A DNA stretch of 64,000 bases from Cutibacterium granulosum (GTDB taxonomy: Bacteria; Actinomycetota; Actinomycetes; Propionibacteriales; Propionibacteriaceae), in contig NZ_LT906441.1 of assembly GCF_900186975.1 (NCBI RefSeq), positions 1,674,001 through 1,738,000 on the forward strand. The letters are read 5' to 3'. The translations under genes were made by a program, and so were the position numbers. Below are positions 1 to 64,000 of this stretch, piece after piece. The notes under the pieces were generated by a model, which saw only the letters and a list, made by a program, of their open reading frames with translations, was not told where the DNA came from and did not search any database. How positions within the stretch are numbered: the first letter of the stretch is position 1; every line of letters begins with the position of its first letter.

Positions 1-2041
1 CGGGGTACACCTTCTGCCAGGTCTGCAGGATGGGGTCGTCGGGTTGCCAGGCGTACAGCTGGACCGTGCCGTCATAGGCATCCACGACGGCCTTGACACT
101 GTTGCGGATGTAGTTGATCTCGGTGCCACGCTGGGCGACCCGGTTGCCGGTCGTGGAGTCGGAGGCAGCATCGCGCAGATCGACCTTGGTGGAGTTCGGG
201 TAGTCCGAGGAGGTCGTGTACCCGTCGACGATCCACACCATGCGTCCATCGACGACAGCGGGCAGGGAGTCGCTGTCCACGGTGAGCCACGGGGCAACCT
301 TGGCGACCCGGTCACGGGGCTTGCGGTCGTAGAGGATCTTGGAGTTCGAGTGCACCCGGTCCGAGAGCAGCAGGTTGATGTCGGCCATCTGGGTGGCGTA
401 CATGGTACGCAACACGGGATTGCCGATGGCCACCCCTCCGCGTCCGGCATAGGTGGTCATGGTCTCGGTCCCAGCAGCTGCGGAACCGCCACCGGGGGTG
501 TCGAGTTCGACGGGTTCTGCGCCATCCCGGGCACCGACGACCACCCAGGGATCAGCCATCTCGCCGTAGTAGACGCGCGACTGGTCCTCCTTGATCGATC
601 CGGTGGTGGGGATGTCCTTGGCCAGCCAGGTGGGCTCCCCGGAGTTCTCCCGGCGGCCACCGGCAGCAGCGACCATGCCGTAACCATGGGTGTAGACGGT
701 GTGGACGTTGTTCCAGCTCTTGTCGGCGATACCGTTCTGGTCGATCTCGCGGGCTCCCACGACGACATCGGTGGACTTGCCGTCGATCGTGTAACGGTCC
801 ACGTCAAGGATCTTGGGGAAGGAGTAGAAACCGCGTACCTGCTGCAGCTGTTCGAAAGTGGGAGCGACGACGGCAGGGTCCATGAGTCGGATGGCCGGCA
901 GTGTCTCGGCATCGGTCTTGAGCTGACCGGCCGACGTCGTGGTGCGTGCAGCGTAGTCGGTGATGGTCGTGTCCTGGATGCCGAACGCCTTGCGGGTGGC
1001 TGCGATGTTGTTGACGATGTAGGGACGCTCCTTGTCCGGGGCGTCCGGAACGACTTGGAACCGCTGCATGACCGCCGGATAGATCCCCTGGATGATGAGG
1101 GTGGAGACGAGCATGAGCGCAATACCCATCCCCGGTACCCCCCAACGTCGCCACCAGGCGTTGGCGACGAACAGCGCTGCGACGAGGAAGGCGATGATGG
1201 CAACGACGATCTTGGCAGTGGCTCGGTAGTGGTCGGCAGTGAATCCGACGCCGGTGAACAGACCGTTGTCGGAGACGGCGAGCCCGTAACGCCCCAGGAT
1301 CGTCGACAACCCGAAGAACACCAGACCCATGGCCAGCAGCACCGAGATGTGCGACTGCGCACGTGCTGAGAGCAGGTGCTGCTCGGTGCGTCTGGCCTGG
1401 GCCAGGCCACCGGGAACCAGACTGCGCGGCACGAGGTAGTTCACCGACCCCATGACGAGATGAACGCCGAAGGCCGCGATGACGCTGGTGATGACCAGTG
1501 CCATCCCCAGCGACACCAGGTACTTGTACCACGGGTAGTCGAAGACGTAGAACGAGATGTCCTTGTCGAAGTACGGATCACGAGCCCCGAACGACGTCGC
1601 ATTCCACCATGCCAGCACGGTCGTGGTCTGGGCGACGGACGTCGCAGCAATGATCAGTGCCAGTGCCCCGGAGCAGACGCCGATGATCGCGCGGTGATGT
1701 TTCTCGAGGTGGGCACGGTACTTCCGAGCGAACTCGGTGTTCGTCTCGGCCACGGTGCGAGGACGCAGTTTCATGGCCAGCACCATGTTGCCGGCAGTGG
1801 TGGCCCACACGAGAGTTCCGACGGCGAGGAACAGTCCGGTTCCGGTGAGCAGTCTGGTGAGGTAGACCCGCTGGAAATGCAGTGAGGAGAACCACAGCAG
1901 GTTCGAGGTGATGGACGAGGCCACCAGCCAGCACAGCACGATGCCCGTCACCACTGCAGCAGCGATCCAACCGCCGCGATGGGTCGTGGCCCTGCGATTG
2001 CGTCGCGATCGACGAACTCCTCGGGTGAATGGCGAGCTCAT
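1..2041 (-). CDS. UPF0182 family membrane protein (partial, 3' end outside window)
   Basis: The minus strand is open from the window edge to 2041, giving about 680 residues of a protein that is usually near 950-1000 residues, so the C-terminus is missing. The N-terminus is basic and is followed by several hydrophobic segments (about residues 20-40, 60-80, 105-125, 160-185, 215-235 and 260-290). A long hydrophilic, extracytoplasmic-looking domain follows; this architecture is characteristic of UPF0182 (COG1615, Rv3193c-type). Function is unknown. Two adjacent ATG codons (2044 and 2041) follow AGGAG; 2041 has the better 7-base spacing. The start overlaps the TGA of the upstream PPA1309-family gene, which implies translational coupling in a three-gene leftward operon with the PDZ protease. 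Confidence 0.9.
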   Translation of the reverse strand, partial: MSSPFTRGVRRSRRNRRATTHRGGWIAAAVVTGIVLCWLVASSITSNLLWFSSLHFQRVYLTRLLTGTGLFLAVGTLVWATTAGNMVLAMKLRPRTVAETNTEFARKYRAHLEKHHRAIIGVCSGALALIIAATSVAQTTTVLAWWNATSFGARDPYFDKDISFYVFDYPWYKYLVSLGMALVITSVIAAFGVHLVMGSVNYLVPRSLVPGGLAQARRTEQHLLSARAQSHISVLLAMGLVFFGLSTILGRYGLAVSDNGLFTGVGFTADHYRATAKIVVAIIAFLVAALFVANAWWRRWGVPGMGIALMLVSTLIIQGIYPAVMQRFQVVPDAPDKERPYIVNNIAATRKAFGIQDTTITDYAARTTTSAGQLKTDAETLPAIRLMDPAVVAPTFEQLQQVRGFYSFPKILDVDRYTIDGKSTDVVVGAREIDQNGIADKSWNNVHTVYTHGYGMVAAAGGRRENSGEPTWLAKDIPTTGSIKEDQSRVYYGEMADPWVVVGARDGAEPVELDTPGGGSAAAGTETMTTYAGRGGVAIGNPVLRTMYATQMADINLLLSDRVHSNSKILYDRKPRDRVAKVAPWLTVDSDSLPAVVDGRMVWIVDGYTTSSDYPNSTKVDLRDAASDSTTGNRVAQRGTEINYIRNSVKAVVDAYDGTVQLYAWQPDDPILQTWQKVYP

Positions 2042-2679
2042 CATCGATCTCCTCTCGTGCCGGCGGGCCCGGCCGGACGGTGTGCATCCTTCGCAGCCAT
2101 GTCGTCGCTCACTGCGACGTCCCCGGTAGTCGGGTCGAAGGTGTGCAGCAGTGCCATCTCCAGGGCCGGGACAAGATCGGTGCCCGACAGCAGGTCGTCG
2201 GGGTGGTCCAGCAACCGTGCCAGTGCGTGATGTTCACCAGTGCGCAGCACACCGACGATGACGCGTACGTCCTGGCGGCGAGGATGGGAGGCCACGAAGG
2301 TGGCGGCCTGGGCGGGGTCCGCCGGGATCTCGTCCTCCACGTCGTTGGGGAGGAAGACCCGCTCCAAGGTAATCGCCGCCCCGTCCACCGCGTCGGGCCA
2401 CATGATCGATGCCAACGCAGCCTCGATGTCGTCACCGGCGTGGAACTCGTCCTGCTCGATGCTCGACAGGGAATCCGGCGACCCGGCAACCAAGTGCTGC
2501 GCCAGGGCCGGTTCCGACTCTCGCAGCTTGTCGGTGTTGACGAGAGCGAACAGCCTGGCCGGCACCCCCCAGCCGGCCTGGTTGACGAATGAGTCGATCT
2601 CGGTGAGGGCCGCGACGAGGGCGTCGTCGTGGCCGGGAAGATCGTCGGAGTCGTGCTGGGGATCAGCGTTGCTCAGCAA
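2041..2679 (-). CDS. PPA1309 family conserved actinobacterial protein
   Basis: A soluble acidic protein of about 212 residues with no signal peptide or membrane segment. The N-terminal part (ALTEIDSFVNQAGWGVPARL, then a run ending in EPALAQHL) is what I associate with the PPA1309 family, a conserved actinobacterial family of unknown function found beside UPF0182 and PDZ-protease genes. A TTG start at 2679 is preceded by AGAGG at 7-base spacing. It overlaps the end of the PDZ-protease gene by 7 bases, and its own TGA overlaps the UPF0182 start, so all three are probably one coupled transcript. The family assignment is from memory of sequence and context. Confidence 0.8.
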   Translation of the reverse strand: MLSNADPQHDSDDLPGHDDALVAALTEIDSFVNQAGWGVPARLFALVNTDKLRESEPALAQHLVAGSPDSLSSIEQDEFHAGDDIEAALASIMWPDAVDGAAITLERVFLPNDVEDEIPADPAQAATFVASHPRRQDVRVIVGVLRTGEHHALARLLDHPDDLLSGTDLVPALEMALLHTFDPTTGDVAVSDDMAAKDAHRPAGPAGTRGDR

Positions 2680-3833
2680 TGGGGAACCTCTTTTGTTTGC
2701 GCACCGGAGCGAATGTTCTGGACGCTGGCAATGGCGTCCCTCAGGCTGGTCACCTTAACCAATTTCATGGATGTTTTGTGCCCGGCGATGTCCTGACAGT
2801 TGCCAGCGGGGACGAGGAACACCTGTGCCCCGTCGCGCTCGGCACCGGCCATCTTCTCCTGAATGCCCCCGATTGACGACACGGTTCCATCTGGCGCCAC
2901 GGTGCCGGTTCCTGCCAGGCGCAGGTCTCCCACGAGGTCGGAGGGAGCAATCGTCTGATAGGTGGCCAACGACATCATGAGCCCAGCACTGGGGCCGACG
3001 ATGCCCTCGGGAAGGTTGAATCGCACCCGCGTGTCATATCGGTACCCGTTGGTCACCGAGATACCGATGAGCGGAATCTTGGGATTGTCTGGTTGGGCAG
3101 TCGTCGTGACGACGACATTGCGCGCCTTGCCGTTTCGTTCCACCGTGAACGGGACGGGCTCCCCCACGTCATGGGCTCGGATCTCGTGCTGGACGTCAGC
3201 AGGGGTGGACACCTTTCGGCCATCGACATGGGTGATGAGATCTCCCGGCGCCATGACATTGGTCGCTGGTCCAGAGGTGCTCACCCCCGCTGCCATGGGG
3301 ACCTCGGTGACCGGTTGCCCCGCAGCTCGCAGAGCTGCGACGACCGCATCGGACTGGGAGGTGTCCATCATCTTCATCTCACTGGTCCTGACCTCGTCAT
3401 TGCTCAGCCCGGGCTGGTAGACGACGTCCCTGGGAAGGACGTCGTGATCCGGCAGCCACGAGTTCACCAGTGCCTCCGAGAAGCTGAGGACGGAGTCGAC
3501 GCTGGTCACCGACACTGTCGTCATACGCACCTCGCCCCTGGTCTGGCGTGCCGGCAGACCACTGACCTGCACCACTGGTTTGGAACCATTGCGGCCGGCA
3601 AGATCGACGGTCTGCCCCGGACTCCACGCCACGAAGGGCACCGGAACCGCCCACAGTAGAATCATGACGACGACCAGGCACAGAGCGCTGGCAAGGAGGG
3701 TCCACCGGTGCAGTCCGGACTGCCCGTGCCGTCCAGATCCCCGATCGGGCCCGCCCTGGCCGGTGTGCCGCCACCGATGTGGCCGTCCGGGGGTATGACC
3801 GGGGGCGGGTGCAGACGGTGAGGCAGCAGACAT
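2673..3833 (-). CDS. PDZ domain-containing Lon-like secreted/membrane serine protease (YlbL family)
   Basis: A 386-residue protein. After a Pro/Gly/His-rich cytoplasmic N-terminus there is one transmembrane segment (about residues 44-66), an extracytoplasmic region, a PDZ domain (about 165-245, centred on PGDLITHVDG) and a C-terminal S16 Lon-type protease domain. The catalytic dyad is visible: Ser282 in GPSAGLMM and Lys327 in IQEKM, 45 residues apart as in Lon. This is the Rv3194c/YlbL-type membrane-anchored protease, probably active in envelope protein turnover. The reading frame stays open upstream to 4331, but that part lies over the divergent gene; ATG 3833 gives the family-typical N-terminus. 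It heads the operon with the PPA1309 and UPF0182 genes. Confidence 0.9.
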   Translation of the reverse strand: MSAASPSAPAPGHTPGRPHRWRHTGQGGPDRGSGRHGQSGLHRWTLLASALCLVVVMILLWAVPVPFVAWSPGQTVDLAGRNGSKPVVQVSGLPARQTRGEVRMTTVSVTSVDSVLSFSEALVNSWLPDHDVLPRDVVYQPGLSNDEVRTSEMKMMDTSQSDAVVAALRAAGQPVTEVPMAAGVSTSGPATNVMAPGDLITHVDGRKVSTPADVQHEIRAHDVGEPVPFTVERNGKARNVVVTTTAQPDNPKIPLIGISVTNGYRYDTRVRFNLPEGIVGPSAGLMMSLATYQTIAPSDLVGDLRLAGTGTVAPDGTVSSIGGIQEKMAGAERDGAQVFLVPAGNCQDIAGHKTSMKLVKVTSLRDAIASVQNIRSGAQTKEVPHC

Positions 3834-3981
3834 GGTTCTTATCGTACAAACCGTCGATGAACAGGGCACGCACGCGCCAATCCCCCGCCCATGACGTGAG
3901 CCCACGACGTGTTTGGTCACGGGCAGGGGACACATAGAATGTGCCAGAAGACGCCTCAGCCACTGCCGAAGGAGCATGTTC
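3834..3981. promoter_or_regulatory. Divergent promoter region, PDZ protease / zincin gene
   Basis: A 148 bp spacer between two divergently transcribed genes, so both promoters should lie here. It contains the short AT-richer stretch GTTCTTATCGTACAAACCG directly upstream of the PDZ-protease start. The plus-strand gene has a strong GAAGGAG ribosome site at 3968-3974. I could not assign -35/-10 hexamers with confidence. Confidence 0.4.
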
Positions 3982-5409
3982 ATGAGCGACGATTCCACGA
4001 ACCCGCGTCCTGGTGAACCCGATCCTGAGCAATTCGCCGAGCAACTGCGACGAATGATGGAGCAGATGGGGCTCCACATGCCCTCGCAGTCGGAATCGGA
4101 GGCGTTCCTCAAGCAGCTGGGCGAGATGTTCAACGCAGCACCGGGATCGCAGGGATTCGGGTTCACCTTTCCCATGGCCGGTTTCCCCACGTCAGGTGCC
4201 GCTGCACCCGGTGCCGACTCCGCACCGATCGACTGGAACCAGCTCAAGGACGTTGCCCGCCACGTCTCGGCCAGCAAGGGGCCAGATCCCACCCCCGGTG
4301 CCGAACAGCGCCAGAACCTCCTGGACACCACCCGGCTGGCGGAGAACTGGCTGGATCAGCACTGTGAGTTCCCCGGCGTCACCGCCGCCCCGGCCCCGTG
4401 GAGTCGCGCCGAGTGGATCGAGAGCACCTTCCCGGCCTGGCAGCGTCTCGTTGAGCCGGTCCTCATGTCCCTGACGAACGCCCTGGCCGGTGTCCTACGC
4501 CCGGCACCAGGCATACTTGACGATGAACTCCTCAGCGCGCTGGCCTCCACCATGACCCCCGTCCTGCGGCGCATTGCCGCATCCCTGTACGGTTCCCAAC
4601 TCGCCGAGAGCCTGGCCGCCCTGTCAACGGTGACGACCACCGGCACCGAGATCGGTCTGCAGGTGCTGCCCGGTGCGCAGGTCATCACCCTGCCGGCCAA
4701 CATCGGTGACGAGTGGAGCAACCTGCACCTGGATCCGCACGACGTCCAGCTGTATCTGGTGCTGCGTGAGGCTGCGCGGCAGCGATTGTTCAACTCCGTG
4801 ACCTGGCTCGGTCCGCAGCTGCTCGCGCTCATCGAGCACTATGCCCGTGAGATTCGCATCGACTCCAGCGCCATCGAGTCCGCAATCAACCTGGACGACG
4901 TGCAGAACCTCACCGGTGAGAAACTGGAGCAGATGTCGCAGGATCTGCAGGGTCGGTTGTTCGAGCCCTCGACCACCCCGGAGCAGGAGGGGGTCCTCAA
5001 GCGGTTGGAAACCCTGCTGGCGCTCATCGAGGGTTGGGTGGACGACGTCACCGGTGAGGTGGCACGCACCTGGCTGCCCTCCCATGCCCAGCTCATCGAG
5101 GTGACGAGGCGGCGGCGGGCAACCGGCGGCCCCGCCGCGCAGTTCTTCGACTCCCTGCTCGGGCTGAGCCTACGCCCCCGCCACGTGCGCGAGGCAGGCA
5201 ATCTGTGGGCTGCGCTGCGTCATGCACGTGGGACGGTGGGCCGTGACGCCGTGTGGCACCATCCTGACCTCATCCCCACGGCCGAGGACCTTGCCGACCC
5301 GATCGGCTATGTCCAGGCCGACCGTGATGTCACCGACTCCTCCAGCAGTCTGGATGGTCTGGACGCCGAGCTCGAGCAGCTGCTGCGTGACGAGGGCGGC
5401 ACACACTGA
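3982..5409 (+). CDS. Zinc-dependent metalloprotease-like protein (DUF2342 / zincin_2 family, Rv3195-type)
   Basis: A 475-residue soluble protein that starts with an acidic, Pro-rich segment (MSDDSTNPRPGEPDPEQFAE). The family hallmarks are the LYLVLREAARQRLF helix (about residue 255) and ALIEGWVDDV (about 350) of the PF10103/TIGR03624 actinobacterial family, once annotated as coenzyme-F420-biosynthesis-associated. The canonical HExxH zinc motif is not present in this copy; the helix reads REAARQRLF where relatives often have histidines. Catalytic activity is therefore doubtful and a structural or adaptor role is possible. The start was chosen because GAAGGAG at 3968-3974 is 7 bases upstream of ATG 3982. 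It is divergent from the PDZ-protease gene, as in Mycobacterium. Confidence 0.85.
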   Translation: MSDDSTNPRPGEPDPEQFAEQLRRMMEQMGLHMPSQSESEAFLKQLGEMFNAAPGSQGFGFTFPMAGFPTSGAAAPGADSAPIDWNQLKDVARHVSASKGPDPTPGAEQRQNLLDTTRLAENWLDQHCEFPGVTAAPAPWSRAEWIESTFPAWQRLVEPVLMSLTNALAGVLRPAPGILDDELLSALASTMTPVLRRIAASLYGSQLAESLAALSTVTTTGTEIGLQVLPGAQVITLPANIGDEWSNLHLDPHDVQLYLVLREAARQRLFNSVTWLGPQLLALIEHYAREIRIDSSAIESAINLDDVQNLTGEKLEQMSQDLQGRLFEPSTTPEQEGVLKRLETLLALIEGWVDDVTGEVARTWLPSHAQLIEVTRRRRATGGPAAQFFDSLLGLSLRPRHVREAGNLWAALRHARGTVGRDAVWHHPDLIPTAEDLADPIGYVQADRDVTDSSSSLDGLDAELEQLLRDEGGTH

Positions 5410-5448
5410 GATCCTGTGGTTCGAGCCTGTCTGGTCTCGAGTGAGGTG

Positions 5449-6069
5449 TCAGTCGATGTCGGCCGGTGCCGGGTCCATCGCGTCCGTCCCCACTCCCCCG
5501 TCGGTACCGCCCATGGAGGTGGCCCAGCTCCAGCCGGTGAGGAATCCCTCCGCCTTGTCCGCCTGTGGGTACCGGCTGAGCAGCTCATGAAACCTGCTGC
5601 CGTGGTTCGGCTCGACGAGATGACACAGCTCGTGCAGCAGCACGTAGTCACTCACCCATCTGGGGAAACCGGCCATCCTCGCAGACAACCGGATCTGTCC
5701 GGTCCGGACGGTGCACGAGCCCCAGCGGTGATTCTGGTTGGTGACCCATCGCACGCTGCTGGGACGTACCCGGCTGCCCACGACTGGATCAAGATAGCTC
5801 CTGGCCAGTCTGTCGGCGCGCTCCATGAGCTCCTCGTCAGTGGTGGCAGTGTACCGGCGACGTCGGTTGAGCAATGTGGTTACGAGTTTCTCCACCTTGC
5901 GCCGCTCCCCGTCAGGGTCCATGCCCCACGGAACCATGACGAGGACATGGTCGCCGTCCTGGCGCGCTGACAAGGTGCGATGCCGCTTCTTGCTACGTCG
6001 GACGACCACTGCCGGACGGGTCGGGGTCGCGGGGAGGAAGGACTCTGTCATGCCTTCATGATGACCCAT
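5449..6069 (-). CDS. YgjP-like (M48-type) metal-dependent hydrolase
   Basis: A protein of about 206 residues. The zinc motif HELCHLVEPNHGSRFHELL (about residues 145-163) supplies HExxH-type ligands plus a downstream His. The preceding NQNHRWGSCTVRTGQIRLS is the conserved strand of the YgjP/DUF45 (SprT-like) fold. No signal peptide is visible, so it is probably cytoplasmic. The physiological substrate of this family is not established. The start is uncertain: ATG 6069, or ATG 6051 (MTESFLP), whose GAAGG is only one base away. It is convergent with the zincin gene, with a 39 bp gap. Confidence 0.85.
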   Translation of the reverse strand: MGHHEGMTESFLPATPTRPAVVVRRSKKRHRTLSARQDGDHVLVMVPWGMDPDGERRKVEKLVTTLLNRRRRYTATTDEELMERADRLARSYLDPVVGSRVRPSSVRWVTNQNHRWGSCTVRTGQIRLSARMAGFPRWVSDYVLLHELCHLVEPNHGSRFHELLSRYPQADKAEGFLTGWSWATSMGGTDGGVGTDAMDPAPADID

Positions 6070-6400
6070 GCAGCCCCGGGAGTCTGCACCCCGCGCTCAT
6101 GCCCCACACCTGTGACCCCAACACCCACCTATGACTCTGTGCGGTACCTGATCGAGTTCGGAGCAATACCCGCTTTTCCACCCACCAATCGAGCCCGGTT
6201 GCCAGTACTCCTTGCCACTCAGCATCAAGGACGTCTAGTATGTAGATCAGCTCTTCGGGCCGGTGGAGTGTGGGGAAGACACGCCAACAGGCCCGGAGAG
6301 CTTTTTCGTTATGATCTCGGACAATCGAGATGACCCCCGCGTCCTCCCCTGAGAGCCTGCGAGCACTGCTGAGACGCGACGTCACCACCTCATTCGCCAA
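6056..6400 (-). CDS. Possible small hypothetical protein or gene remnant
   Basis: An open frame of 114 codons on the minus strand in the 398 bp spacer upstream of the GH13 gene, in a stretch visibly less GC-rich than its neighbours. The only start at the 5' end is TTG (6400), with no clear ribosome site, and the 3' end overlaps the YgjP gene start by 14 bases. The composition of the first 80 residues (RACWRVFPTLHRPEELIYIL, DWWVEKRVLL) looks protein-like rather than random, but I recognise no family. It could be a decayed gene or a spurious frame. Confidence 0.25.
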   Translation of the reverse strand: MANEVVTSRLSSARRLSGEDAGVISIVRDHNEKALRACWRVFPTLHRPEELIYILDVLDAEWQGVLATGLDWWVEKRVLLRTRSGTAQSHRWVLGSQVWGMSAGCRLPGLHGSS

Positions 6401-6467
6401 GATGGTCCCTCGCCCCTTGCCGTCAGGTACTGTTCACAGTGATTGACTCGTGATGAGAGGGAGAACG

Positions 6468-8363
6468 ATGACCGACGACGCGAGGACCGCCACCGGAAAT
6501 CTGCGTGTGAACGCCAACGACCCCATTCCCACCGACTATGCCGAGCGCGCCAAGGGTATGGGCGTGTCCATCATCAATGGCGGCGCCGCATTCCGGGTGT
6601 GGGCTCCACACGCCGAGGCCGTTGCCGTCACCGGTACCTTCGACGACTGGGCTGCCCAGCCCGATGGCAGCAAGGATGACGCGCAGAAGGTGCAGTCCGC
6701 CCCTCACCAGCTGCTCAGTGAGGACAACGGCTACTGGTACGGCCAGGTGGCCGGGGCGAAGGTTGGCGAGGAGTACCGATTCGTCCTCGTCAACGGCGAG
6801 CAGGTGATCTCCCGCATCGATCCCTACGCCCGTCATGTGACGAGTTCGATCGGCAACGCGATCATCACCGATCCAGATGCCTATGACTGGGAGGATGACG
6901 ACTTCACCGCCCCCACCCTCAATGAGATGGTCATCTACGAGATGCACGTCGGCACCTTCTTCGACAAGGATCCCGACGACGACAAACCTGCCACCCTGGA
7001 CACCATCGAGGAGAAACTCGACCATCTCGTCCACCTGGGCGTCAACGCCATCGAACTCATGCCACTCATGGAGTTTGCCGGCGACTACTCCTGGGGCTAC
7101 AACCCCGCCCACATCTTCGCTGTCGAGAGCGCCTACGGTGGCCCGGAGAAACTGCGTGACCTGGTCAAGGTGTGCCACCGGCACGGGCTTGCCGTCATCA
7201 TCGACGTCGTCTACAACCACTTCGGCCCCTCGGACCTCGACCTGTGGCAGTTCGACGGCTGGAGCGAGAACGGCAAGGGCGGAATCTACTTCTACAACGA
7301 CTGGAAGTCCTCGACGCCGTGGGGCGACACTCGTCCTGACTACGGTCGCGGCGAGGTGCGTGAGTTCATTCGTGACAACGCCATGATGTGGCTGGAGGAG
7401 TTCCACGCCGATGGTCTGCGCTACGACATGACCCCGTACATGCGCAGCGTCGATGCCGACGAGATGAACATCCCCGACGGCTGGAGCCTCACCCACTGGA
7501 TCAACACCGAGATCCGCGAGCGTTTCCCACGCGCCATCACCATCGCCGAGGACCTGCACGGTGAGCCCAAGGTCGTCTCGACCGCTGACGACGGCGCCGC
7601 CTTCCATGCCCAGTGGGACAACCATTTCGTCCACCCGATCCGCGCCGCCGTCATCGCCGCCTCCGACGAGGCCCGCAACATGGACGCCGTACGCGATGCC
7701 GTCGAGTTCTCCTACGGTGACGCCTTCTCCCGCGTCATCTACACCGAGTCCCACGACGAGGTCGCCAATGGCTCGGCCCGGGTGCCCCAGGAGGTCGACG
7801 ACGGTGACCCGACCGGTTACTACGCCCAGAAGCGCTCCACCCTGGGGGCAGCCCTGGTGCTCACTTCACCTGGCTTGCCGATGATCTTCCAGGGCCAGGA
7901 GTTCCTGGAGGGCGAGTGGTTCCGCGACACCGTCCCGCTGCACTGGGACCAACAGGACGAGTTCACGGGAATTTTCCGCATGTACAGCGACCTCGTCGGA
8001 CTGCGTCTCAACAAGGAGGGCCGCACCAAGGGGCTCACCGGCCAGCATGTCGACACCCTGCACCTCAACCCGGACACCCACGTCTACGCCTTCCACCGCT
8101 GGGCTGACGGCGGGGCCGGCGACGACGTCGTGGTGGCGGTCAACCTGGATTCCAAGACCTGGGGCGAATACACCATCGGGATGCCAGCCGCCGGTCGCTG
8201 GGGGACCAGGCTCAACTCCGACGCGAAGGTGTACTCCGAGGCCTTCGACGGGGTGGACGTCCCTGAGTCGTTCGACGCCGTCGAGGACGACTACGACGGC
8301 CACCCGGCCTCGGCAACCCTGGTGCTGCCGCCCTACAGCGTGGTGATCCTGTCGCGCGACTGA
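6468..8363 (+). CDS. GH13 alpha-amylase family enzyme with N-terminal CBM48 (glucan branching-enzyme-like)
   Basis: A 631-residue cytoplasmic protein. An N-terminal CBM48/E-set domain (about residues 30-125, AAFRVWAPHAEAVAVTGTFD) precedes a GH13 barrel that starts at MVIYEMHVGTF. Conserved regions are visible: DVVYNHFGP (region I), the nucleophile Asp320 in GLRYDMTPYM, the acid/base Glu361 in ITIAEDLHG and Asp430 in YTESHDEVANG. A beta-sandwich C-terminal domain ends in LPPYSVVILSRD. This arrangement is that of short branching-enzyme-like or maltooligosyl-trehalose-hydrolase-like proteins acting on alpha-1,4-glucans. The exact reaction cannot be read from sequence. The start was chosen for AGGGAG four bases before ATG 6468. 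It appears monocistronic. Confidence 0.85.
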   Translation: MTDDARTATGNLRVNANDPIPTDYAERAKGMGVSIINGGAAFRVWAPHAEAVAVTGTFDDWAAQPDGSKDDAQKVQSAPHQLLSEDNGYWYGQVAGAKVGEEYRFVLVNGEQVISRIDPYARHVTSSIGNAIITDPDAYDWEDDDFTAPTLNEMVIYEMHVGTFFDKDPDDDKPATLDTIEEKLDHLVHLGVNAIELMPLMEFAGDYSWGYNPAHIFAVESAYGGPEKLRDLVKVCHRHGLAVIIDVVYNHFGPSDLDLWQFDGWSENGKGGIYFYNDWKSSTPWGDTRPDYGRGEVREFIRDNAMMWLEEFHADGLRYDMTPYMRSVDADEMNIPDGWSLTHWINTEIRERFPRAITIAEDLHGEPKVVSTADDGAAFHAQWDNHFVHPIRAAVIAASDEARNMDAVRDAVEFSYGDAFSRVIYTESHDEVANGSARVPQEVDDGDPTGYYAQKRSTLGAALVLTSPGLPMIFQGQEFLEGEWFRDTVPLHWDQQDEFTGIFRMYSDLVGLRLNKEGRTKGLTGQHVDTLHLNPDTHVYAFHRWADGGAGDDVVVAVNLDSKTWGEYTIGMPAAGRWGTRLNSDAKVYSEAFDGVDVPESFDAVEDDYDGHPASATLVLPPYSVVILSRD

Positions 8364-8645
8364 GGACCGAACAACACAGCCCCAGGTCACCCCTGGATCG
8401 TCTGGGCGGTGAACCGGGATGACGCCGTTTCGAGGCGCTCCGAGAGGGGTTGGACTGTGCCCAACTGAGATCCACTGCCAGGATGCCGACAGCCCTGATC
8501 GGGGCATGGTGTCGAGCATGAGGTGTTGCTCGAAACCACCGCGGTGTTGCCCAGACGTTGCCAGGTGTGGTCCATCGTGGCCGTGGTGTGGTCCGTGCTG
8601 CCTGAGCACTGGATCGCCTCGCCGGGCGCGAGGGATCCTCATGGC

Positions 8646-9461
8646 ATGCATGAATCCCTTGCCAGTTCCGAGCACGTGAACGCCAGATCAGTCCCGCGAT
8701 CTTCCCCATCCCTGTCCTGCGCAGCTGTGCCGGTACCTGGCGGAGTGCGCCTGATGGCCGACGACGGCACGTCCTATCTCCTCTCAGGTGCCGCCTTCGA
8801 GGAGGTACGTGATCTTCAACTACCACCGCGGATCCTCCACAGCCTGACTGAACTTGGCCTGGTGACGAGGGCCACTCCGTGGCGCATCCATGTGCTGGGT
8901 GACGGGCCCGGGGTACCCGAACTGGCAGCGGCCCTCAACAGCATGGATGAGGTCACCGCCACCTGCCGGCGTCACGACGTCCTCGAGTCCCCCACCACCA
9001 CATTGCACCGGCTCAGACACCGGTCGCGGACTCCCGATCTCCTCGTCGTCGTGCCTCGTGACCTGCTGGGCGGTCGTGGACTCGTCCAGCTGGCACGTCG
9101 CCACCGCATCCCCACTGCTGTCGCATGGCTGGGCAGGTCCATGGCGTTCCTGGGACCGACCAATGAGCCCCACCGGCCACGGTGCCAACGATGCCTCGAT
9201 CTCGCCCTGGCCCGTCGCGACCTCTCGTGGGCGCAGTGCGCGACGATGCTGCGCTCCACACCGGCTGATGCGCCTGCCCTTGGCGCGCTCAGTCTCGCCC
9301 TGCTGCGCCGACTCGAGCAGGACACCTGGGGTACCTGGTGGTCGTGGAGCCGGCGTGGTGAGCGCAGCGGCACAGTACCCGTTCACCCCCTGTGCCATCG
9401 CTGTCAGGCACTCAGCGCGGGTGAGCACGGCGAACCGCTGCTGCACGCCATGGCGGCATGA
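8646..9461 (+). CDS. Rv3196-like conserved protein with cysteine pairs (TOMM/ThiF-like relative)
   Basis: A protein of about 271 residues. The central part (VTRATPWRIHVLGDGPGVPELAAAL) followed by a Rossmann-like DLLVVVPRDLLGG resembles the cyclodehydratase/ThiF-related proteins that actinobacteria keep next to uvrD2. Two cysteine pairs, CQRC (about residue 180) and CHRC (about 258), could form one zinc site. There is no ATP-binding GxGxxG of an active E1 enzyme and no TOMM precursor or YcaO gene nearby, so a biosynthetic role is not supported. By position it corresponds to M. tuberculosis Rv3196. The start is uncertain: ATG 8646 has only a distant GAGGG, and ATG 8754 (MADDGTS) is an alternative. 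Confidence 0.6.
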   Translation: MHESLASSEHVNARSVPRSSPSLSCAAVPVPGGVRLMADDGTSYLLSGAAFEEVRDLQLPPRILHSLTELGLVTRATPWRIHVLGDGPGVPELAAALNSMDEVTATCRRHDVLESPTTTLHRLRHRSRTPDLLVVVPRDLLGGRGLVQLARRHRIPTAVAWLGRSMAFLGPTNEPHRPRCQRCLDLALARRDLSWAQCATMLRSTPADAPALGALSLALLRRLEQDTWGTWWSWSRRGERSGTVPVHPLCHRCQALSAGEHGEPLLHAMAA

Positions 9462-9494
9462 CCGCTCAACACGTGACCTCGGCAGGAACTCACC

Positions 9495-11561
9495 TCACGC
9501 GTCAGGAGTGATGATCCGCAGGATCTCGTCGCCGTACAGCTCAACCTTGCGTCTGCCGATCCCCGGAATGGCAAGCAGATCCTCCTGGGTACGCGGCTCA
9601 TGCTCTGCAATCGCCAGCATCGTCACGTCAGTGAAGACCACGAATGGCGGCATGCTGTCTCGTTCTGCCCGTTCCTTGCGCCACTGCCGCAGCTGGTCGA
9701 CGAGTTCGGCGTCGACGCCCACTTCGCAGGCTAGGTGGTGACCAAGTTTCTGATCCGAAGCGACCGTCATGGGTCCGTTGCACACCGAGCAGGTCGTGAC
9801 CTTGCGTTTCTGACCAGTTCGCCTGGGACGTCTGCGTGTCTGGGTCGGTGTTCCGGGCAGGCCACGAAGAAACCGCGAGATGCCGAATCGGTTCCGTGAA
9901 CTGGCGCTGCGTGAGTACGAGATCCACAGGTGCCTGCGCGCTCTGGTCACGGCAACGTGCAGCAGTCGGCGCTCCTCGGCGATCTCCTCATGCTTGTCGG
10001 CAAGGATGAACGGCACCATGGAGTCCGAGACACCGAACAGCGCCACCACGTCCCACTCCAGGCCCTTGGAGGCATGCATCGTACACAGGGTCACACCGTC
10101 GGTGACGGGAATGTCCTGGCGCCGGGCTCGCTCGCCCAACTCGGTGACGATCCCCGCCAACCCTGCCGACGGGGAGTTCCTCGAGACCGACTGGGCGACC
10201 TCCTGGAGCGCCTGCAGGGACTCCCACCGTTGTCGCACCATCCCGCTGCCCTCCGGAGGTTGGGGGGTCCACCCCTGATCCTCCAGGACTTCGCGAGCAC
10301 GCTGCCCGGGGGCCTGTGGATCCGCCTGCAGTGCTCGGGTGAGCGCGGCAAGGGCCTGTTTCACCTCGGCACGTTCGTAGAAGCGCTCGGCATCCTTGAC
10401 GACGTAGGGCACGTCAAGATCACTGAGGGCAAGTTCCAGTGGTGCAGTCTGGGCATTGGTCCGGTGCAGAATGGCCATCTGCGACCACGGCACCCCATCA
10501 TCGTGCTGACCTCGCAACCACGTGGCGATGGCAGCTGACTCGCTGGCCTCGTCATCAAAGGCACGGTAGATGGGAGGCTCCCCCTGACCCGTCTGGGAGC
10601 GCAGTTTCACTCCGAGATTGTGGAATCTGGCTTCCTCCTTGCCCAGATGATGGGTGAGCAGGGTGTTGGCGAGATCGATGATGGGGGCGGTGGATCGATA
10701 GTTGCGCACCAGCCGTACCTCAATGGTGTCGGGGTGTTCCCGCGGAAAGTTGATGAGGTATCGAGCCTTGGCCCCGGCGAAGGCGTGGATGGCCTGATGC
10801 GGGTCTCCCACCACGCACACGTCATCCCGATCCCCGAACCACAGTTCGAGAAGGGTGTGCTGGATGGGCGAGACGTCCTGGTACTCGTCGACGACGAAGT
10901 GTCGGTACTGGTCATGGACCTGGTCCAGGATGTCTGGATGATCGGCAAGCAGTCCAGCTGCGCACAGCAGGATGTCGTCCAGGTCTATGACGGCAGCCTC
11001 ATGCTTGACGGCTTCGTACCCGGCGAGAACCCGTCCGACCGTGTCCGAGGAAACCCCGGCAACGGCTCGTTGGCGAGCCCTGGCCAGAGGAGGATAGTCA
11101 GTGATCGTGACGTTCGACACCTTGGCCCATGACACCTCTGCCGACAGGTCACGCAACAAGGCGGTGTCCGTGCTGAGCCCACATCGTTGGGCGGCCTGGG
11201 CCAGCATGGGGAATCTCCTCGTGCTCACCGGTGGCAACTCGCAGCCATAGGCTCGAGGCCAGAAGTACTTGATCTGTCGCAGTGCGGCAGAATGGATCGT
11301 TCGGGCCTGCACACCGTGAACACCGAGCCCCTCAAGACGGGTCCGCATGGTGCCGGCAGCTCGCGTGGTGAAGGTGACGGCAAGGGTACGGCGCGGATCC
11401 AGCTTTCCGGTGCAGGCACCGTAGGCGATGCGGTGGGTGATGGCCCGCGTCTTGCCGGTACCGGCACCTGCGATGACGCACACCGGCCCACCGAACGAGG
11501 TCGCCACGCGACGCTGTTCGGGGTCGAGGCCGGCAAGGATCTCCTCTGGTGCATCAATCAC
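9495..11561 (-). CDS. uvrD2: ATP-dependent DNA helicase UvrD2 (SF1, HRDC C-terminus)
   Basis: A 688-residue SF1A helicase. Motif I is GAGTGKT (Lys37), motif II DEYQDVSPIQ, motif III GDPHQAIHAFAGA, motif IV RLVRNYRST, with a late MHASKGLEWDVV and VAVTRARRHLWIS. The C-terminus carries a cysteine motif (CSVCNGPM, about residue 585) and an HRDC domain ending PGIGRRKVELYGDEIL. UvrD2 is the mycobacterial-type helicase essential in M. tuberculosis. Here the second half of the tetracysteine motif reads GHHLAC rather than CxxC. The start is GTG 11561: it gives the N-terminus expected for the family and sits six bases after a TATGGT -10 element, so the mRNA is probably leaderless. It is divergent from recC. 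Confidence 0.93.
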   Translation of the reverse strand: MIDAPEEILAGLDPEQRRVATSFGGPVCVIAGAGTGKTRAITHRIAYGACTGKLDPRRTLAVTFTTRAAGTMRTRLEGLGVHGVQARTIHSAALRQIKYFWPRAYGCELPPVSTRRFPMLAQAAQRCGLSTDTALLRDLSAEVSWAKVSNVTITDYPPLARARQRAVAGVSSDTVGRVLAGYEAVKHEAAVIDLDDILLCAAGLLADHPDILDQVHDQYRHFVVDEYQDVSPIQHTLLELWFGDRDDVCVVGDPHQAIHAFAGAKARYLINFPREHPDTIEVRLVRNYRSTAPIIDLANTLLTHHLGKEEARFHNLGVKLRSQTGQGEPPIYRAFDDEASESAAIATWLRGQHDDGVPWSQMAILHRTNAQTAPLELALSDLDVPYVVKDAERFYERAEVKQALAALTRALQADPQAPGQRAREVLEDQGWTPQPPEGSGMVRQRWESLQALQEVAQSVSRNSPSAGLAGIVTELGERARRQDIPVTDGVTLCTMHASKGLEWDVVALFGVSDSMVPFILADKHEEIAEERRLLHVAVTRARRHLWISYSRSASSRNRFGISRFLRGLPGTPTQTRRRPRRTGQKRKVTTCSVCNGPMTVASDQKLGHHLACEVGVDAELVDQLRQWRKERAERDSMPPFVVFTDVTMLAIAEHEPRTQEDLLAIPGIGRRKVELYGDEILRIITPDA

Positions 11562-11735
11562 AGGTACACCATAGGTGCAGGGTGAGACAGTTCTGCCCCC
11601 ACGACGCAGGTTGCCCACAGAACCGCTCCACGAGCTGTCGTTTTCCACAGCCATGGAAAATGTCTCACCCCTGCATCTAGAGTTCAGACAGCCGAATGGG
11701 CAACGTCCCATGAGGGGAAGGTCTGGAGAGTTCCG
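11562..11735. promoter_or_regulatory. Divergent uvrD2 / recC promoter region with paired inverted TGTCTCAC elements
   Basis: A 174 bp spacer. On the minus strand TGTCTCAC (11589-11582) is followed by 8 bases, then TATGGT (11573-11568), then 6 bases to the uvrD2 GTG. On the plus strand TGTCTCAC (11661-11668) is followed by 9 bases, then TAGAGT (11678-11683) and the recC start 52 bases on. The two elements form a 14-15 bp near-perfect inverted repeat (11576-11589 with 11661-11675). The layout resembles the RecA-independent damage promoter bound by PafBC (TGTCRGTG-N8-TAnnnT). The regulator assignment is an inference; the match covers TGTC, the spacing and the TAnnnT box, not the RGTG half. Confidence 0.6.
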
Positions 11736-14700
11736 ATGGACACGAAACTGCAGCTGAGAACGTACCGGCGATGGGATGGCCTCACCGCCGACGCCGTCGC
11801 ACTGCTCACCTCAGCACGTGAGGATCCCTTTGCCATACCGCTGCTCGTCAGTCCTTCCACGGCTCATGCCCGGGCCGTGGGGCAGGCGGTGGCCGACGAG
11901 GTCGGTGTGGCTGCTGGGCTGCAGGGGAAAACGGCCAGTGCACTGCGCCGTGAGCTGTCACAGTCCCTCCTTGACATGGATCCGCAGGTCGATCCGTGGA
12001 GTGGCTCGGCACTGACCCTGCGAATCTTCGATCTGTTGAGACCCGACGACCCCAACATGGCGGCGGTGTCTGAGCATGTACAGGCATGTCGTGTGAGAGG
12101 AATTGCCCATGCCGACTGGACGACCGCCCAGCAGTTCTCAGCAGTTCTGCAATCGCTCATACACCACTCACCCGCAGTGTTGGAGCAGTGGAGGGCCGGT
12201 GAGGACGTCGACGCCGAAGGCTCTGCCCTGCCCTGGGACAAGGCGTGGTGGCCGCATGTGTGGCGTCTGCTGCATGACGATGGACACCCGGACCCCATGA
12301 CACAGCTGACACAGCTGTGTTCTGCTCTTGGTGCTGCCCCGTTGCGTTGGCCGTCCTGCGTGTGGATCTCACCGGCAGCGCCGGAATGGCAGGATTATTC
12401 GTTGGCGCAGGCGCTCGGTCGTCGCATTCCCGTGACGGTGCTGCACCTTCTTCCCGCATGTGCGGAACACTCCCGGTGGGAACCGTTCAACTCGGTTCGA
12501 GAGCACACGAATCTGCGGTGGCATGAGTGCGTGCAGCAGTGTGGAGGGCAGGCCCACGACCACTGTGATCACGCGGATCCCGAGACCAATACCGGCGCCG
12601 CCGAGGTCGAGGTGCATCTGTGTCACGGTGAGGACCGTCAAGCAGAGGTCTGTGCCGAAGCAGTGTGTGCTGCGCTGCAGGAGTTTCCCGACATCGAGCC
12701 ACGCGATGTCGCCATCACGACATCCACCCATGCTCCACAGGCGCATCTGCTCAGCGCGTTCGCGTACGCCGCCGAATCCGATGGCACCAGTCGCACGAAC
12801 CCCTTGGCACAGTGCCGAATCAGTGGGGCACGCAGCCACCTTCCACCCAATCCGGTGATTCAAGCCGTGTGCACGGTACTGAGACTGTCACGAACCCGCC
12901 AGACCGCCGGCGAGCTCCTCGACCTGTGCACCATGCCAGCGATTGCAGCACGATTCGGATTCACGGCGGACGATCAGGTGACGATTCGTCGTCTTGTCAT
13001 GGATTCGGGAATCCGTTGGGGACTGGACGCCCAGAGCCGATCCCGCGTGGGTCTCGGTGAGATTCGTCAGTCGACCTGGTTCGCCGGAATCGAGCGGCTG
13101 TTGCTGGGCGTGGCCATGTCGGACGACCCGCCGTCCCACATCGACACGGTCACCGCGGTCGGGGACATCGGTTCCCCCACGGTGCCGCTGGTGGGGGCCC
13201 TGGCAGAACTCGTCTCCCGAGTTCGACATGCCATGGTGCTCACCGCCACGTCAGCCACGATGCAACAGTGGGTGGACCGGCTGACCACTCTCATCGACAA
13301 TCTCACCTCACCACCCGCGGAGATGCCGTGGGCCAGGCAGGCTGCGACTGGCCAGATCAACGTTCTGGCACGTGTCGCCCCCCAGTGCAAGGTCGACGCC
13401 ATGATCATCGCTGACCTGCTCGATGAGCAGTCCAGCACCCGTCCTCGTCGCCCATCCTGGTTCAACGGCGACTGCCACATCAGTGACCCGGCGGAGTTGG
13501 ACGGCATCAGCCATGACGTCGTCGTCCTCGTCGATCCCGATGAGGACGAGATCGGCGCCGATCCGTTGCGTGGGCTGCGTGACCCAGCCGATCCGCTGTC
13601 GGACCCGATGGCGCTGCGACACCAGTACCTCTTCGATGCCGTGGCCACTGCGCGGCGCAAGATCGTCGTCGTGGCCCAGAAGATGGATCCCGTGACCAAT
13701 TCCGAGGTGGACCTCGGGCCGTTCGTCTCGACCCTCCGGGGCAATGGCCTGCCACGTCGTCATGAATCATCTGATGGCGTCGAATCGCCCGATGGCGTCG
13801 TGCTGATCTCCCATGGGCTCCAACCTTTCTCACCCCATGAGTTCACCGATCAGTCCGGGCAGTCGTGGCGAAGTTTCGATGTGGTGATGGCCGGAGTCCA
13901 GTTGAATGCGCAACCAGATGTCGAACGATCCCCCCTGCTGCCCAGGCCCACCGATCCACCGGCCCAGATCTACTCCTGCGCCGATGTCTCCACCGCCCTG
14001 TCCAACCCAGCGCGCACGGTGTTGAGAGCCCGAATTGGTGCTCCCGCGGCCAAACGCACCGATGACGTCGTCGAGGAGCTGCCTCTTGATCTCAATGGTC
14101 TGGACAGGTACCAGATTCGAGCTCGACTCCTTGCAGACCTGACGCACGGATCAGACATCGGGACCGCCACCGCTGCCGAGCGGCTGCGTGGAACGACGCC
14201 TCCTGGCGTACTGGGACTCGAGTCATTGAATCGGGCAGGCGAGGAGGCCCTGAGCATTGTCGACCGGGAAGCCACTCTGATCGCCGGTGCACCGCGCCAG
14301 GTGATCGACGTCAACCTCGAGCTCACCGACGGCGACGTCCCCCACCTGCCGTGGGTGGACAGCCATCTCACCGATCCGTACCGCCCCCTGCTGCTCACTG
14401 ATCGGATCGAAACCCATGGCGTCACCCTCGTGCGTATGAGTCCTGCCAACCTCAGCCCACGCACCCTGCTGGAAACGTGGCTCAGGCTTCTTGCGGTGGC
14501 AGTGGCGCAACCGGATGTCACCGGCTGGCGCGCCGCTGTGGTGACCCGTTCAGCAAACCCCGAAATCCTGGTGGCGCCTGATGCGCAGCAGGCACGCACC
14601 ATCCTGGCTGGTCTGGTGCGTGTGGCGTGGTGGTCCTCACAGCAGTTGTTCCCCATGCCTGCCAGGACGGCTGCGGCGCTGACTGAGGTGATCCTTCCCT

Positions 14701-14903
14701 ACCGCCCGAATCGCTGGGTCACTGCGGCACAGGCGGGGTGGAAGGAGGACCATGACTCCAACTGGAGTCCCTTCGCCAGCGCTGACTACAGCGACCTGGA
14801 GCGGCTGTGTCGGCAACACTGCGAGGCCTCCCCCCTCGATCTGGCAAGGTGGCTCATGACACCGATCACAACGGCACGAACCCGCGGTAGGAGATCCCGA
14901 TGA
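11736..14903 (+). CDS. recC: Exodeoxyribonuclease V subunit gamma (RecC)
   Basis: A 1055-residue protein, close to the family's usual 1050-1120. The opening (LLVSPSTAHARAVGQAVADE) matches the RecC segment that follows the helicase-like strand 1. Later HLCHGEDRQAEVCAEAVCAAL (about residues 288-308), followed by EPRDVAITT, is a conserved RecC block. RecC splits the duplex and holds the Chi-reading tunnel in the RecBCD complex, acting on double-strand DNA ends in the cytoplasm. It lacks helicase and nuclease catalytic motifs, as expected. ATG 11736 is preceded by GGAGAG five bases away. Its TGA overlaps the recB ATG, so RecC and RecB synthesis is coupled. It is first in recC-recB-recD. Confidence 0.9.
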   Translation: MDTKLQLRTYRRWDGLTADAVALLTSAREDPFAIPLLVSPSTAHARAVGQAVADEVGVAAGLQGKTASALRRELSQSLLDMDPQVDPWSGSALTLRIFDLLRPDDPNMAAVSEHVQACRVRGIAHADWTTAQQFSAVLQSLIHHSPAVLEQWRAGEDVDAEGSALPWDKAWWPHVWRLLHDDGHPDPMTQLTQLCSALGAAPLRWPSCVWISPAAPEWQDYSLAQALGRRIPVTVLHLLPACAEHSRWEPFNSVREHTNLRWHECVQQCGGQAHDHCDHADPETNTGAAEVEVHLCHGEDRQAEVCAEAVCAALQEFPDIEPRDVAITTSTHAPQAHLLSAFAYAAESDGTSRTNPLAQCRISGARSHLPPNPVIQAVCTVLRLSRTRQTAGELLDLCTMPAIAARFGFTADDQVTIRRLVMDSGIRWGLDAQSRSRVGLGEIRQSTWFAGIERLLLGVAMSDDPPSHIDTVTAVGDIGSPTVPLVGALAELVSRVRHAMVLTATSATMQQWVDRLTTLIDNLTSPPAEMPWARQAATGQINVLARVAPQCKVDAMIIADLLDEQSSTRPRRPSWFNGDCHISDPAELDGISHDVVVLVDPDEDEIGADPLRGLRDPADPLSDPMALRHQYLFDAVATARRKIVVVAQKMDPVTNSEVDLGPFVSTLRGNGLPRRHESSDGVESPDGVVLISHGLQPFSPHEFTDQSGQSWRSFDVVMAGVQLNAQPDVERSPLLPRPTDPPAQIYSCADVSTALSNPARTVLRARIGAPAAKRTDDVVEELPLDLNGLDRYQIRARLLADLTHGSDIGTATAAERLRGTTPPGVLGLESLNRAGEEALSIVDREATLIAGAPRQVIDVNLELTDGDVPHLPWVDSHLTDPYRPLLLTDRIETHGVTLVRMSPANLSPRTLLETWLRLLAVAVAQPDVTGWRAAVVTRSANPEILVAPDAQQARTILAGLVRVAWWSSQQLFPMPARTAAALTEVILPYRPNRWVTAAQAGWKEDHDSNWSPFASADYSDLERLCRQHCEASPLDLARWLMTPITTARTRGRRSR

Positions 14904-17900
14904 CCAGTCCCCACGAGGTCAAGGCCTTCGACATCAGCGGAGAAGTACCGCACGGAACAACACTGCTGCGGGCAAGTGCCGGTACGGGCAAGACGTGGTC
15001 CATCACAGCCATCGTCACCAGGGCAATTCTTGAGGGCGATGTCGACATCTCGCAGGTCCTGCTGGTGACCTTCAACAGATCGGCAGCACGGCAGATGCGG
15101 CACAGGACCTATGCCCGACTGGCCCGCACCGCCGAGATGCTGGAGTCTGGTCTGCCCGCTCGTGATGATCTGGACCATCACCTACTCGCCCAACGGGAGC
15201 GAAGGGACGAGTTCCTCTCCCGTGCTCGAAGTGCCATCCAGCGGTTCAGCACGGCAACGATCGCGACGACGCATGAGTTCTGCGCCCAGATGCTCACCGA
15301 ACTCGGGGTTCTGGCGGATCACGACCTGCGCTCCTCGCTGCTGGCCGATCCCACTCCCTTGGTCGATGAGGTCTCGGCCGATCTGTACCTCTCCCGCTAC
15401 AGCCACGTCCCCAGGCCCCCGAGCAGTGCCACGATCAGGAGCCTTGCCCGAACCGTCGCTGCCCAGTACGGCACGGTCGAGCTGCAACGTGACTCGGACT
15501 CACGGCGTGTCGAGGAACGTCTCGACATTGCCGAGGCGGTACGCACGGAGTCCTCACGCAGGATGCGGGCCGGTGGGCTGCACACCTTCGACGACCTCAT
15601 CGAGGACTTGGCCCGCTCGTTGGGCTCCACGCAGCGTGGTCGAGTGGCTTGCGCGACGCTCGCCGACCGGTTCCATCTGGTCATGGTTGACGAGTTCCAG
15701 GACACCGACCCCCTGCAGTGGGAGATTCTGGCTTCGGCGTTCCATGGACGTAGTGACCTGTGGCTCATCGGTGATCCGAAGCAGTCGATCTACGCCTTCC
15801 GTGGGGCGGACATCCATGCATACCTGGCTGCCACCCGTCAGGTGGACCACACCTACGAGCTGACGACGAACTGGCGATCGGATCAGGGGATCGTTGATGG
15901 GGTGGATCAGCTGTTTCGTCACACCCATCTGGGTGCGGAGGGCATCGAGTTCACCACGGTCAGCGCCCGACACACACATCGCCGGCTCCAGAGCACCGAT
16001 CCCCATAGCTACGACTGGTCGCACCCCGTCCAGATTCGCTGCATCACCGCATCCGATGGATCCCGTCTTTCCTCCGGCAGGGCCGAGGACCTCATCGCCA
16101 AGGACGTCGGAGCACAAATCACTGCCATGCTGGACGGCAGATCCCAGTGGCAGCCCGAGAAGGGCCAACCGTCCCGACCGTTGCAGGCCGGTGACATTGC
16201 CGTGCTCGTCACCGCCAGACGACGGGGCACCAAGATCCAGAACGAGCTGCGAAAGATCGGCCAGCCAGCCGTGTTCACTGGCTCCACCTCGGTGTGGTCC
16301 TCCCCTGCTGCCACGGATTTCCTCGATCTGCTCTCGGCGCTGGACGACCCCGATCCCACCGTCATCTCCAGGATCGCCATGTCGAGGCTCATCGGTGCTG
16401 CACCGTATGACCTGGCCCGACAGGACTCCCAGCTTCGCTCGGCCTTGGCCATGGACATTGCCAACTGGGCACTTGCCTGGCCGAATCTGGGCCCATGGGG
16501 CGTCATCGAATCACTTCTGCACCGTCCGGGCTCATTGGATTCGATGTTGACCGGCCCGCAGGCGGAACGTTACGTCACGGACCTACGACAGCTCGCCCAG
16601 GAGACGCATGTGTGGGCATGCGATCAGCCCACCATGCCCACGCCTGCCCAGACATGTGCATGGGTCGAGGATCAGGCCAGATATGCGCCCCAGGAGACAC
16701 CGCGCCGGCTGGAGACCGACCGTAATGCCGTCACCATCATGACGGTTCACCAGGCAAAGGGGCTGGAGTTCCCCGTCGTCCTGCTGCCGGACGCCACCTT
16801 GAGCTGGATCTCGAAGAATGGTGAAGGCACTCGTAGGAAGCAACGGGCATCTCGTACGTTCATGCGCGATGATGGCTCTCCCCTGGTGTGGTTCGACGGG
16901 GAACGGCGCGTTCTCAACCTGTCCGATGTCAATGATCCTGCTCGACTGGAGGCATGGGCACAGATTCGCCATGACGCTCTCGCCGAGGAGCTGCGCAAGC
17001 TCTACGTGGCGCTGACCCGGAGCCAGTCGGCCGTACGACTGTGGTGGGCTCCAGTACCTGGCCGAATCGGTGACTCCGGTCTGCAGCGGCTCCTCGCGCT
17101 GGAGTCTGCCGGGTCGGAGGCTCCCGTGTTCCCCGAGCCCGTCAACGACGCAGCAGTCTCACCACCCTGGCTGAGCCCGAGAGTGGGTGGGGCCTCGATC
17201 GAAGCGGTACCCGTCGAGGTGACGGAAGCGCCTTCTCGAGAGTTACCCGTCCCCCCCGTCGGCGGGACACCGGCCACATTCACCCGTAGCGTCGACCATC
17301 AGTGGAAACGTACCTCGTACTCGGGGCTGACTGCCGGCATCCACGGTGCCACATCATCGATGGCCGACCTCGTCGACGCCTCGGCAGGCCAGGACGAGCC
17401 GGACGAGGATGCCCTGGGCACTTCCCCGGACGTCTCCCCATCAACCGGTGACGGGCTGTGCGCCATGCCTGGCGGAACCTCGTTCGGACTGGTGGTTCAC
17501 GAGATCCTCGAGCATGTCGACACCTCGGTTCCTGATCTGTCTGCCGAGATCACGAACTGGACCGCGCGAAAACTGCGTGCTGAGCCCATTGACGGTGTCG
17601 GGGCAACCAGCCTTGCAGCCGGCCTCGTCGACGTCATGCACACCGACCTGGGAGAACTGGCACCTGGCCAGTGCCTCGCCGACTTCAAGCCGTCCGACCG
17701 GCTCGCCGAGCTGGACTTCGAGATGAGACTGGCTCCGTCATCGCCGATGTCCAACACGGTTGGTGCACTTGCCCAAGCCCTCAGCGACCGTTCGCTGGTG
17801 CCCGAGAACGACCCACTCGCCAGCTATGGGAGGGTTCTGGCAACCTCACCAGCAGCTTCCACGGTCCTGTCCGGGTATCTCACCGGTTCCATCGACGCCG

Positions 17901-18271
17901 TACTACGCCGTCCCGACGGACGGTTCCTCGTCATCGACTACAAGACCAACCGTGCGCCGCGACCAGCAGGCCAACCCCTTGAGCCACGTGCGTACGACGT
18001 CACCACCATGACATCCATGATGATCAGCTCGCACTATCCCCTGCAGGCGCTGCTCTACAGCGCAGCCCTGCACCGCTACCTGTCACACACGATGCCCGGG
18101 TACGATCCCGCCACCTGCCTGGGGCCTGTGGGGTATCTCTTCGTACGCGCCATGGCAGGGGTGGCCACGCCAGCTGATGCCTCGATGCCCTATGGGGTGT
18201 TCACGTGGTCAGTGAATCCGGCCCTGGTGGTGGCCGTCAGCGACATCCTGGGAGGACGCCATGAGCACTGA
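14900..18271 (+). CDS. recB: Exodeoxyribonuclease V subunit beta (RecB helicase-nuclease)
   Basis: A 1123-residue SF1A helicase fused to a RecB nuclease domain. Motif I is ASAGTGKTW (Lys31), motif II VDEFQDTDPLQW, motif III IGDPKQSIYAFRGADIHAYL, and the late helicase motif MTVHQAKGLEFPVVLLPD is followed by KLYVALTRSQSAV. The C-terminal nuclease has the histidine segment SFGLVVHEILEHVD (about residue 865) and the metal/catalytic FLVIDYKTNRAP (about 1012). It is the 3'-5' motor and only nuclease of RecBCD. It overlaps recC by ATGA with TAGGAG upstream, and overlaps recD by 11 bases, so subunit stoichiometry is probably set by coupling. Confidence 0.93.
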   Translation: MTSPHEVKAFDISGEVPHGTTLLRASAGTGKTWSITAIVTRAILEGDVDISQVLLVTFNRSAARQMRHRTYARLARTAEMLESGLPARDDLDHHLLAQRERRDEFLSRARSAIQRFSTATIATTHEFCAQMLTELGVLADHDLRSSLLADPTPLVDEVSADLYLSRYSHVPRPPSSATIRSLARTVAAQYGTVELQRDSDSRRVEERLDIAEAVRTESSRRMRAGGLHTFDDLIEDLARSLGSTQRGRVACATLADRFHLVMVDEFQDTDPLQWEILASAFHGRSDLWLIGDPKQSIYAFRGADIHAYLAATRQVDHTYELTTNWRSDQGIVDGVDQLFRHTHLGAEGIEFTTVSARHTHRRLQSTDPHSYDWSHPVQIRCITASDGSRLSSGRAEDLIAKDVGAQITAMLDGRSQWQPEKGQPSRPLQAGDIAVLVTARRRGTKIQNELRKIGQPAVFTGSTSVWSSPAATDFLDLLSALDDPDPTVISRIAMSRLIGAAPYDLARQDSQLRSALAMDIANWALAWPNLGPWGVIESLLHRPGSLDSMLTGPQAERYVTDLRQLAQETHVWACDQPTMPTPAQTCAWVEDQARYAPQETPRRLETDRNAVTIMTVHQAKGLEFPVVLLPDATLSWISKNGEGTRRKQRASRTFMRDDGSPLVWFDGERRVLNLSDVNDPARLEAWAQIRHDALAEELRKLYVALTRSQSAVRLWWAPVPGRIGDSGLQRLLALESAGSEAPVFPEPVNDAAVSPPWLSPRVGGASIEAVPVEVTEAPSRELPVPPVGGTPATFTRSVDHQWKRTSYSGLTAGIHGATSSMADLVDASAGQDEPDEDALGTSPDVSPSTGDGLCAMPGGTSFGLVVHEILEHVDTSVPDLSAEITNWTARKLRAEPIDGVGATSLAAGLVDVMHTDLGELAPGQCLADFKPSDRLAELDFEMRLAPSSPMSNTVGALAQALSDRSLVPENDPLASYGRVLATSPAASTVLSGYLTGSIDAVLRRPDGRFLVIDYKTNRAPRPAGQPLEPRAYDVTTMTSMMISSHYPLQALLYSAALHRYLSHTMPGYDPATCLGPVGYLFVRAMAGVATPADASMPYGVFTWSVNPALVVAVSDILGGRHEH

Positions 18272-20189
18272 TGTGGTTCCCATCTCCGCCAGCCCGACCT
18301 TGGCAACGTTGTGCACTGCGGGCGTGCTGTCGGCCGCCGACATCCATCTTGCGACGATGGTGTGCCGGCTCTGTCACGAGTCCGAGGAATCGGTACGTCT
18401 GGCCCTGGCATTGACCAGTCGCGAACTGCGACACGGATCGGTCTTTCTCAATCCCCGGACGATACGCGAGACCATCCTCACCCAGCTGGACGATCCGGCC
18501 CTGCGCGGACTGATGGACGAGCAGACTGCTGCTGCGATCGAGCAGGTGGAGCAGATGACCTGGCCCGATCCGGACCACTGGATGCTGACCCTGCAGAGGA
18601 GTCCTGCGATAGCTGATCGAAGATCTGCCAGCAACGCACGTCCTGCCCGACTGGACTCAGACCGGTTGTACCTGGAACGGTACTGGCTCGACGAACAGAC
18701 CGTGGCCACACGACTCGCGCACCTCGCCCACGAGAAAACCTCCATCACCGACGAGCAGTGCCGGCAGGTGCTCGACGAGGTCCAGGAGACGATACAGCGC
18801 CCACACTTCCAGCTCGACGAGTTCCAGGTTGACGCGGTTCGAGCGGCTGCAACGCACAATGTCAGCGTTCTGTCCGGCGGCCCCGGAACCGGCAAGACGA
18901 CCATGGTGTGCATCATCCTCGCCGTGCTGGCCAGCGCCGATCCACATCTGGGCCGGATCGCCCTGTCCGCGCCCAGTGGCAAGGCGGCAAGTCGACTGCG
19001 TGACGCCGTGACCAGCACATCCCATGCCCTGGGTCTCAGGCCCCTGCCAACTGCCTCACAGGCCACCACGGTCCACTCACTGCTGGGGTGGCAGGGGCCG
19101 GGCAGTGGATTCCGGTACGACAAGCTCAACCAGTTGCCCTATGACGTCATCGTCGTTGACGAGGCATCAATGCTGTCGGTATCCCTCATGGCTCGTCTGC
19201 TCGACGCCATCGGGGCGCGGACCCGGCTGATCCTCGTTGGTGACCCGGATCAGCTGGTGTCAGTCGAGGCTGGATCCGTCCTGGCCGATATCGTCGCTTC
19301 CCATGGTGAGCTGGGCAAGGCGGATGACGGGGGCGAGGACAGCGGGCTCGCCAGCGAGGTGCTTCCGGTGTCCAAACTCACTCACAACCACAGATCTGGC
19401 GGTGCCATTGCAGCACTGGCCGAGGCGGTGCAGTACGAGGAGCACGGGAAGAGCCTGGACGACGCCGTCGATGAGGCACTGGAGATCCTGACCACCAGCC
19501 CTGACCAGATCTCGTTCATCGATGCCGACCCTGCCGAGACCCCCCTGTCGAGCCTTCCCGAGTTGCAGGAAACCATCATCTCCACAGCACAGGCTGTCCG
19601 CCAGCAGGCAACGACCGGTGCGGATGACGATGCGCTGGCATGTGCCGATGGGCACCGTCTGCTGTGCGCACACCGTCTTGGCCCCTATGGGGTGGCGTCG
19701 TGGTCGGCCCAGATGGTCGAGACCCTGTCATTGACCTTGCCGGGACTCGGGCAGGGCCAATGGGTCGTGGGCGAGACGACGATGGTGACGCACAACATGC
19801 GTCAGTTCGAGGTCAACAATGGTGACTGTGGTGTCATCGTCCAGACGTCGCCCGTTCCCACGGTTGCCCTGCCGGGAAAGGGCAATTCGAGTCGTAGACT
19901 CCCCTGCTCCCTGCTGTCGACCATGTTTCCGCTGCAGGCCATGACCGTTCACAAGTCCCAGGGAAGTCAGTTCGACGACGTCACCGTGGTGTTGCCGCCA
20001 CCGGACTCGGCACTGCTCACCCGGGAACTCTTCTACACCGCGATCACCCGAGCACGACGGCATCTGACGGTCATGGGGACCCGCGAATCCATTCGACGAG
20101 CCATTGGACAGCCCACGCAACGAAACTCCGGGCTGAAACGTCAGTGGCAGCGGATGAGGCAGGGAGGAATCAGCAGCTCCGACGCCTGA
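18261..20189 (+). CDS. recD: Exodeoxyribonuclease V subunit alpha (RecD, SF1B helicase)
   Basis: A 642-residue protein. An N-terminal RecD domain (HYxCHESEESVRLAL-like segment at residues 35-50) precedes a SF1B ATPase: Walker A SGGPGTGKTTMV (Lys212), VDEASMLSVSLMARLLD, VGDPDQLVSVEAGSVLADIV, then the UvrD_C_2 part MTVHKSQGSQFDDVTVVLPP and LFYTAITRARRHLTV. RecD is the 5'-3' motor of RecBCD. ATG 18261 lies just behind GGGAGGA and overlaps the recB stop by 11 bases. It is the last gene of the recCBD operon and is followed by a repeat-rich spacer against the convergent nudC. Confidence 0.93.
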   Translation: MSTDVVPISASPTLATLCTAGVLSAADIHLATMVCRLCHESEESVRLALALTSRELRHGSVFLNPRTIRETILTQLDDPALRGLMDEQTAAAIEQVEQMTWPDPDHWMLTLQRSPAIADRRSASNARPARLDSDRLYLERYWLDEQTVATRLAHLAHEKTSITDEQCRQVLDEVQETIQRPHFQLDEFQVDAVRAAATHNVSVLSGGPGTGKTTMVCIILAVLASADPHLGRIALSAPSGKAASRLRDAVTSTSHALGLRPLPTASQATTVHSLLGWQGPGSGFRYDKLNQLPYDVIVVDEASMLSVSLMARLLDAIGARTRLILVGDPDQLVSVEAGSVLADIVASHGELGKADDGGEDSGLASEVLPVSKLTHNHRSGGAIAALAEAVQYEEHGKSLDDAVDEALEILTTSPDQISFIDADPAETPLSSLPELQETIISTAQAVRQQATTGADDDALACADGHRLLCAHRLGPYGVASWSAQMVETLSLTLPGLGQGQWVVGETTMVTHNMRQFEVNNGDCGVIVQTSPVPTVALPGKGNSSRRLPCSLLSTMFPLQAMTVHKSQGSQFDDVTVVLPPPDSALLTRELFYTAITRARRHLTVMGTRESIRRAIGQPTQRNSGLKRQWQRMRQGGISSSDA

Positions 20190-20594
20190 GAACGGGGGGT
20201 GCCTCGTGCACTCGCCCCCGCAACCGTACCCCGAGACCGTACCCCGAGGCTGGCCTCCGGGCCACCATGACCTCGTCGGGGTGAGGCCTCTGCATGCAGC
20301 TGCGTGCACCAATCACTGACACGGGGAAACCTGGAGCAGTGTGAGACCCCTGCATGCAGCTGCGTGCCAAGGCCCCCGTTGAATTCCGGCAACCGTGCCC
20401 CGTCAGCACCAGTACCTCCAGTGGCCCAACCAGCACCAGATCCCGGCAACGTCCCAGTGAGCACCTGTACCCAATCAGTGCCCCCAGCAACATCAGTGTC
20501 CAATGTCCCAGTCAACACCAGAACCCCTCAACGTTCCGGTCCCCATCAGTGGCGGCGACGTCACTCCCCCATGCCCATTGCTCGATCCCCACGG
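20190..20594. repeat. Repeat-rich intergenic spacer between recD and nudC
   Basis: A 405 bp spacer between convergent operons with no supportable gene. It holds a perfect 13 bp tandem duplication (ACCGTACCCCGAG at 20223-20235 and 20236-20248). Two copies of a 29 bp unit sit exactly 60 bp apart (20281-20309 and 20341-20369), sharing TGCATGCAGCTGCGTGC. A weaker repeat of AAYGTCCCAGT lies 54 bp apart (20448 and 20502). It ends in a C- and A-rich stretch. No clear terminator with a T-run was found. Confidence 0.7.
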
Positions 20595-21614
20595 TCACGA
20601 CTGGCCCACGACCACGGGAAGACCCACGTCACTCTCCGGGGCAGGCAACGCATCGTGCAGCCACGCCTCGACCAGACGACGCGCCACCGAGATCGGCGAG
20701 GGCATGCCCATGGCCCCGGATGCCGTGAGTCGGCGTACCTCGTCGGTGGTGTACCAACCGCCTTCGGCCAGCTCGACGCCGTCCACCCGAACCTCACCTG
20801 TGGCTCTGGCCACGTAGGCGAGCATGAGCGATCGTGGGAATGGCCACGGTTGTGAGGTGAGGTAGCGCACGGCGCGTACGTCCAGGCCGGTCTCTTCCCG
20901 AACCTCTCGTGCCACGGCATGTTCAGCCGTCTCCCCCGCCTCGATGAATCCGGCCACGACAGACATCCGTCCGGGGTCCCACGTGGCCTGCCTGGCGAGC
21001 AGGAGACGATCGTCGTCATCGAGCACCGCGACGATCACCGCCGGATCGGTGCGCGGGAACACCAGCGCACCACAGTCGACACAACGCCGGCTGGGACCAC
21101 CAACCGTGACGACGGTACGCCCGTGGCACCGTATGCACGTGGGATCACTCTCATGCCAGGCGAGCAGTGCCAACGCCGACCAGAGCAGTTCCTGGTCGGA
21201 GCGATCCAGCGCTGCCTGACGTGCGGCAACCGGCCGGGCGACATCCCACGACCCCTGAGCCGATGATGCCGACGTCGAGTGTGAGCCCTGATCGGATCTG
21301 CCGAATGGACTCGCCCCACCAGCATCATCCATCTGGCCCATCACCGCACCGAGGTCCTCGACCCGCTGGGTAAACCAGGCCACACCATTGCGAACACCAA
21401 GGAGGTGCTGGCGCTGATCGTCACGTGGCCCCACGGTGGGCACTCCGACAAGACGTCCCGGCTTGTCGGAGTGGTCCCCGGCAAAGAGTACCTGGTCATC
21501 GCCGTCGACGAGGAGCAGTCGGGCACTCGGTCCATCCCACAACTGGGCCACGACGGCTGGATCGTCACGACTCTCGGAGCGTCGGTCAAGACTCGGGGTG
21601 CAGAACGTCGTCAT
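20595..21614 (-). CDS. nudC: NAD(+) diphosphatase NudC (Nudix hydrolase, RNA deNADding type)
   Basis: A 339-residue protein. The middle carries a zinc ribbon (CIRCHG and CVDCGA), followed by the Nudix domain with box GFIEAGETAEHAVAREVREE and the NudC-specific SQPWPFPRSLM about 17 residues after the box. It hydrolyses NAD(H) to NMN(H) and AMP, and in other bacteria removes NAD caps from RNA. The start ATG 21614 overlaps the adnB TGA (ATGA) with no good ribosome site, so translation depends on coupling. It is last of adnA-adnB-nudC; M. tuberculosis also keeps nudC (Rv3199c) near adnAB. Confidence 0.92.
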   Translation of the reverse strand: MTTFCTPSLDRRSESRDDPAVVAQLWDGPSARLLLVDGDDQVLFAGDHSDKPGRLVGVPTVGPRDDQRQHLLGVRNGVAWFTQRVEDLGAVMGQMDDAGGASPFGRSDQGSHSTSASSAQGSWDVARPVAARQAALDRSDQELLWSALALLAWHESDPTCIRCHGRTVVTVGGPSRRCVDCGALVFPRTDPAVIVAVLDDDDRLLLARQATWDPGRMSVVAGFIEAGETAEHAVAREVREETGLDVRAVRYLTSQPWPFPRSLMLAYVARATGEVRVDGVELAEGGWYTTDEVRRLTASGAMGMPSPISVARRLVEAWLHDALPAPESDVGLPVVVGQS

Positions 21615-24600
21615 GACCGTGAGTCTAGAACCCTGCTCAGCTCTTCTGTGTCCCACAGTTGTGCGGGTTCAGCATCGACTCCGTCACCGACGTGGTGGAA
21701 CAGCGCACGAACTCGATTCGGGGAAATCGCCAGGGCCTGTGCCCATGCCTGCCGGTACACCGACAGCTGGATCGGATCGGCCTTGCCGGGCCGTGAGGTC
21801 TTCCAGTCAACGACGATGAATCCGCCGTCGACCTGCGGATCGGCAAAGATCGCATCCATCCGGCCTCGCACCACGTGCCCAGCGAGATTGAGGGCGAAGG
21901 GTTCCTCCACGTCAACTGGTTTCAGCCGTGCCCATGCACTGGTCTCGAACTGATCCTGCAGGTGTTGGATCGTTCGTTCCGGGACGCCTGGGGCGAGCTC
22001 CCAAACGGGGTACAGATCGGGCCGCAACCGGTGGCACACCCACTCATGGAACACCGAACCCACGGTTGCCCCCCGGCTGACCGGCTGCGGCATCGGTCGG
22101 CGCAGCCGGTCCAGGAATGCTTCGTGGTCCTGGTCGATCTGCATGAGCTGTGAGGTGGTCAAAGAGGTGGGAAGGTCGTCGACGTGTTCTCGACGCAGTC
22201 GTTCCTCGTTGATGAGCACTTCGGCATCATGTTTCCACTGATCGGCCACGTCAGCGTCGTCCGGATCGTCAAGGCTCGGAAGCACGACCTCTGGGCCCTC
22301 GGCAATCCATTCCGTCACCAGACGACGAACTGCCACATCATCGTGATACGCGATCTGCGGCCACTGTCGTCCAACGGGTAGATCGCTGCCGGTCGGCGCA
22401 GCCACGTCCTCCTCATCCAGCGATGCGACGATCTGCTCGTAGCGGCTCACGATCTGCTGTCGATCCGGGGAATCCTGGGGGCACTGCTCCAGGACCTGTT
22501 CCTGAATCGCCACGATCGTGTCATGAATGGTGGTGAGGTAGGCGCTGGGATGACGCATCCGCACGATGCCCGACTCCCATTTGTGCCACGAGACGATGAG
22601 CCGGGACTTGGCCCGTGTCACGGCAACATATGCCAGGCGATCCTCTGCGGAGCGGGCACTCTTCCTGCGCTCTGCGTCATATTTCCTCAACGCGTCATGA
22701 TGACCTGAGACCGGCAAGGGTATTGCATCGGAGTCGCCACGCACCTGAGGGGGAATTGCCGCCGCCTGGGTGGCGAAATTGTCGCCGGATCTTTTGCTGG
22801 GGAAAACGGTGTCGACCATGAACGGCAGGAAAACCATCGGCCACTCCAGCCCCTTCGCCGCATGGACCGTTGCGATGACCACGGCATCGGGAAGATCGAC
22901 AAGTTCTCGGTCAAGGCCCTTGCCCTCATCGTCCTCGATGCGCATCCACTCCACGACCTCGACAAGGCCCATCGTCGAGTCATCGGTACAGACGTCACGA
23001 ACCTCGCGCCACAAGGCATCGACGTGCCGGCGTCGAGCATCGCGACGATCCGGCTCATCGGCAGCAATGTCGACATTGAGGCCGGTGACAGCAGCAATAC
23101 GCAGCACCAGGTCGTCGGGGCAGTCCGCTGCGCTGGACTCGATGAATGTCATCTCACGTTTCACCCCGGCGATGGTGCGAGCAAGGTGCGGTTCGTCCGC
23201 AATGAACCCGGGATCGTCCACGGCGTCGACGAGGAAGACGTCGGGATGGGCGTGGGGATCGCTGCCGTCACTCGACCGCTCTCGATGCAGCGCAATCGCC
23301 TTGGCGCGCTCGTGCAACCGTTCGAGCTCCTTCGTGGTCAGTCCCCATCTCGGTGCGGTCAACAGGGTTGCCAGAGCCTCATTGTCACGCCGATCCACCA
23401 GGAGCCGCAGATGGCTGTAGATCAAGGCGATGTCGGGTACTCGCAACAGGGCTGACAGGTTCGCCAGGCACACCGGCACACCACGCGCACTCAAGGCAAG
23501 GTACAGATCGGAAATCTTGGCATTCGTGCGCATGAGGACGCCGATGTCCTTCCACCGACCAACCGTGCCACGTTCATGAGCCTCGACAATCTGGTCTGCG
23601 ACGCCCTCACATTCCTGCTCCCAGGTGTCAAAGGTGTGCACCTGCACTGGCATGTCCACCGGCAGAGGTGATTCCTCTCCCCCGGCATGTTCATCTTCGG
23701 GGACTCGCAGTTGCTTGACAACATTTCCGATCTTCGGATCTGATCTGATGCCCTCGGAAATGGCATTGGCACAGTCAAGGATGGTCTGGTTCGAACGCCG
23801 ATTCTGGGTCAACGAGTATTGACCATTGTCGTACGCGTCCGGCCCGTCACGGTGGGGAAAGTGTCGTGGGAAGTCCAAGATGTTGTTGGCGGCAGCTCCA
23901 CGCCAGCCATAGATGGCCTGCAATGGATCACCCACTGCCGTGACGGCATGGCCCCTGCCGTTCTCCGGCGTCGAACCGCTGAACAGACTCGCCAGCAGAC
24001 GTGCCTGGGAGCTCGAGGTGTCCTGGTACTCATCGAGCAGCACCACCGCATACCGAGACCGTATCTGTTGGCCGATCCGTGGAAAGTCTCGAACCAGCTG
24101 GATGGCCTGGTTGAGACGGTCGGAGAACCGGAAGAAACCCCGTTCGGCAAGACGGTTCCGATATTCCTGTGCGTACCACATCAGCTGATCGCGTTGCTCC
24201 GCCGCGTTCTGGGCCCTGACCACGTCGACGTAGGGCTCGCCGTTCTTCCTGGGAGCAGCCTGGTCAAGTTGTTGGCGCCACGCGTCATTGGCGGCACGAA
24301 GATCGTCCATCGACACTGCGTGCGATGAGGCCTGCTCGGACAGCGAGAGGACGCCCTGCGCTATCGATCGGGCTGTCACCTGTCCGGCGCGAGGCGGAAC
24401 TTTCTCGGGATCGTGCAGCACGTCCAGGGCCACCTGGACGCAGCGGGCGTCCGAGATGAGTCGTGTCGCTGGATCGACGCCGATCCATGCCCCGAACTCA
24501 GAGACCAGATTGGCGGCAAAGCTGTCGTAGGTGAGGACGGTCGGTTCCTGGTCGTCCGGCTGCAGGAGACCAGCCTTGGTGAGGTTGCGTCCCACCCGAG

Positions 24601-24862
24601 TACGCAGCTCTGCAGTGGCCTTGCGAGTGAAGGTCAATCCCAGAACCTGGTCCGCTCGCACCAATCCCTTGGCGACGAGCCAGGTCACTCGCGCGGCCAT
24701 GACCGTCGTCTTCCCGGTGCCAGCTCCGGCAATGATGACTGACGGCTCCAGCGGGGCAGCTATTGCCATGGCCTGCTCGGTGGAGGGGCGAAAGCCGAAC
24801 AGTTCCGTCATCTGCTCCAGCATCTCGGCGGTGGGCCGTGGCATCGAGCCATTCGTGCTCAT
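21611..24862 (-). CDS. adnB: AdnB, lead motor and nuclease subunit of the AdnAB resection complex
   Basis: A 1083-residue SF1A helicase with a C-terminal RecB-family nuclease. Intact helicase motifs are IIAGAGTGKTTVM, LLDEYQDTSSSQ, VGDPLQAIYGWRGAA, SLTQNRRSNQ, VHAAKGLEWPMVFLP and YVAVTRAKSRLIVSW. The nuclease segment is GGFIVVDWKTSRPG, with an upstream GSVFHEWVCHRL histidine. This is the Rv3201c-type subunit that powers AdnAB translocation in mycobacteria. AAGGAG stands five bases before ATG 24862 (alternative ATG 24865), which overlaps the adnA TGA. Its own TGA overlaps the nudC start. It has no Fe-S cysteine set, unlike AdnA. Confidence 0.92.
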   Translation of the reverse strand: MSTNGSMPRPTAEMLEQMTELFGFRPSTEQAMAIAAPLEPSVIIAGAGTGKTTVMAARVTWLVAKGLVRADQVLGLTFTRKATAELRTRVGRNLTKAGLLQPDDQEPTVLTYDSFAANLVSEFGAWIGVDPATRLISDARCVQVALDVLHDPEKVPPRAGQVTARSIAQGVLSLSEQASSHAVSMDDLRAANDAWRQQLDQAAPRKNGEPYVDVVRAQNAAEQRDQLMWYAQEYRNRLAERGFFRFSDRLNQAIQLVRDFPRIGQQIRSRYAVVLLDEYQDTSSSQARLLASLFSGSTPENGRGHAVTAVGDPLQAIYGWRGAAANNILDFPRHFPHRDGPDAYDNGQYSLTQNRRSNQTILDCANAISEGIRSDPKIGNVVKQLRVPEDEHAGGEESPLPVDMPVQVHTFDTWEQECEGVADQIVEAHERGTVGRWKDIGVLMRTNAKISDLYLALSARGVPVCLANLSALLRVPDIALIYSHLRLLVDRRDNEALATLLTAPRWGLTTKELERLHERAKAIALHRERSSDGSDPHAHPDVFLVDAVDDPGFIADEPHLARTIAGVKREMTFIESSAADCPDDLVLRIAAVTGLNVDIAADEPDRRDARRRHVDALWREVRDVCTDDSTMGLVEVVEWMRIEDDEGKGLDRELVDLPDAVVIATVHAAKGLEWPMVFLPFMVDTVFPSKRSGDNFATQAAAIPPQVRGDSDAIPLPVSGHHDALRKYDAERRKSARSAEDRLAYVAVTRAKSRLIVSWHKWESGIVRMRHPSAYLTTIHDTIVAIQEQVLEQCPQDSPDRQQIVSRYEQIVASLDEEDVAAPTGSDLPVGRQWPQIAYHDDVAVRRLVTEWIAEGPEVVLPSLDDPDDADVADQWKHDAEVLINEERLRREHVDDLPTSLTTSQLMQIDQDHEAFLDRLRRPMPQPVSRGATVGSVFHEWVCHRLRPDLYPVWELAPGVPERTIQHLQDQFETSAWARLKPVDVEEPFALNLAGHVVRGRMDAIFADPQVDGGFIVVDWKTSRPGKADPIQLSVYRQAWAQALAISPNRVRALFHHVGDGVDAEPAQLWDTEELSRVLDSRS

Positions 24863-27800
24863 CATGACTCCTTCTCCTGCGAACCAGACGTTGTGCGGAC
24901 CTCAGATTCTCTCGACACGTCGACGGCCGGATCCGGTGGGACGAGAGCCGGGCACCCGGAACGAACTGGGCAGAACTGACAGCCGTGATTCGTCACTGCC
25001 GCGCGTTCCACGCCGAGGACGACCCGAGCCGCCCTGTCGAGGTAGTACCGGACCCAGTCGTGAAACCCTGCCGCTGCCGTGAGGACAGCACCACGTGCCC
25101 ATGGCTCGTCTCCCACCGGTGAGATGGATCTCACCCTGGCCTCTCCGCCACGTTTGTGGGGCTCATCCATGAGGTAAACGAGCTCAGCAGGCCCCACGTC
25201 GGCTGGTTTGCGGCCCCCATACCCTTCTGCCAGTGCGGTCTGGTAGATGGCCACCTGGATGACATGGGGATTCATCGATTCGTGCGGCCGAGAACCGGTC
25301 TTGTAGTCGATGACGATGTGGTTTCCGGCTTCGTCTCGTTCCAGACGATCAATACTTCCCGCGACGTGCACCATGGCGCTGGGCAGGTCGAAGACATGCT
25401 TGATGGGCACCTCCGTGCCCACCAGTTCACGCTGGCTGCTCTTCACGAGCCAGGCATCGAGTCGGCGCAGTCCCTCGCGACAGTTCTCGAGGAGAACGTG
25501 GGACTCCCATGCGTAGTCGAAGGACAGTGTTGTCCATTCAGCGTCCAACTGATCCATGGCACGTTCGAGACACCAGTGCTCGGCATTCTCCTCAGCGATC
25601 CGGTGCACCAAGGAACCGGCCTGGGCCTTGGCAGACATCGGGCCCGAGGCGCCCAGTCGGCGACTGAGGAACCATCGTCTGGGACAGTCGAGCAGTTCCC
25701 CCACATGTGACGGTGAGAGATACACGTCTGGTTTGTCGGCCGTCTCACCACCCTGTCGTGCGGGGTCGATGCCCGACCCCCACCATGTATGAGGATCTGC
25801 GTGGACGGCAAGGGGGTGATCATCCTTCTTCTGGGCGGCCAACCATGCCAGTTGACGAGCTGCGTGTCTGCGCAGGGTGACGGGTAGCTGGTCATCGGCG
25901 GCACTGCGCCGCAAGTCTGCGACCAGGCTGGTGAGGTTCTCATGTCCGAGTGCCGCACTGCTCCGAGCCTGCTCCCGGTCATCATTTTCTTGACACAGGT
26001 CACGCACCGGGGTGAGGAACCTGGATGGGAGGATTCCCTCCTCGTCATTGCGCACGGCGGTGAGCACCACGACGTGCCGCGCTCGGGAACATGCCGTGAG
26101 GAACAACCGTCGTTCCGACTGGAGGGTTTCGGACCAGTCTCGGGGCGGCAGCGGCCCGTCCGGTGACCACACATCCGCGCCCGTCATGGACCCCGTGAGG
26201 TTCATCGCGGGCCACGACTGTTCTTCCAGCCCATAGAGGGCGACGAGGTCGAACTGCGTCTCCTTGGCACGATGGGCGGTCATGATGCACACCCCGTTGC
26301 GATCGCGATCCGTTTCCCGGCTCCGGTCCGCGGGGGTCTGCTCGGACAGGGCCTCGGCAATGAACTGACGAGCTCCGTGGGTGCCGATGTGCTCACCATG
26401 TCGTCCAGCCATGTCGAACAAGGCGCACAACCCGTCGAGCTCCCGGTTGGCCGTCGCGTCGGCGTCCAGGGCTCGTTGCTTGAGGACGTCTGGCCATGTC
26501 TGCAGCGTGGAATTGGGGGCGCTCTCACCACCCCACACTCGCCACAGGGAGACGTCGACCGGTCCGTTCTTCCTGAGATTCACGGCAGCCATGTCGATAC
26601 GACGGATGAGGGCGCTCACCCCGGAAAGTTCACGACGCAACTCTGCTGGGAGGATGGGCACCTCGGAATCGCGGGAATCAGTGGTTTCCGAGGTCTGAGA
26701 AGTGGATGCGTCCTCTCCCGAGGCAATGGTGTCAGAGCCATCGTCGACGTGCCGGGGCTCGTGTGGAGCCTCTGGCAGGTTTCCCGGCGCACCAGGCACA
26801 TCGACATCTGCTGCCTTCTTGGATCGAAGCAGGGACGTCAGCTCCGCCCAGTTCACCGAGCCACCATGAACAGCCAGCCAGGCACGGAACCGATGCACCT
26901 GTTCATGGGTCGTCGCCGACAAGGGGCTGTCGAGCAGACGATCCACCATGCGTCGCTCGTAGTCATCATCGCATCCCTCGGCCAGATCGATGGCGGCCTG
27001 CAACCCGACGATCAGTTCACGGACGGCTGGCACCTCGGACAGGACGACGTCCTGGGAACTCCGATAAGCCGGTACGTCTTCAGCAGCCAGCAAGGTGGCC
27101 AGGACATCCACGTCCGAACCGTTGCGGGCCAGGACGGCCATCTGTTCCCAGGCGATTCCTTCATATAGGTGGGCTCGGCGCAAGCGCCGTGCAATGGAGC
27201 GTGCCAGCCGTGCCTTGCTGGATTCCTCGAGGTACTCACATGTCCCGGAGCCCCCCGACCAGCGTTCCGACGGCATCTGCCGCAGGTCCACGGTGGGTTG
27301 GGCGGGTAGTTGGCTTCGTACCCTCTCGACCAGCTCGTGCACATCTCCACAGCACCGCATGTCGGTGGTGAGGTGGTGAATGGCAGGTTGCCGCCCATGA
27401 CCGGTGAGTTCGTCGAGGAACCCGTCGATGCGTCCAGACTGCGCACCACGGAAGGTGCCGATCGTCTGGTCCGGGTCAGCGGTGAGGAACAGGGGGATGC
27501 CCGCCCCGCTCAGCTGCCCCAACAGCACTGTCTGGCAGTGATCGACCTCGGTGACGTCATCGCAAATGACGAGTTTGATCCGCTCGCGCACCTCGGCACG
27601 TCGCGTCGGACTGCTCAGCACGTCGATTGCCCGATGGATGAGCCCGGTGTAGTCGAAATCCCCGGACTCGGCGAGCCGGTGCTCGTACTCGGAGAGGATC
27701 TCGCCGGTGACTCGCCAGTCGTCGCGCCGGAATCGTCGCCCTTGGGCTGCCAGCTCGGCACCTCGTACACCAGCCTGACTGATGGTGGCGGCCATGAACC

Positions 27801-28260
27801 GCACATCGGAGATGAACTTCGCGTCGTGGCAGGCGGCCTGGAACTGCGCGGGCCATTCGGAACGATCTGCCGCGTCAATGACGTCTCGTAGCAGTGACTC
27901 CTGTTCCGGTGCGGTGAGCAGATGGGCAGCTGCTGAATCGCCCTCGGACGACTCCCTGGCCTGCGGCATCATGGCATTGGGCATGACGAGGCTCCGAGCG
28001 AATCCATGCACCGTCATCACCTGCGGACGTAGGTGGGCACCATCGAGTTGCAGGAGAAGTCTGGTCCGAAGTGCCTGTGCGGTGGCCCGACTGCGCGCGA
28101 GGATGAGCACCTCGTCAAGCCGGTGCCCGGCCTCGACGAAGGACACCGCCTTGTGCAGGCACAGGGTGGTACGCCCGGTACCCGGACCGCCCAGGATCAG
28201 CACCAGTGCGGAGTCGTCGTCAACAGCGTTCTGCTGTTGCGCAGTGAGTTCAATGTCCAT
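24862..28260 (-). CDS. adnA: AdnA, Fe-S nuclease subunit of the AdnAB resection complex with degenerate motor motifs
   Basis: A protein of about 1132 residues, Rv3202c-like. The helicase fold is kept but altered: Walker A reads GGPGTGRT (Arg30 where Lys is expected) and motif II reads VICDDVTEVD rather than DExxQ. Motif III is TADPDQTIGTFRGAQ. The C-terminal RecB nuclease has HIVIDYKTGSRP. Cysteines arranged C (LLDCPRRWF) plus CQFCPVRSGC match the AddB-type 4Fe-4S clamp. It pairs with AdnB to resect double-strand breaks. ATG 28260 (MDIELTAQQQ) was chosen because it stands seven bases after a TTTCAT box in a TGTCTCAC promoter with no ribosome site; in-frame ATG 28269 is possible. Confidence 0.9.
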   Translation of the reverse strand: MDIELTAQQQNAVDDDSALVLILGGPGTGRTTLCLHKAVSFVEAGHRLDEVLILARSRATAQALRTRLLLQLDGAHLRPQVMTVHGFARSLVMPNAMMPQARESSEGDSAAAHLLTAPEQESLLRDVIDAADRSEWPAQFQAACHDAKFISDVRFMAATISQAGVRGAELAAQGRRFRRDDWRVTGEILSEYEHRLAESGDFDYTGLIHRAIDVLSSPTRRAEVRERIKLVICDDVTEVDHCQTVLLGQLSGAGIPLFLTADPDQTIGTFRGAQSGRIDGFLDELTGHGRQPAIHHLTTDMRCCGDVHELVERVRSQLPAQPTVDLRQMPSERWSGGSGTCEYLEESSKARLARSIARRLRRAHLYEGIAWEQMAVLARNGSDVDVLATLLAAEDVPAYRSSQDVVLSEVPAVRELIVGLQAAIDLAEGCDDDYERRMVDRLLDSPLSATTHEQVHRFRAWLAVHGGSVNWAELTSLLRSKKAADVDVPGAPGNLPEAPHEPRHVDDGSDTIASGEDASTSQTSETTDSRDSEVPILPAELRRELSGVSALIRRIDMAAVNLRKNGPVDVSLWRVWGGESAPNSTLQTWPDVLKQRALDADATANRELDGLCALFDMAGRHGEHIGTHGARQFIAEALSEQTPADRSRETDRDRNGVCIMTAHRAKETQFDLVALYGLEEQSWPAMNLTGSMTGADVWSPDGPLPPRDWSETLQSERRLFLTACSRARHVVVLTAVRNDEEGILPSRFLTPVRDLCQENDDREQARSSAALGHENLTSLVADLRRSAADDQLPVTLRRHAARQLAWLAAQKKDDHPLAVHADPHTWWGSGIDPARQGGETADKPDVYLSPSHVGELLDCPRRWFLSRRLGASGPMSAKAQAGSLVHRIAEENAEHWCLERAMDQLDAEWTTLSFDYAWESHVLLENCREGLRRLDAWLVKSSQRELVGTEVPIKHVFDLPSAMVHVAGSIDRLERDEAGNHIVIDYKTGSRPHESMNPHVIQVAIYQTALAEGYGGRKPADVGPAELVYLMDEPHKRGGEARVRSISPVGDEPWARGAVLTAAAGFHDWVRYYLDRAARVVLGVERAAVTNHGCQFCPVRSGCPALVPPDPAVDVSRESEVRTTSGSQEKES

Positions 28261-28290
28261 GACATTCATGAAACCAGAAGGGGTGAGACA
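28261..28290 (-). promoter_or_regulatory. Putative damage-type promoter of adnAB-nudC (TGTCTCAC element)
   Basis: Read on the minus strand, TGTCTCAC (28290-28283) is followed by 9 bases, TTTCAT (28273-28268), then 7 bases to the adnA ATG. The same octamer and following CCC occur at both uvrD2 and recC, and nowhere else that I noticed in the window. The TTTCAT box is a poor TAnnnT. No ribosome site precedes the ATG, so a leaderless transcript is likely. The link to PafBC-type damage regulation is inferred. Confidence 0.5.
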
Positions 28291-28448
28291 TTTTTTGCAG
28301 CACTCTGGTACGTTCGCCAGAGTCGCCGGTGAAACTGACTCAGCCCAACTCACGTTCTACACTGTGTCCGTCACCCACAATTCGTCATCCAGGCGCACGC
28401 AGGGCCAACCACTGGTTCCCCCGACCGTTGCCGTGCAAGGAGGAGAAC

Positions 28449-29297
28449 ATGCCCATGCCACAGGACGACGATCCTCGGCATGACACCCGTGAGCGTCTGT
28501 ACCGCGGGGCGGCGGTGCCCGATGACGCGAGAATCGGTCTGGCGACCGACATTGGCCTGCGGCACGCCACGAACCAGGACTATGCAGGCATCGACTTCGC
28601 CCCCTCCGGCCCCTACTGGGTGGTTGTCGTGGCGGACGGGGTCTCCTCCACCCCGGGTGCCGAACGCGCCTCGCACATCGCTGCGACGACGATCTGTCAG
28701 CACCTCACCGACGCCCTGGGCGACGGCCTTCCCACCGGCGACGATGCGACGATTGCCCTGTTCACCGGTGCCTTCGACCTGGCCCACGAACGCATCGTCA
28801 CCAGTGACGGTGAGCCCGTGGGAGCCTGCACCGTGGCCGCGGCGATACACGGCCCCTCGCGCGTGGTGGTGGCCAACATCGGAGACACTCGGGCGTTCTG
28901 GTTTCCCGGCGACGGCAAGGCAGTTCGACTCACCACCGACGATTCCGTGGCCCAGATGCAGATAGAGATGGGTGTACCGCGGGATCGTGCCGAGCATGGT
29001 GCCGGGGCACACGCCATCACCAAGTGGATCGGGGCACGGGCCACCGACATCACCCCACGTGTCGTCGCCTACGAACCCACCAGGTCGGGATGGTTGCTGC
29101 TGTGCAGTGACGGGGTGTGGAACTATGCCGCAGACCCTGCCGATCTGGCAGCCCTGGTGAGCCACATCGACCAGCATGGCACCGGGCCACATCAGGACGC
29201 CCAGACGATTGCCGAGGGGCTCGTCCGTCATGCCCTCTCCTGTGGCGGTCACGACAATGCGACAGTGGCCTGCGTCCATCTCACCGACGAATCCTGA
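28449..29297 (+). CDS. PP2C-family serine/threonine protein phosphatase
   Basis: A 282-residue soluble phosphatase. PPM motifs in order: DIGLRHATNQDYAGI, VVVVADGVSSTPGA (metal Asp and Gly), VVVANIGDTRAFWF, LLLCSDGVWNY (metal Asp) and the final GGHDNATVACV (metal Asp/Asn). It has no membrane segment or extra domain, so it resembles the stand-alone PstP-catalytic-domain type rather than the membrane form. It would remove phosphate from Ser/Thr of kinase substrates. A near-perfect AAGGAGGAG stands just before ATG 28449. It is divergent from adnA; no kinase gene lies in the window, so the partner is unknown. Confidence 0.9.
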   Translation: MPMPQDDDPRHDTRERLYRGAAVPDDARIGLATDIGLRHATNQDYAGIDFAPSGPYWVVVVADGVSSTPGAERASHIAATTICQHLTDALGDGLPTGDDATIALFTGAFDLAHERIVTSDGEPVGACTVAAAIHGPSRVVVANIGDTRAFWFPGDGKAVRLTTDDSVAQMQIEMGVPRDRAEHGAGAHAITKWIGARATDITPRVVAYEPTRSGWLLLCSDGVWNYAADPADLAALVSHIDQHGTGPHQDAQTIAEGLVRHALSCGGHDNATVACVHLTDES

Positions 29298-29448
29298 AGC
29301 ACACTCCGGTGATGCTCCCGCCGTCTGGAGAACCCTGCCCCCGTGCGAACCCTGTCCCGGCCAGGATGGCCTCGCCCCACCGTGGCTGAGCTGCTGCGCC
29401 ATGAGCGCGATTTTCCCGGTCGCCCGTGAGTGCGACTAGGTTGTAGGC

Positions 29449-29676
29449 ATGGAGATCAAGATTGGTATCACTGACATGCCCCACGAGATCGTCGTGGACG
29501 TCGAGCAGACCCCCGAGGAGATCGAGGCACAGCTGCGTGCTGCACTGGCCGAGGAGCACGGGGTGTTCGCCCTTGCCGGTTCCAAGGGTCGCCGGGTCCT
29601 GATTCCGTCGCGGTCCATCGGCTATGTCGATCTGGGCGAGGCCAATCCCCACAAGGTCGGGTTCGGCACACTGTGA
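29449..29676 (+). CDS. DUF3107 domain small protein (Rv3208A/TB9.4-type)
   Basis: A 75-residue acidic protein that begins MEIKIGITDMPHEIVVDVEQ and ends in the conserved IPSRSIGYVDLGEANPHKVG followed by GFGTL. This is the full-length DUF3107 family, found throughout actinobacteria and of unknown function. It has no membrane segment. The neighbours (ferritin-like gene and DEAD-box helicase downstream) match the Rv3208A-Rv3211 order of M. tuberculosis. The ribosome site before ATG 29449 is weak (TAGG). Confidence 0.9.
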   Translation: MEIKIGITDMPHEIVVDVEQTPEEIEAQLRAALAEEHGVFALAGSKGRRVLIPSRSIGYVDLGEANPHKVGFGTL

Positions 29677-29747
29677 CCACGGTGGTCAGGGCTGGTGCGC
29701 CAGCACCTGTTCGGTGAGTCCACGGTCGATGTGCTCGCCGGTGGCGA

Positions 29748-30542
29748 TCACGGCTCCAGTCCAAGATCGGCAAGCCGGTCGTCATTCCTGTGCAGCACAT
29801 CGGCCATGATCTCGTTGACGGCGTTGATGTCATCGTCGTCCTGGTCCCGGCCGGTGAGCGCAACGGTGAGATCTTGTTCGACGGCTGCCAGACGTTGCGC
29901 CACCGACAGCACCTCACCCACATAGCGTCGGGCGAAGACCGAGGCCTCGGCACGTATCCCGCTGCCGAGGGTTTCCTCGTCGTCACGATCCTCACCGGAG
30001 TCCGGCGAGGAGCCCTCGTGCCGATCCGTCTGGTCCATCTGTACGGGGCTGGTGACGTCCTGGGAATCAGCGTGGCGATCCGTTCCCTGGGTGTCGGCGT
30101 CAAGGATCCTGCGCAGTGTGGCGTCCAACCGGGCCCTGCGCCCCTCGGCATGGGCGAAGAACTGTGCCCAAGTGGACTCCGGGGGTTGCATGAGGGGATC
30201 GATGCGATCGGCCACCTGGGTCATGAAGTCGCGCTGCAGCCCGAAGAGGATGTGGTCTCGCAGCAAGGCCTGGACCCACGTCGTCGTTGGGACGTAGCTG
30301 ACGACCGAGGAGATCATCGGCTCCACACGACGCAGACCACCGATCTCATCGACCTGTGGACGAGCCTCGTCCAGCACCTCACACAGTTGTTTGGCACGAT
30401 CGGCGATGAGGAAACGGTCGGCGAGGGCTGGGCACAGTTCCATTGCCGAGACCACGGAACCCAACTGGGTCAGCGCACTGGAACAGACGATGGACCAGAA
30501 CGTCGTTGCTGCCGCGTAAGGGGCGGTGTCGAAGCTTGCCAC
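29748..30542 (-). CDS. Ferritin-like / MiaE_2-type protein (Rv3210c-like), apparent loss of metal ligands
   Basis: A 264-residue helical protein. SAMELCPALADRFLIADRAK and TTWVQALLRDHILFGLQRDF are recognisable blocks of the actinobacterial ferritin-like family next to rhlE-type helicases. Relatives carry E..(ExxH) ligand motifs in the first helix pair; here the corresponding positions read ALTQLGSVV and AKQLCEVLD, so a di-iron site looks absent. A 45-residue acidic and polar insert (about residues 153-197, QGTDRHADSQDV onward) splits the second half. The function of the family is unproven. It is convergent with the DUF3107 gene. Confidence 0.65.
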   Translation of the reverse strand: MASFDTAPYAAATTFWSIVCSSALTQLGSVVSAMELCPALADRFLIADRAKQLCEVLDEARPQVDEIGGLRRVEPMISSVVSYVPTTTWVQALLRDHILFGLQRDFMTQVADRIDPLMQPPESTWAQFFAHAEGRRARLDATLRRILDADTQGTDRHADSQDVTSPVQMDQTDRHEGSSPDSGEDRDDEETLGSGIRAEASVFARRYVGEVLSVAQRLAAVEQDLTVALTGRDQDDDDINAVNEIMADVLHRNDDRLADLGLEP

Positions 30543-30804
30543 CCCTTCAGGCTAGGGCTCTGCGGCTCGGAACGGTAGAATCGCTCTCGGTGTGTTCGAT
30601 TGACAAGCCGTCAATACCACCCGAGGACATGAATTCGCACGCGGATAACACCCTGCGAGTCCCGTCCTCTCCCGGACACCAAACCCTCACCGGGTGCTGT
30701 CCATGCACGACATCGGGCCTTGACGGGCCTGCACACATCCCGGGCCAACCGGCCCGCGCACGACACAGGACCTTGGCGGGTCCACGCACGAAGAGGCCAC
30801 GACA
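30543..30804. promoter_or_regulatory. Upstream region of the DEAD-box helicase gene
   Basis: 262 bp between the divergent ferritin-like gene and the helicase gene. It contains a perfect inverted repeat, ATTGAC-5-GTCAAT (30599-30615), whose left arm also supplies a TTGACA -35-like hexamer; no good -10 follows at 16-18 bases. The remaining roughly 190 bp up to the helicase would be a long leader, as is common for RNA helicases under cold or autogenous control. That control is inferred. Confidence 0.35.
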
Positions 30805-32688
30805 CTGACCACGAACAACACTTCAGAAAACCAGACATTCGCCGACCTGGGGGTTCGAGCCGACATCTGTGAGGGGCTGGCAGACGCCGGTATCACCTCG
30901 CCCTTCCCCATTCAGGCGATGAGCATCCCCATCGCCATCAGCGGCACCGATCTCATCGGTCAGGCTCGCACCGGCACGGGCAAGACACTGGCCTTCGGCG
31001 TGTCTGCCCTGCAACGCATCGTCCTGCCCGGTGACGAGGGCTGGACGCAGTCGGGCAGCCGTCTGCCCCAGGCCCTGGTGATGTGCCCCACGCGCGAGCT
31101 CGCCCTCCAGGTCTCCCGCGACATCGACACGGCGGCTCGCGTGCGTGGCGCCCGGGTGCTCACCGTCTACGGTGGCGTCGGTTACGACTCCCAGATCGAC
31201 GCGCTGAAACGCGGGGTCGACGTCGTCGTCGGCACCCCGGGCCGCCTGCTGGACCTCGTCGGTCGCAGGGATCTCAACCTCACCAGCTGCTCGATCGTCG
31301 TGCTGGACGAGGCCGACGAGATGCTGGATCTCGGTTTCCTTCCCGACGTGGAGAAACTGCTCGGCCACTGCCCCACCAGCCGCCAGACGATGCTGTTCTC
31401 GGCCACCATGCCGGCAGCGATCATGTCCCTGGCCCGCGCCCAGCTCAACCATCCGGTGCACATCCGGGCGGAGGGGGCCGACTCCCAGGCGACGGTGCCA
31501 CAGACCACCCAGTACGTCTACCAGGCGCATCCACTCGACAAGATCGAGATCATCTCGCGACTGTTGCAGTCCTCCGAGGTCGAGAAGACGATCATCTTCT
31601 GTCGCACCAAGCGGGCCTGCCAGCGTCTGGCCGACGATCTCGCCGACCGGGGGTTCCCGGCCCGTGCCATTCACGGTGACCTCAACCAGGTGGCTCGGGA
31701 AAGGGCTCTCAAGGGGTTCCGCGAGGGGCGGGCGAAGGTCTTGGTGGCCACCGACGTGGCGGCCCGCGGAATCGACGTCACCGGCGTCTCGCACGTCGTC
31801 AACCACGAGTGCCCGGACGACGAGAAGACCTACGTGCACCGGATCGGACGTACCGGACGCGCCGGCGCCAAGGGCATTGCGGTCACCCTAGTGGACTGGC
31901 CCGACCTCACCCGCTGGAAGCTCATCAACAAGGCTCTGGGGCTGGGTATCGATGAGCCGGTGGAGACGTACTCCACCTCCACGCACCTCTTCAGTGACCT
32001 CGCCATTCCCGAGGACGCCACTGGCCGCCTGCCCGGTGCCGAACCGAGGCATTCCCGCGACGAGAGCCATACCCGAGGACGCCGTCGCGAGGGGCCGAAG
32101 ACACGGGGTACGAAGAACCGACCCAAGCGTCAGCGCACACGCCGCCGCAACGGCGTGGTGGTGCAACGGGACGCCGAGGCCGCCGGGACGGCTCCAGCAG
32201 CCTCGGCGAGTTCGCGGCCCCGCAGAACCGGCAGCGACGTCCAGGCTCCCACAACCCGTTCCCGAGCCGGTGAGACTGCTGAGTCAAGGGCCGTCACCGA
32301 TCCGGCCCGGGCGTCCTCCGCCACCAAGCAACACCCCACCACGTCCACCAGGACCACGCCCGCCGCCGGTTCCCGTGCCGCTGGAGCCGGGAGGACCAGG
32401 CGTCGTCGAGCCCGCGGGACCGACCACCGTCGCCCCCGCCATGAGCCCCAGAGGCGCACTCGACGTGTCGATTCCGAGCAGCACACCTCGGCTCCCCACC
32501 CCGCCTCCAGCACGTCAGGTCATGCGAGTGGCACCGACCGGAAATCTGCACGTACCGGCTCTCGACCGACGAGACGATCCACCCGGGCACGATCCTCGGC
32601 AGCCAGCGCGTCGAACTCGAACCAGGACCGCGGCACCTCGGCGGACACTCGGCGCACCCGGCGGGCTCGTCGTCCCAGGGGCCACTGA
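30805..32688 (+). CDS. DEAD-box ATP-dependent RNA helicase (RhlE/CshA/DeaD-like) with basic tail, probable CTG start
   Basis: About 627 residues. The Q motif (TFADLGV and SPFPIQAMSIP), motif I ARTGTGKTLAF, Ia PTRELALQV, GG, TPGRL, motif II DEADEML, motif III SAT, then IIFCRTKRACQ, VATDVAARGIDV and HRIGRTGRAG are all present. After about residue 410 the tail is Arg/Ser/Thr-rich and disordered, probably RNA-binding. The in-frame stretch from the stop at 30721-30723 to ATG 30919 has no ATG, GTG or TTG, yet encodes the Q motif. The only plausible initiator giving a typical N-terminus is CTG 30805, eight bases after AAGAGG. ATG 30919 would delete the Q motif. Confidence 0.85.
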   Translation: MTTNNTSENQTFADLGVRADICEGLADAGITSPFPIQAMSIPIAISGTDLIGQARTGTGKTLAFGVSALQRIVLPGDEGWTQSGSRLPQALVMCPTRELALQVSRDIDTAARVRGARVLTVYGGVGYDSQIDALKRGVDVVVGTPGRLLDLVGRRDLNLTSCSIVVLDEADEMLDLGFLPDVEKLLGHCPTSRQTMLFSATMPAAIMSLARAQLNHPVHIRAEGADSQATVPQTTQYVYQAHPLDKIEIISRLLQSSEVEKTIIFCRTKRACQRLADDLADRGFPARAIHGDLNQVARERALKGFREGRAKVLVATDVAARGIDVTGVSHVVNHECPDDEKTYVHRIGRTGRAGAKGIAVTLVDWPDLTRWKLINKALGLGIDEPVETYSTSTHLFSDLAIPEDATGRLPGAEPRHSRDESHTRGRRREGPKTRGTKNRPKRQRTRRRNGVVVQRDAEAAGTAPAASASSRPRRTGSDVQAPTTRSRAGETAESRAVTDPARASSATKQHPTTSTRTTPAAGSRAAGAGRTRRRRARGTDHRRPRHEPQRRTRRVDSEQHTSAPHPASSTSGHASGTDRKSARTGSRPTRRSTRARSSAASASNSNQDRGTSADTRRTRRARRPRGH

Positions 32689-33083
32689 TCGACCAAGTAC
32701 TCCTCCTGCGCCCAGGCACTCGTCCTGCGCAGGGGTCAGCTTGTCGCTGGTTGCCTGCGCAGGGCGGTCTGGCGCTCACCGAGGCAGTGGTGCCCCTTGT
32801 CACATGGCCGATAGGCCCTCACATGATCGATGGGCCGCTGCCCGGCACCGATAGTGGTGTGACCGCCCGTCGCCAATGGTTGCTGCGGCTAGGCCCTGCG
32901 CCGACTCCAGTGTTCTGCGATCCAGTCGCCTGCGACCCGGTGCTCTGCGACGGTTTCGGGCCATTCCGGCAATCAACGCACCGCCGGCATCGACGCGGCC
33001 TGACTGACGCGTCAGAGCGTGTCCGAGCCTGGCCCCCGCCGTGGCAAGCTGACCTCAGCGAGCCAGCTCCCTGGTGAGCCGGC
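32689..33083. repeat. Intergenic spacer with CCTGCGCAGG palindromes and CTGCGA repeats
   Basis: A 395 bp spacer between convergent helicase and trpS genes with no supportable gene. It holds two copies of the 10 bp palindrome CCTGCGCAGG exactly 30 bp apart (32724-32733, 32754-32763), with a degenerate third at 32704. Two and a half copies of a 15 bp unit that starts CTGCGA lie at 32915-32953. A 12 bp palindrome, CTGACGCGTCAG, lies at 33004-33015. No T-tailed terminator is evident. Confidence 0.6.
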
Positions 33084-34172
33084 TCAGTAGACCATCCTCA
33101 TGGCCTCGCGCACCTCGCCCAAGGTCTGGTCGGCGACGGCGCTGGCCCGCTCATTGCCCTCATGCAGCACGCGGCGCAGATACGTCTTGTCGCTGACGAG
33201 CTCGGCTCGCCGGGCACGGATCGGCGCGAAGTACTCGTTGAGGGACTCGGTGAGTCGTTTCTTGAGGGTGCCCGATCCGCCGTCACCGATCTGTTCGGCG
33301 ATGTCCGCCGGATCGGCGTCCTCGCACAGCGCGGTGAGCAGCAGCAGGTTGGACACCTCGGGACGATTCTGTGGGTCGAAGGTGATGTGCCGATCGGCAT
33401 CGGTCTTGGCTTTCTTGATGAGTTTGGCCGTCTCGTCGGCACTCATCCCGAGCTCGATGGTGTTGCCACGTGACTTGCTCATCTTGGTGCCGTCGAGGCC
33501 CAGGACGTGCGGGGTGGCCGACAGCAGCGCCTCCGGCTCGGGGAACACCGGTTGCTCCGCGTCGACGCGTCCGTAGCGCTCGTCGAACCTGCGGGCGATG
33601 AGGCGAGTCACCTCGATGTGAGGCAGCTGGTCGACCCCCACCGGCACCACATTTGCCTTGCAGAACAGGATGTCGGCGGCCTGATGAACCGGGAAGGTGA
33701 GCATGAGCCCGGACATCGGGCGGTCGGAATTGGCCAACTCGTCCTTGACGGTGGGGTTGCGGCGCAGCTCGGAATCGGTGACCAGTGACAGGAAGGGAAG
33801 CAGCAGCTGGTTGAGGCTGGGCAGTGCGGAGTGGGTGAAGATCGTCGTGCGCTGCGGGTCGATGCCGACTGCCAGGTAGTCGGCCAGGCCGGACAGGACG
33901 TTCTCCTGGATTGCACCCACGCCGTCCCGGTCATAGATCACCTGGTAGTCGGCAATGACGAGGTAGGAGTCCAGGCCCATGTTCTGCAGCCGGACGCGGT
34001 TCACCAAGGAGCCGAAGTAGTGACCGATGTGCAGCTTGCCGGTGGGACGATCCCCGGTGAGGACTCGCCAGCGATCCGGATGCACGGCAAGATCGGCCTC
34101 GACCTTGTCGCTACGCTGCTGGGAACGGGCCACGGTGGCCTCATGGGTCCCCACCGTCTCACGATCAGTCAT
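33084..34172 (-). CDS. trpS: Tryptophan--tRNA ligase
   Basis: A 362-residue class Ic aminoacyl-tRNA synthetase charging tRNA-Trp. The HIGH signature is in GDRPTGKLHIGHYFGS (about residues 40-55) and KMSKS in LDGTKMSKSRGNTIELG (about 230). VPVGVDQLPHIEVTR is the conserved ATP/tryptophan-site block. The about 30-residue N-terminal extension before the HIGH region and the overall length suit the longer bacterial TrpRS branch. ATG 34172 follows AAAGGA at 4-base spacing. Only one trpS is visible in the window, so whether this is the sole or an alternative (antibiotic-resistant-type) copy cannot be judged. Confidence 0.95.
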   Translation of the reverse strand: MTDRETVGTHEATVARSQQRSDKVEADLAVHPDRWRVLTGDRPTGKLHIGHYFGSLVNRVRLQNMGLDSYLVIADYQVIYDRDGVGAIQENVLSGLADYLAVGIDPQRTTIFTHSALPSLNQLLLPFLSLVTDSELRRNPTVKDELANSDRPMSGLMLTFPVHQAADILFCKANVVPVGVDQLPHIEVTRLIARRFDERYGRVDAEQPVFPEPEALLSATPHVLGLDGTKMSKSRGNTIELGMSADETAKLIKKAKTDADRHITFDPQNRPEVSNLLLLTALCEDADPADIAEQIGDGGSGTLKKRLTESLNEYFAPIRARRAELVSDKTYLRRVLHEGNERASAVADQTLGEVREAMRMVY

Positions 34173-34408
34173 GGTGTCCTTTCCTCGCCCCTCGTCCGAC
34201 GAGGATTCGACGCCGGTGGGGCGGTGTCACTCACATCGTGCGCCGGGCCAGGCACAGGGGCCGCCACGGCGTCGGTCATGGGCATGATCATAGCAGCGCG
34301 AGGTGCGTCACCCCGGGCACGTCGCCCGTGCGGCCCCAGGGTTGACGGCCGCAACAGTCCCCGTGGAGTTGCCCCGGTCCATCGGCGGCCCCGGCACCGC
34401 CCGGCGAG

Positions 34409-35263
34409 TCACCACATGAGGTGGCCGCCGCGCAGCTGCACACGGGTGCAGATCTCGCGGTAGGCGGTCTCCCGAGTGGTGTTGCACCCCAGCTCGTGAC
34501 CCTTCTTCCCCGTGCCGTGGTAGTCACTGGATCCGGTACGGATCAACCCCAGTCGACCGCCGAGGTCGAAGAGCATACGACGGACCTGGGCACCGTGTTC
34601 GTTGTGATCCACCTCAATGCCCTCCAGGCCATCAGCGGCTAGCCCGGCGATCCGCTCGGGGCTGAGCACTCGATCGGCGCCACGTGCCCACGGATGGGCC
34701 AGCACCGCCACCCCCTTGGCCTGCCGCACCAGGGTGATGGCGTCGGCCAGGTCGATCGAGTAGCGACGCACATAGGCCGGGCAGTCGTGTGAGAGCCACG
34801 TGGCAAAGGCCTCGTCGCGATCCTTGACGTATCCCTTGGCGATCATGGCATCGGCCACGTGCGGGCGTCCCAGGCTGTGGGCGGTGCCCGCATATCGCAT
34901 GACCTCCTCAACGGTGAGCGGCATGTCCAGGTCGGTGAGCTTCTGGCAGATGCGGTGCAGTCTGCCCAACCGTGACGCCCTGGTGCGTTCCAGTTCGGCA
35001 CCCAACTGCGCATCGTCGGGATGGCAGCCGTAGCCCAGCAGGTGGACGTCAACGTCCTTCTCTCGACAGGTGATCTCGATGCCCGGCAGCACCTTGACGC
35101 CGAATCGTCCACCGGCGGCATGGGCCTCCTCAAGGCCGTCGAAGGTGTCATGGTCCGTCAGGGAGATGACGTCCAGCCCGACCCCGGCCGCGCGCATGAC
35201 GAGCCGGGTCGGCGAGTCCGTGCCATCCGAGATGGAGGAATGGGTGTGCAGATCGATGAACAT
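34409..35263 (-). CDS. PHP-domain metal-dependent phosphoesterase (TrpH/YciV-like)
   Basis: A 284-residue protein with all four PHP motifs: IDLHTHSSISDG at the N-terminus, SLTDHDTFDG (about residue 35), PGIEITC (about 60) and AVLAHPWARG (about 188), plus GSSDYHGTGKKG near the end. An insertion domain (LGRPHVADAMIAKGY) is that of the COG0613 group, which includes nucleotide 3'-phosphatases and the 5'-3' RNA exonuclease RNase AM. The substrate of this copy is not known. It is probably cotranscribed ahead of trpS, 236 bp upstream of it on the same strand. Confidence 0.88.
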   Translation of the reverse strand: MFIDLHTHSSISDGTDSPTRLVMRAAGVGLDVISLTDHDTFDGLEEAHAAGGRFGVKVLPGIEITCREKDVDVHLLGYGCHPDDAQLGAELERTRASRLGRLHRICQKLTDLDMPLTVEEVMRYAGTAHSLGRPHVADAMIAKGYVKDRDEAFATWLSHDCPAYVRRYSIDLADAITLVRQAKGVAVLAHPWARGADRVLSPERIAGLAADGLEGIEVDHNEHGAQVRRMLFDLGGRLGLIRTGSSDYHGTGKKGHELGCNTTRETAYREICTRVQLRGGHLMW

Positions 35264-35601
35264 ATCAGCTTCCTAGCGCCGTCCTCGGGTTGCGAGTCAC
35301 CATCACCAACTCGGCAGGCCCCGGTGTGGTGGGGACGTCACTGGCAACGTGCCGCATGCTGGCACGTCCATTGTCCTCCCCAAGGGCAAGGCCATGACAG
35401 CTGTCTCGATTCTAGTCTCGGGATCGTGGTCGGGCGAGGTTTCCAGCGTTGTGTCCACGGCTCCTCGCCCCGCCGTGCCGCACCTCGCAGGCCACGCCCT
35501 GCACCAGGCCGGACCTGCGAATCCGGGTGGATCTTTCCGACCCCGCCGGGGCTGGACTGCAGATCTGGATCGATTTGGACGCTGTGACAAGAATGTATGT
35601 C
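35264..35601. promoter_or_regulatory. Divergent spacer PHP / DUF2505 genes with inverted repeat
   Basis: A 338 bp spacer. It holds a perfect inverted repeat, ACGTGCC-7-GGCACGT (35347-35367), about 85 bp upstream of the PHP gene start, which could be an operator. The rest is GC-rich with no confident gene; plus-strand frames running into the DUF2505 gene have no ribosome site. No -35/-10 pair was assigned. Confidence 0.35.
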
Positions 35602-36075
35602 ATGGATATCAACATGACTGCTGAGTACTCAGCAACCCCGGATCGCGTGATCGAGATGATGAGCGACCCGGACTGGTGGACCGATGTGTACCACCGCAAC
35701 AATGCCACCGTCTCCCATGCGCAGCGCACCGGGGATGACGTGTCCCTCGATGTGGCAACCCCCACCCCCAGCCAGGCACAGAAGTTCATCGGTGAGACCT
35801 TGCAGATGCACCACGACCTGGTGTGGGACGCTCCGGCCTCCGACGGCAGCCGCACGGCGACCATGACGATGAAGCGCGCCGGGGTGCCGGCCAAGGCCGA
35901 GGGCAGGATGCACGTTGCAGCGGGCGGGCCGGGAACGATCGTGACCTGCAATGGATCGTTCTCGATCTCCATCCCGCTGGCTGGCAAGAAGCTCGAGAAG
36001 AAGGCTGCCCCCTACGCCACTGCAGCCTTCAGGACCCAGCAGGAGGCAGGCGACGCCTGGCTGGCCTCGCACTGA
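35602..36075 (+). CDS. DUF2505 (SRPBCC/START-like) protein
   Basis: A 157-residue protein beginning MDINMTAEYSATPDRVIEMM and ending in AFRTQQEAGDAWLASH. The alternating strands, MTMKRAGVPAKAEGRM and the terminal helix fit the DUF2505 family of the Bet-v1/START-like fold, which usually forms a hydrophobic ligand pocket. No substrate is known. The start is uncertain: ATG 35602 or 35593, neither with a good ribosome site. It stands alone and is divergent from the PHP gene. Confidence 0.8.
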   Translation: MDINMTAEYSATPDRVIEMMSDPDWWTDVYHRNNATVSHAQRTGDDVSLDVATPTPSQAQKFIGETLQMHHDLVWDAPASDGSRTATMTMKRAGVPAKAEGRMHVAAGGPGTIVTCNGSFSISIPLAGKKLEKKAAPYATAAFRTQQEAGDAWLASH

Positions 36076-36380
36076 GAGTCCTTCGCCGCATGGCGGGGCA
36101 CCGTGGTGAATTCCTCCCGTGGCTGAGCGGTGACTGAACGGTGGCTGCACAGAGCTGGGCAGCGGGCCCGGCGGTGACGGACGCAACGTGACACTGATTG
36201 CGACGTGACGCTGCTGACGCCGTCCGGCAGCCCTGCCCGGCGGCGTCACGGCACTGCATGGCCTTGGCGGTGAGTGGTGCCTCCGGCGGGGTGCACGGCA
36301 AGGCGTCAGGGCTCTGCATGCCACGGCAGTCCAGTCGTGATCTCGATGGACGCCGGTCGTACCAGCCAGTGTGCCCGTGC
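36076..36380. other. Intergenic spacer, no feature recognised
   Basis: 305 bp between the convergent DUF2505 and DUF6912-like genes. It is GC-rich and contains several imperfect GCATG-containing words (for example CTCTGCATGCC near 36311) reminiscent of the spacer after recD. I found no gene, clear terminator or long repeat. Confidence 0.4.
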
Positions 36381-36869
36381 TCAGCCCCACGGGTCGGTGG
36401 TGGGATCTGGCAATTCCTCGGTGATGTCATGCCACAACATCTCGTGCTCGACGAGCAGGGACTGCACGAGCACGTCGTTCCAGGCGTCGTCGATGATCAT
36501 GCCGCGTACCGCCTCGGCGGCCTCGGCGGTCACGTCAAGGGTTTCGTCGCTGAACCACGCCGTGATCTGTTTGGGATCCAGCTGGGTGAGGGTCACTCCC
36601 CCATTGGCATGCTCCTCGTTGTCGCCCATGACCGACGGCGGCACATGGGCAACGAGCACCAGGCGTCGGCCGTACCGGGCAAGGCCTTGGACCGATGCGA
36701 TGATCATGGCTGCTCGTTCGGTCTGTTCCTCGTCACCGTCAACGTCGAGGATGGCGCGCAGCTCGTCGGTGACGGTGAAGGCTTGAACCTGCTCGGAGAC
36801 GTGCTGCACCATGGCTCGGGCCCCGGCTGCGCTGGCCGGGACGAACACTATTTCTGCTGGATCAGACAT
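36381..36869 (-). CDS. DUF6912-like conserved actinobacterial protein
   Basis: A 162-residue soluble protein. The layout EIVFVPASAAGARAMV, then EEQTERAAMIIASVQ, RRLVLVAHVPPSV and a C-terminal DVTAEAAEAVRG matches what I recall of the DUF6912 family (short strand, regulatory-like helix, then a domain with valine-rich strands). The function is unknown. The start is fixed by GGAGG four bases before ATG 36869. Its context near an Rv3235-family gene and secA parallels the mycobacterial Rv3235-Rv3240c neighbourhood. Confidence 0.65.
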   Translation of the reverse strand: MSDPAEIVFVPASAAGARAMVQHVSEQVQAFTVTDELRAILDVDGDEEQTERAAMIIASVQGLARYGRRLVLVAHVPPSVMGDNEEHANGGVTLTQLDPKQITAWFSDETLDVTAEAAEAVRGMIIDDAWNDVLVQSLLVEHEMLWHDITEELPDPTTDPWG

Positions 36870-37057
36870 GACGCCTCCATGATGATGTGACACTTCTCAA
36901 CGGTAACCGGCTTGACCAACATGTGCGAGGCACTGCACCAGTGTTCCACGAGTGGACACGCATGTCTCCACAGGTCCATTTTCCGGATCCGGGACGTTGT
37001 CCACAGATTTCCACTCGGCTCTGGCCTCTCATGGGTCTCACGGTGTGAGCTTGCAGC

Positions 37058-37666
37058 GTGACGATCCATGATTCATCCCTTCTGGCACGCGAATCCGGCA
37101 TGGAGCTGCGTCAACTGCCCAGTTGGCTGCCATCCGGTGACGTTCCCACGACATCTCACCCGGTCGACCTCGCGCCCCATCCGATGCTGCCCGACATGAC
37201 GGACGGCGTTGACGACCTCGTCGCGGACGAGTCGCGTGACACGCGCACCGGCGATGACGGCCGCGGTCCTGCGAGCAACGTCGTCGCACTGCACAGTGCT
37301 CGCCGACCATCGACCTCAGCTCCCGTGGCAGCAGCTCGTCTGGTGCTCACTGCCACCCGGGTGATCGTGGAGTGCGTCAGTGGCCGACGTCCCATGTCGC
37401 ACCTGCGCCGGATTGCAACTGTCCAGGCGGTTGAGGACATCAGACAGTGGCCGCGCGGTGCGGGATGGAACACCGTGGTGCAGATCGGTCGACCCCTCAT
37501 CCAACGTCGGGACGAGACGATCAACGCCGTCGTCATGCTCGAGATCCAGCAGCACCGAATTGCCCTGGCCCTCACGCTCCGCGGCTCCCGGACGTGGCGG
37601 GTCACGTGGACCGAGCTGCTGCGCAACCGTGGTGTCGAGCAGCTCATCTCGGCGCCGTCGCGGTGA
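37058..37666 (+). CDS. Rv3235 family protein (DUF6459)
   Basis: About 202 residues. A disordered, Pro/Asp-rich N-terminal half is followed by a compact C-terminal domain from about residue 90. That domain carries ATRVIVECVSGRRPMSHLRR and RTWRVTWTELLRNRG, typical of the Rv3235 family that lies near secA in actinobacteria. There is no signal peptide or membrane span. The function is unknown. The start GTG 37058 lacks a strong ribosome site; ATG 37100 (MELRQLPSW) is a good alternative. It is convergent with secA. Confidence 0.75.
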   Translation: MTIHDSSLLARESGMELRQLPSWLPSGDVPTTSHPVDLAPHPMLPDMTDGVDDLVADESRDTRTGDDGRGPASNVVALHSARRPSTSAPVAAARLVLTATRVIVECVSGRRPMSHLRRIATVQAVEDIRQWPRGAGWNTVVQIGRPLIQRRDETINAVVMLEIQQHRIALALTLRGSRTWRVTWTELLRNRGVEQLISAPSR

Positions 37667-37678
37667 CGATCCACGGCC

Positions 37679-37724
37679 GAGACCCCGGTAACCCACGCCG
37701 TACGGTGGCCCCACCGGGGGTCTC
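37679..37724. terminator. Hairpin between convergent Rv3235-family gene and secA
   Basis: GAGACCCCGGT (37679-37689) can pair with ACCGGGGGTCTC (37713-37724), with one bulged G and a 23-base loop. It lies 12 bases after the plus-strand stop. There is no T-run, so it may act as a bidirectional or Rho-assisted terminator. Confidence 0.45.
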
Positions 37725-37881
37725 CGGGACCGTGAACTCCAGTGCCCCACGGTGATCCTGCCCCGGGGTCCAGCGCCCTGAACTTCAGTCACGGGCCACC
37801 GGCGGGAGCGATCACCGGGCGCCGGTGGAGGTCAGGCAGAGCGGCGTCCCGAGCCGGACGCCGTGCGTCGGTAGGTCCGAC

Positions 37882-40623
<2,742 letters not shown>

Positions 40624-40653
40624 GACGGGTGTCCTAACTCGAAAACATGTTCA

Positions 40654-40672
40654 AGGTGCACGACGTGCACCT
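40654..40672 (-). promoter_or_regulatory. Perfect palindrome upstream of secA
   Basis: AGGTGCAC-GAC-GTGCACCT lies 31 bases upstream of the secA start, a perfect 8 bp-arm dyad with a 3-base centre. It could be a transcription-factor site or an mRNA hairpin in the secA leader. No regulator is identifiable from the window. Confidence 0.45.
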
Positions 40673-40823
40673 CAGCCATCCTAGGGGCACTTCTCACCTG
40701 AACCCAATGTGTCACGCTCGTCAATCCTCTCGACTGACGCCGGCAACATCGTGGCATTCTTCCATCATCGACGGTTCTTCGCATGGAAATCGCCGCTGGC
40801 AGCAGTCTTTCTGCCATCTCGAT

Positions 40824-40931
40824 GGGATTGACTCGACGCATCAGGGGCGGTCAGCGTGTCAGGGCCGACCAGCGTCTTGGGGGCAGTCAGCACGTCGGGG
40901 TCGATCAACGCCTCAAGGTCAATCATCGGGG
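40824..40931. repeat. 18 bp tandem repeat array (about six degenerate copies)
   Basis: Five consecutive 18-mers start at 40842, 40860, 40878, 40896 and 40914, with a weaker copy at 40824. The units follow the pattern CAGGGGCGGTCAGCGTGT; GGG near the front and TCAGC or TCAAC in the middle are the most constant bases. On the plus strand the period codes for hexapeptides such as RADQRL and GVDQRL, but no supported gene uses it. The array lies in the hpf-secA spacer and runs into the hairpin at 40924-40963. Confidence 0.75.
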
Positions 40932-40963
40932 GCCGGCCAGGTTTCCCCGGCTGACCCCCGATG
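40924..40963 (-). terminator. Hairpin downstream of hpf
   Basis: Arms CATCGGGGG (40924-40932) and CCCCCGATG (40955-40963) pair perfectly, and the 22-base interior can extend the stem. It lies 25 bases after the hpf stop, in the right place for a terminator, followed by ATTGACC rather than a long T-run. Confidence 0.55.
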
Positions 40964-40987
40964 GATCATTCACTTCTCGCCCCGACG

Positions 40988-41599
40988 TCACTTCTCCTTG
41001 TCGACATCCAGGTGGATGACGCCGTAGTTGTACCCCTTGCGGCGGCGGTAGACCGCACTCGGACGGCCGGATTCCGCATCGACGTAGAGGAAGAAGTCGT
41101 GGCCGACGAGTTCCATCTCGTCAAGTGCCTGGGCCAGGGTGAGCGGTTCGGTGCGGAACACCTTCTCCTTGACGTACAGGGGGCCGTCCCCGGTCACCTC
41201 GACGTCGCCGGCAATCGTGCGGGTGGGGATGATGTCCCGCTCCTCACCAGCAGGTTCCTCGGGAATGTCGAGCATCTGGGAGACGCGCAACCCGCGACGA
41301 CTGCGACGGCGGTCGGCGGCCTTGACCAATTGGGTGCGCAACCGGTCGGCGGCCTTGTCGAAGGCCACCATCTTGTCCTCGGCGTGCCCCTCGGCGCGAA
41401 CCACTGGTCCACGGGAACGCAGCGTGATTTCGCAGGTCATGGCCTGGTCGGGAGATCCCTTGACGTTCTGGGCGGTGAAGACGACCTCGGCACGGGTGAC
41501 GCGATCCCTGATCTTGTCCACGGCGAGCAGTCTGTCCTCGACCTGGGAGCGCACATCATCACTGACGTGGCAGTGGCGACCCGAAACGATGACATCCAT
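40988..41599 (-). CDS. hpf: Ribosome hibernation-promoting factor, long form (HPF/RaiA family)
   Basis: A 203-residue protein with two domains. The N-terminal S30AE fold (MDVIVSGRHCHVSDDVRSQV to about residue 100) binds the ribosomal decoding region. The C-terminal domain (VFRTEPLTLAQALDEMELVG, then FFLYVDAESG and VYRRRKGYNYGVIHL) dimerises 70S ribosomes into 100S particles. The length identifies the long form. AAGGAGG stands shortly before ATG 41599. It belongs to the conserved actinobacterial order mtrA-mtrB-lpqB-comF-hpf-secA. Confidence 0.95.
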   Translation of the reverse strand: MDVIVSGRHCHVSDDVRSQVEDRLLAVDKIRDRVTRAEVVFTAQNVKGSPDQAMTCEITLRSRGPVVRAEGHAEDKMVAFDKAADRLRTQLVKAADRRRSRRGLRVSQMLDIPEEPAGEERDIIPTRTIAGDVEVTGDGPLYVKEKVFRTEPLTLAQALDEMELVGHDFFLYVDAESGRPSAVYRRRKGYNYGVIHLDVDKEK

Positions 41600-41775
41600 G
41601 GCATCCTCCTTGGTGGAGTCGTGCCGGAATTACCCGGCGAGTGACGAACACGGCTGCGGCTGGCTGCACGCCCCTCGACCTCGAGGAGCGAAATCGCCGG
41701 TGTCAACCGTGCATGGATGCAACGTTAGCTCAAGAGCCCCCTCCACGACAGGGATTCGTCACAGACCCGTCCGGC

Positions 41776-42537
41776 TCAGGCCCACCGATGCGGTGTCTGC
41801 GCGTCGGCCAGCACCACCGCTGCCCGTACCTGGTACCCACCCTCGGTGAGGGCACGGCAGGCCTCGGCCAGGCTCGCCCCGGTGGTGCGCACGTCGTCGA
41901 TGACGACGACCGGGCCGTGCCCGGGAACTGCCTGCATCGACGAGTCCTGGTTGGCGGCGCGGCGTTCGTGTGACACCTCCAGCTGGTCGCGCACGTGCCG
42001 AGTGCGCTTGAGCAGTGGGACCACCACGTCATTGCCGCGAGGTACCAGGCTCGCCAGCCTCCGGCCGTCCGGTCTGTGCCGGGTTGCTCCCAGTTGCCTC
42101 GCATCTCCTCGACCCGGGACTCGACGCGCCGCAGCCCGCGTACCGGCAGCTTCCCCACACCTGCGAACTGCTGCCTGGGCCAGGTCGCGAGCATGATCGG
42201 CACCGCGGCGTCGCACCGCAGCCGGATCGGAGGGCATGGGGACGACCCGCGGCACCTGCTCATCGGCAGTGAGGACTGGGCCGAGTCCGGTGGCAAGCCA
42301 ACCGCCGAGAGTCTCGTCGAGCCAGCCGGCACCACGATCCTTGTAGGCCGTCACCACATTGGGGATGGGGTCGCGATACGGCAGACACGCCACCACCGGC
42401 GGTGGCCCGTCACAGATGATGCGGGGTGCTGGACGCACGGCTGCCACGCACTGCTCGCACAGCCCCACCCCGGGTGTATGGCATCCGGGGCAGCAGGCTC
42501 CCAGCAGCAGATCCGCCAGGCTCTCAAGAATCCTCAT
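41776..42537 (-). CDS. comF: ComF family phosphoribosyltransferase-like protein with an internal insertion
   Basis: A 253-residue protein. The N-terminal zinc motif CCPGCHTPGVGLCEQC is followed by CLPYRDPIPNVVTAYKDRG, VPMPSDPAAVRRRGADHARD, and the PRPP loop VVVIDDVRTTGASLAEA near the end. ComF family members act in DNA uptake or as PRTase-like proteins. Between AQAAVRR and LASLVPRGNDVVVPLLKR about 34 residues (42058-42159) have no counterpart in the family as I know it, and their codon third positions are GC-poor in this frame. An insertion or repaired double frameshift is possible. ATG 42537 (alternative 42546) follows GGAGG closely. Confidence 0.85.
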   Translation of the reverse strand: MRILESLADLLLGACCPGCHTPGVGLCEQCVAAVRPAPRIICDGPPPVVACLPYRDPIPNVVTAYKDRGAGWLDETLGGWLATGLGPVLTADEQVPRVVPMPSDPAAVRRRGADHARDLAQAAVRRCGEAAGTRAAARRVPGRGDARQLGATRHRPDGRRLASLVPRGNDVVVPLLKRTRHVRDQLEVSHERRAANQDSSMQAVPGHGPVVVIDDVRTTGASLAEACRALTEGGYQVRAAVVLADAQTPHRWA

Positions 42538-42768
42538 GCCCTCCATCGTCGCCAGTGGCACTGCCAGGAACCAGGCAGCTCGTCGATCTGTGGACGACGC
42601 TCCCGAGGTGCTCGAAGGAGCTGTGGACAACCCACACTGCGGGCACCCCACCCGAGGGTGGTCGCCCCATCCGTACCGTCCTGTTCCACGCCCGGCCACA
42701 CCCGGCCACGCAGGCTGCACCCCTGTCCAGTCCTGTCGGTCAGCCACACCCCTGTCCACTCAGGGCGA

Positions 42769-44829
42769 CTATCCGCTCAGGGCGACGGCAGTGATCGAGG
42801 CGTCCTCACCGAGCTGGGTCCAGCGATACCGGTACTCGTAGCGCAGCACGTGCCCGCTCTCGGTCATGACGACGGCCGACACAGTGTCGGCGGATGCCAC
42901 GGTGGCCAACTGCACCATGTTCGCACCGGTGAGCTGACCCACCGGCGTCACCTCGGCACCGTCGCAGCACAACTCGAACGGCGTCCCCGATGCACCGACG
43001 GCGGATCGTGCGATGACCATGAGCTTGGTCTGGCTGATCCACCCCACGTCAATGGCGATCGTCATGCCCGGGTCCATCTCGGCGACGACACGCACCTCGG
43101 GCTGGCCAATGACCAGCATTCCCGAGGAATCCTTGCCCAGGGTGGACATCGCCAACCGGGAACCCTCTCCCTCCCCGAGGATGAAGGCGATGCGCGTCAT
43201 GTCCGGGGAGATGCTGAACGCGCGAATCCTCGTACGACGCAGGGCCGTAGCATTCACCGGTCTCGGCCTGCCTGCCGGGGTCACCGCGTGGACGACGGGG
43301 GTGACGGAGCCGGTGTCCTCGGCGGTCCAGATCGTGTGGTCCCGAGTGATCTGGGGACGCACCATCGCGGTACCGCTGGCCAGTTTTCGTGCCGTGCGAG
43401 CACCAGTGCACCACCACCACAGGCCGGTTCTGCGCTGATCGACCAGTGCCCACTGGTGGTCGGGGGTGGCCGATGGGATGGCGCCAGAGGGAGCGGTGCT
43501 GGATGAGATGGCGCTGGGTGAAATAACGCTGGGTGAAATAGCGCTGGGGCGCAGGGTGCCGAGACTGCCGCTGAGCGGGCGGAAGGTCTCGTCGCTGACC
43601 AGCGACTGCAGTGTGCCACCTCTGACGACGGTGACGGCCAGCTTGTCATGGTTCTCGTAGGCTGCCATCGAGGCGAACAGGTCGAGGGAGACGGTGCCGT
43701 CCTCGGCGGCGTCGGCCAGCGTGAGGGGGACGCCGCGTGCGGTGAATCGCACCCGGGAGACCTGGGAGAACTGTGACAGGGTCCACGTGAACTGTGCCGC
43801 CATGACGCGCAGTTCATCGGGGGAAAGCCGTGCGGCTCGGGCATTCAACGGCACCGTCGCCACACCATTGGCGTCAATGCTGATGGATTCCGACGACAAT
43901 TCCACAGAACTCGGTATGCCAGAATACCAGATGGATTCCGATCCGTCAGCGGCAGCTCCGCCCTTCGGCGGCCCAGCCAGCAGGGCCTTCACAGCATTGG
44001 TCGGGTTGGCCTCCGCCTGGGGAAGGTGGATGACGTCGGGGGCGACGAGACCGGAAACCCTCCCCAGGAAGTAGATGGAGATCGTGTGGTAGCCACGCTC
44101 GAAGGCGAACAACGACAGCAACAGCCCGGTGGGCGGAGCCGAGACACGCCACTGCCCCGCCACCTTGACCAGGGCGAAGTCGTGATCCAGGAATCCGTGC
44201 CCGCGCAGGTCATGGTGCCCGCTCGCGTCGAGGGTGGCGATGAGGGGTGCGTGCAGCACGGCCCGGTCGTCGTCGACGGTGGGTTTGTGGAACTCGGAGT
44301 CGTAGATGAGCGCGCCAGCGTGCGGGTCCCAGTGCTGGGCGGCCTCGTCGGTGAGGTATGCCCGGGCGCTGCGGTAGGCGTCGGTGGAGCTCGACATGGC
44401 CTGCAGGAATCCGGCCACGATGAGTTCTCGGCTGGCTCCGGGCTCGGGGGGACGCGGATTGACGTCGATGGGGTCCTGGCCTGCCGCCGGGCCGGGGGAA
44501 TTGACCCGCTCGACGGGGCCTTCGGTGGGCACACCGGCGCATCCCGTCAGGGCGAGGGCTCCAGCCCCCACCCCGGCCCCCAGTACTGATCGACGGGAGA
44601 GCACCGATCGGCAGGAGAGATCCCGGTGGGCGATGGGCAGCGACGGATCATCGGCACTTGTCTGGTGACAGCCGCCGGTGTGGTGGCAGGTTCCGGTGTG
44701 GAGACAGGCGCCGGTACCGTGGCAGCCGCCGGTGTCACACGTGAGGTCGGTACGGACTCTGTCGGGACGAGTTCGGTCGGCAGAGGTTCTGGGGGTCTCG
44801 TGCTGGTCTCGGGGGCGTGTGAATCTCAT
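42769..44829 (-). CDS. lpqB: LpqB-type lipoprotein of the MtrAB system (beta-propeller), extended N-terminus
   Basis: A 686-residue protein if started at ATG 44829, which overlaps the mtrB TGA (ATGA). A lipoprotein signal with Tat-like SRRSVLGAG and lipobox LTGC lies at about residues 77-98. GTG 44604 just before it would give the usual 611-residue LpqB, but has no ribosome site. The mature part holds the GerMN-like domain (about 270-380) and a C-terminal beta-propeller (from about 440). LpqB modulates MtrB signalling at the cell surface. Oddities: a cysteine-spaced hexapeptide repeat before the signal peptide, and a PSAIS pentapeptide repeat at 43505-43549. Confidence 0.88.
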   Translation of the reverse strand: MRFTRPRDQHETPRTSADRTRPDRVRTDLTCDTGGCHGTGACLHTGTCHHTGGCHQTSADDPSLPIAHRDLSCRSVLSRRSVLGAGVGAGALALTGCAGVPTEGPVERVNSPGPAAGQDPIDVNPRPPEPGASRELIVAGFLQAMSSSTDAYRSARAYLTDEAAQHWDPHAGALIYDSEFHKPTVDDDRAVLHAPLIATLDASGHHDLRGHGFLDHDFALVKVAGQWRVSAPPTGLLLSLFAFERGYHTISIYFLGRVSGLVAPDVIHLPQAEANPTNAVKALLAGPPKGGAAADGSESIWYSGIPSSVELSSESISIDANGVATVPLNARAARLSPDELRVMAAQFTWTLSQFSQVSRVRFTARGVPLTLADAAEDGTVSLDLFASMAAYENHDKLAVTVVRGGTLQSLVSDETFRPLSGSLGTLRPSAISPSVISPSAISSSTAPSGAIPSATPDHQWALVDQRRTGLWWWCTGARTARKLASGTAMVRPQITRDHTIWTAEDTGSVTPVVHAVTPAGRPRPVNATALRRTRIRAFSISPDMTRIAFILGEGEGSRLAMSTLGKDSSGMLVIGQPEVRVVAEMDPGMTIAIDVGWISQTKLMVIARSAVGASGTPFELCCDGAEVTPVGQLTGANMVQLATVASADTVSAVVMTESGHVLRYEYRYRWTQLGEDASITAVALSG
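43505..43549 (-). repeat. 15 bp in-frame tandem repeat in lpqB (three copies)
   Basis: Three 15-mers start at 43505, 43520 and 43535, reading GAAATAACGCTGGGT-like on the plus strand. On the coding strand they give PSAISPSVISPSAIS. They sit in a linker just before the C-terminal propeller, so copy-number change would keep the frame. Confidence 0.8.
44667..44738 (-). repeat. 18 bp in-frame tandem repeat in the lpqB 5' region (four copies)
   Basis: Four exact-length 18-mers start at 44667, 44685, 44703 and 44721. Each has a conserved GRCAGSYKCCGGTRYSRN-type sequence on the plus strand. In the lpqB frame they read as hexapeptides with one Cys each (TGGC, TGAC, TGTC, TGGC) and interspersed His. 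They lie between ATG 44829 and the signal peptide, and would be untranslated if GTG 44604 is the start. Confidence 0.85.
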
Positions 44830-46394
44830 GGTTCCTGCCTGTCGGAGGGCACCAGTGGTAGTGGCGAGGAGGTGAGCTCGGTTCCCCGGCGTCGTGGCAG
44901 CGTGAGTCGGAACTGGGCACCGTCACCTGGTCTGCCCCACGCCTCCAGACGTCCGCCGTGCAGCTCGGCGTCGTCATGTGAGATGGCCAGACCCAGACCG
45001 GTACCACCGACGGTGCGCACCCGCGAGGGATCGGCCCGCCAGAAGCGGCCGAACAGTTTGTCCACCTGCCACGCCTCGAGGCCGACACCATGATCCCGCA
45101 CCGTCACGGCCACGGCATGCAGGTCATACCCCACGGTGACGTCAATGGGACGACATTCTGAATATTCAATGGCATTTGACAGCAGATTTCGCAGAATACG
45201 TCTCACTCGAATGGCGTCAATTTCCGCGGTGGCTCCGGAGAAGACGTGCACTCGTAGCTGGGTGTGCATCCTCGTGGCCAGGGGTTGGGCGGCCTGCACC
45301 TCTGCCTGCACCAGATCGACGATGTCGACCTCCTCAAGGGCCAGGGTCGCCGCGCCGGCGTCGATGCGTGAGATCTCGAGCAGGTCGCTGAGCATGTCCT
45401 CGAACCGGTCGAGCTGGGTCATGAGCAGGTGGGCGGATCGTTGCGCGGCGGGGTCTGCCTCGTCCATCTGGTCTGCAATGACGTCGGCAGCCATCCGCAC
45501 CGTCGTCAGAGGGGTGCGCAGCTCGTGGGAGACGTCGGAGACGAACTGCTGCTGCAGGGTGGAGAGTTGTTCCAGGTCGACGATCCTGCCCTGCAGCTGG
45601 GCAGCCATCTCGTTGATCGAAGTGGCGAGTTTCGCCAGGTCGTCGGTACCGTGCACCGGCATGCGCTCATCAAGGTGCCCGTCGGCGAGCCGACGTGCCG
45701 TCCCGGAAGCCCGGCGAATGGGACTGGCCACCGCCCGGGTGGCCAGGAGGGTCGTGAATCCCAGACCCATGACGATGAGAACTCCGGTGAGGGCCACCAC
45801 CCCCTTGATGGTCGTCAGGGTGTGCACCTCCTGCTCGAGTGGGAACAGGAAGTAGATGGGAATCCGCATGTCCTGACCCGGCACCCACAGCGTCGTACCC
45901 ACGACGACTCCGGGGATCTGCCCACGGGAGGTGTCGGTGAATCTCAGGGTGGTGGGTGTGACGAAGACCCCGTCGGAGGAGGCGATGGTGTCAATGAGGT
46001 TCTGCGGCACGGAGTCCGCCGAGACGCCTGCCGAGATGAGTCCGGAGACCGAGCCCTGGATGATGATGTGGTAGTGCCCGGTGGGGCTGGCCGCCTCGTC
46101 GGCGAGCTGGGTGAGCCGTTCGTACAGGCTCGAGGTGCGCAGATCGGTGCCCTCCAGCTCGGTCTGCATCCGGTTGACGACTGCCGTCGCCTCGGCCACC
46201 GACGACTGTCGCTTGGCGGTGAGGATCCCGTCACCGACTCGTTGCATGAGGAACATGCCACCTGCCACCAGGACGATGAGGGCGAGCGACAGGGTGATCG
46301 CAATCATCCGCAGCGGCAGGGACGACCACCACAGGCGGCGTGCGGGGGTGAGGCGTCGGGGAATGCGTCGCCGCTCGTCAGGCTGCCGGGCCAT
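44826..46394 (-). CDS. mtrB: Sensor histidine kinase MtrB
   Basis: A 522-residue membrane sensor kinase. TM1 lies at about residues 31-51 and TM2 at about 195-217, flanking an extracytoplasmic sensor domain. HAMP follows (about 218-270), then HisKA with the phospho-acceptor in DVSHELRTPLTTVRM, the N box NLLSNAIEYS, the G1 box DHGVGL and the G2 box GGTGLGLAIS. It phosphorylates MtrA and coordinates cell division and envelope homeostasis in actinobacteria. It starts three bases after the mtrA stop, and its own TGA overlaps the lpqB ATG. The three genes therefore form the classic mtrA-mtrB-lpqB operon. Confidence 0.95.
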   Translation of the reverse strand: MARQPDERRRIPRRLTPARRLWWSSLPLRMIAITLSLALIVLVAGGMFLMQRVGDGILTAKRQSSVAEATAVVNRMQTELEGTDLRTSSLYERLTQLADEAASPTGHYHIIIQGSVSGLISAGVSADSVPQNLIDTIASSDGVFVTPTTLRFTDTSRGQIPGVVVGTTLWVPGQDMRIPIYFLFPLEQEVHTLTTIKGVVALTGVLIVMGLGFTTLLATRAVASPIRRASGTARRLADGHLDERMPVHGTDDLAKLATSINEMAAQLQGRIVDLEQLSTLQQQFVSDVSHELRTPLTTVRMAADVIADQMDEADPAAQRSAHLLMTQLDRFEDMLSDLLEISRIDAGAATLALEEVDIVDLVQAEVQAAQPLATRMHTQLRVHVFSGATAEIDAIRVRRILRNLLSNAIEYSECRPIDVTVGYDLHAVAVTVRDHGVGLEAWQVDKLFGRFWRADPSRVRTVGGTGLGLAISHDDAELHGGRLEAWGRPGDGAQFRLTLPRRRGTELTSSPLPLVPSDRQEP

Positions 46395-46397
46395 CGG

Positions 46398-47111
46398 TCA
46401 ACGTTCTTCCCCACCGGCTCGATACCCGGCACCTCGCACCGTGATGATGAGGCGAGGGTGTTCCGGGTCCAGCTCGATCTTGGAGCGCAGCCGCTGGACG
46501 TGGACGTTGACCAGGCGGGTGTCGGCGGAGCTGCGCTGGTAACCCCACACCTCCTCGAGCAGGGTGTCCCTGCTGAGGACGACATTGGGTCTGCGGGCCA
46601 GGGCGACGAGGATGTCGAACTCCAAGGGGGTGAGCATGATCTCTGCGCCGTCCCGGGTGACGCGATGGGCGGCGGTGTCGATGACGAGCCCACCCAAGGC
46701 GATGACGTCCGGGGTGGCCAGGTCGTTGGGTTGACGCAGCCTGGCCCGGACACGAGCCACGAGTTCCTTGGTCTTGAAGGGTTTGGAGACGTAGTCGTCG
46801 GCCCCGGACTCCAGCCCGGAGACGACGTCTGCGGTCTCGGAGCGGGCGGTGAGCATGATAATCGGCACCCCGCTGGTGCGTCGGATGTCTCGACACACCT
46901 CGATGCCGTTGCGGCCGGGCAGCATGAGGTCGAGCAGGATGAGGTCGGGGTTGAAACCGGTGCAGGAGTCGAGGGCGTCGGCACCGTTGTCGCACCAGTA
47001 GGTGACGTAGCCCTCCCGTTGCAGGACGATCTGCACCATCTCGGCAAGTGCGGCGTCATCGTCGACGACGAGCACTCGAGCGGCGTCGTCCTGCGTGTCG
47101 CGTGCAGCCAC
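46398..47111 (-). CDS. mtrA: DNA-binding response regulator MtrA (OmpR/PhoB family)
   Basis: A 237-residue protein. The receiver domain contains VLVVDDDAALAEMV, the phosphorylatable Asp in LILLDLMLPG, LTARSE and YVSKPFKTKEL. The winged-helix DNA-binding domain ends in NVHVQRLRSKIE and ITVRGAGYRAG. MtrA controls peptidoglycan hydrolase and replication-related genes in relatives. The start GTG 47111 was chosen because AGGAGG stands eight bases upstream; GTG 47132 in the same frame is an alternative. It is first gene of mtrA-mtrB-lpqB. A TAAAAT -10-like hexamer lies about 95 bases upstream (near 47206-47211). Confidence 0.95.
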   Translation of the reverse strand: MAARDTQDDAARVLVVDDDAALAEMVQIVLQREGYVTYWCDNGADALDSCTGFNPDLILLDLMLPGRNGIEVCRDIRRTSGVPIIMLTARSETADVVSGLESGADDYVSKPFKTKELVARVRARLRQPNDLATPDVIALGGLVIDTAAHRVTRDGAEIMLTPLEFDILVALARRPNVVLSRDTLLEEVWGYQRSSADTRLVNVHVQRLRSKIELDPEHPRLIITVRGAGYRAGGEER

Positions 47112-47241
47112 CTCGTCAACCTCCTGCCCCACCGTGTGGGATCATGCGCAACACGGGCCACCGCGGGAACCCCGTCACCCGTCCAACGGTGAATCATCGC
47201 GACGTCATTTTAGCGGGGCCGAACCGTGTGATGAGGCCCTG

Positions 47242-47279
47242 GGCAGCAAATTCACCCCTGGACGGCTCGGGCTGCCCGG
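47242..47279 (-). terminator. Hairpin between yqgE and mtrA
   Basis: GGGCAGC and GCTGCCC (47242-47279) form a perfect 7 bp stem that can be extended by flanking GAGG/CCTC pairs. It lies about 50 bases after the yqgE stop, in the reading direction of that gene. It has a long loop and no T-run, so it is only weakly supported. Confidence 0.35.
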
Positions 47280-47328
47280 CCCTCAAAGCTCACACGCTCG
47301 GGGAAGGGCAGGGCCTCGCTCCCCCGGC

Positions 47329-47895
47329 TCAGTTGAGGCTCTCGTCGTCGGGCATGGTGGAGAGCAGGGCCTCGGTGCCGTTCTGGCGTCGCAGCACCCG
47401 TCGCCACAGGGTGGCGGGGTCCGAGCCGAAGACGTCGGACTCCCGGGCGAGGGCATGCACCCAGTCACCGCGAATGATCTCCGACTCCAGCTGCCCCGGC
47501 CCCCATCCGGCGTAGCCGGCAAACACCCGTAGGTCTGAATAGGCTCCGTGCACGAGTTCCACCGGGGTGTCAAGGTGCAGCAGACCGGTGGCACCCCGGA
47601 CCGGCCGCCATCCGGGCGGCTCCTCGTGGGGTTGCTGCACTCGCGCCACACAGATCGCACCGTTGGGAGAGACCGGACCGCCTTGGAAGATGCACTGCGG
47701 CGGGGTCATGAGATGCACCCACTGTGGCAGGATCTGGGCCATGTCCAGCTGGGAGGGCTGGTTGATGACGACGCCGAGTGCGCCGTCCTCGTCGCAGTCG
47801 AGCAGGTAGACGACGCTGTGGGCGAAAATCCCGGTGGTGAGTCCCGATCCGCTGATGAGCAGGTCGCCGGCAGCCGGCGGGTTCGCCAGAATCAT
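47329..47895 (-). CDS. YqgE/AlgH family protein (UPF0301)
   Basis: A 188-residue protein. The family blocks are visible: GDLLISGSGLTTGIFAHSVV, ALGVVINQPS, FQGGPVSPNGAICVAR and FAGYAGWGPGQLESEI. The fold is known but the function is not; AlgH was once linked to alginate regulation in Pseudomonas. It is soluble, without a signal peptide. ATG 47895 begins MILANPPAAGDL; an upstream in-frame start at 47919 is less likely. It lies upstream of mtrA on the same strand, separated by 217 bp. Confidence 0.93.
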   Translation of the reverse strand: MILANPPAAGDLLISGSGLTTGIFAHSVVYLLDCDEDGALGVVINQPSQLDMAQILPQWVHLMTPPQCIFQGGPVSPNGAICVARVQQPHEEPPGWRPVRGATGLLHLDTPVELVHGAYSDLRVFAGYAGWGPGQLESEIIRGDWVHALARESDVFGSDPATLWRRVLRRQNGTEALLSTMPDDESLN

Positions 47896-47986
47896 GGTTC
47901 CATCTTGGCACTGGACCAACTCATCGTGTCGGGACAGGGCTCATCGAATGGGAATGAACGCAATGAAACCAAACCCCACATGGTCG

Positions 47987-48015
47987 GTGCTCCCCGTAGA
48001 CGCGGGGATGAGCCC
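47987..48015. CRISPR. Solitary type I-E-like CRISPR repeat (no array)
   Basis: A 29-base sequence, GTGCTCCCCGTAGACGCGGG followed by GATGAGCCC, with the CCCCG...CGGGG hairpin, length and ends typical of type I-E (Cas6e) repeats in actinobacteria. I found no second copy at the expected 61 bp spacing on either side and no cas genes in the window. It could be the relic of a decayed array or a standalone repeat. Confidence 0.6.
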
Positions 48016-48219
48016 GACTTTGCTCGAAAGGTACACGTACCTGGACGCTGAACCCACATCCCGTGCAGACAGGCAATCCGTCAAATTCATCAGTCCAAGT
48101 TCTTCCGAATCAGTTTCAAGCACTTGGGCAGCACGTTCGAGCCGTAGGCCATCGCCCCTGACGATCCCCCGACGTCATACGAATCCTTGGTCTCCATCCG
48201 GATTATGTACATTGTCCCC

Positions 48220-49614
48220 ATGCAGTCGCGCCGTGACGAAACGTCGAACAGTTCCCCCACCACCGGCCACCGGGACGTCAATCCCAAGGCCGCCGTACCG
48301 ATCATGCTCACCGCCTTCGTGCTGTGCCTCATGATCGACAACGGTTTCAAGTTCATGACCTCCCCCATCGCCCACGACCTGCACCTGTCGGAGAACACGG
48401 CATCCCTGCAGGCAAGCCTGGCCGGAATCGTCATCGGCATTGGTGCCATGGTCTACGCCGCCCTGGCCGACAGCGTGAGTATCCGCACCCTGCTCATCAT
48501 CGGCATGGCTCTGGTGGGCGTCGGCTCGCTCATCGGGTTCCTCTTCCACGGCGTCTGGCCGATGGTGCTCACCGGCCGGCTCATCCAGACCTCCGGCCTG
48601 GCCTGCGCGGAAACCCTGTACGTCATCTACGTCACCAAGCACCTGCCCGAGAAGGACCAGAAAACCTATCTGGGTTTCTCGACCTCGGCCTTCCAGCTGG
48701 CCATGCTGCTGGGCGTGCTCACCAGCGGTGTCGTCGCCACCTACATCTCGTGGACGGCCATGTTCCTCGTGGCACTCATCCTGGTGCTCACCATCCCGGT
48801 CATCGTCAAGACCGTTCCGGCCGAGGAGACCACCCAGGCCCACGTCGACGTCCTCGGACTCTTCCTCATCGCGGTGTTCTCCTCCAGCCTCATCATCTTC
48901 GTGGGAAATTTCGCCTGGTTGCCCGCCGTCGTCGCCCTGGTGGGAATTGCCCTGTTCATCTGGCACATCCACGCCCACGGCGAGACGATCGTGCAACCGG
49001 AGTTCTTCCACAACGGTCGTTACGTCACCACCCTCCTCGTGGTGCTCGTCGTCTATTCCACCCAGTTGGGGCTGTCGGCCGTCGTCATCCCCGGAGCCGT
49101 GCAGTACGTGCACCACCAGACCCTCGCCACCGCGTCATTCCTCATCGTTCCGGGATATGCAGTGGGTGCCATCGTCGGGGCCCTGTCTGGCCAGATCGGC
49201 AGGCGACTCACCTCCCGACGCGCCATCCTCACCGCGCTGGGCCTCATCCTGGTGGCCCTCGTGCTCACCGCATGCCTCATCTCCCAGAACACCTGGGTGC
49301 TCGTCATCGCCATGATGTTGTTCAGCGCCGGGTTCGCCATGATGTACGCACCCCTAGTCAACACCGCCATCGCCGACATTCCGGCGCAGAAGACCGGCAT
49401 CGCCATCGGTTTCTACAATCTGACGATCAACCTCGCCATCCCGCTGGGTATCGCCTACTCCTCGAAACTTGCCGACAGCAGGATCCATCTGCTCGGTGAC
49501 ACCGGGGTGGCCGCAACCTATTCGAGCATCCTGTGGATCCTCGCCATCATCGCCGCAGCCGGTATCGCCATCTTCCTCATTGCCGATCACCGTCTCGGCC
49601 GATCGAGCGTGTGA
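48220..49614 (+). CDS. MFS transporter (drug:H+ antiporter-like)
   Basis: A protein of about 464 residues with 12-14 hydrophobic segments. The cytoplasmic N-terminus (MQSRRDETSNSSP) precedes TM1. The loop after TM2 (YAALADSVSIRTLLIIG) stands at the MFS motif A position, and GRLIQTSGLACAETLYVIYV is the TM4-5 region. The C-terminal half contains SGQIGRRLTSRRAILTALG, a second motif-A copy. It resembles DHA-type efflux carriers; the substrate is unknown. The start is uncertain, since ATG 48220 and ATG 48205 both lack a clear ribosome site. It may be cotranscribed with the lipoprotein gene 71 bp downstream. Confidence 0.85.
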   Translation: MQSRRDETSNSSPTTGHRDVNPKAAVPIMLTAFVLCLMIDNGFKFMTSPIAHDLHLSENTASLQASLAGIVIGIGAMVYAALADSVSIRTLLIIGMALVGVGSLIGFLFHGVWPMVLTGRLIQTSGLACAETLYVIYVTKHLPEKDQKTYLGFSTSAFQLAMLLGVLTSGVVATYISWTAMFLVALILVLTIPVIVKTVPAEETTQAHVDVLGLFLIAVFSSSLIIFVGNFAWLPAVVALVGIALFIWHIHAHGETIVQPEFFHNGRYVTTLLVVLVVYSTQLGLSAVVIPGAVQYVHHQTLATASFLIVPGYAVGAIVGALSGQIGRRLTSRRAILTALGLILVALVLTACLISQNTWVLVIAMMLFSAGFAMMYAPLVNTAIADIPAQKTGIAIGFYNLTINLAIPLGIAYSSKLADSRIHLLGDTGVAATYSSILWILAIIAAAGIAIFLIADHRLGRSSV

Positions 49615-49685
49615 ACCAGCACTCATTTTGGCAAGGACGTATATTCCGAGAAGTACGTAGCAGACGATGCAAAGGTGAACAGACA

Positions 49686-50417
49686 ATGACCACAACGTTG
49701 AAGAAGGCCTGTGTGATTGGCATGGCGGGCATCATGACGATTGGTCTGGGCGCATGCGGCAACAAGTCGGACTCCTCCTCGAATGCCGCCGGCAGCGACT
49801 CTGCTGCCTCGACGTCCACGACGACACTCAAGCAGGTCAGCAAGGACGACTTCACCAAGACCTTCTCCGACAAGAAGGTGGGTGGCCAGAAATTCTCCGT
49901 CATTGACAGCTCCCAGGTCGGCTCCCAGATTGACCGGCTCAACCAGGCCGTGAGCCAGCTCAAGGTCTCCCCCGCCTCGTGTGACACGGTGTTCAAGCAA
50001 GTCAGCGCCGGCGTCACCAAGGACGAGATGAACAACGTCCTCGTGGCAGCTGGTGGCGACGAGTCCAAGCCGGTTGCCGTGACCTTCAACACGAAACTCA
50101 CCGACCGCCAGAAGAAGACCTACCAGTCCCAGGACGAACAGATCGCCAAATGCGGCAAGATGACGATGTCCGGTCAGGGACAGACCATGAACGTCAACGT
50201 CAAGACCAGCCCGCTCAAGGGGTACGAGAACATCTCCAAGCAGGCCTCCCTCATCGACACCACCAGCTCGATGGGCAAGAGCGACCAGCAGCACAACTAT
50301 CAGGCATACGTCTGGCTCACCGATGACCAGCTCATCCGTACCAGCGCCAGTGACGCCAAGACGGCCGAGTCCACGCTGAAATCCGCCATTGACGCGCTGA
50401 AGGTCGTGCAGGGCTGA
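49686..50417 (+). CDS. Small lipoprotein, family not recognised
   Basis: A 243-residue protein with a clear lipoprotein signal (MTTTLKKACVIGMAGIMTIG, then LGAC; lipid-modified Cys at about residue 24). A Ser/Asn-rich linker follows (SDSSSNAAGSDSAASTST). The mature domain has two Cys (about residues 100 and 154) that could pair, and alternates Lys- and Thr-rich segments such as FNTKLTDRQKKTYQSQDEQI. It resembles the Propionibacterium/Mycobacterium-type exported sensor-domain lipoproteins only loosely; I assign no function. AAAGG stands 10 bases before ATG 49686. It lies downstream of the MFS gene. Confidence 0.8.
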   Translation: MTTTLKKACVIGMAGIMTIGLGACGNKSDSSSNAAGSDSAASTSTTTLKQVSKDDFTKTFSDKKVGGQKFSVIDSSQVGSQIDRLNQAVSQLKVSPASCDTVFKQVSAGVTKDEMNNVLVAAGGDESKPVAVTFNTKLTDRQKKTYQSQDEQIAKCGKMTMSGQGQTMNVNVKTSPLKGYENISKQASLIDTTSSMGKSDQQHNYQAYVWLTDDQLIRTSASDAKTAESTLKSAIDALKVVQG

Positions 50418-50766
50418 GGCTGCCACTTTCCGGAAGCGGTTTTCCCGTGGGGTGGGTGTGATCGGCGCCCACCCCACAGCGGTGTTCGGTGGAGGATCAC
50501 TCGGGAACCCACATCTGCACTGGACGGTATTCCCCGAGCACGCATCGGCTCACGATTGGTGGTCACACGCTGCTGGTCAGTCATGCCTTCATGGTGAGTA
50601 ACGGAGGTCGGGACTAGTGCATCGTCATCACACCAGAAGGTGACGCGACCGTCGTATCCAAAGACAGCACCCAGATCAATGTCCTCGGCGGATCCGGATG
50701 GACTGACCGGAACGTCAGTTGACCGTCCAACCCCAAATGCTGGGCCGGATGTTCTAGATTTGTTAT
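50418..50766. other. Intergenic spacer with hairpin and possible gene remnant
   Basis: A 349 bp spacer. The hairpin at 50447-50477 follows the lipoprotein gene. Beyond it the minus strand contains about 60 protein-like codons (for example EDIDLGAVFGYDGRVTFWCD at about 50615-50690) with no start or complete frame. This may be a decayed gene. The right end leads into the marR operator. No other feature was seen. Confidence 0.3.
50447..50477 (+). terminator. Hairpin after the lipoprotein gene
   Basis: GTGGGGTGGG (50447-50456) pairs perfectly with CCCACCCCAC (50468-50477) around an 11-base loop. It stands 30 bases after the stop of the lipoprotein gene. The stem is strong but lacks a T-tail. Confidence 0.5.
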
Positions 50767-50778
50767 GTGACACATAAC
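50762..50778 (+). promoter_or_regulatory. Palindromic operator overlapping the marR start codon
   Basis: GTTATGTG-A-CACATAAC is a perfect 17 bp dyad that contains the GTG start at 50767. Its size and AT-rich arms are typical of MarR-dimer sites, so autorepression is the likely role. Because the dyad covers the start codon and there is no ribosome site, a leaderless transcript is also likely. Confidence 0.65.
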
Positions 50779-51216
50779 GATTCCGAGGCAATCTCCACTG
50801 TGCGTGCATGGTGGGAGCTCGAGCAGGCCTTCGCCGCGTTCAACGCTGAGCTGCACCGAGACTACGACGTGACGGGCGGCCAACTCGCGCTCTTGCGCAT
50901 CATCGCGGAGCGACAGCCGGTCACGATTCGTGAGCTGAGACGAGAACTCGACTGGCATCCCGCATCGCTTGGCCAGCTGGTGCAACGTCTGGTGGACCGG
51001 GGGTTGGTGGTTCGAACCCGCGATGCCGCCGATCGACGCGTCCGGACGCTCAGCCTCTCGCGGAGCGGGCAGGAACTACTTGCCAAGACGCCGTTGGTGG
51101 GCCCAGTCCGGCTGCGCCAGGTCGAGCTGCCCACCGGTGACTTGGCGATCATGCGGCGTGGCTTCGAGGTGGCCATAAAGGCGTTCGCCCTCACACCCTG
51201 GAGCCACGATGAATGA
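50767..51216 (+). CDS. MarR-family transcriptional regulator
   Basis: A 149-residue winged-helix protein. The N-terminal dimerisation helix holds VRAWWELEQAFAAFNAEL, the DNA-binding helices PVTIRELRRELDWHPASLGQ and VQRLVDRGLVVR, and the wing DAADRRVRTLSLSRSG. Its own start GTG 50767 sits inside a perfect palindrome, which suggests autorepression. It overlaps the TfoX-C gene by 8 bases and heads a three-gene mini-operon. The ligand and other targets are unknown. It lies immediately downstream of the 3' side of ssrA, a region often used by integrating elements. Confidence 0.88.
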   Translation: MTHNDSEAISTVRAWWELEQAFAAFNAELHRDYDVTGGQLALLRIIAERQPVTIRELRRELDWHPASLGQLVQRLVDRGLVVRTRDAADRRVRTLSLSRSGQELLAKTPLVGPVRLRQVELPTGDLAIMRRGFEVAIKAFALTPWSHDE

Positions 51217-51451
51217 GCTCGAGTCCCTTCCCAACATCGGTCCCGAGCTGGCGCACGCCCTACGCTCGGCTGGAATCGCAGATTCAGACGCCCTGCGGCA
51301 AATCGGTGCCATCGAGGCCTGGTGGCGGATCCATCCCCGCTTCACCTGCCTGCACTCGCTGCTCGCACTGGAAGGCGCCGTCCAAGGCATTCCCAAACGA
51401 CAGCTCGACGAAACAACTCGACGTCATCTCAAGGAGGCCACACAACCGTGA
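51209..51451 (+). CDS. TfoX C-terminal-domain protein
   Basis: An 80-residue protein beginning MNELESLPNIGPELAHALRS and continuing with AIEAWWRIHPRFTCLHSLLA. This is the stand-alone TfoX_C fold, with the helix-hairpin-helix-like LPNIGPELAHAL. Full-length TfoX/Sxy regulates competence in gammaproteobacteria, but the isolated C-domain is of unknown role. GGAG lies five bases before ATG 51209, and the gene overlaps both neighbours, so expression is coupled to the MarR regulator. Confidence 0.82.
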   Translation: MNELESLPNIGPELAHALRSAGIADSDALRQIGAIEAWWRIHPRFTCLHSLLALEGAVQGIPKRQLDETTRRHLKEATQP

Positions 51452-51789
51452 TTCGACCCATCCGGATCGACAACGTGCTCATCGACGTACCGAATGTCGA
51501 GCAAGCCGCTGCTTGGTACCAAGAGTACGCAGGGCTCGCAGTGCTCTTCACCACCCCAGACATCGCAGTCCTACACACCGAAGACCATGCTGGCCCTGGC
51601 ATCCTCCTGCGTCGCAGCGATCGTCCCAGCCATGGGACCGTCTGGTTCGAAGTCGCGGATGCCCAGCTCGTCGCCGACGCCTGGGGACTGCCGGTGTTCG
51701 CTGTTGCCACCGGAAAATGCGTCGAAATCCAGGACCCGTGGGGAAACACCGTGGGATTCACTGACTACTCGAACACTCACACGGCATGA
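51448..51789 (+). CDS. VOC/glyoxalase-fold protein
   Basis: A 113-residue single-unit vicinal-oxygen-chelate protein. The strand-helix pattern NVLIDVPNVEQAAAWYQEYA opens it, and EIQDPWGNTVGFTDYS closes it with a Glu at the usual metal-ligand position. Members include glyoxalases, dioxygenases and antibiotic-binding resistance proteins. The combination with a MarR regulator points to small-molecule sensing or detoxification, which is inferred. The start GTG 51448 overlaps the TfoX-C stop (GTGA), with AAGGAGG at 51431-51437. Confidence 0.85.
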   Translation: MIRPIRIDNVLIDVPNVEQAAAWYQEYAGLAVLFTTPDIAVLHTEDHAGPGILLRRSDRPSHGTVWFEVADAQLVADAWGLPVFAVATGKCVEIQDPWGNTVGFTDYSNTHTA

Positions 51790-51907
51790 CCCACGCCAAC
51801 ACAGTCCTCAACCCTCACTCGCACCAAATCGCTCAGACCAGGGGTTTTGTGTCGGAACCGTGAATACTCACGCGCGGGGCCCAAAATGACACATACGCAT
51901 GACAAAA

Positions 51908-51945
51908 TGCCTGCTGACGCATCACAATGTGAGCGCCAGCAGGCA
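51908..51945 (-). terminator. Rho-independent terminator of ssrA
   Basis: A perfect 9 bp stem, TGCCTGCTG (51908-51916) with CAGCAGGCA (51937-51945), begins two bases after the tmRNA CCA end in its reading direction. It is followed on the minus strand by ATTTTGTC. Confidence 0.75.
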
Positions 51946-51947
51946 CG

Positions 51948-52317
51948 TGGTGGAGATGGCGGGAATTGAACCCGCGTCCTTGAAAGGCGAACCAGACATT
52001 CTCCGGGCGCAGTCGATGCTGTCGTGTTGCTCGGCCCCTGCACTCGCACCGACACGGTGCAGACAGGCCCAGTCGCAGAAAAAGTCCCACTCAGCCGCTA
52101 CGACACAGCTGAGCAGCAAGTCCTCTCAACGAGGCCAGGATCCGGGCGGAGGACCACACCCGGGCTGACCCTTCGATCACCGATCAGGCGGCGAGAGCGA
52201 AGTCAGTGCGATTGTTATCGGCACTTATTGGTTTCCAGGGATCGTTAACGAGTTGACCCTGGCTTCTCGGCCCGCTTCTCCTGGAACCACCGTTCCAAGT
52301 CGAAACCAGTCATCCCC
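51948..52317 (-). ncRNA. ssrA: Transfer-messenger RNA (tmRNA)
   Basis: About 370 nt. The 5' end GGGGATGACTGGTTTCGAC and the 3' end GGTTCAATTCCCGCCATCTC followed by CACCA form the tRNA-like domain; GGGGAUG pairs with CAUCUCC. The tag frame (52222-52184) resumes at GCC and reads ADNNRTDFALAA then TGA, a typical actinobacterial proteolysis tag ending in ALAA. It rescues stalled ribosomes together with SmpB, whose gene lies 3 kb upstream of it on the same strand. It has its own terminator and a promoter-like sequence. Confidence 0.97.
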
Positions 52318-52338
52318 TCTGTGGAGTTGTACCAGATC

Positions 52339-52366
52339 ATTTTAGTCTTTTCACGACAGGAAGCAA
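52339..52366 (-). promoter_or_regulatory. Probable ssrA promoter
   Basis: On the minus strand TTGCTT (52366-52361), a 16-base spacer and TAAAAT (52344-52339) precede the tmRNA 5' end by about 21 bases. Transcription would start about 14 bases before the mature end, leaving a short leader for RNase P. Confidence 0.5.
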
Positions 52367-52562
52367 CCCCGTGACTCGATCGCATCATGGGGCCACGTCC
52401 TCACATGGCACGAGCCAGATTGATGGGGAGCTCAGTGGGAACGATTGCTGATCGAGGGCACTACGCCAGTAGCTCTGGGGCCAAGAAGAACTGTGGCCAC
52501 GGAAACCCAGGATTCGCATGGGCCACCGGAGGCACCGGTCGGTTGCAGCCCAGGACCGGCCC

Positions 52563-53153
52563 TCAGTCGGGGCGCTGCCCCTCGTCCACGATCCTGGGCA
52601 GCATCTTCATCACCGGATCGTCCCAGTCAGTTCCCTCGAAGGCCTTGATGGCACGGATGAGCGTCCCCAACACCCACACGATTCCCCAGGCCCACATGGC
52701 GTCGCCAACGGCACCGTTCAAGTCCATGTTGCCCACACCGATCACGATCATCGTGATGACGACAAGGCCGAACATGTCAATCTGGAAATTGGCCTGCTTG
52801 GCAATCTGTCGGCGCGACCACGATCCCCTCTCGCTGATCGCGACACCGACGAGCGGACCGAACGGGCCGGTGAACAGAGCGCTGAGCCCCACGATGCCAG
52901 CACCCACGCTCGAGCCGTGAGTGGGCAGAGGACGAGTGCTCACCGCACTCGACACCAGGGGGACGGTGGCCAGGCCACGCAGGGTGGCATTGAGCTCCCG
53001 ACGGGTCTTGGCACGCATCGCCTGCTCGACCCGTTGCTCCCACTCCCCGTGGTCCAGACGGCCGTCGGCCAACGCCACACCCAAGTAGTCGATGACGCGG
53101 TCACGCTGCTCATTCGTCACCCGGAGATCAAGGATGTCGTCGGTGCCAGTCAT
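52563..53153 (-). CDS. DUF1707 SHOCT-like domain membrane protein
   Basis: A 196-residue protein. The N-terminal DUF1707 motif reads LRVTNEQRDRVIDYLGVALA then DGRLDHGEWEQRV (about residues 9-42), a short helical module common in actinobacteria. A polar linker and two to three hydrophobic segments follow (about 87-110, 128-150 and 158-172). DUF1707 proteins are usually small membrane proteins of unknown role. ATG 53153 is only one base from GGAGG; ATG 53171 is an alternative. It is upstream of ssrA in the same direction, and is separated from argH by a repeat-rich spacer. Confidence 0.8.
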   Translation of the reverse strand: MTGTDDILDLRVTNEQRDRVIDYLGVALADGRLDHGEWEQRVEQAMRAKTRRELNATLRGLATVPLVSSAVSTRPLPTHGSSVGAGIVGLSALFTGPFGPLVGVAISERGSWSRRQIAKQANFQIDMFGLVVITMIVIGVGNMDLNGAVGDAMWAWGIVWVLGTLIRAIKAFEGTDWDDPVMKMLPRIVDEGQRPD

Positions 53154-53696
53154 GCCTCCATTCTGCCGCATGTGACAAACCCCACGACACAGCCACTCGA
53201 AGTGCGGGGCGGGTGGGTGCGCAACAACACCGAACGCGCAGCTGCTGGAACACGGTCCCGGATCCACAGTGGCTGGGTGCCCCGGAACGAGCTGGGGGCC
53301 AGTCGTGCTCACCCCCCAAGCAGTGCGAGGGTGCTGGGTCCCGGAACGAGCTGAGGCAATCGTGCTCACGTGCCTCAAGTAGGGCGTGCCCCGAAACGAG
53401 CTGCACAGTCATGCTCGCGTGCCCCCAAGCAGGGTGAGTTTGCGCGCCACCTCCTGAACGAGCACCTGAACGAGCTGGGCGCCGAACCTGCCATGTCACT
53501 GAATGAGCCAAGTCACCTCATGATCCCAAGTCACTGGGTGAACCGGGGTCATGGGGTGAGGAGGCGGGCAGCCTGTGGTCATTTGGCAGTCTGGTGCTGC
53601 GAGGGGTGAGGGGCAGAGCAGTCTGAGACCACTGGACAGTCTGGGATCACAGGGCGGTCTGGCGCTGCGAGGGGTGAGGGGCCGGGTGGCTTGGCG
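53154..53696. repeat. Repeat-rich spacer between the DUF1707 gene and argH
   Basis: A 543 bp spacer without a supportable gene. The word CCCGRAACGAGCTG recurs at 53281, 53340 and 53390, each followed by a ...GTCRTGCTC... segment and CAAGCAG or CAAGTAG, so this is a degenerate 50-59 bp tandem repeat; a fourth partial copy (GAACGAGCTG) lies near 53468. Nearer argH, a 30 bp unit (53585-53614 and 53653-53682) duplicates sequence resembling the argH 3' end at 53703-53721. Confidence 0.75.
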
Positions 53697-55241
<1,545 letters not shown>

Positions 55242-55295
55242 TCACGGGCCTGCAGCCAGCCTAGCGAGTGGTGGATCGAGTACGGGACGTTCGGC

Positions 55296-55775
55296 TCACC
55301 GACGTCGCTTGAGTCGGCTCGACATGGCCCGTTCCGCCTCGCGTTTGGCGTCCCGCGCCTTGATCGCCTCGCGTTTGTCCCATTCCCTCTTTCCGGTGGC
55401 AACGGCGATCTCAACCTTCGCGTACCCGTCCTTGAAGTACAGCTCCAACGGGACGATCGTCTTGCCCGGGGAATCCATCTCACGAGAGATCTTGGCAATC
55501 TCGCGTTTGTTGAGCAGCAATTTGCGTTTGCGCATGACGTCGTGATTGCGCCAGGTACCAAACGCATATTCGGGGATGTGCAGGTTGTAGAGCCACACCT
55601 CACCATGCTCGTCCACCTGGGCAAAGGCATCCGCCAGGGAGGCCTTGCCTGCTCGCAGTGACTTCACCTCGGTGCCCTGCAGGACGAGTCCCGCCTCCCA
55701 GGTGTCACCGATGGTGTAGTCGTGGCGCGCCTTCTTGTTGCGAGCGACGACTGTCAACCCTCTCTCACGAGGCAT
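55296..55775 (-). CDS. smpB: SsrA-binding protein SmpB
   Basis: A 159-residue protein. The conserved core includes [40 protein letters not shown] and [15 protein letters not shown], with the basic C-terminal tail [16 protein letters not shown] that mimics an mRNA in the decoding site. It delivers tmRNA to stalled ribosomes. ATG 55775 follows GGAAGG. It belongs to the prfB-ftsE-ftsX-smpB order conserved in actinobacteria, and lies 3 kb from ssrA. Confidence 0.96.
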
Positions 55776-56000
55776 GGGGCCTTCCTCTCCATCGACGACA
55801 GGAGTACAAATCCTATCGCGACGTGGCCGCCGGGGCGATCACCATTGATCGCAGCGGCACAATACCGTCGGCACCGTCGACGTGGGCCATCCACCACCTG
55901 ACATGGCAAGGGCTTGGCACGGCACGCCTGTGCACCAGGCCGGCGCGACAGGCATGGGGTGGTCCGATCAGCCCACGCCGATCAGACCACCCCACCGGTT

Positions 56001-57506
56001 TCAGAACCAACGACCCATCGGATTCTCACGGTTTCCATCGGTCCACACCATGAAATGCAGGTGGCAACCCGTCGAGAAACCCGTGGTGCCGACATAGCCG
56101 ATGACCTGGCCGCGCGACACGTGCTGCCCGACCCCGACCGTGTAGCTGCTGGCATGGTTGTACCCGGTCGTCACGTAGTGGCCGCCGATCTTGCCATGAT
56201 CGAGCATGAGCCGGTTCCCGTAACCCCTGTTGAAGTACTTCTCGGCAACGACTCCGTCTCGAGGCGCCCGGATCGGGGTGCCGCACGAGGCGCCGAAGTC
56301 GGTGCCGTCATGGAGCTTCCACACGTGCAGGACGGGGTGGAACCGCTGTCCGTAGGGTGAGGTGATCGGGCCGTTGACCGGGTAGTCGAAGTACGAGGAC
56401 GCCTTCCTGGTGCTGCCCGAGGACCTCTTGTGCGCCTTCTTCGGGTGATGGCGATGAGGCCTGCTGTGCTTGGCGGATTTCCTGGACGTCGACTCGGCCT
56501 TCTTGGCAGCCTTCTTCTCGGCAGCGGCCTTGGCGGCAGCTTCCTTGGCGCGTCGCTCGGCCTCGGCGCGTCTGCGAGCTTCCTCGGCACGTTTGGCAGC
56601 AGCGATGCGCTCCTTGATGCGCTTGTCGAGCTGGTCCTCCTCGGCACGCAGCTCCTCCTGGTGCTTGCGCTCCCCCGCAAGCTTGGCGTCCGCGCTCTTC
56701 TTGGCCTGCTCGTTGGCCGTCACGGCCGCAGCGACATCCTGCTTGGCAGTGCCGGCTGCAGACTCGGCCTGCTGCTTGCGCTCCAGGAGATCCTCGACGG
56801 CCTGCTTCTCACGCGCGACCCGATCTCGCGCCTGCTTCTCCACGTCGCGTGCCTTGCTGAGTGCGATCTGGCGAGTCTCAAGCTGGTCCAGTGCCTGCTG
56901 CCCCCCGGCCATGAGGGCGTTGGACCACTGAATACGTGCGTTCATGTCGCCTGAGTCCATGTTCGTGAGGAATGTCGCAACACCCATCATGGGGGTCTGC
57001 TGCTGGACCGTTCGACTCACGACGACGGAAAGTTTCCGGTGCTCCCGCACCTGGGCTGCCTCGTTGCTCCTGACCTTCTGCTCGGCACGGGAGAGGTCAC
57101 TCCTCGCCTTCTGCAGTTCGGCGGCCTTGGCCTCATCGGCTGCCTTCGCCTGGGAGACGGCGTCCTGGGCACCCTGCAAGGTCTTTCTGGCCTGGTCCAG
57201 GTCGTTCTGGGACTTCTGCAAGGCGTCGGCCGCCTTGTTGACCTCGTCACTGTAGCCCTCAGCGGCAGCCTCGGACTTCGTGATCTGCTTGGAGACCTCG
57301 TCCTTGCGATCGGTGAGGTCGTCGGCGGAAGCCGTGTGGATGGTTCCGGCAGCGCTCACCGCCCACCCACTCAGTCCGACGACGAAGGCCAGTGCCAGGC
57401 CCTGGACCCGGCGATGACGCCGCGACATGGCGCTGGGATCGTCCTTGGCATCTCGCTGGGGCGAAGCGAACGTGGTCGATTTGGCCGGGGGAAGCAGCCT
57501 CCTCAT
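56001..57506 (-). CDS. Exported coiled-coil M23 (LytM) peptidase, likely FtsEX effector
   Basis: A 501-residue protein. A basic N-terminus and hydrophobic signal segment (about residues 36-60, ending TASA) precede a long coiled coil (about 62-330, Lys/Glu/Ala/Gln-rich). A His/Arg/Lys-rich linker and a C-terminal LytM domain follow. The zinc ligands are intact: HDGTDFG (HxxxD type) and HLHF. The shape (signal, coiled coil, LytM) is that of EnvC/PcsB-like activators or hydrolases controlled by FtsEX, and ftsX ends just 34 bp upstream. It could cleave septal peptidoglycan peptides itself. ATG 57506 has GAAGGG six bases upstream. Confidence 0.88.
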   Translation of the reverse strand: MRRLLPPAKSTTFASPQRDAKDDPSAMSRRHRRVQGLALAFVVGLSGWAVSAAGTIHTASADDLTDRKDEVSKQITKSEAAAEGYSDEVNKAADALQKSQNDLDQARKTLQGAQDAVSQAKAADEAKAAELQKARSDLSRAEQKVRSNEAAQVREHRKLSVVVSRTVQQQTPMMGVATFLTNMDSGDMNARIQWSNALMAGGQQALDQLETRQIALSKARDVEKQARDRVAREKQAVEDLLERKQQAESAAGTAKQDVAAAVTANEQAKKSADAKLAGERKHQEELRAEEDQLDKRIKERIAAAKRAEEARRRAEAERRAKEAAAKAAAEKKAAKKAESTSRKSAKHSRPHRHHPKKAHKRSSGSTRKASSYFDYPVNGPITSPYGQRFHPVLHVWKLHDGTDFGASCGTPIRAPRDGVVAEKYFNRGYGNRLMLDHGKIGGHYVTTGYNHASSYTVGVGQHVSRGQVIGYVGTTGFSTGCHLHFMVWTDGNRENPMGRWF

Positions 57507-57540
57507 ATGACACCCTTCTTTCCTGACATGCTGTGACTAC

Positions 57541-58443
57541 TCAGACCTTGAGATACTTCTTTGCCGCCGCATAGGACGGGATGAGGGACAGGACGACGGC
57601 CACGATGGCCAACCATCCAATGGCCACCCACACGTGGTGCCAGTTGACCCACGCGATCGTCGACATCGTCACGGCGAATTTCTTCATGACGATGACATAG
57701 GTACCCGCCGCCAGAGTGCCGGCGGCCAGGATCGCACCAATGAGCCCAGCCACCAGGGACTCCAACAGGAACGGCGTGAGGATGAAACGGTTGGACGCAC
57801 CAACCAGCTTCATGATCTCCAACTCCCGGCGACGCGCGAACACGGCCATACGTATGGTGTTGGTGATCTGCAGGGCGGCAGCCACGAGCAGCAGTGCCGA
57901 CAGACCCACCGTCGTCCATCGCAGGGAGTTGAGCCACACGAAGAGCGGGTCGAGGGCGGTGTGCAGATCGACGACGGCCTGGACACCCTTCATGGTCTGG
58001 GTGGCGGCCACGACCTCACGGTAGTTCTCCGGATTCACCAGTTTCACCCGGAAGGAGTCCTGGATGGTGTCCACCGTGAGGATCTCCTTGACCGGGGAGT
58101 CCTTGTAGACCCGCTGGTACTCCTCGAAGGCGTCCTTCTTGGACTCGTAGTAGACCTTCTCGACCTGCGGATCGCTCTGCAGGGCAGCCTTGATCGCGTC
58201 CTTGTCCGCCTGGCTTGCGTCCTTGCCGGGCACACAGTTGTCGCCGGGAACGTTCTTCACGCACAGGAAGACCGACACCTCGACCTTGTCGTACCACTTA
58301 CCCTTGATGAGGTCGACCTGCTGGGCCGCCAACAGCGCGGCACCGAACAGAGACAGCGAGACCCACATCGTGACGATGACGGCAATCGTCATGCTGACAT
58401 TGCGTCGCAAACCGTTCCGGGTCTCTCGCAGGGTGTGTCTCAT
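57541..58443 (-). CDS. ftsX: Cell-division permease-like protein FtsX
   Basis: A 300-residue membrane protein. TM1 lies at about residues 20-42, then an extracytoplasmic domain (about 45-170) with two Cys (FLCVKN and DNCVPG) that could form a disulphide. Three further TMs (about 175-195, 222-245 and 272-292) surround the FtsX motif RRRELEIMKLVGASNRFI. It transmits FtsE ATP hydrolysis across the membrane to a peptidoglycan hydrolase. ATG 58443 begins MRHTLRETRNGLRRN, typical of actinobacterial FtsX. It lies between ftsE and the M23 peptidase gene, all on one strand. Confidence 0.95.
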   Translation of the reverse strand: MRHTLRETRNGLRRNVSMTIAVIVTMWVSLSLFGAALLAAQQVDLIKGKWYDKVEVSVFLCVKNVPGDNCVPGKDASQADKDAIKAALQSDPQVEKVYYESKKDAFEEYQRVYKDSPVKEILTVDTIQDSFRVKLVNPENYREVVAATQTMKGVQAVVDLHTALDPLFVWLNSLRWTTVGLSALLLVAAALQITNTIRMAVFARRRELEIMKLVGASNRFILTPFLLESLVAGLIGAILAAGTLAAGTYVIVMKKFAVTMSTIAWVNWHHVWVAIGWLAIVAVVLSLIPSYAAAKKYLKV

Positions 58444-58527
58444 GTGGTCAGTCCTTGGCAGCTGGGGGCAGATCAGTTCGTGTTCGGGTGGGTCGGGATG
58501 GGGGTTCCTGGGTGGAAGGTCTCATCG

Positions 58528-59214
58528 TCACTGGGTGCCGTACAGGCCGGCCTTCTGGTCGCGAACGAGGTGGCCGTGATCCAGCTCCAGCACACGTCGG
58601 CGCATCTGGTCGACGATGGTGGCGTCATGGGTGGCCATGAGCACCGTCGTTCCACTGCGATGAATGCGGTCGAGCAGCTTCATGATGCCGATACTCGTCT
58701 CCGGGTCCAAGTTTCCGGTCGGCTCGTCGGCAATGAGGATCCCCGGGTGGTTGACGACGGCGCGTGCAATGGCGACTCGTTGCTGCTCACCGCCGGACAA
58801 CTCGCCGGGCATGCGATCCCCCTTGTCCGCAAGTCCCACCAGCTCCAGGGTTCGGGGCACCTCGTCACGGATGCATCGAACGGACTTGCCGATCACCTCC
58901 AGCGCAAAGGCGACGTTCTCGTAGACCGTCTTTCCCGGCAGCAGCTGGAAGTCCTGGAACACCGTGCCGATCCCTCGTCGCAACGAGGCGACCCGACGCC
59001 GTGACATGAGACCGACATTTCGACCATTGACCATGAGCCGACCACGACTGGGGCGCTGCTCACCCAGGATGAGTCGGATGAACGTCGACTTGCCGGAGCC
59101 GGACGGCCCCACGAGGAAGACGAACTCACCGTCGTCGATGTCAACACTGACGTTCATGAGGGCAGGGTGGGTCTGCCCGGCATAGACCATGCTGACACTG
59201 TCGAAGGTGATCAA
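58528..59214 (-). CDS. ftsE: Cell-division ATP-binding protein FtsE
   Basis: A 228-residue ABC ATPase. Walker A is GPSGSGKST (about residues 36-44), the Q-loop VFQDFQLLP, the signature [15 protein letters not shown], Walker [14 protein letters not shown] and the switch His in [27 protein letters not shown] is the usual FtsE N-terminus. It forms the FtsEX complex that controls septal cell-wall hydrolysis. It is downstream of prfB and 84 bp upstream of ftsX. Confidence 0.96.
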
Positions 59215-59387
59215 AGGATTCCGTCCTTGACGCTCGCTGCTGACCTCGGCCCCGTGCTCGCGGGCCGAGAGATGATCCGGTGGCCAGGGCTCGGATCATT
59301 CAGTACCGAGTCTAGAAGGGCATGGACACGAAAAAGCAGGCGACTCGCCCGAGCGAGCCGTCTGCAGTGAGGTAAGTCTGAGGATTC

Positions 59388-60497
59388 TCAGGATTCGTTC
59401 TCGGTGCTGCGCCGCCACCGGATACCGGCGTCGATGAACCCGTCGATGTTGCCGTCGAAGACCGCATCGGTGTTGCCGACCTCGTAGTTGGTGCGCAGAT
59501 CCTTGACCATCTGGTAGGGGTGCAGCACGTAGGAGCGCATCTGGGCACCCCACGAGTTGCCCTCGGACTTCAGCGAGTTCATCTCGGCCTCCTGCTCCTG
59601 GTGGGCCTTCTCCAGCAGCTTGGCCTGCAGCACGCGCATGGCGGCAGCCTTGTTCTGGATCTGGGAACGCTCGTCCTGACAGGTGACGACCATCCCGGTG
59701 GGCAGGTGGGTCAGGCGCACGGCCGAGTCGGTGGTGTTGACGCCCTGGCCGCCGGGACCTGAGGAGTGGAAGACGTCGACACGCAGGTCCGAGTCGGGGA
59801 TGTCGACGTGGTCAGCCTCCTCCACCACTGGGAGCACCTCGACACCGGCGAAGGAGGTCTGGCGGCGTCCCTGGTTGTCGAACGGGCTGATGCGCACCAG
59901 ACGGTGGGTGCCGGACTCCACCGACAAGGTGCCATAGCCGTATGGGGCGTGCAGGATGAAGGTGGCCGACTTGATGCCAGCCTCCTCGGCGTAGGAGGTG
60001 TCGAGCATCTCCACCTTGTAGTCGTGACGTTCGGCCCATCGGGTGTACATGCGCAGCAGCATCTCGGCGAAGTCGGCAGCATCCACGCCACCGGCCTCGG
60101 AACGCACGGTGACGACTGCCTCACGCTCGTCGTACTTGCCGGAGAGCAGGGTGCGAACCTCGAGGGAATCGATCTCGTCGCGCATCCGCTCCAGCTCCTG
60201 CTCGGCCTCCTTCTCGGAGTCCTCGTCGTCACCCTCGGCGGCAAACTCGAGCAGGACGGAGACGTCCTCAAGACGCGAACGCAGCTTCTCCAGACGGGAC
60301 AGCTCAGCCTGCAGGGCGGACAGCCGGGAGGTCACCTTCTGGGCGTGCTCCTGGTCGTCCCACAGATCGGGGGCAGCAGCCTGCTGCTCCAGCTCGGCGA
60401 TCTCTTTCTTCTTCGTCTCAGGATCGAGGACGAGCTCGATCGACTCCAGGGAGTGATTGAGCTCATCAACGGTCTGTTGCAGGTCTACCAATGCCAC
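59388..60497 (-). CDS. prfB: Peptide chain release factor 2 (RF2)
   Basis: A 369-residue class I release factor recognising UGA and UAA. The tripeptide anticodon SPF is in [17 protein letters not shown], and the catalytic GGQ in [19 protein letters not shown]. The frame is continuous from the N-terminus, so the programmed +1 frameshift known in E. coli prfB is absent. GTG 60497 gives the expected length and N-terminus ([13 protein letters not shown]). TAGAGT stands eight bases upstream and there is no ribosome site, so the transcript may be leaderless. It is followed by ftsE and ftsX. Confidence 0.95.
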
Positions 60498-60549
60498 AAT
60501 AAGGTACTCTATCGTCTGTTCGGTTCGGGGGCACATGCCCACGACGCAG

Positions 60550-60623
60550 GGGCACATAGCTCAGTTGGTCAGAGCGCCTGCCTTACACGCAGGAGGTCGT
60601 CGGTTCGAGACCGGCTGTGCCCA
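60550..60623 (+). tRNA. tRNA-Val (anticodon TAC)
   Basis: A 74-nt cloverleaf. The acceptor is GGGCACA with TGTGCCC, the D arm AGCTCAGTTGGTCAGAGC, the anticodon stem CCTGC/GCAGG with loop CTTACAC (anticodon TAC), and the T arm GTCGGTTCGAGACCGGC. The CCA end is not fully encoded (ACCCC follows). It is divergent from prfB. Confidence 0.95.
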
Positions 60624-60729
60624 CCCCTGAAGCCCTCCCCGGGACACGTCCCCTCGTTTCTTCCACTCACCGGCCAGCAATGGTGTTCACTTATACTGAC
60701 CTCAGCAATCCCAATGCACAAGGAGACAC

Positions 60730-61344
60730 ATGCCGAACGACCAGTGGGGCCCTTACAAGACTCCGGAGGACCAGCCTCAACGCCCCGCCTCCGACATCCC
60801 CCAAGGGCAGGGCAACTCACATGAACAGAACCCGCACGCAACGCAGTACCCCCAGCAGCCGCAGGACCAGCAGCCAGGCCGGGGCCAGTACGCACCCAAC
60901 CCATGCGGCTACGATCCCTACACACCACAGCAGGTAGGCCATCCGCGACCCCGAGTCTCCTTCCCCACCGCCGTAAGGCTCTTCTTCAAGAACTACGCCG
61001 TGTTCAACGGCCGCGCCTCCCGCTCGGAGTTCTGGTGGGTAGTTCTGCTCAACATCCTCGTTGGAGCAGTCCTCGGGGGCATCAACGGTGGCATGGGTGG
61101 TTCGACCACGAATCCGAGCACGCTCTACTCGGTGCTGTCACTCGTGTGGGAGCTCGCGACCCTCGTCCCCAGAATCGCCTTGGGCGTGCGTCGTCTTCAC
61201 GACACCAACCGCAGTGGATTCAACCTTTTCTGGGCCCTGCTTCCCGTCGTTGGCTGGATCGTCCTGCTGGTCTTCTACTGCCAGTCCTCCCATCCCGATG
61301 CCTGGCGCAGGTACGACAACGGCACGCTACCGGTTGAGGAGTGA
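60730..61344 (+). CDS. DUF805 family membrane protein
   Basis: A 204-residue protein. A long disordered Gln/Pro-rich N-terminus (about residues 1-75) is followed by a DUF805 domain. The domain has FFKNYAVFNGRASRSEFWWV, IALGVRRLHDTNRSGFNLFW and three to four hydrophobic segments. DUF805 proteins are small inner-membrane proteins of unknown function, often in phage-resistance or stress contexts, but nothing here shows which. AAGGAG stands six bases before ATG 60730. It is convergent with ftsK. Confidence 0.9.
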   Translation: MPNDQWGPYKTPEDQPQRPASDIPQGQGNSHEQNPHATQYPQQPQDQQPGRGQYAPNPCGYDPYTPQQVGHPRPRVSFPTAVRLFFKNYAVFNGRASRSEFWWVVLLNILVGAVLGGINGGMGGSTTNPSTLYSVLSLVWELATLVPRIALGVRRLHDTNRSGFNLFWALLPVVGWIVLLVFYCQSSHPDAWRRYDNGTLPVEE

Positions 61345-61432
61345 GAGAGCTGACCGAGAGGTACCTGGGCTGACCGAGGGGCCAGCCGGTCGACCAGCGA
61401 ACGGCTGAGCAGTTGCTGCTCCACGACCACAC

Positions 61433-61465
61433 CGACCCCCAGCACTGACCGTGTGCTGGGGGTCG
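61433..61465. terminator. Strong hairpin between the DUF805 gene and ftsK
   Basis: A perfect 13 bp stem: CGACCCCCAGCAC (61433-61445) with GTGCTGGGGGTCG (61453-61465) around a 7-base loop. It lies between convergent genes, 88 bases past the DUF805 gene stop, and could serve both. There is no T-run on either side. Confidence 0.6.
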
Positions 61466-61620
61466 CGTTGTCTCCTGAGGATCGTGCTGTCCCGGATCCC
61501 CACCGTCCTTCGACGGATTCACACCGCCCGCCGCGGGAAAACTCCCGCCGGGGAAACTCGGTCTCAGGTGTCGCGTTCAGGGTGTCAGGACGTCGCTGCA
61601 CTCAGGGGCTGTCGCAGTGC

Positions 61621-64000
61621 TCAGGCCTGCAGATTGGCCAGCACGTCGTCCAGGTCGTCGGGACGTACGAGCACCTCACGCGGCTTGGACCCCTCCGAGG
61701 GGCCGACGACATTGCGGGTCTCGAGGATGTCCATGAGGCGGCCAGCCTTGGCGAACCCAACGCGCAATTTGCGTTGCAGCATCGAGGTGGATCCCAGCTG
61801 CAGCTCGACGACGAGTTTTGCAGCCTCCAGCACGAGTTCCAGATCGTCACCGATGTCCTCGGCAACCTTCTTCGTCGCTGGCGGGGCGGCGACGTCCTCC
61901 CGGTAATGGGCCGCCATCTGGGAGCGCACATGCTCGGCCACCGTGTGGATCTCCGCGTCCGAGACCCACGATCCCTGCACACGGATCGGTTTGGATGCCC
62001 CCATCGGCAGGAAGAGCCCGTCGCCCTGACCGACGAGTTTCTCCGCACCCGGCTGGTCCAGGATCACTCGGGAATCCGTCATCGACGAGGTCGCGAAGGC
62101 CAGACGTGAGGGCACATTGGCCTTGATGAGTCCAGTGACGACGTCGGTGGACGGGCGCTGGGTGGCCAGCACCAGGTGGATACCGGCAGCACGGGCCAAC
62201 TGGGTGATTCGCACGATCGAGTCCTCGACGTCACGAGGAGCCACGAGCATGAGGTCGGACAGCTCGTCGACGACGACCAACAGGTGCGGGTAGGGGGCCA
62301 GGGTGCGCTGGGACCCCTCGGGCAGCTGCACCTGACCCGCCTTGACGGCCTTGTTGAAGTCCTTGACGTGCCGGAACCCGAAGGCGGCCAGGTCGTCGTA
62401 ACGCTGATCCATCTCACGCACGACCCACTGCAGAGCCTCGGCGGCCTTCTTGGCGCTGGTGATGATCGGCGTCACCAGATGGGGGATCCCCTCGTACTGG
62501 GTGAGCTCGACGCGCTTGGGGTCAACGAGCATCATGCGCACCTCGTCGGGAGTGGCTCGCATCATCACCGAGGTGATGAGTGAGTTGACGAAGCTCGACT
62601 TGCCCGAGCCGGTGGCGCCGGCCACCAGCAGGTGGGGCATCTTGGCCACATTGGCGATGACGAATCCACCCTCGACGTCCTTGCCGAGCCCCACGACGAG
62701 CGGGTTGTGGTCATTGCGGGCCTTCGCGGAGCGCAACACATCGCCCAGGGAGACGATCTCCTTGTCCGTGTTGGGGATCTCGATGCCGATGGCGGACTTT
62801 CCCGGGATCGGGGAGAGAATACGTACCTCGGGTGAGGCCACGGCATAGGCGATGTTCTTGCTCAGCGCAGTGACCTTCTCCACCTTGACCGCAGCCCCGA
62901 GTTCCACCTCGTAACGCGTGACGGTCGGTCCTCGGGAGTAACCGGTGACCTTGGCGTCGATACCGAATTCGTTGAACACCCCGGTGAGCTTCGCCACGAC
63001 GGCGTCGGAGGCCTCGGTGCGCGCCTGCGGCACCGAGCCGGGTTTGAGCAGATCGTAGGACGGCAGGGTGTAGGCGACGTCGTCGGCCAGTTGCTCGACG
63101 CGCTCGGGCATGGGCTCCTGATCCGCGGGCTGCAGATCGGCATGCTCGTGGACCGTGAAATCAGCCGGGAGACCCGCCGTGGTCCGGGAACGACCCTCCG
63201 ACTGTTCCTGGTCGTTCGTCTCGGCAAGCACGGCGGTCGGGGTCTCATCGGCGTCCCGACCCAGCAGTCCGGGATTGTAGGCGGCACCGGGGAGGGTGGG
63301 GATGTCATCGTCGTCGCCATCACCCACCAGCGGGGTCTCGTAGGCGTCCCGGGAATCGAGCTCCAGCTCCTCCTGACGACGCTGCTGGCGTTGCCTGCGG
63401 TTGGCTCGATGGGCGGACATCCGGCTGCCGAGACCAGGACCGGCAACCAGGTAGGAGCCGAGACCGGTGAGCACGGCGAGCAGGGGGACCCCTCCCCAGA
63501 CAGTGAGGATGTCGGAGAGCAGGTGTGAGGAGATGAATCCGAGGATGCCGCCGGCGTCCCGCATGGCTGCGGCATCGTCGGGGCCAGGCAGCCCGTCGGC
63601 GACATTGACGAGCCCCTGCAGCCCCAGGCACAGCACCAGCCAACCGCCGAGCTGCCGACTTCCCGAACCCAGCCGGTCAGGGTGTCGATAGGCACGCCAC
63701 GACATCCAGAATCCGGCGATCGGCAGGGCGTAGGAGATCATGCCGAAAATGGTGGAGACGCCGATCCGTAGGGCGTCACCGACCGGGCCGGGCAGCTGGA
63801 ACCAGAAGGCGATGGCCACGAGGATCGATCCGAAGGCAGTGATGGTGGCTGCCCCGTCGCGGCGATTCTGTGGGGTGGGCAGGCTCGAGCCAATACGGCG
63901 AACCAACGCCCCCATGGCGCCCACCAATCCGCCCCAGGTGGCGGAAAGGGCACGCGAGACCGGATTCTGGGCGCTCGACGCCGTTCCACGTGAGGCGCTC
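61621..64000 (-). CDS. ftsK: DNA translocase FtsK/SpoIIIE (partial, 5' end outside window)
   Basis: About 793 codons are visible, and the frame continues through the right edge, so the start is missing. Four TM segments lie at the visible N-terminus (from [20 protein letters not shown] on). A Pro/Asp/Glu-rich linker precedes the motor domain: [20 protein letters not shown], Walker [37 protein letters not shown] and Walker [13 protein letters not shown]. The winged-helix gamma domain ([20 protein letters not shown]) that reads KOPS-type DNA polarity ends the protein. It pumps chromosome DNA at the septum. An internal TTG at 63927 is not the start, because family sequence (ATWGG) continues upstream. 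Confidence 0.95.

Follow-up and report, generated by a model that had tools for sequence, protein, structure and literature searches.

A re-spelled, probable DNA-damage signal in Cutibacterium granulosum: promoter comparisons suggest that regulator and binding sites changed together

Repair operons and their promoters in the window

The window, i.e., the whole 64,000-nucleotide stretch of DNA analyzed here (G+C 64%), belongs to a C. granulosum genome that forms a single contig of 2.175 Mb. It harbors a 174-bp spacer (11562-11735) from which two repair units diverge. On the minus strand lies uvrD2 (9495-11561), coding for a UvrD helicase with an HRDC domain (Pfam UvrD-helicase, UvrD_C and HRDC, in a search run from 11555). 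The plus strand carries recC (11736-14903; RecC_C, Exonuc_V_gamma), recB (14900-18271; UvrD-helicase, UvrD_C, PDDEXK_1) and recD (18261-20189; RecD_N, AAA_19, AAA_30). A scan of named genomes with RecC as the query found no relative.

Checked against the sequence, the spacer carries two outward-facing promoters, one per strand. That of uvrD2 has the element TGTCTCACC at 11581-11589 (minus strand), which includes the octamer TGTCTCAC at 11582-11589, followed after 8 bases by a -10-like box, TATGGT (11568-11573, minus strand). The GTG start codon (11559-11561, minus strand) comes six bases past this box, and the uvrD2 transcript is probably leaderless. The recCBD promoter has TGTCTCACC at 11661-11669 (plus strand; octamer at 11661-11668) and, 9 bases after the octamer, the box TAGAGT (11678-11683, plus strand); here, the ATG at 11736 comes after a longer leader, in which a ribosome site is apparent. 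The first-pass annotation of this DNA, which had described the octamer on both strands, the 8 or 9 bases and TAnnnT box after it, and the six bases between the uvrD2 box and GTG, is thus confirmed in its letters and places. Nevertheless, the octamer alone occurs in the window at chance level (three copies, compared with a shuffle mean of 3.75), so that the inverted pair by itself proves little.

Between the two octamers, TTGCCCACA and TTTTCCACA (11611-11619 and 11641-11649) each depart by one base from the DnaA-box consensus, TT(A/G)TCCACA. The window contains two copies of the former and one of the latter, and an inverted repeat, TTTTCCA/TGGAAAA, is also found between the octamers. Control of the divergent pair by DnaA is possible from these letters.

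A third TGTCTCACC copy (28282-28290, minus strand), absent from the first-pass annotation, marks the promoter of an adnAB-like operon. It lies 21 nt upstream of where the AdnA-like gene probably starts, the second ATG being taken as the start. Its probable -10 box, TTTCAT (28268-28273, minus strand), departs from TAnnnT and ends seven bases before that ATG, at 28260. The AdnA-like (24862-28260, minus strand) and AdnB-like (21611-24865, minus strand) helicase-nucleases, whose genes overlap, both match Pfam UvrD-helicase, UvrD_C and PDDEXK_1, and their names are inferred. The RecBCD genes (11736-20189) and the AdnAB-like pair (21611-28260) are convergent, lie about 1.4 kb apart and have the promoter element in common.

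The element in the genome and its counterparts in congeners

Across the C. granulosum genome, the pattern TGTCTCAC-N8/9-TAnnnT has ten matches and its reversal none. The base after the octamer is C in all ten, giving TGTCTCACC; the octamer of the first-pass annotation is real and placed as it had said, but the conserved unit is this 9-mer. The 9-mer occurs 25 times, compared with 8 for the reversed 9-mer, and TAnnnT follows 10 of the 25 copies where 0.28 would be expected (P ~1e-13, assuming p(A) = p(T) = 0.178 and independence). Thirteen copies are found 19-75 nt upstream of a start codon, and the probability of as many lying within 80 nt of a start is ~1e-12, a rough value for an assumed ~2000 genes. 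The remaining 12 fall inside reading frames or cannot be clearly assigned to a gene. The copy at locus L069, with a box-like CACAGT ahead of a membrane protein gene, may be a fourteenth promoter site.

At the 13 promoter sites, the octamer is separated from the box by 8 bases in nine cases and by 9 in four. The box is TAnnnT at ten sites and differs at radA, ssb and adnA; at 7 of these 10, the start codon comes 6-8 bases past the box as judged by eye, a leaderless-like arrangement. A search of the genome for the 9-mer, N7 and the box with one mismatch allowed returned seven exact matches, three with a changed box and none with a change within the 9-mer. A short A-rich stretch, seen by eye immediately 5' of TGTC at most of the 13 sites (L063-L086), may belong to the element.

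Enrichment at repair genes had been set beforehand as the test that could refute the first-pass reading, and nine of the 13 promoter-placed copies do stand ahead of genes for repair, replication or segregation (uvrD2, recCBD, the adnAB-like operon, pcrA, sbcD, radA, ssb, dnaX and ftsK). The other four, with no known repair role, are dapB, rph, ponA (a ponA-type PBP) and one unknown gene. Target families were taken from Pfam and the gene names are inferred, pcrA being also named pcrA/uvrD1. The unknown gene (L004:1529-2212) has a perfect TGTCTCACC promoter with a TAnnnT box and codes for a 227-aa protein without a Pfam match; this protein may represent a new damage-response gene.

The consensus reported for PafBC promoters is tTGTCRgtg - 8 nt - TannnT (PMC5656591). 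The C. granulosum class has in common with the PafBC-activated mycobacterial promoter, RecA-NDp or P1, the TGTC core, the place of the second half, the location at repair genes, and PafB and PafC in the genome. In spacing and box it agrees in part, with 8 bases at nine of the 13 sites and TAnnnT at ten. It differs by its second half, which is RGTG in mycobacteria and TCACC in all 13 C. granulosum sites, by the 9-base spacing of four sites, by a spelling without near variants, and by recA, the classic PafBC target, which was not encountered when the genes that follow the 25 copies were read. While the TGTC core is present in 13 of 13 sites by construction of the search, outside support for it comes from uvrD2 in the eight congeners (see below).

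The C. granulosum sites are also stricter than the degenerate sites of its relatives. The loose TGTC-box pattern has 51 matches in the genome, below the 133 of the reversed control. Among the 50 of these 51 that were listed, nine have TCACC (seven at N12, two at N13), the one outside the listing being that of pcrA. The 41 others listed divide into 19 at N12 and 22 at N13, which makes a degenerate class undetectable in this genome and leaves one spelling. TGTCRGTG-N8-TAnnnT is not found among the same 50, two of which carry RGTG but with the spacing at 9 bases.

The octamer-box pattern shows no enrichment in the remaining eight genus genomes, which have 0-2 matches apiece. The TATGGT box of the uvrD2 promoter is identical in all nine genus genomes searched, and TGTC is present there in all eight congeners. 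In the seven congeners G001-G007, this promoter reads TGTCGG(T/A/C)(G/C)-N8-TATGGT at the same place, with an element TGTCGGNN that takes the forms TGTCGGTC (three genomes), TGTCGGTG (two), TGTCGGAG and TGTCGGCC; by its letters, this is the known PafBC motif or close to it. The eighth, G008, has TGTCGTCG, also at the same place. On the recC side, TGTC-N12-TAnnnT is present in six of the seven genomes G001-G007, G003 being the exception, and the elements are TGTCGTAC in G008 and TGTCAGAC in G004. Similarly, radA has TGTC-N8-CAGGGT by eye in six of the seven, those in which the anchor was found, and TGTCGTAC-N8-CACACT in G008, CACACT being also the box of C. granulosum. The adnA counterpart of G008 has TGTCACCG-N8-TTCGAT upstream.

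The comparison with G008 covered ten of the 13 promoters, namely the nine given next and that of pcrA. Among the counterpart genes, sbcD, dnaX, ponA and dapB were identified with Pfam, and rph and adnA by eye. After TGTC, bases 5-8 in G008 are ACAC at sbcD, GTAC at recC and radA, GTCG at uvrD2 and ponA, GTAG at dnaX, GGAT at dapB, AGTG at rph and ACCG at adnA, as opposed to TCAC(C) at all nine in C. granulosum. The dapB promoter of G004 has ACAG. These nine are not a blind count, since six of them (sbcD, recC, dnaX, ponA, dapB, rph) came up when 29 sites were traced from the G008 listing of 71; starting from the genes, three of four have a site (uvrD2, radA and adnA, not pcrA). None of the eight congeners has such a site at the corresponding place of the pcrA promoter, which indicates that the pcrA site is new in C. 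granulosum.

The congeners' TGTC-N12-TAnnnT class corresponds to that of C. granulosum at uvrD2, recC, radA, dapB, dnaX, ponA, sbcD, rph and adnA, but it has mixed bases after TGTC in place of TCACC, and the spacing is one base longer in C. granulosum at recC, rph and adnA. It is visible as an excess of N12 over N13, with 80 versus 20 among the 100 G004 sites listed out of 115, and 51 versus 20 for the 71 sites of G008. Among 20 G004 sites picked by eye from the 100 listed (L090-L109), many precede housekeeping genes, and the genes read by eye from translations after G004 sites include mfd, parE, valS, gltX, clpP, cmk, RNase J and orn. The congeners' class is thus not purely a damage class and may be broader than DNA damage.

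PafB, PafC and the spelling in distant actinobacteria

A search at E 0.001 found only two WYL-domain genes in the C. granulosum genome. They are adjacent, both are open reading frames, and they code for PafB and PafC; the former matches mycobacterial and Arthrobacter PafB (9fnd, 7p5x and 6sj9). With G004 as the reference, PafB of C. granulosum has 45.5% identity, compared with 62.3% for that of G008, and the values for PafC are 40.8 and 65.3%. The gap is limited to 2-4 points for the yardstick proteins UvrD2 (61.2 vs. 65.5%), RadA (87.2 vs. 89.3%) and PcrA (76.2 vs. 80.4%), and the same PafB/PafC contrast is obtained with G011, from another genus, as the reference. The winged-helix domains follow suit, with 51-55% identity for PafB and 39-49% for PafC in pairs that include C. 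granulosum, as against 71-74 and 66-79% among the others. By these identities, both subunits have diverged unusually fast in the C. granulosum lineage, a change that could also be decay.

In the published complex, PafB was reported to contact the -26 element through its helix-turn-helix, and PafC to contact domain 4 of SigA through its own (PMC11804915). Two arginines of the recognition helix, R44 and R48, point outward, and changes at the equivalent residues reportedly had the same effect as deleting pafBC (PMC6789036). In the alignment, C. granulosum PafB retains both arginines and the FERDK core. Horizontal gain of PafB from a lineage that uses TCACC is not supported, as the best matches among the genomes searched are in its own family, G008 (50%) and G011 (44%). 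The literature library searched contained no paper joining PafBC with Cutibacterium, and none with TGTCTCAC or TGTCTCACC as a whole word.

The 9-mer with its box is found in 58 of 396 genomes of the phylum, C. granulosum included, mostly as a single match, and reversed-pattern matches also occur (at most two per genome). Higher counts are found in two distant families, f69 and f12 (five in G329, four in G213, three each in G057 and G191), and 10 of the 16 f12 genomes have no TGTCTCACC match. Downstream frames were read at 40 of the 77 places listed outside C. granulosum, chosen by eye in favor of high-count lineages. Nine of ten downstream proteins, also chosen by eye, had Pfam matches: PD-(D/E)XK nuclease, RecA, gyrase B, RadC, ComM-like Mg-chelatase, DUF222, UvrD helicase, Mrr and DNA polymerase III delta. 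Thus, the 9-mer precedes recA, radC, gyrB and UvrD-like genes in distant actinobacteria; at many others of the 40 places no repair gene is apparent, and at two there is no frame at all. A PafB match was obtained in six of the seven distant 9-mer genomes searched, G213 having none. In a scan of named genomes, f12 PafB had its best matches in Actinomycetota and Acidimicrobiia metagenome genomes. These distant sites imply that the TCACC spelling is older or recurrent: the second half that had been called clade-specific is peculiar to C. granulosum within its genus but recurs in distant actinobacterial lineages.

There might be at least two PafBC dialects, RGTG and TCACC, with more than one switch between them. 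A tentative lead is that switching was helped by PafB residue 43, which precedes R44 in Arthrobacter numbering, (T)CACC being paired with arginine or lysine at this position, and RGTG with an acidic, amide or small residue; C. granulosum would then represent a recent regulon-wide switch beside a half-way G008. In an alignment of 19 genomes and two solved sequences, position 43 is R or K in C. granulosum, G008, G329, G057, G234, G191, G159 and G308, seven of these eight being C. granulosum itself or genomes selected for having TGTCTCACC sites. It is acidic, amide or small in the other aligned genomes and in both solved proteins, RGTG use having been counted in few of these, so that the dialect link is a lead only. 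G008 has lysine at this position and mixed spellings such as ACACC, GTACC and GGTG. Against the link, G008 has no TGTCTCACC site despite its lysine, and G064 has one such site but a glycine. Lysine at position 43 is common in Actinomadura. Eighty named PafB loci, of which 76 have a basic residue and 4 glutamate, were collected using a pattern restricted to R, K or E at position 43. Their flanks, 1.25 Mb in total, contain no TCACC site with a box, and TGTC-N12-TAnnnT shows no excess in those of the basic group (10 at N12, compared with a mean of 9.4 at other spacings); they neither support nor refute the link.

A probable PafBC-dependent promoter class and its alternatives

The counterpart promoters of congeners, together with the fast divergence of PafB and PafC, indicate that a PafBC-type regulon has very probably been re-spelled in the C. 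granulosum lineage. More specifically, TGTCTCACC is likely to be the -26-type half of a promoter at which PafBC acts by sigma adaptation, re-spelled across the regulon beside a fast-changing PafBC. The first-pass proposal that uvrD2 and recCBD are under one PafBC-like regulator is supported in this form, with the corrections given above. From the sites and their places, the promoters of relatives and the change of the two subunits, we infer PafBC binding, damage induction, leaderless starts and mutual change of regulator and sites. With single-stranded DNA held, the PafB-PafC heterodimer would use PafB to bind TGTCTCACC and would position the housekeeping sigma factor at the -10 box, which lies 7 or 8 bases past the 9-mer, and uvrD2, recCBD, adnAB and ten other units would rise jointly upon DNA damage. 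The second half of the element would have passed, promoter by promoter, from a degenerate RGTG-like form as in congeners to a fixed TCACC, with retention of TGTC, the approximate spacing and a -10-like box. Both subunits changed fast in the same lineage, and regulator and sites would have changed each because of the other. Weighing against this reading are the lack of recA among the genes read, the four targets with no known repair role, the four 9-base spacings and three boxes other than TAnnnT, the pcrA promoter without a site in congeners, the housekeeping genes behind G004 sites, the strictness of the spelling and the chance that the fast change of PafBC is decay.

The kind of system is already known, and what is new is the regulon-wide re-spelling beside fast-changing regulator subunits. 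Control through a WYL domain by single-stranded DNA after damage has been reported for DriD and other WYL regulators, as for PafBC (PMC11804915, PMC12340889). These are described as homodimers (PMC11804915), in contrast with the PafB and PafC pair of C. granulosum.

It is improbable, if worth considering, that another activator, for instance a ClgR-like one, now reads TGTCTCACC at inherited PafBC promoters while PafBC decays. Relaxed constraint would also produce the unusual divergence of the two subunits, and ClgR was reported to recognize the mycobacterial P1 promoter (PMC5656591). On the other hand, pafB and pafC are open and adjacent, R44, R48 and the FERDK core are kept, TGTC and the box persist at promoter spacing in the counterpart promoters, and most of the distant 9-mer genomes searched have PafB.

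Somewhat less probable still is that TGTCTCACC is simply the form that a constitutive housekeeping promoter takes in this species, independent of any damage regulator. The related class of G004 does front housekeeping genes too, and dapB, rph and ponA are among the C. granulosum targets. Nevertheless, the bias of the targets toward repair, replication and segregation genes argues against it, as does the presence of the element before recA, radC, UvrD-like, DUF222 and Mrr genes, among others, in distant lineages. In addition, a transcription start 7 bases past the box would place the element at roughly -28 to -20 and not at -35. Finally, a single palindromic operator of a LexA-like repressor between uvrD2 and recC is very improbable, since the two copies are indeed inverted, 71 bp apart, but TGTCTCACC is no palindrome, 11 of the 13 promoter-placed copies stand alone without a nearby partner, and their spacing tracks the -10 box.

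On the PafBC reading, predictions of damage regulons that use only the mycobacterial motif will overlook them wherever a lineage has the other spelling. The comparison suggests a re-spelled damage signal whose regulator and binding sites changed together, and the genus would thereby provide a natural experiment on joint change of a global activator and its promoters, with common promoters that have a new half-site at the same place. Two regulator subunits have changed fast in a single lineage of this genus, for which several genomes exist, and the comparison would offer a direct route to the residues of PafB (or PafC) by which the second half of the -26 element is recognized.
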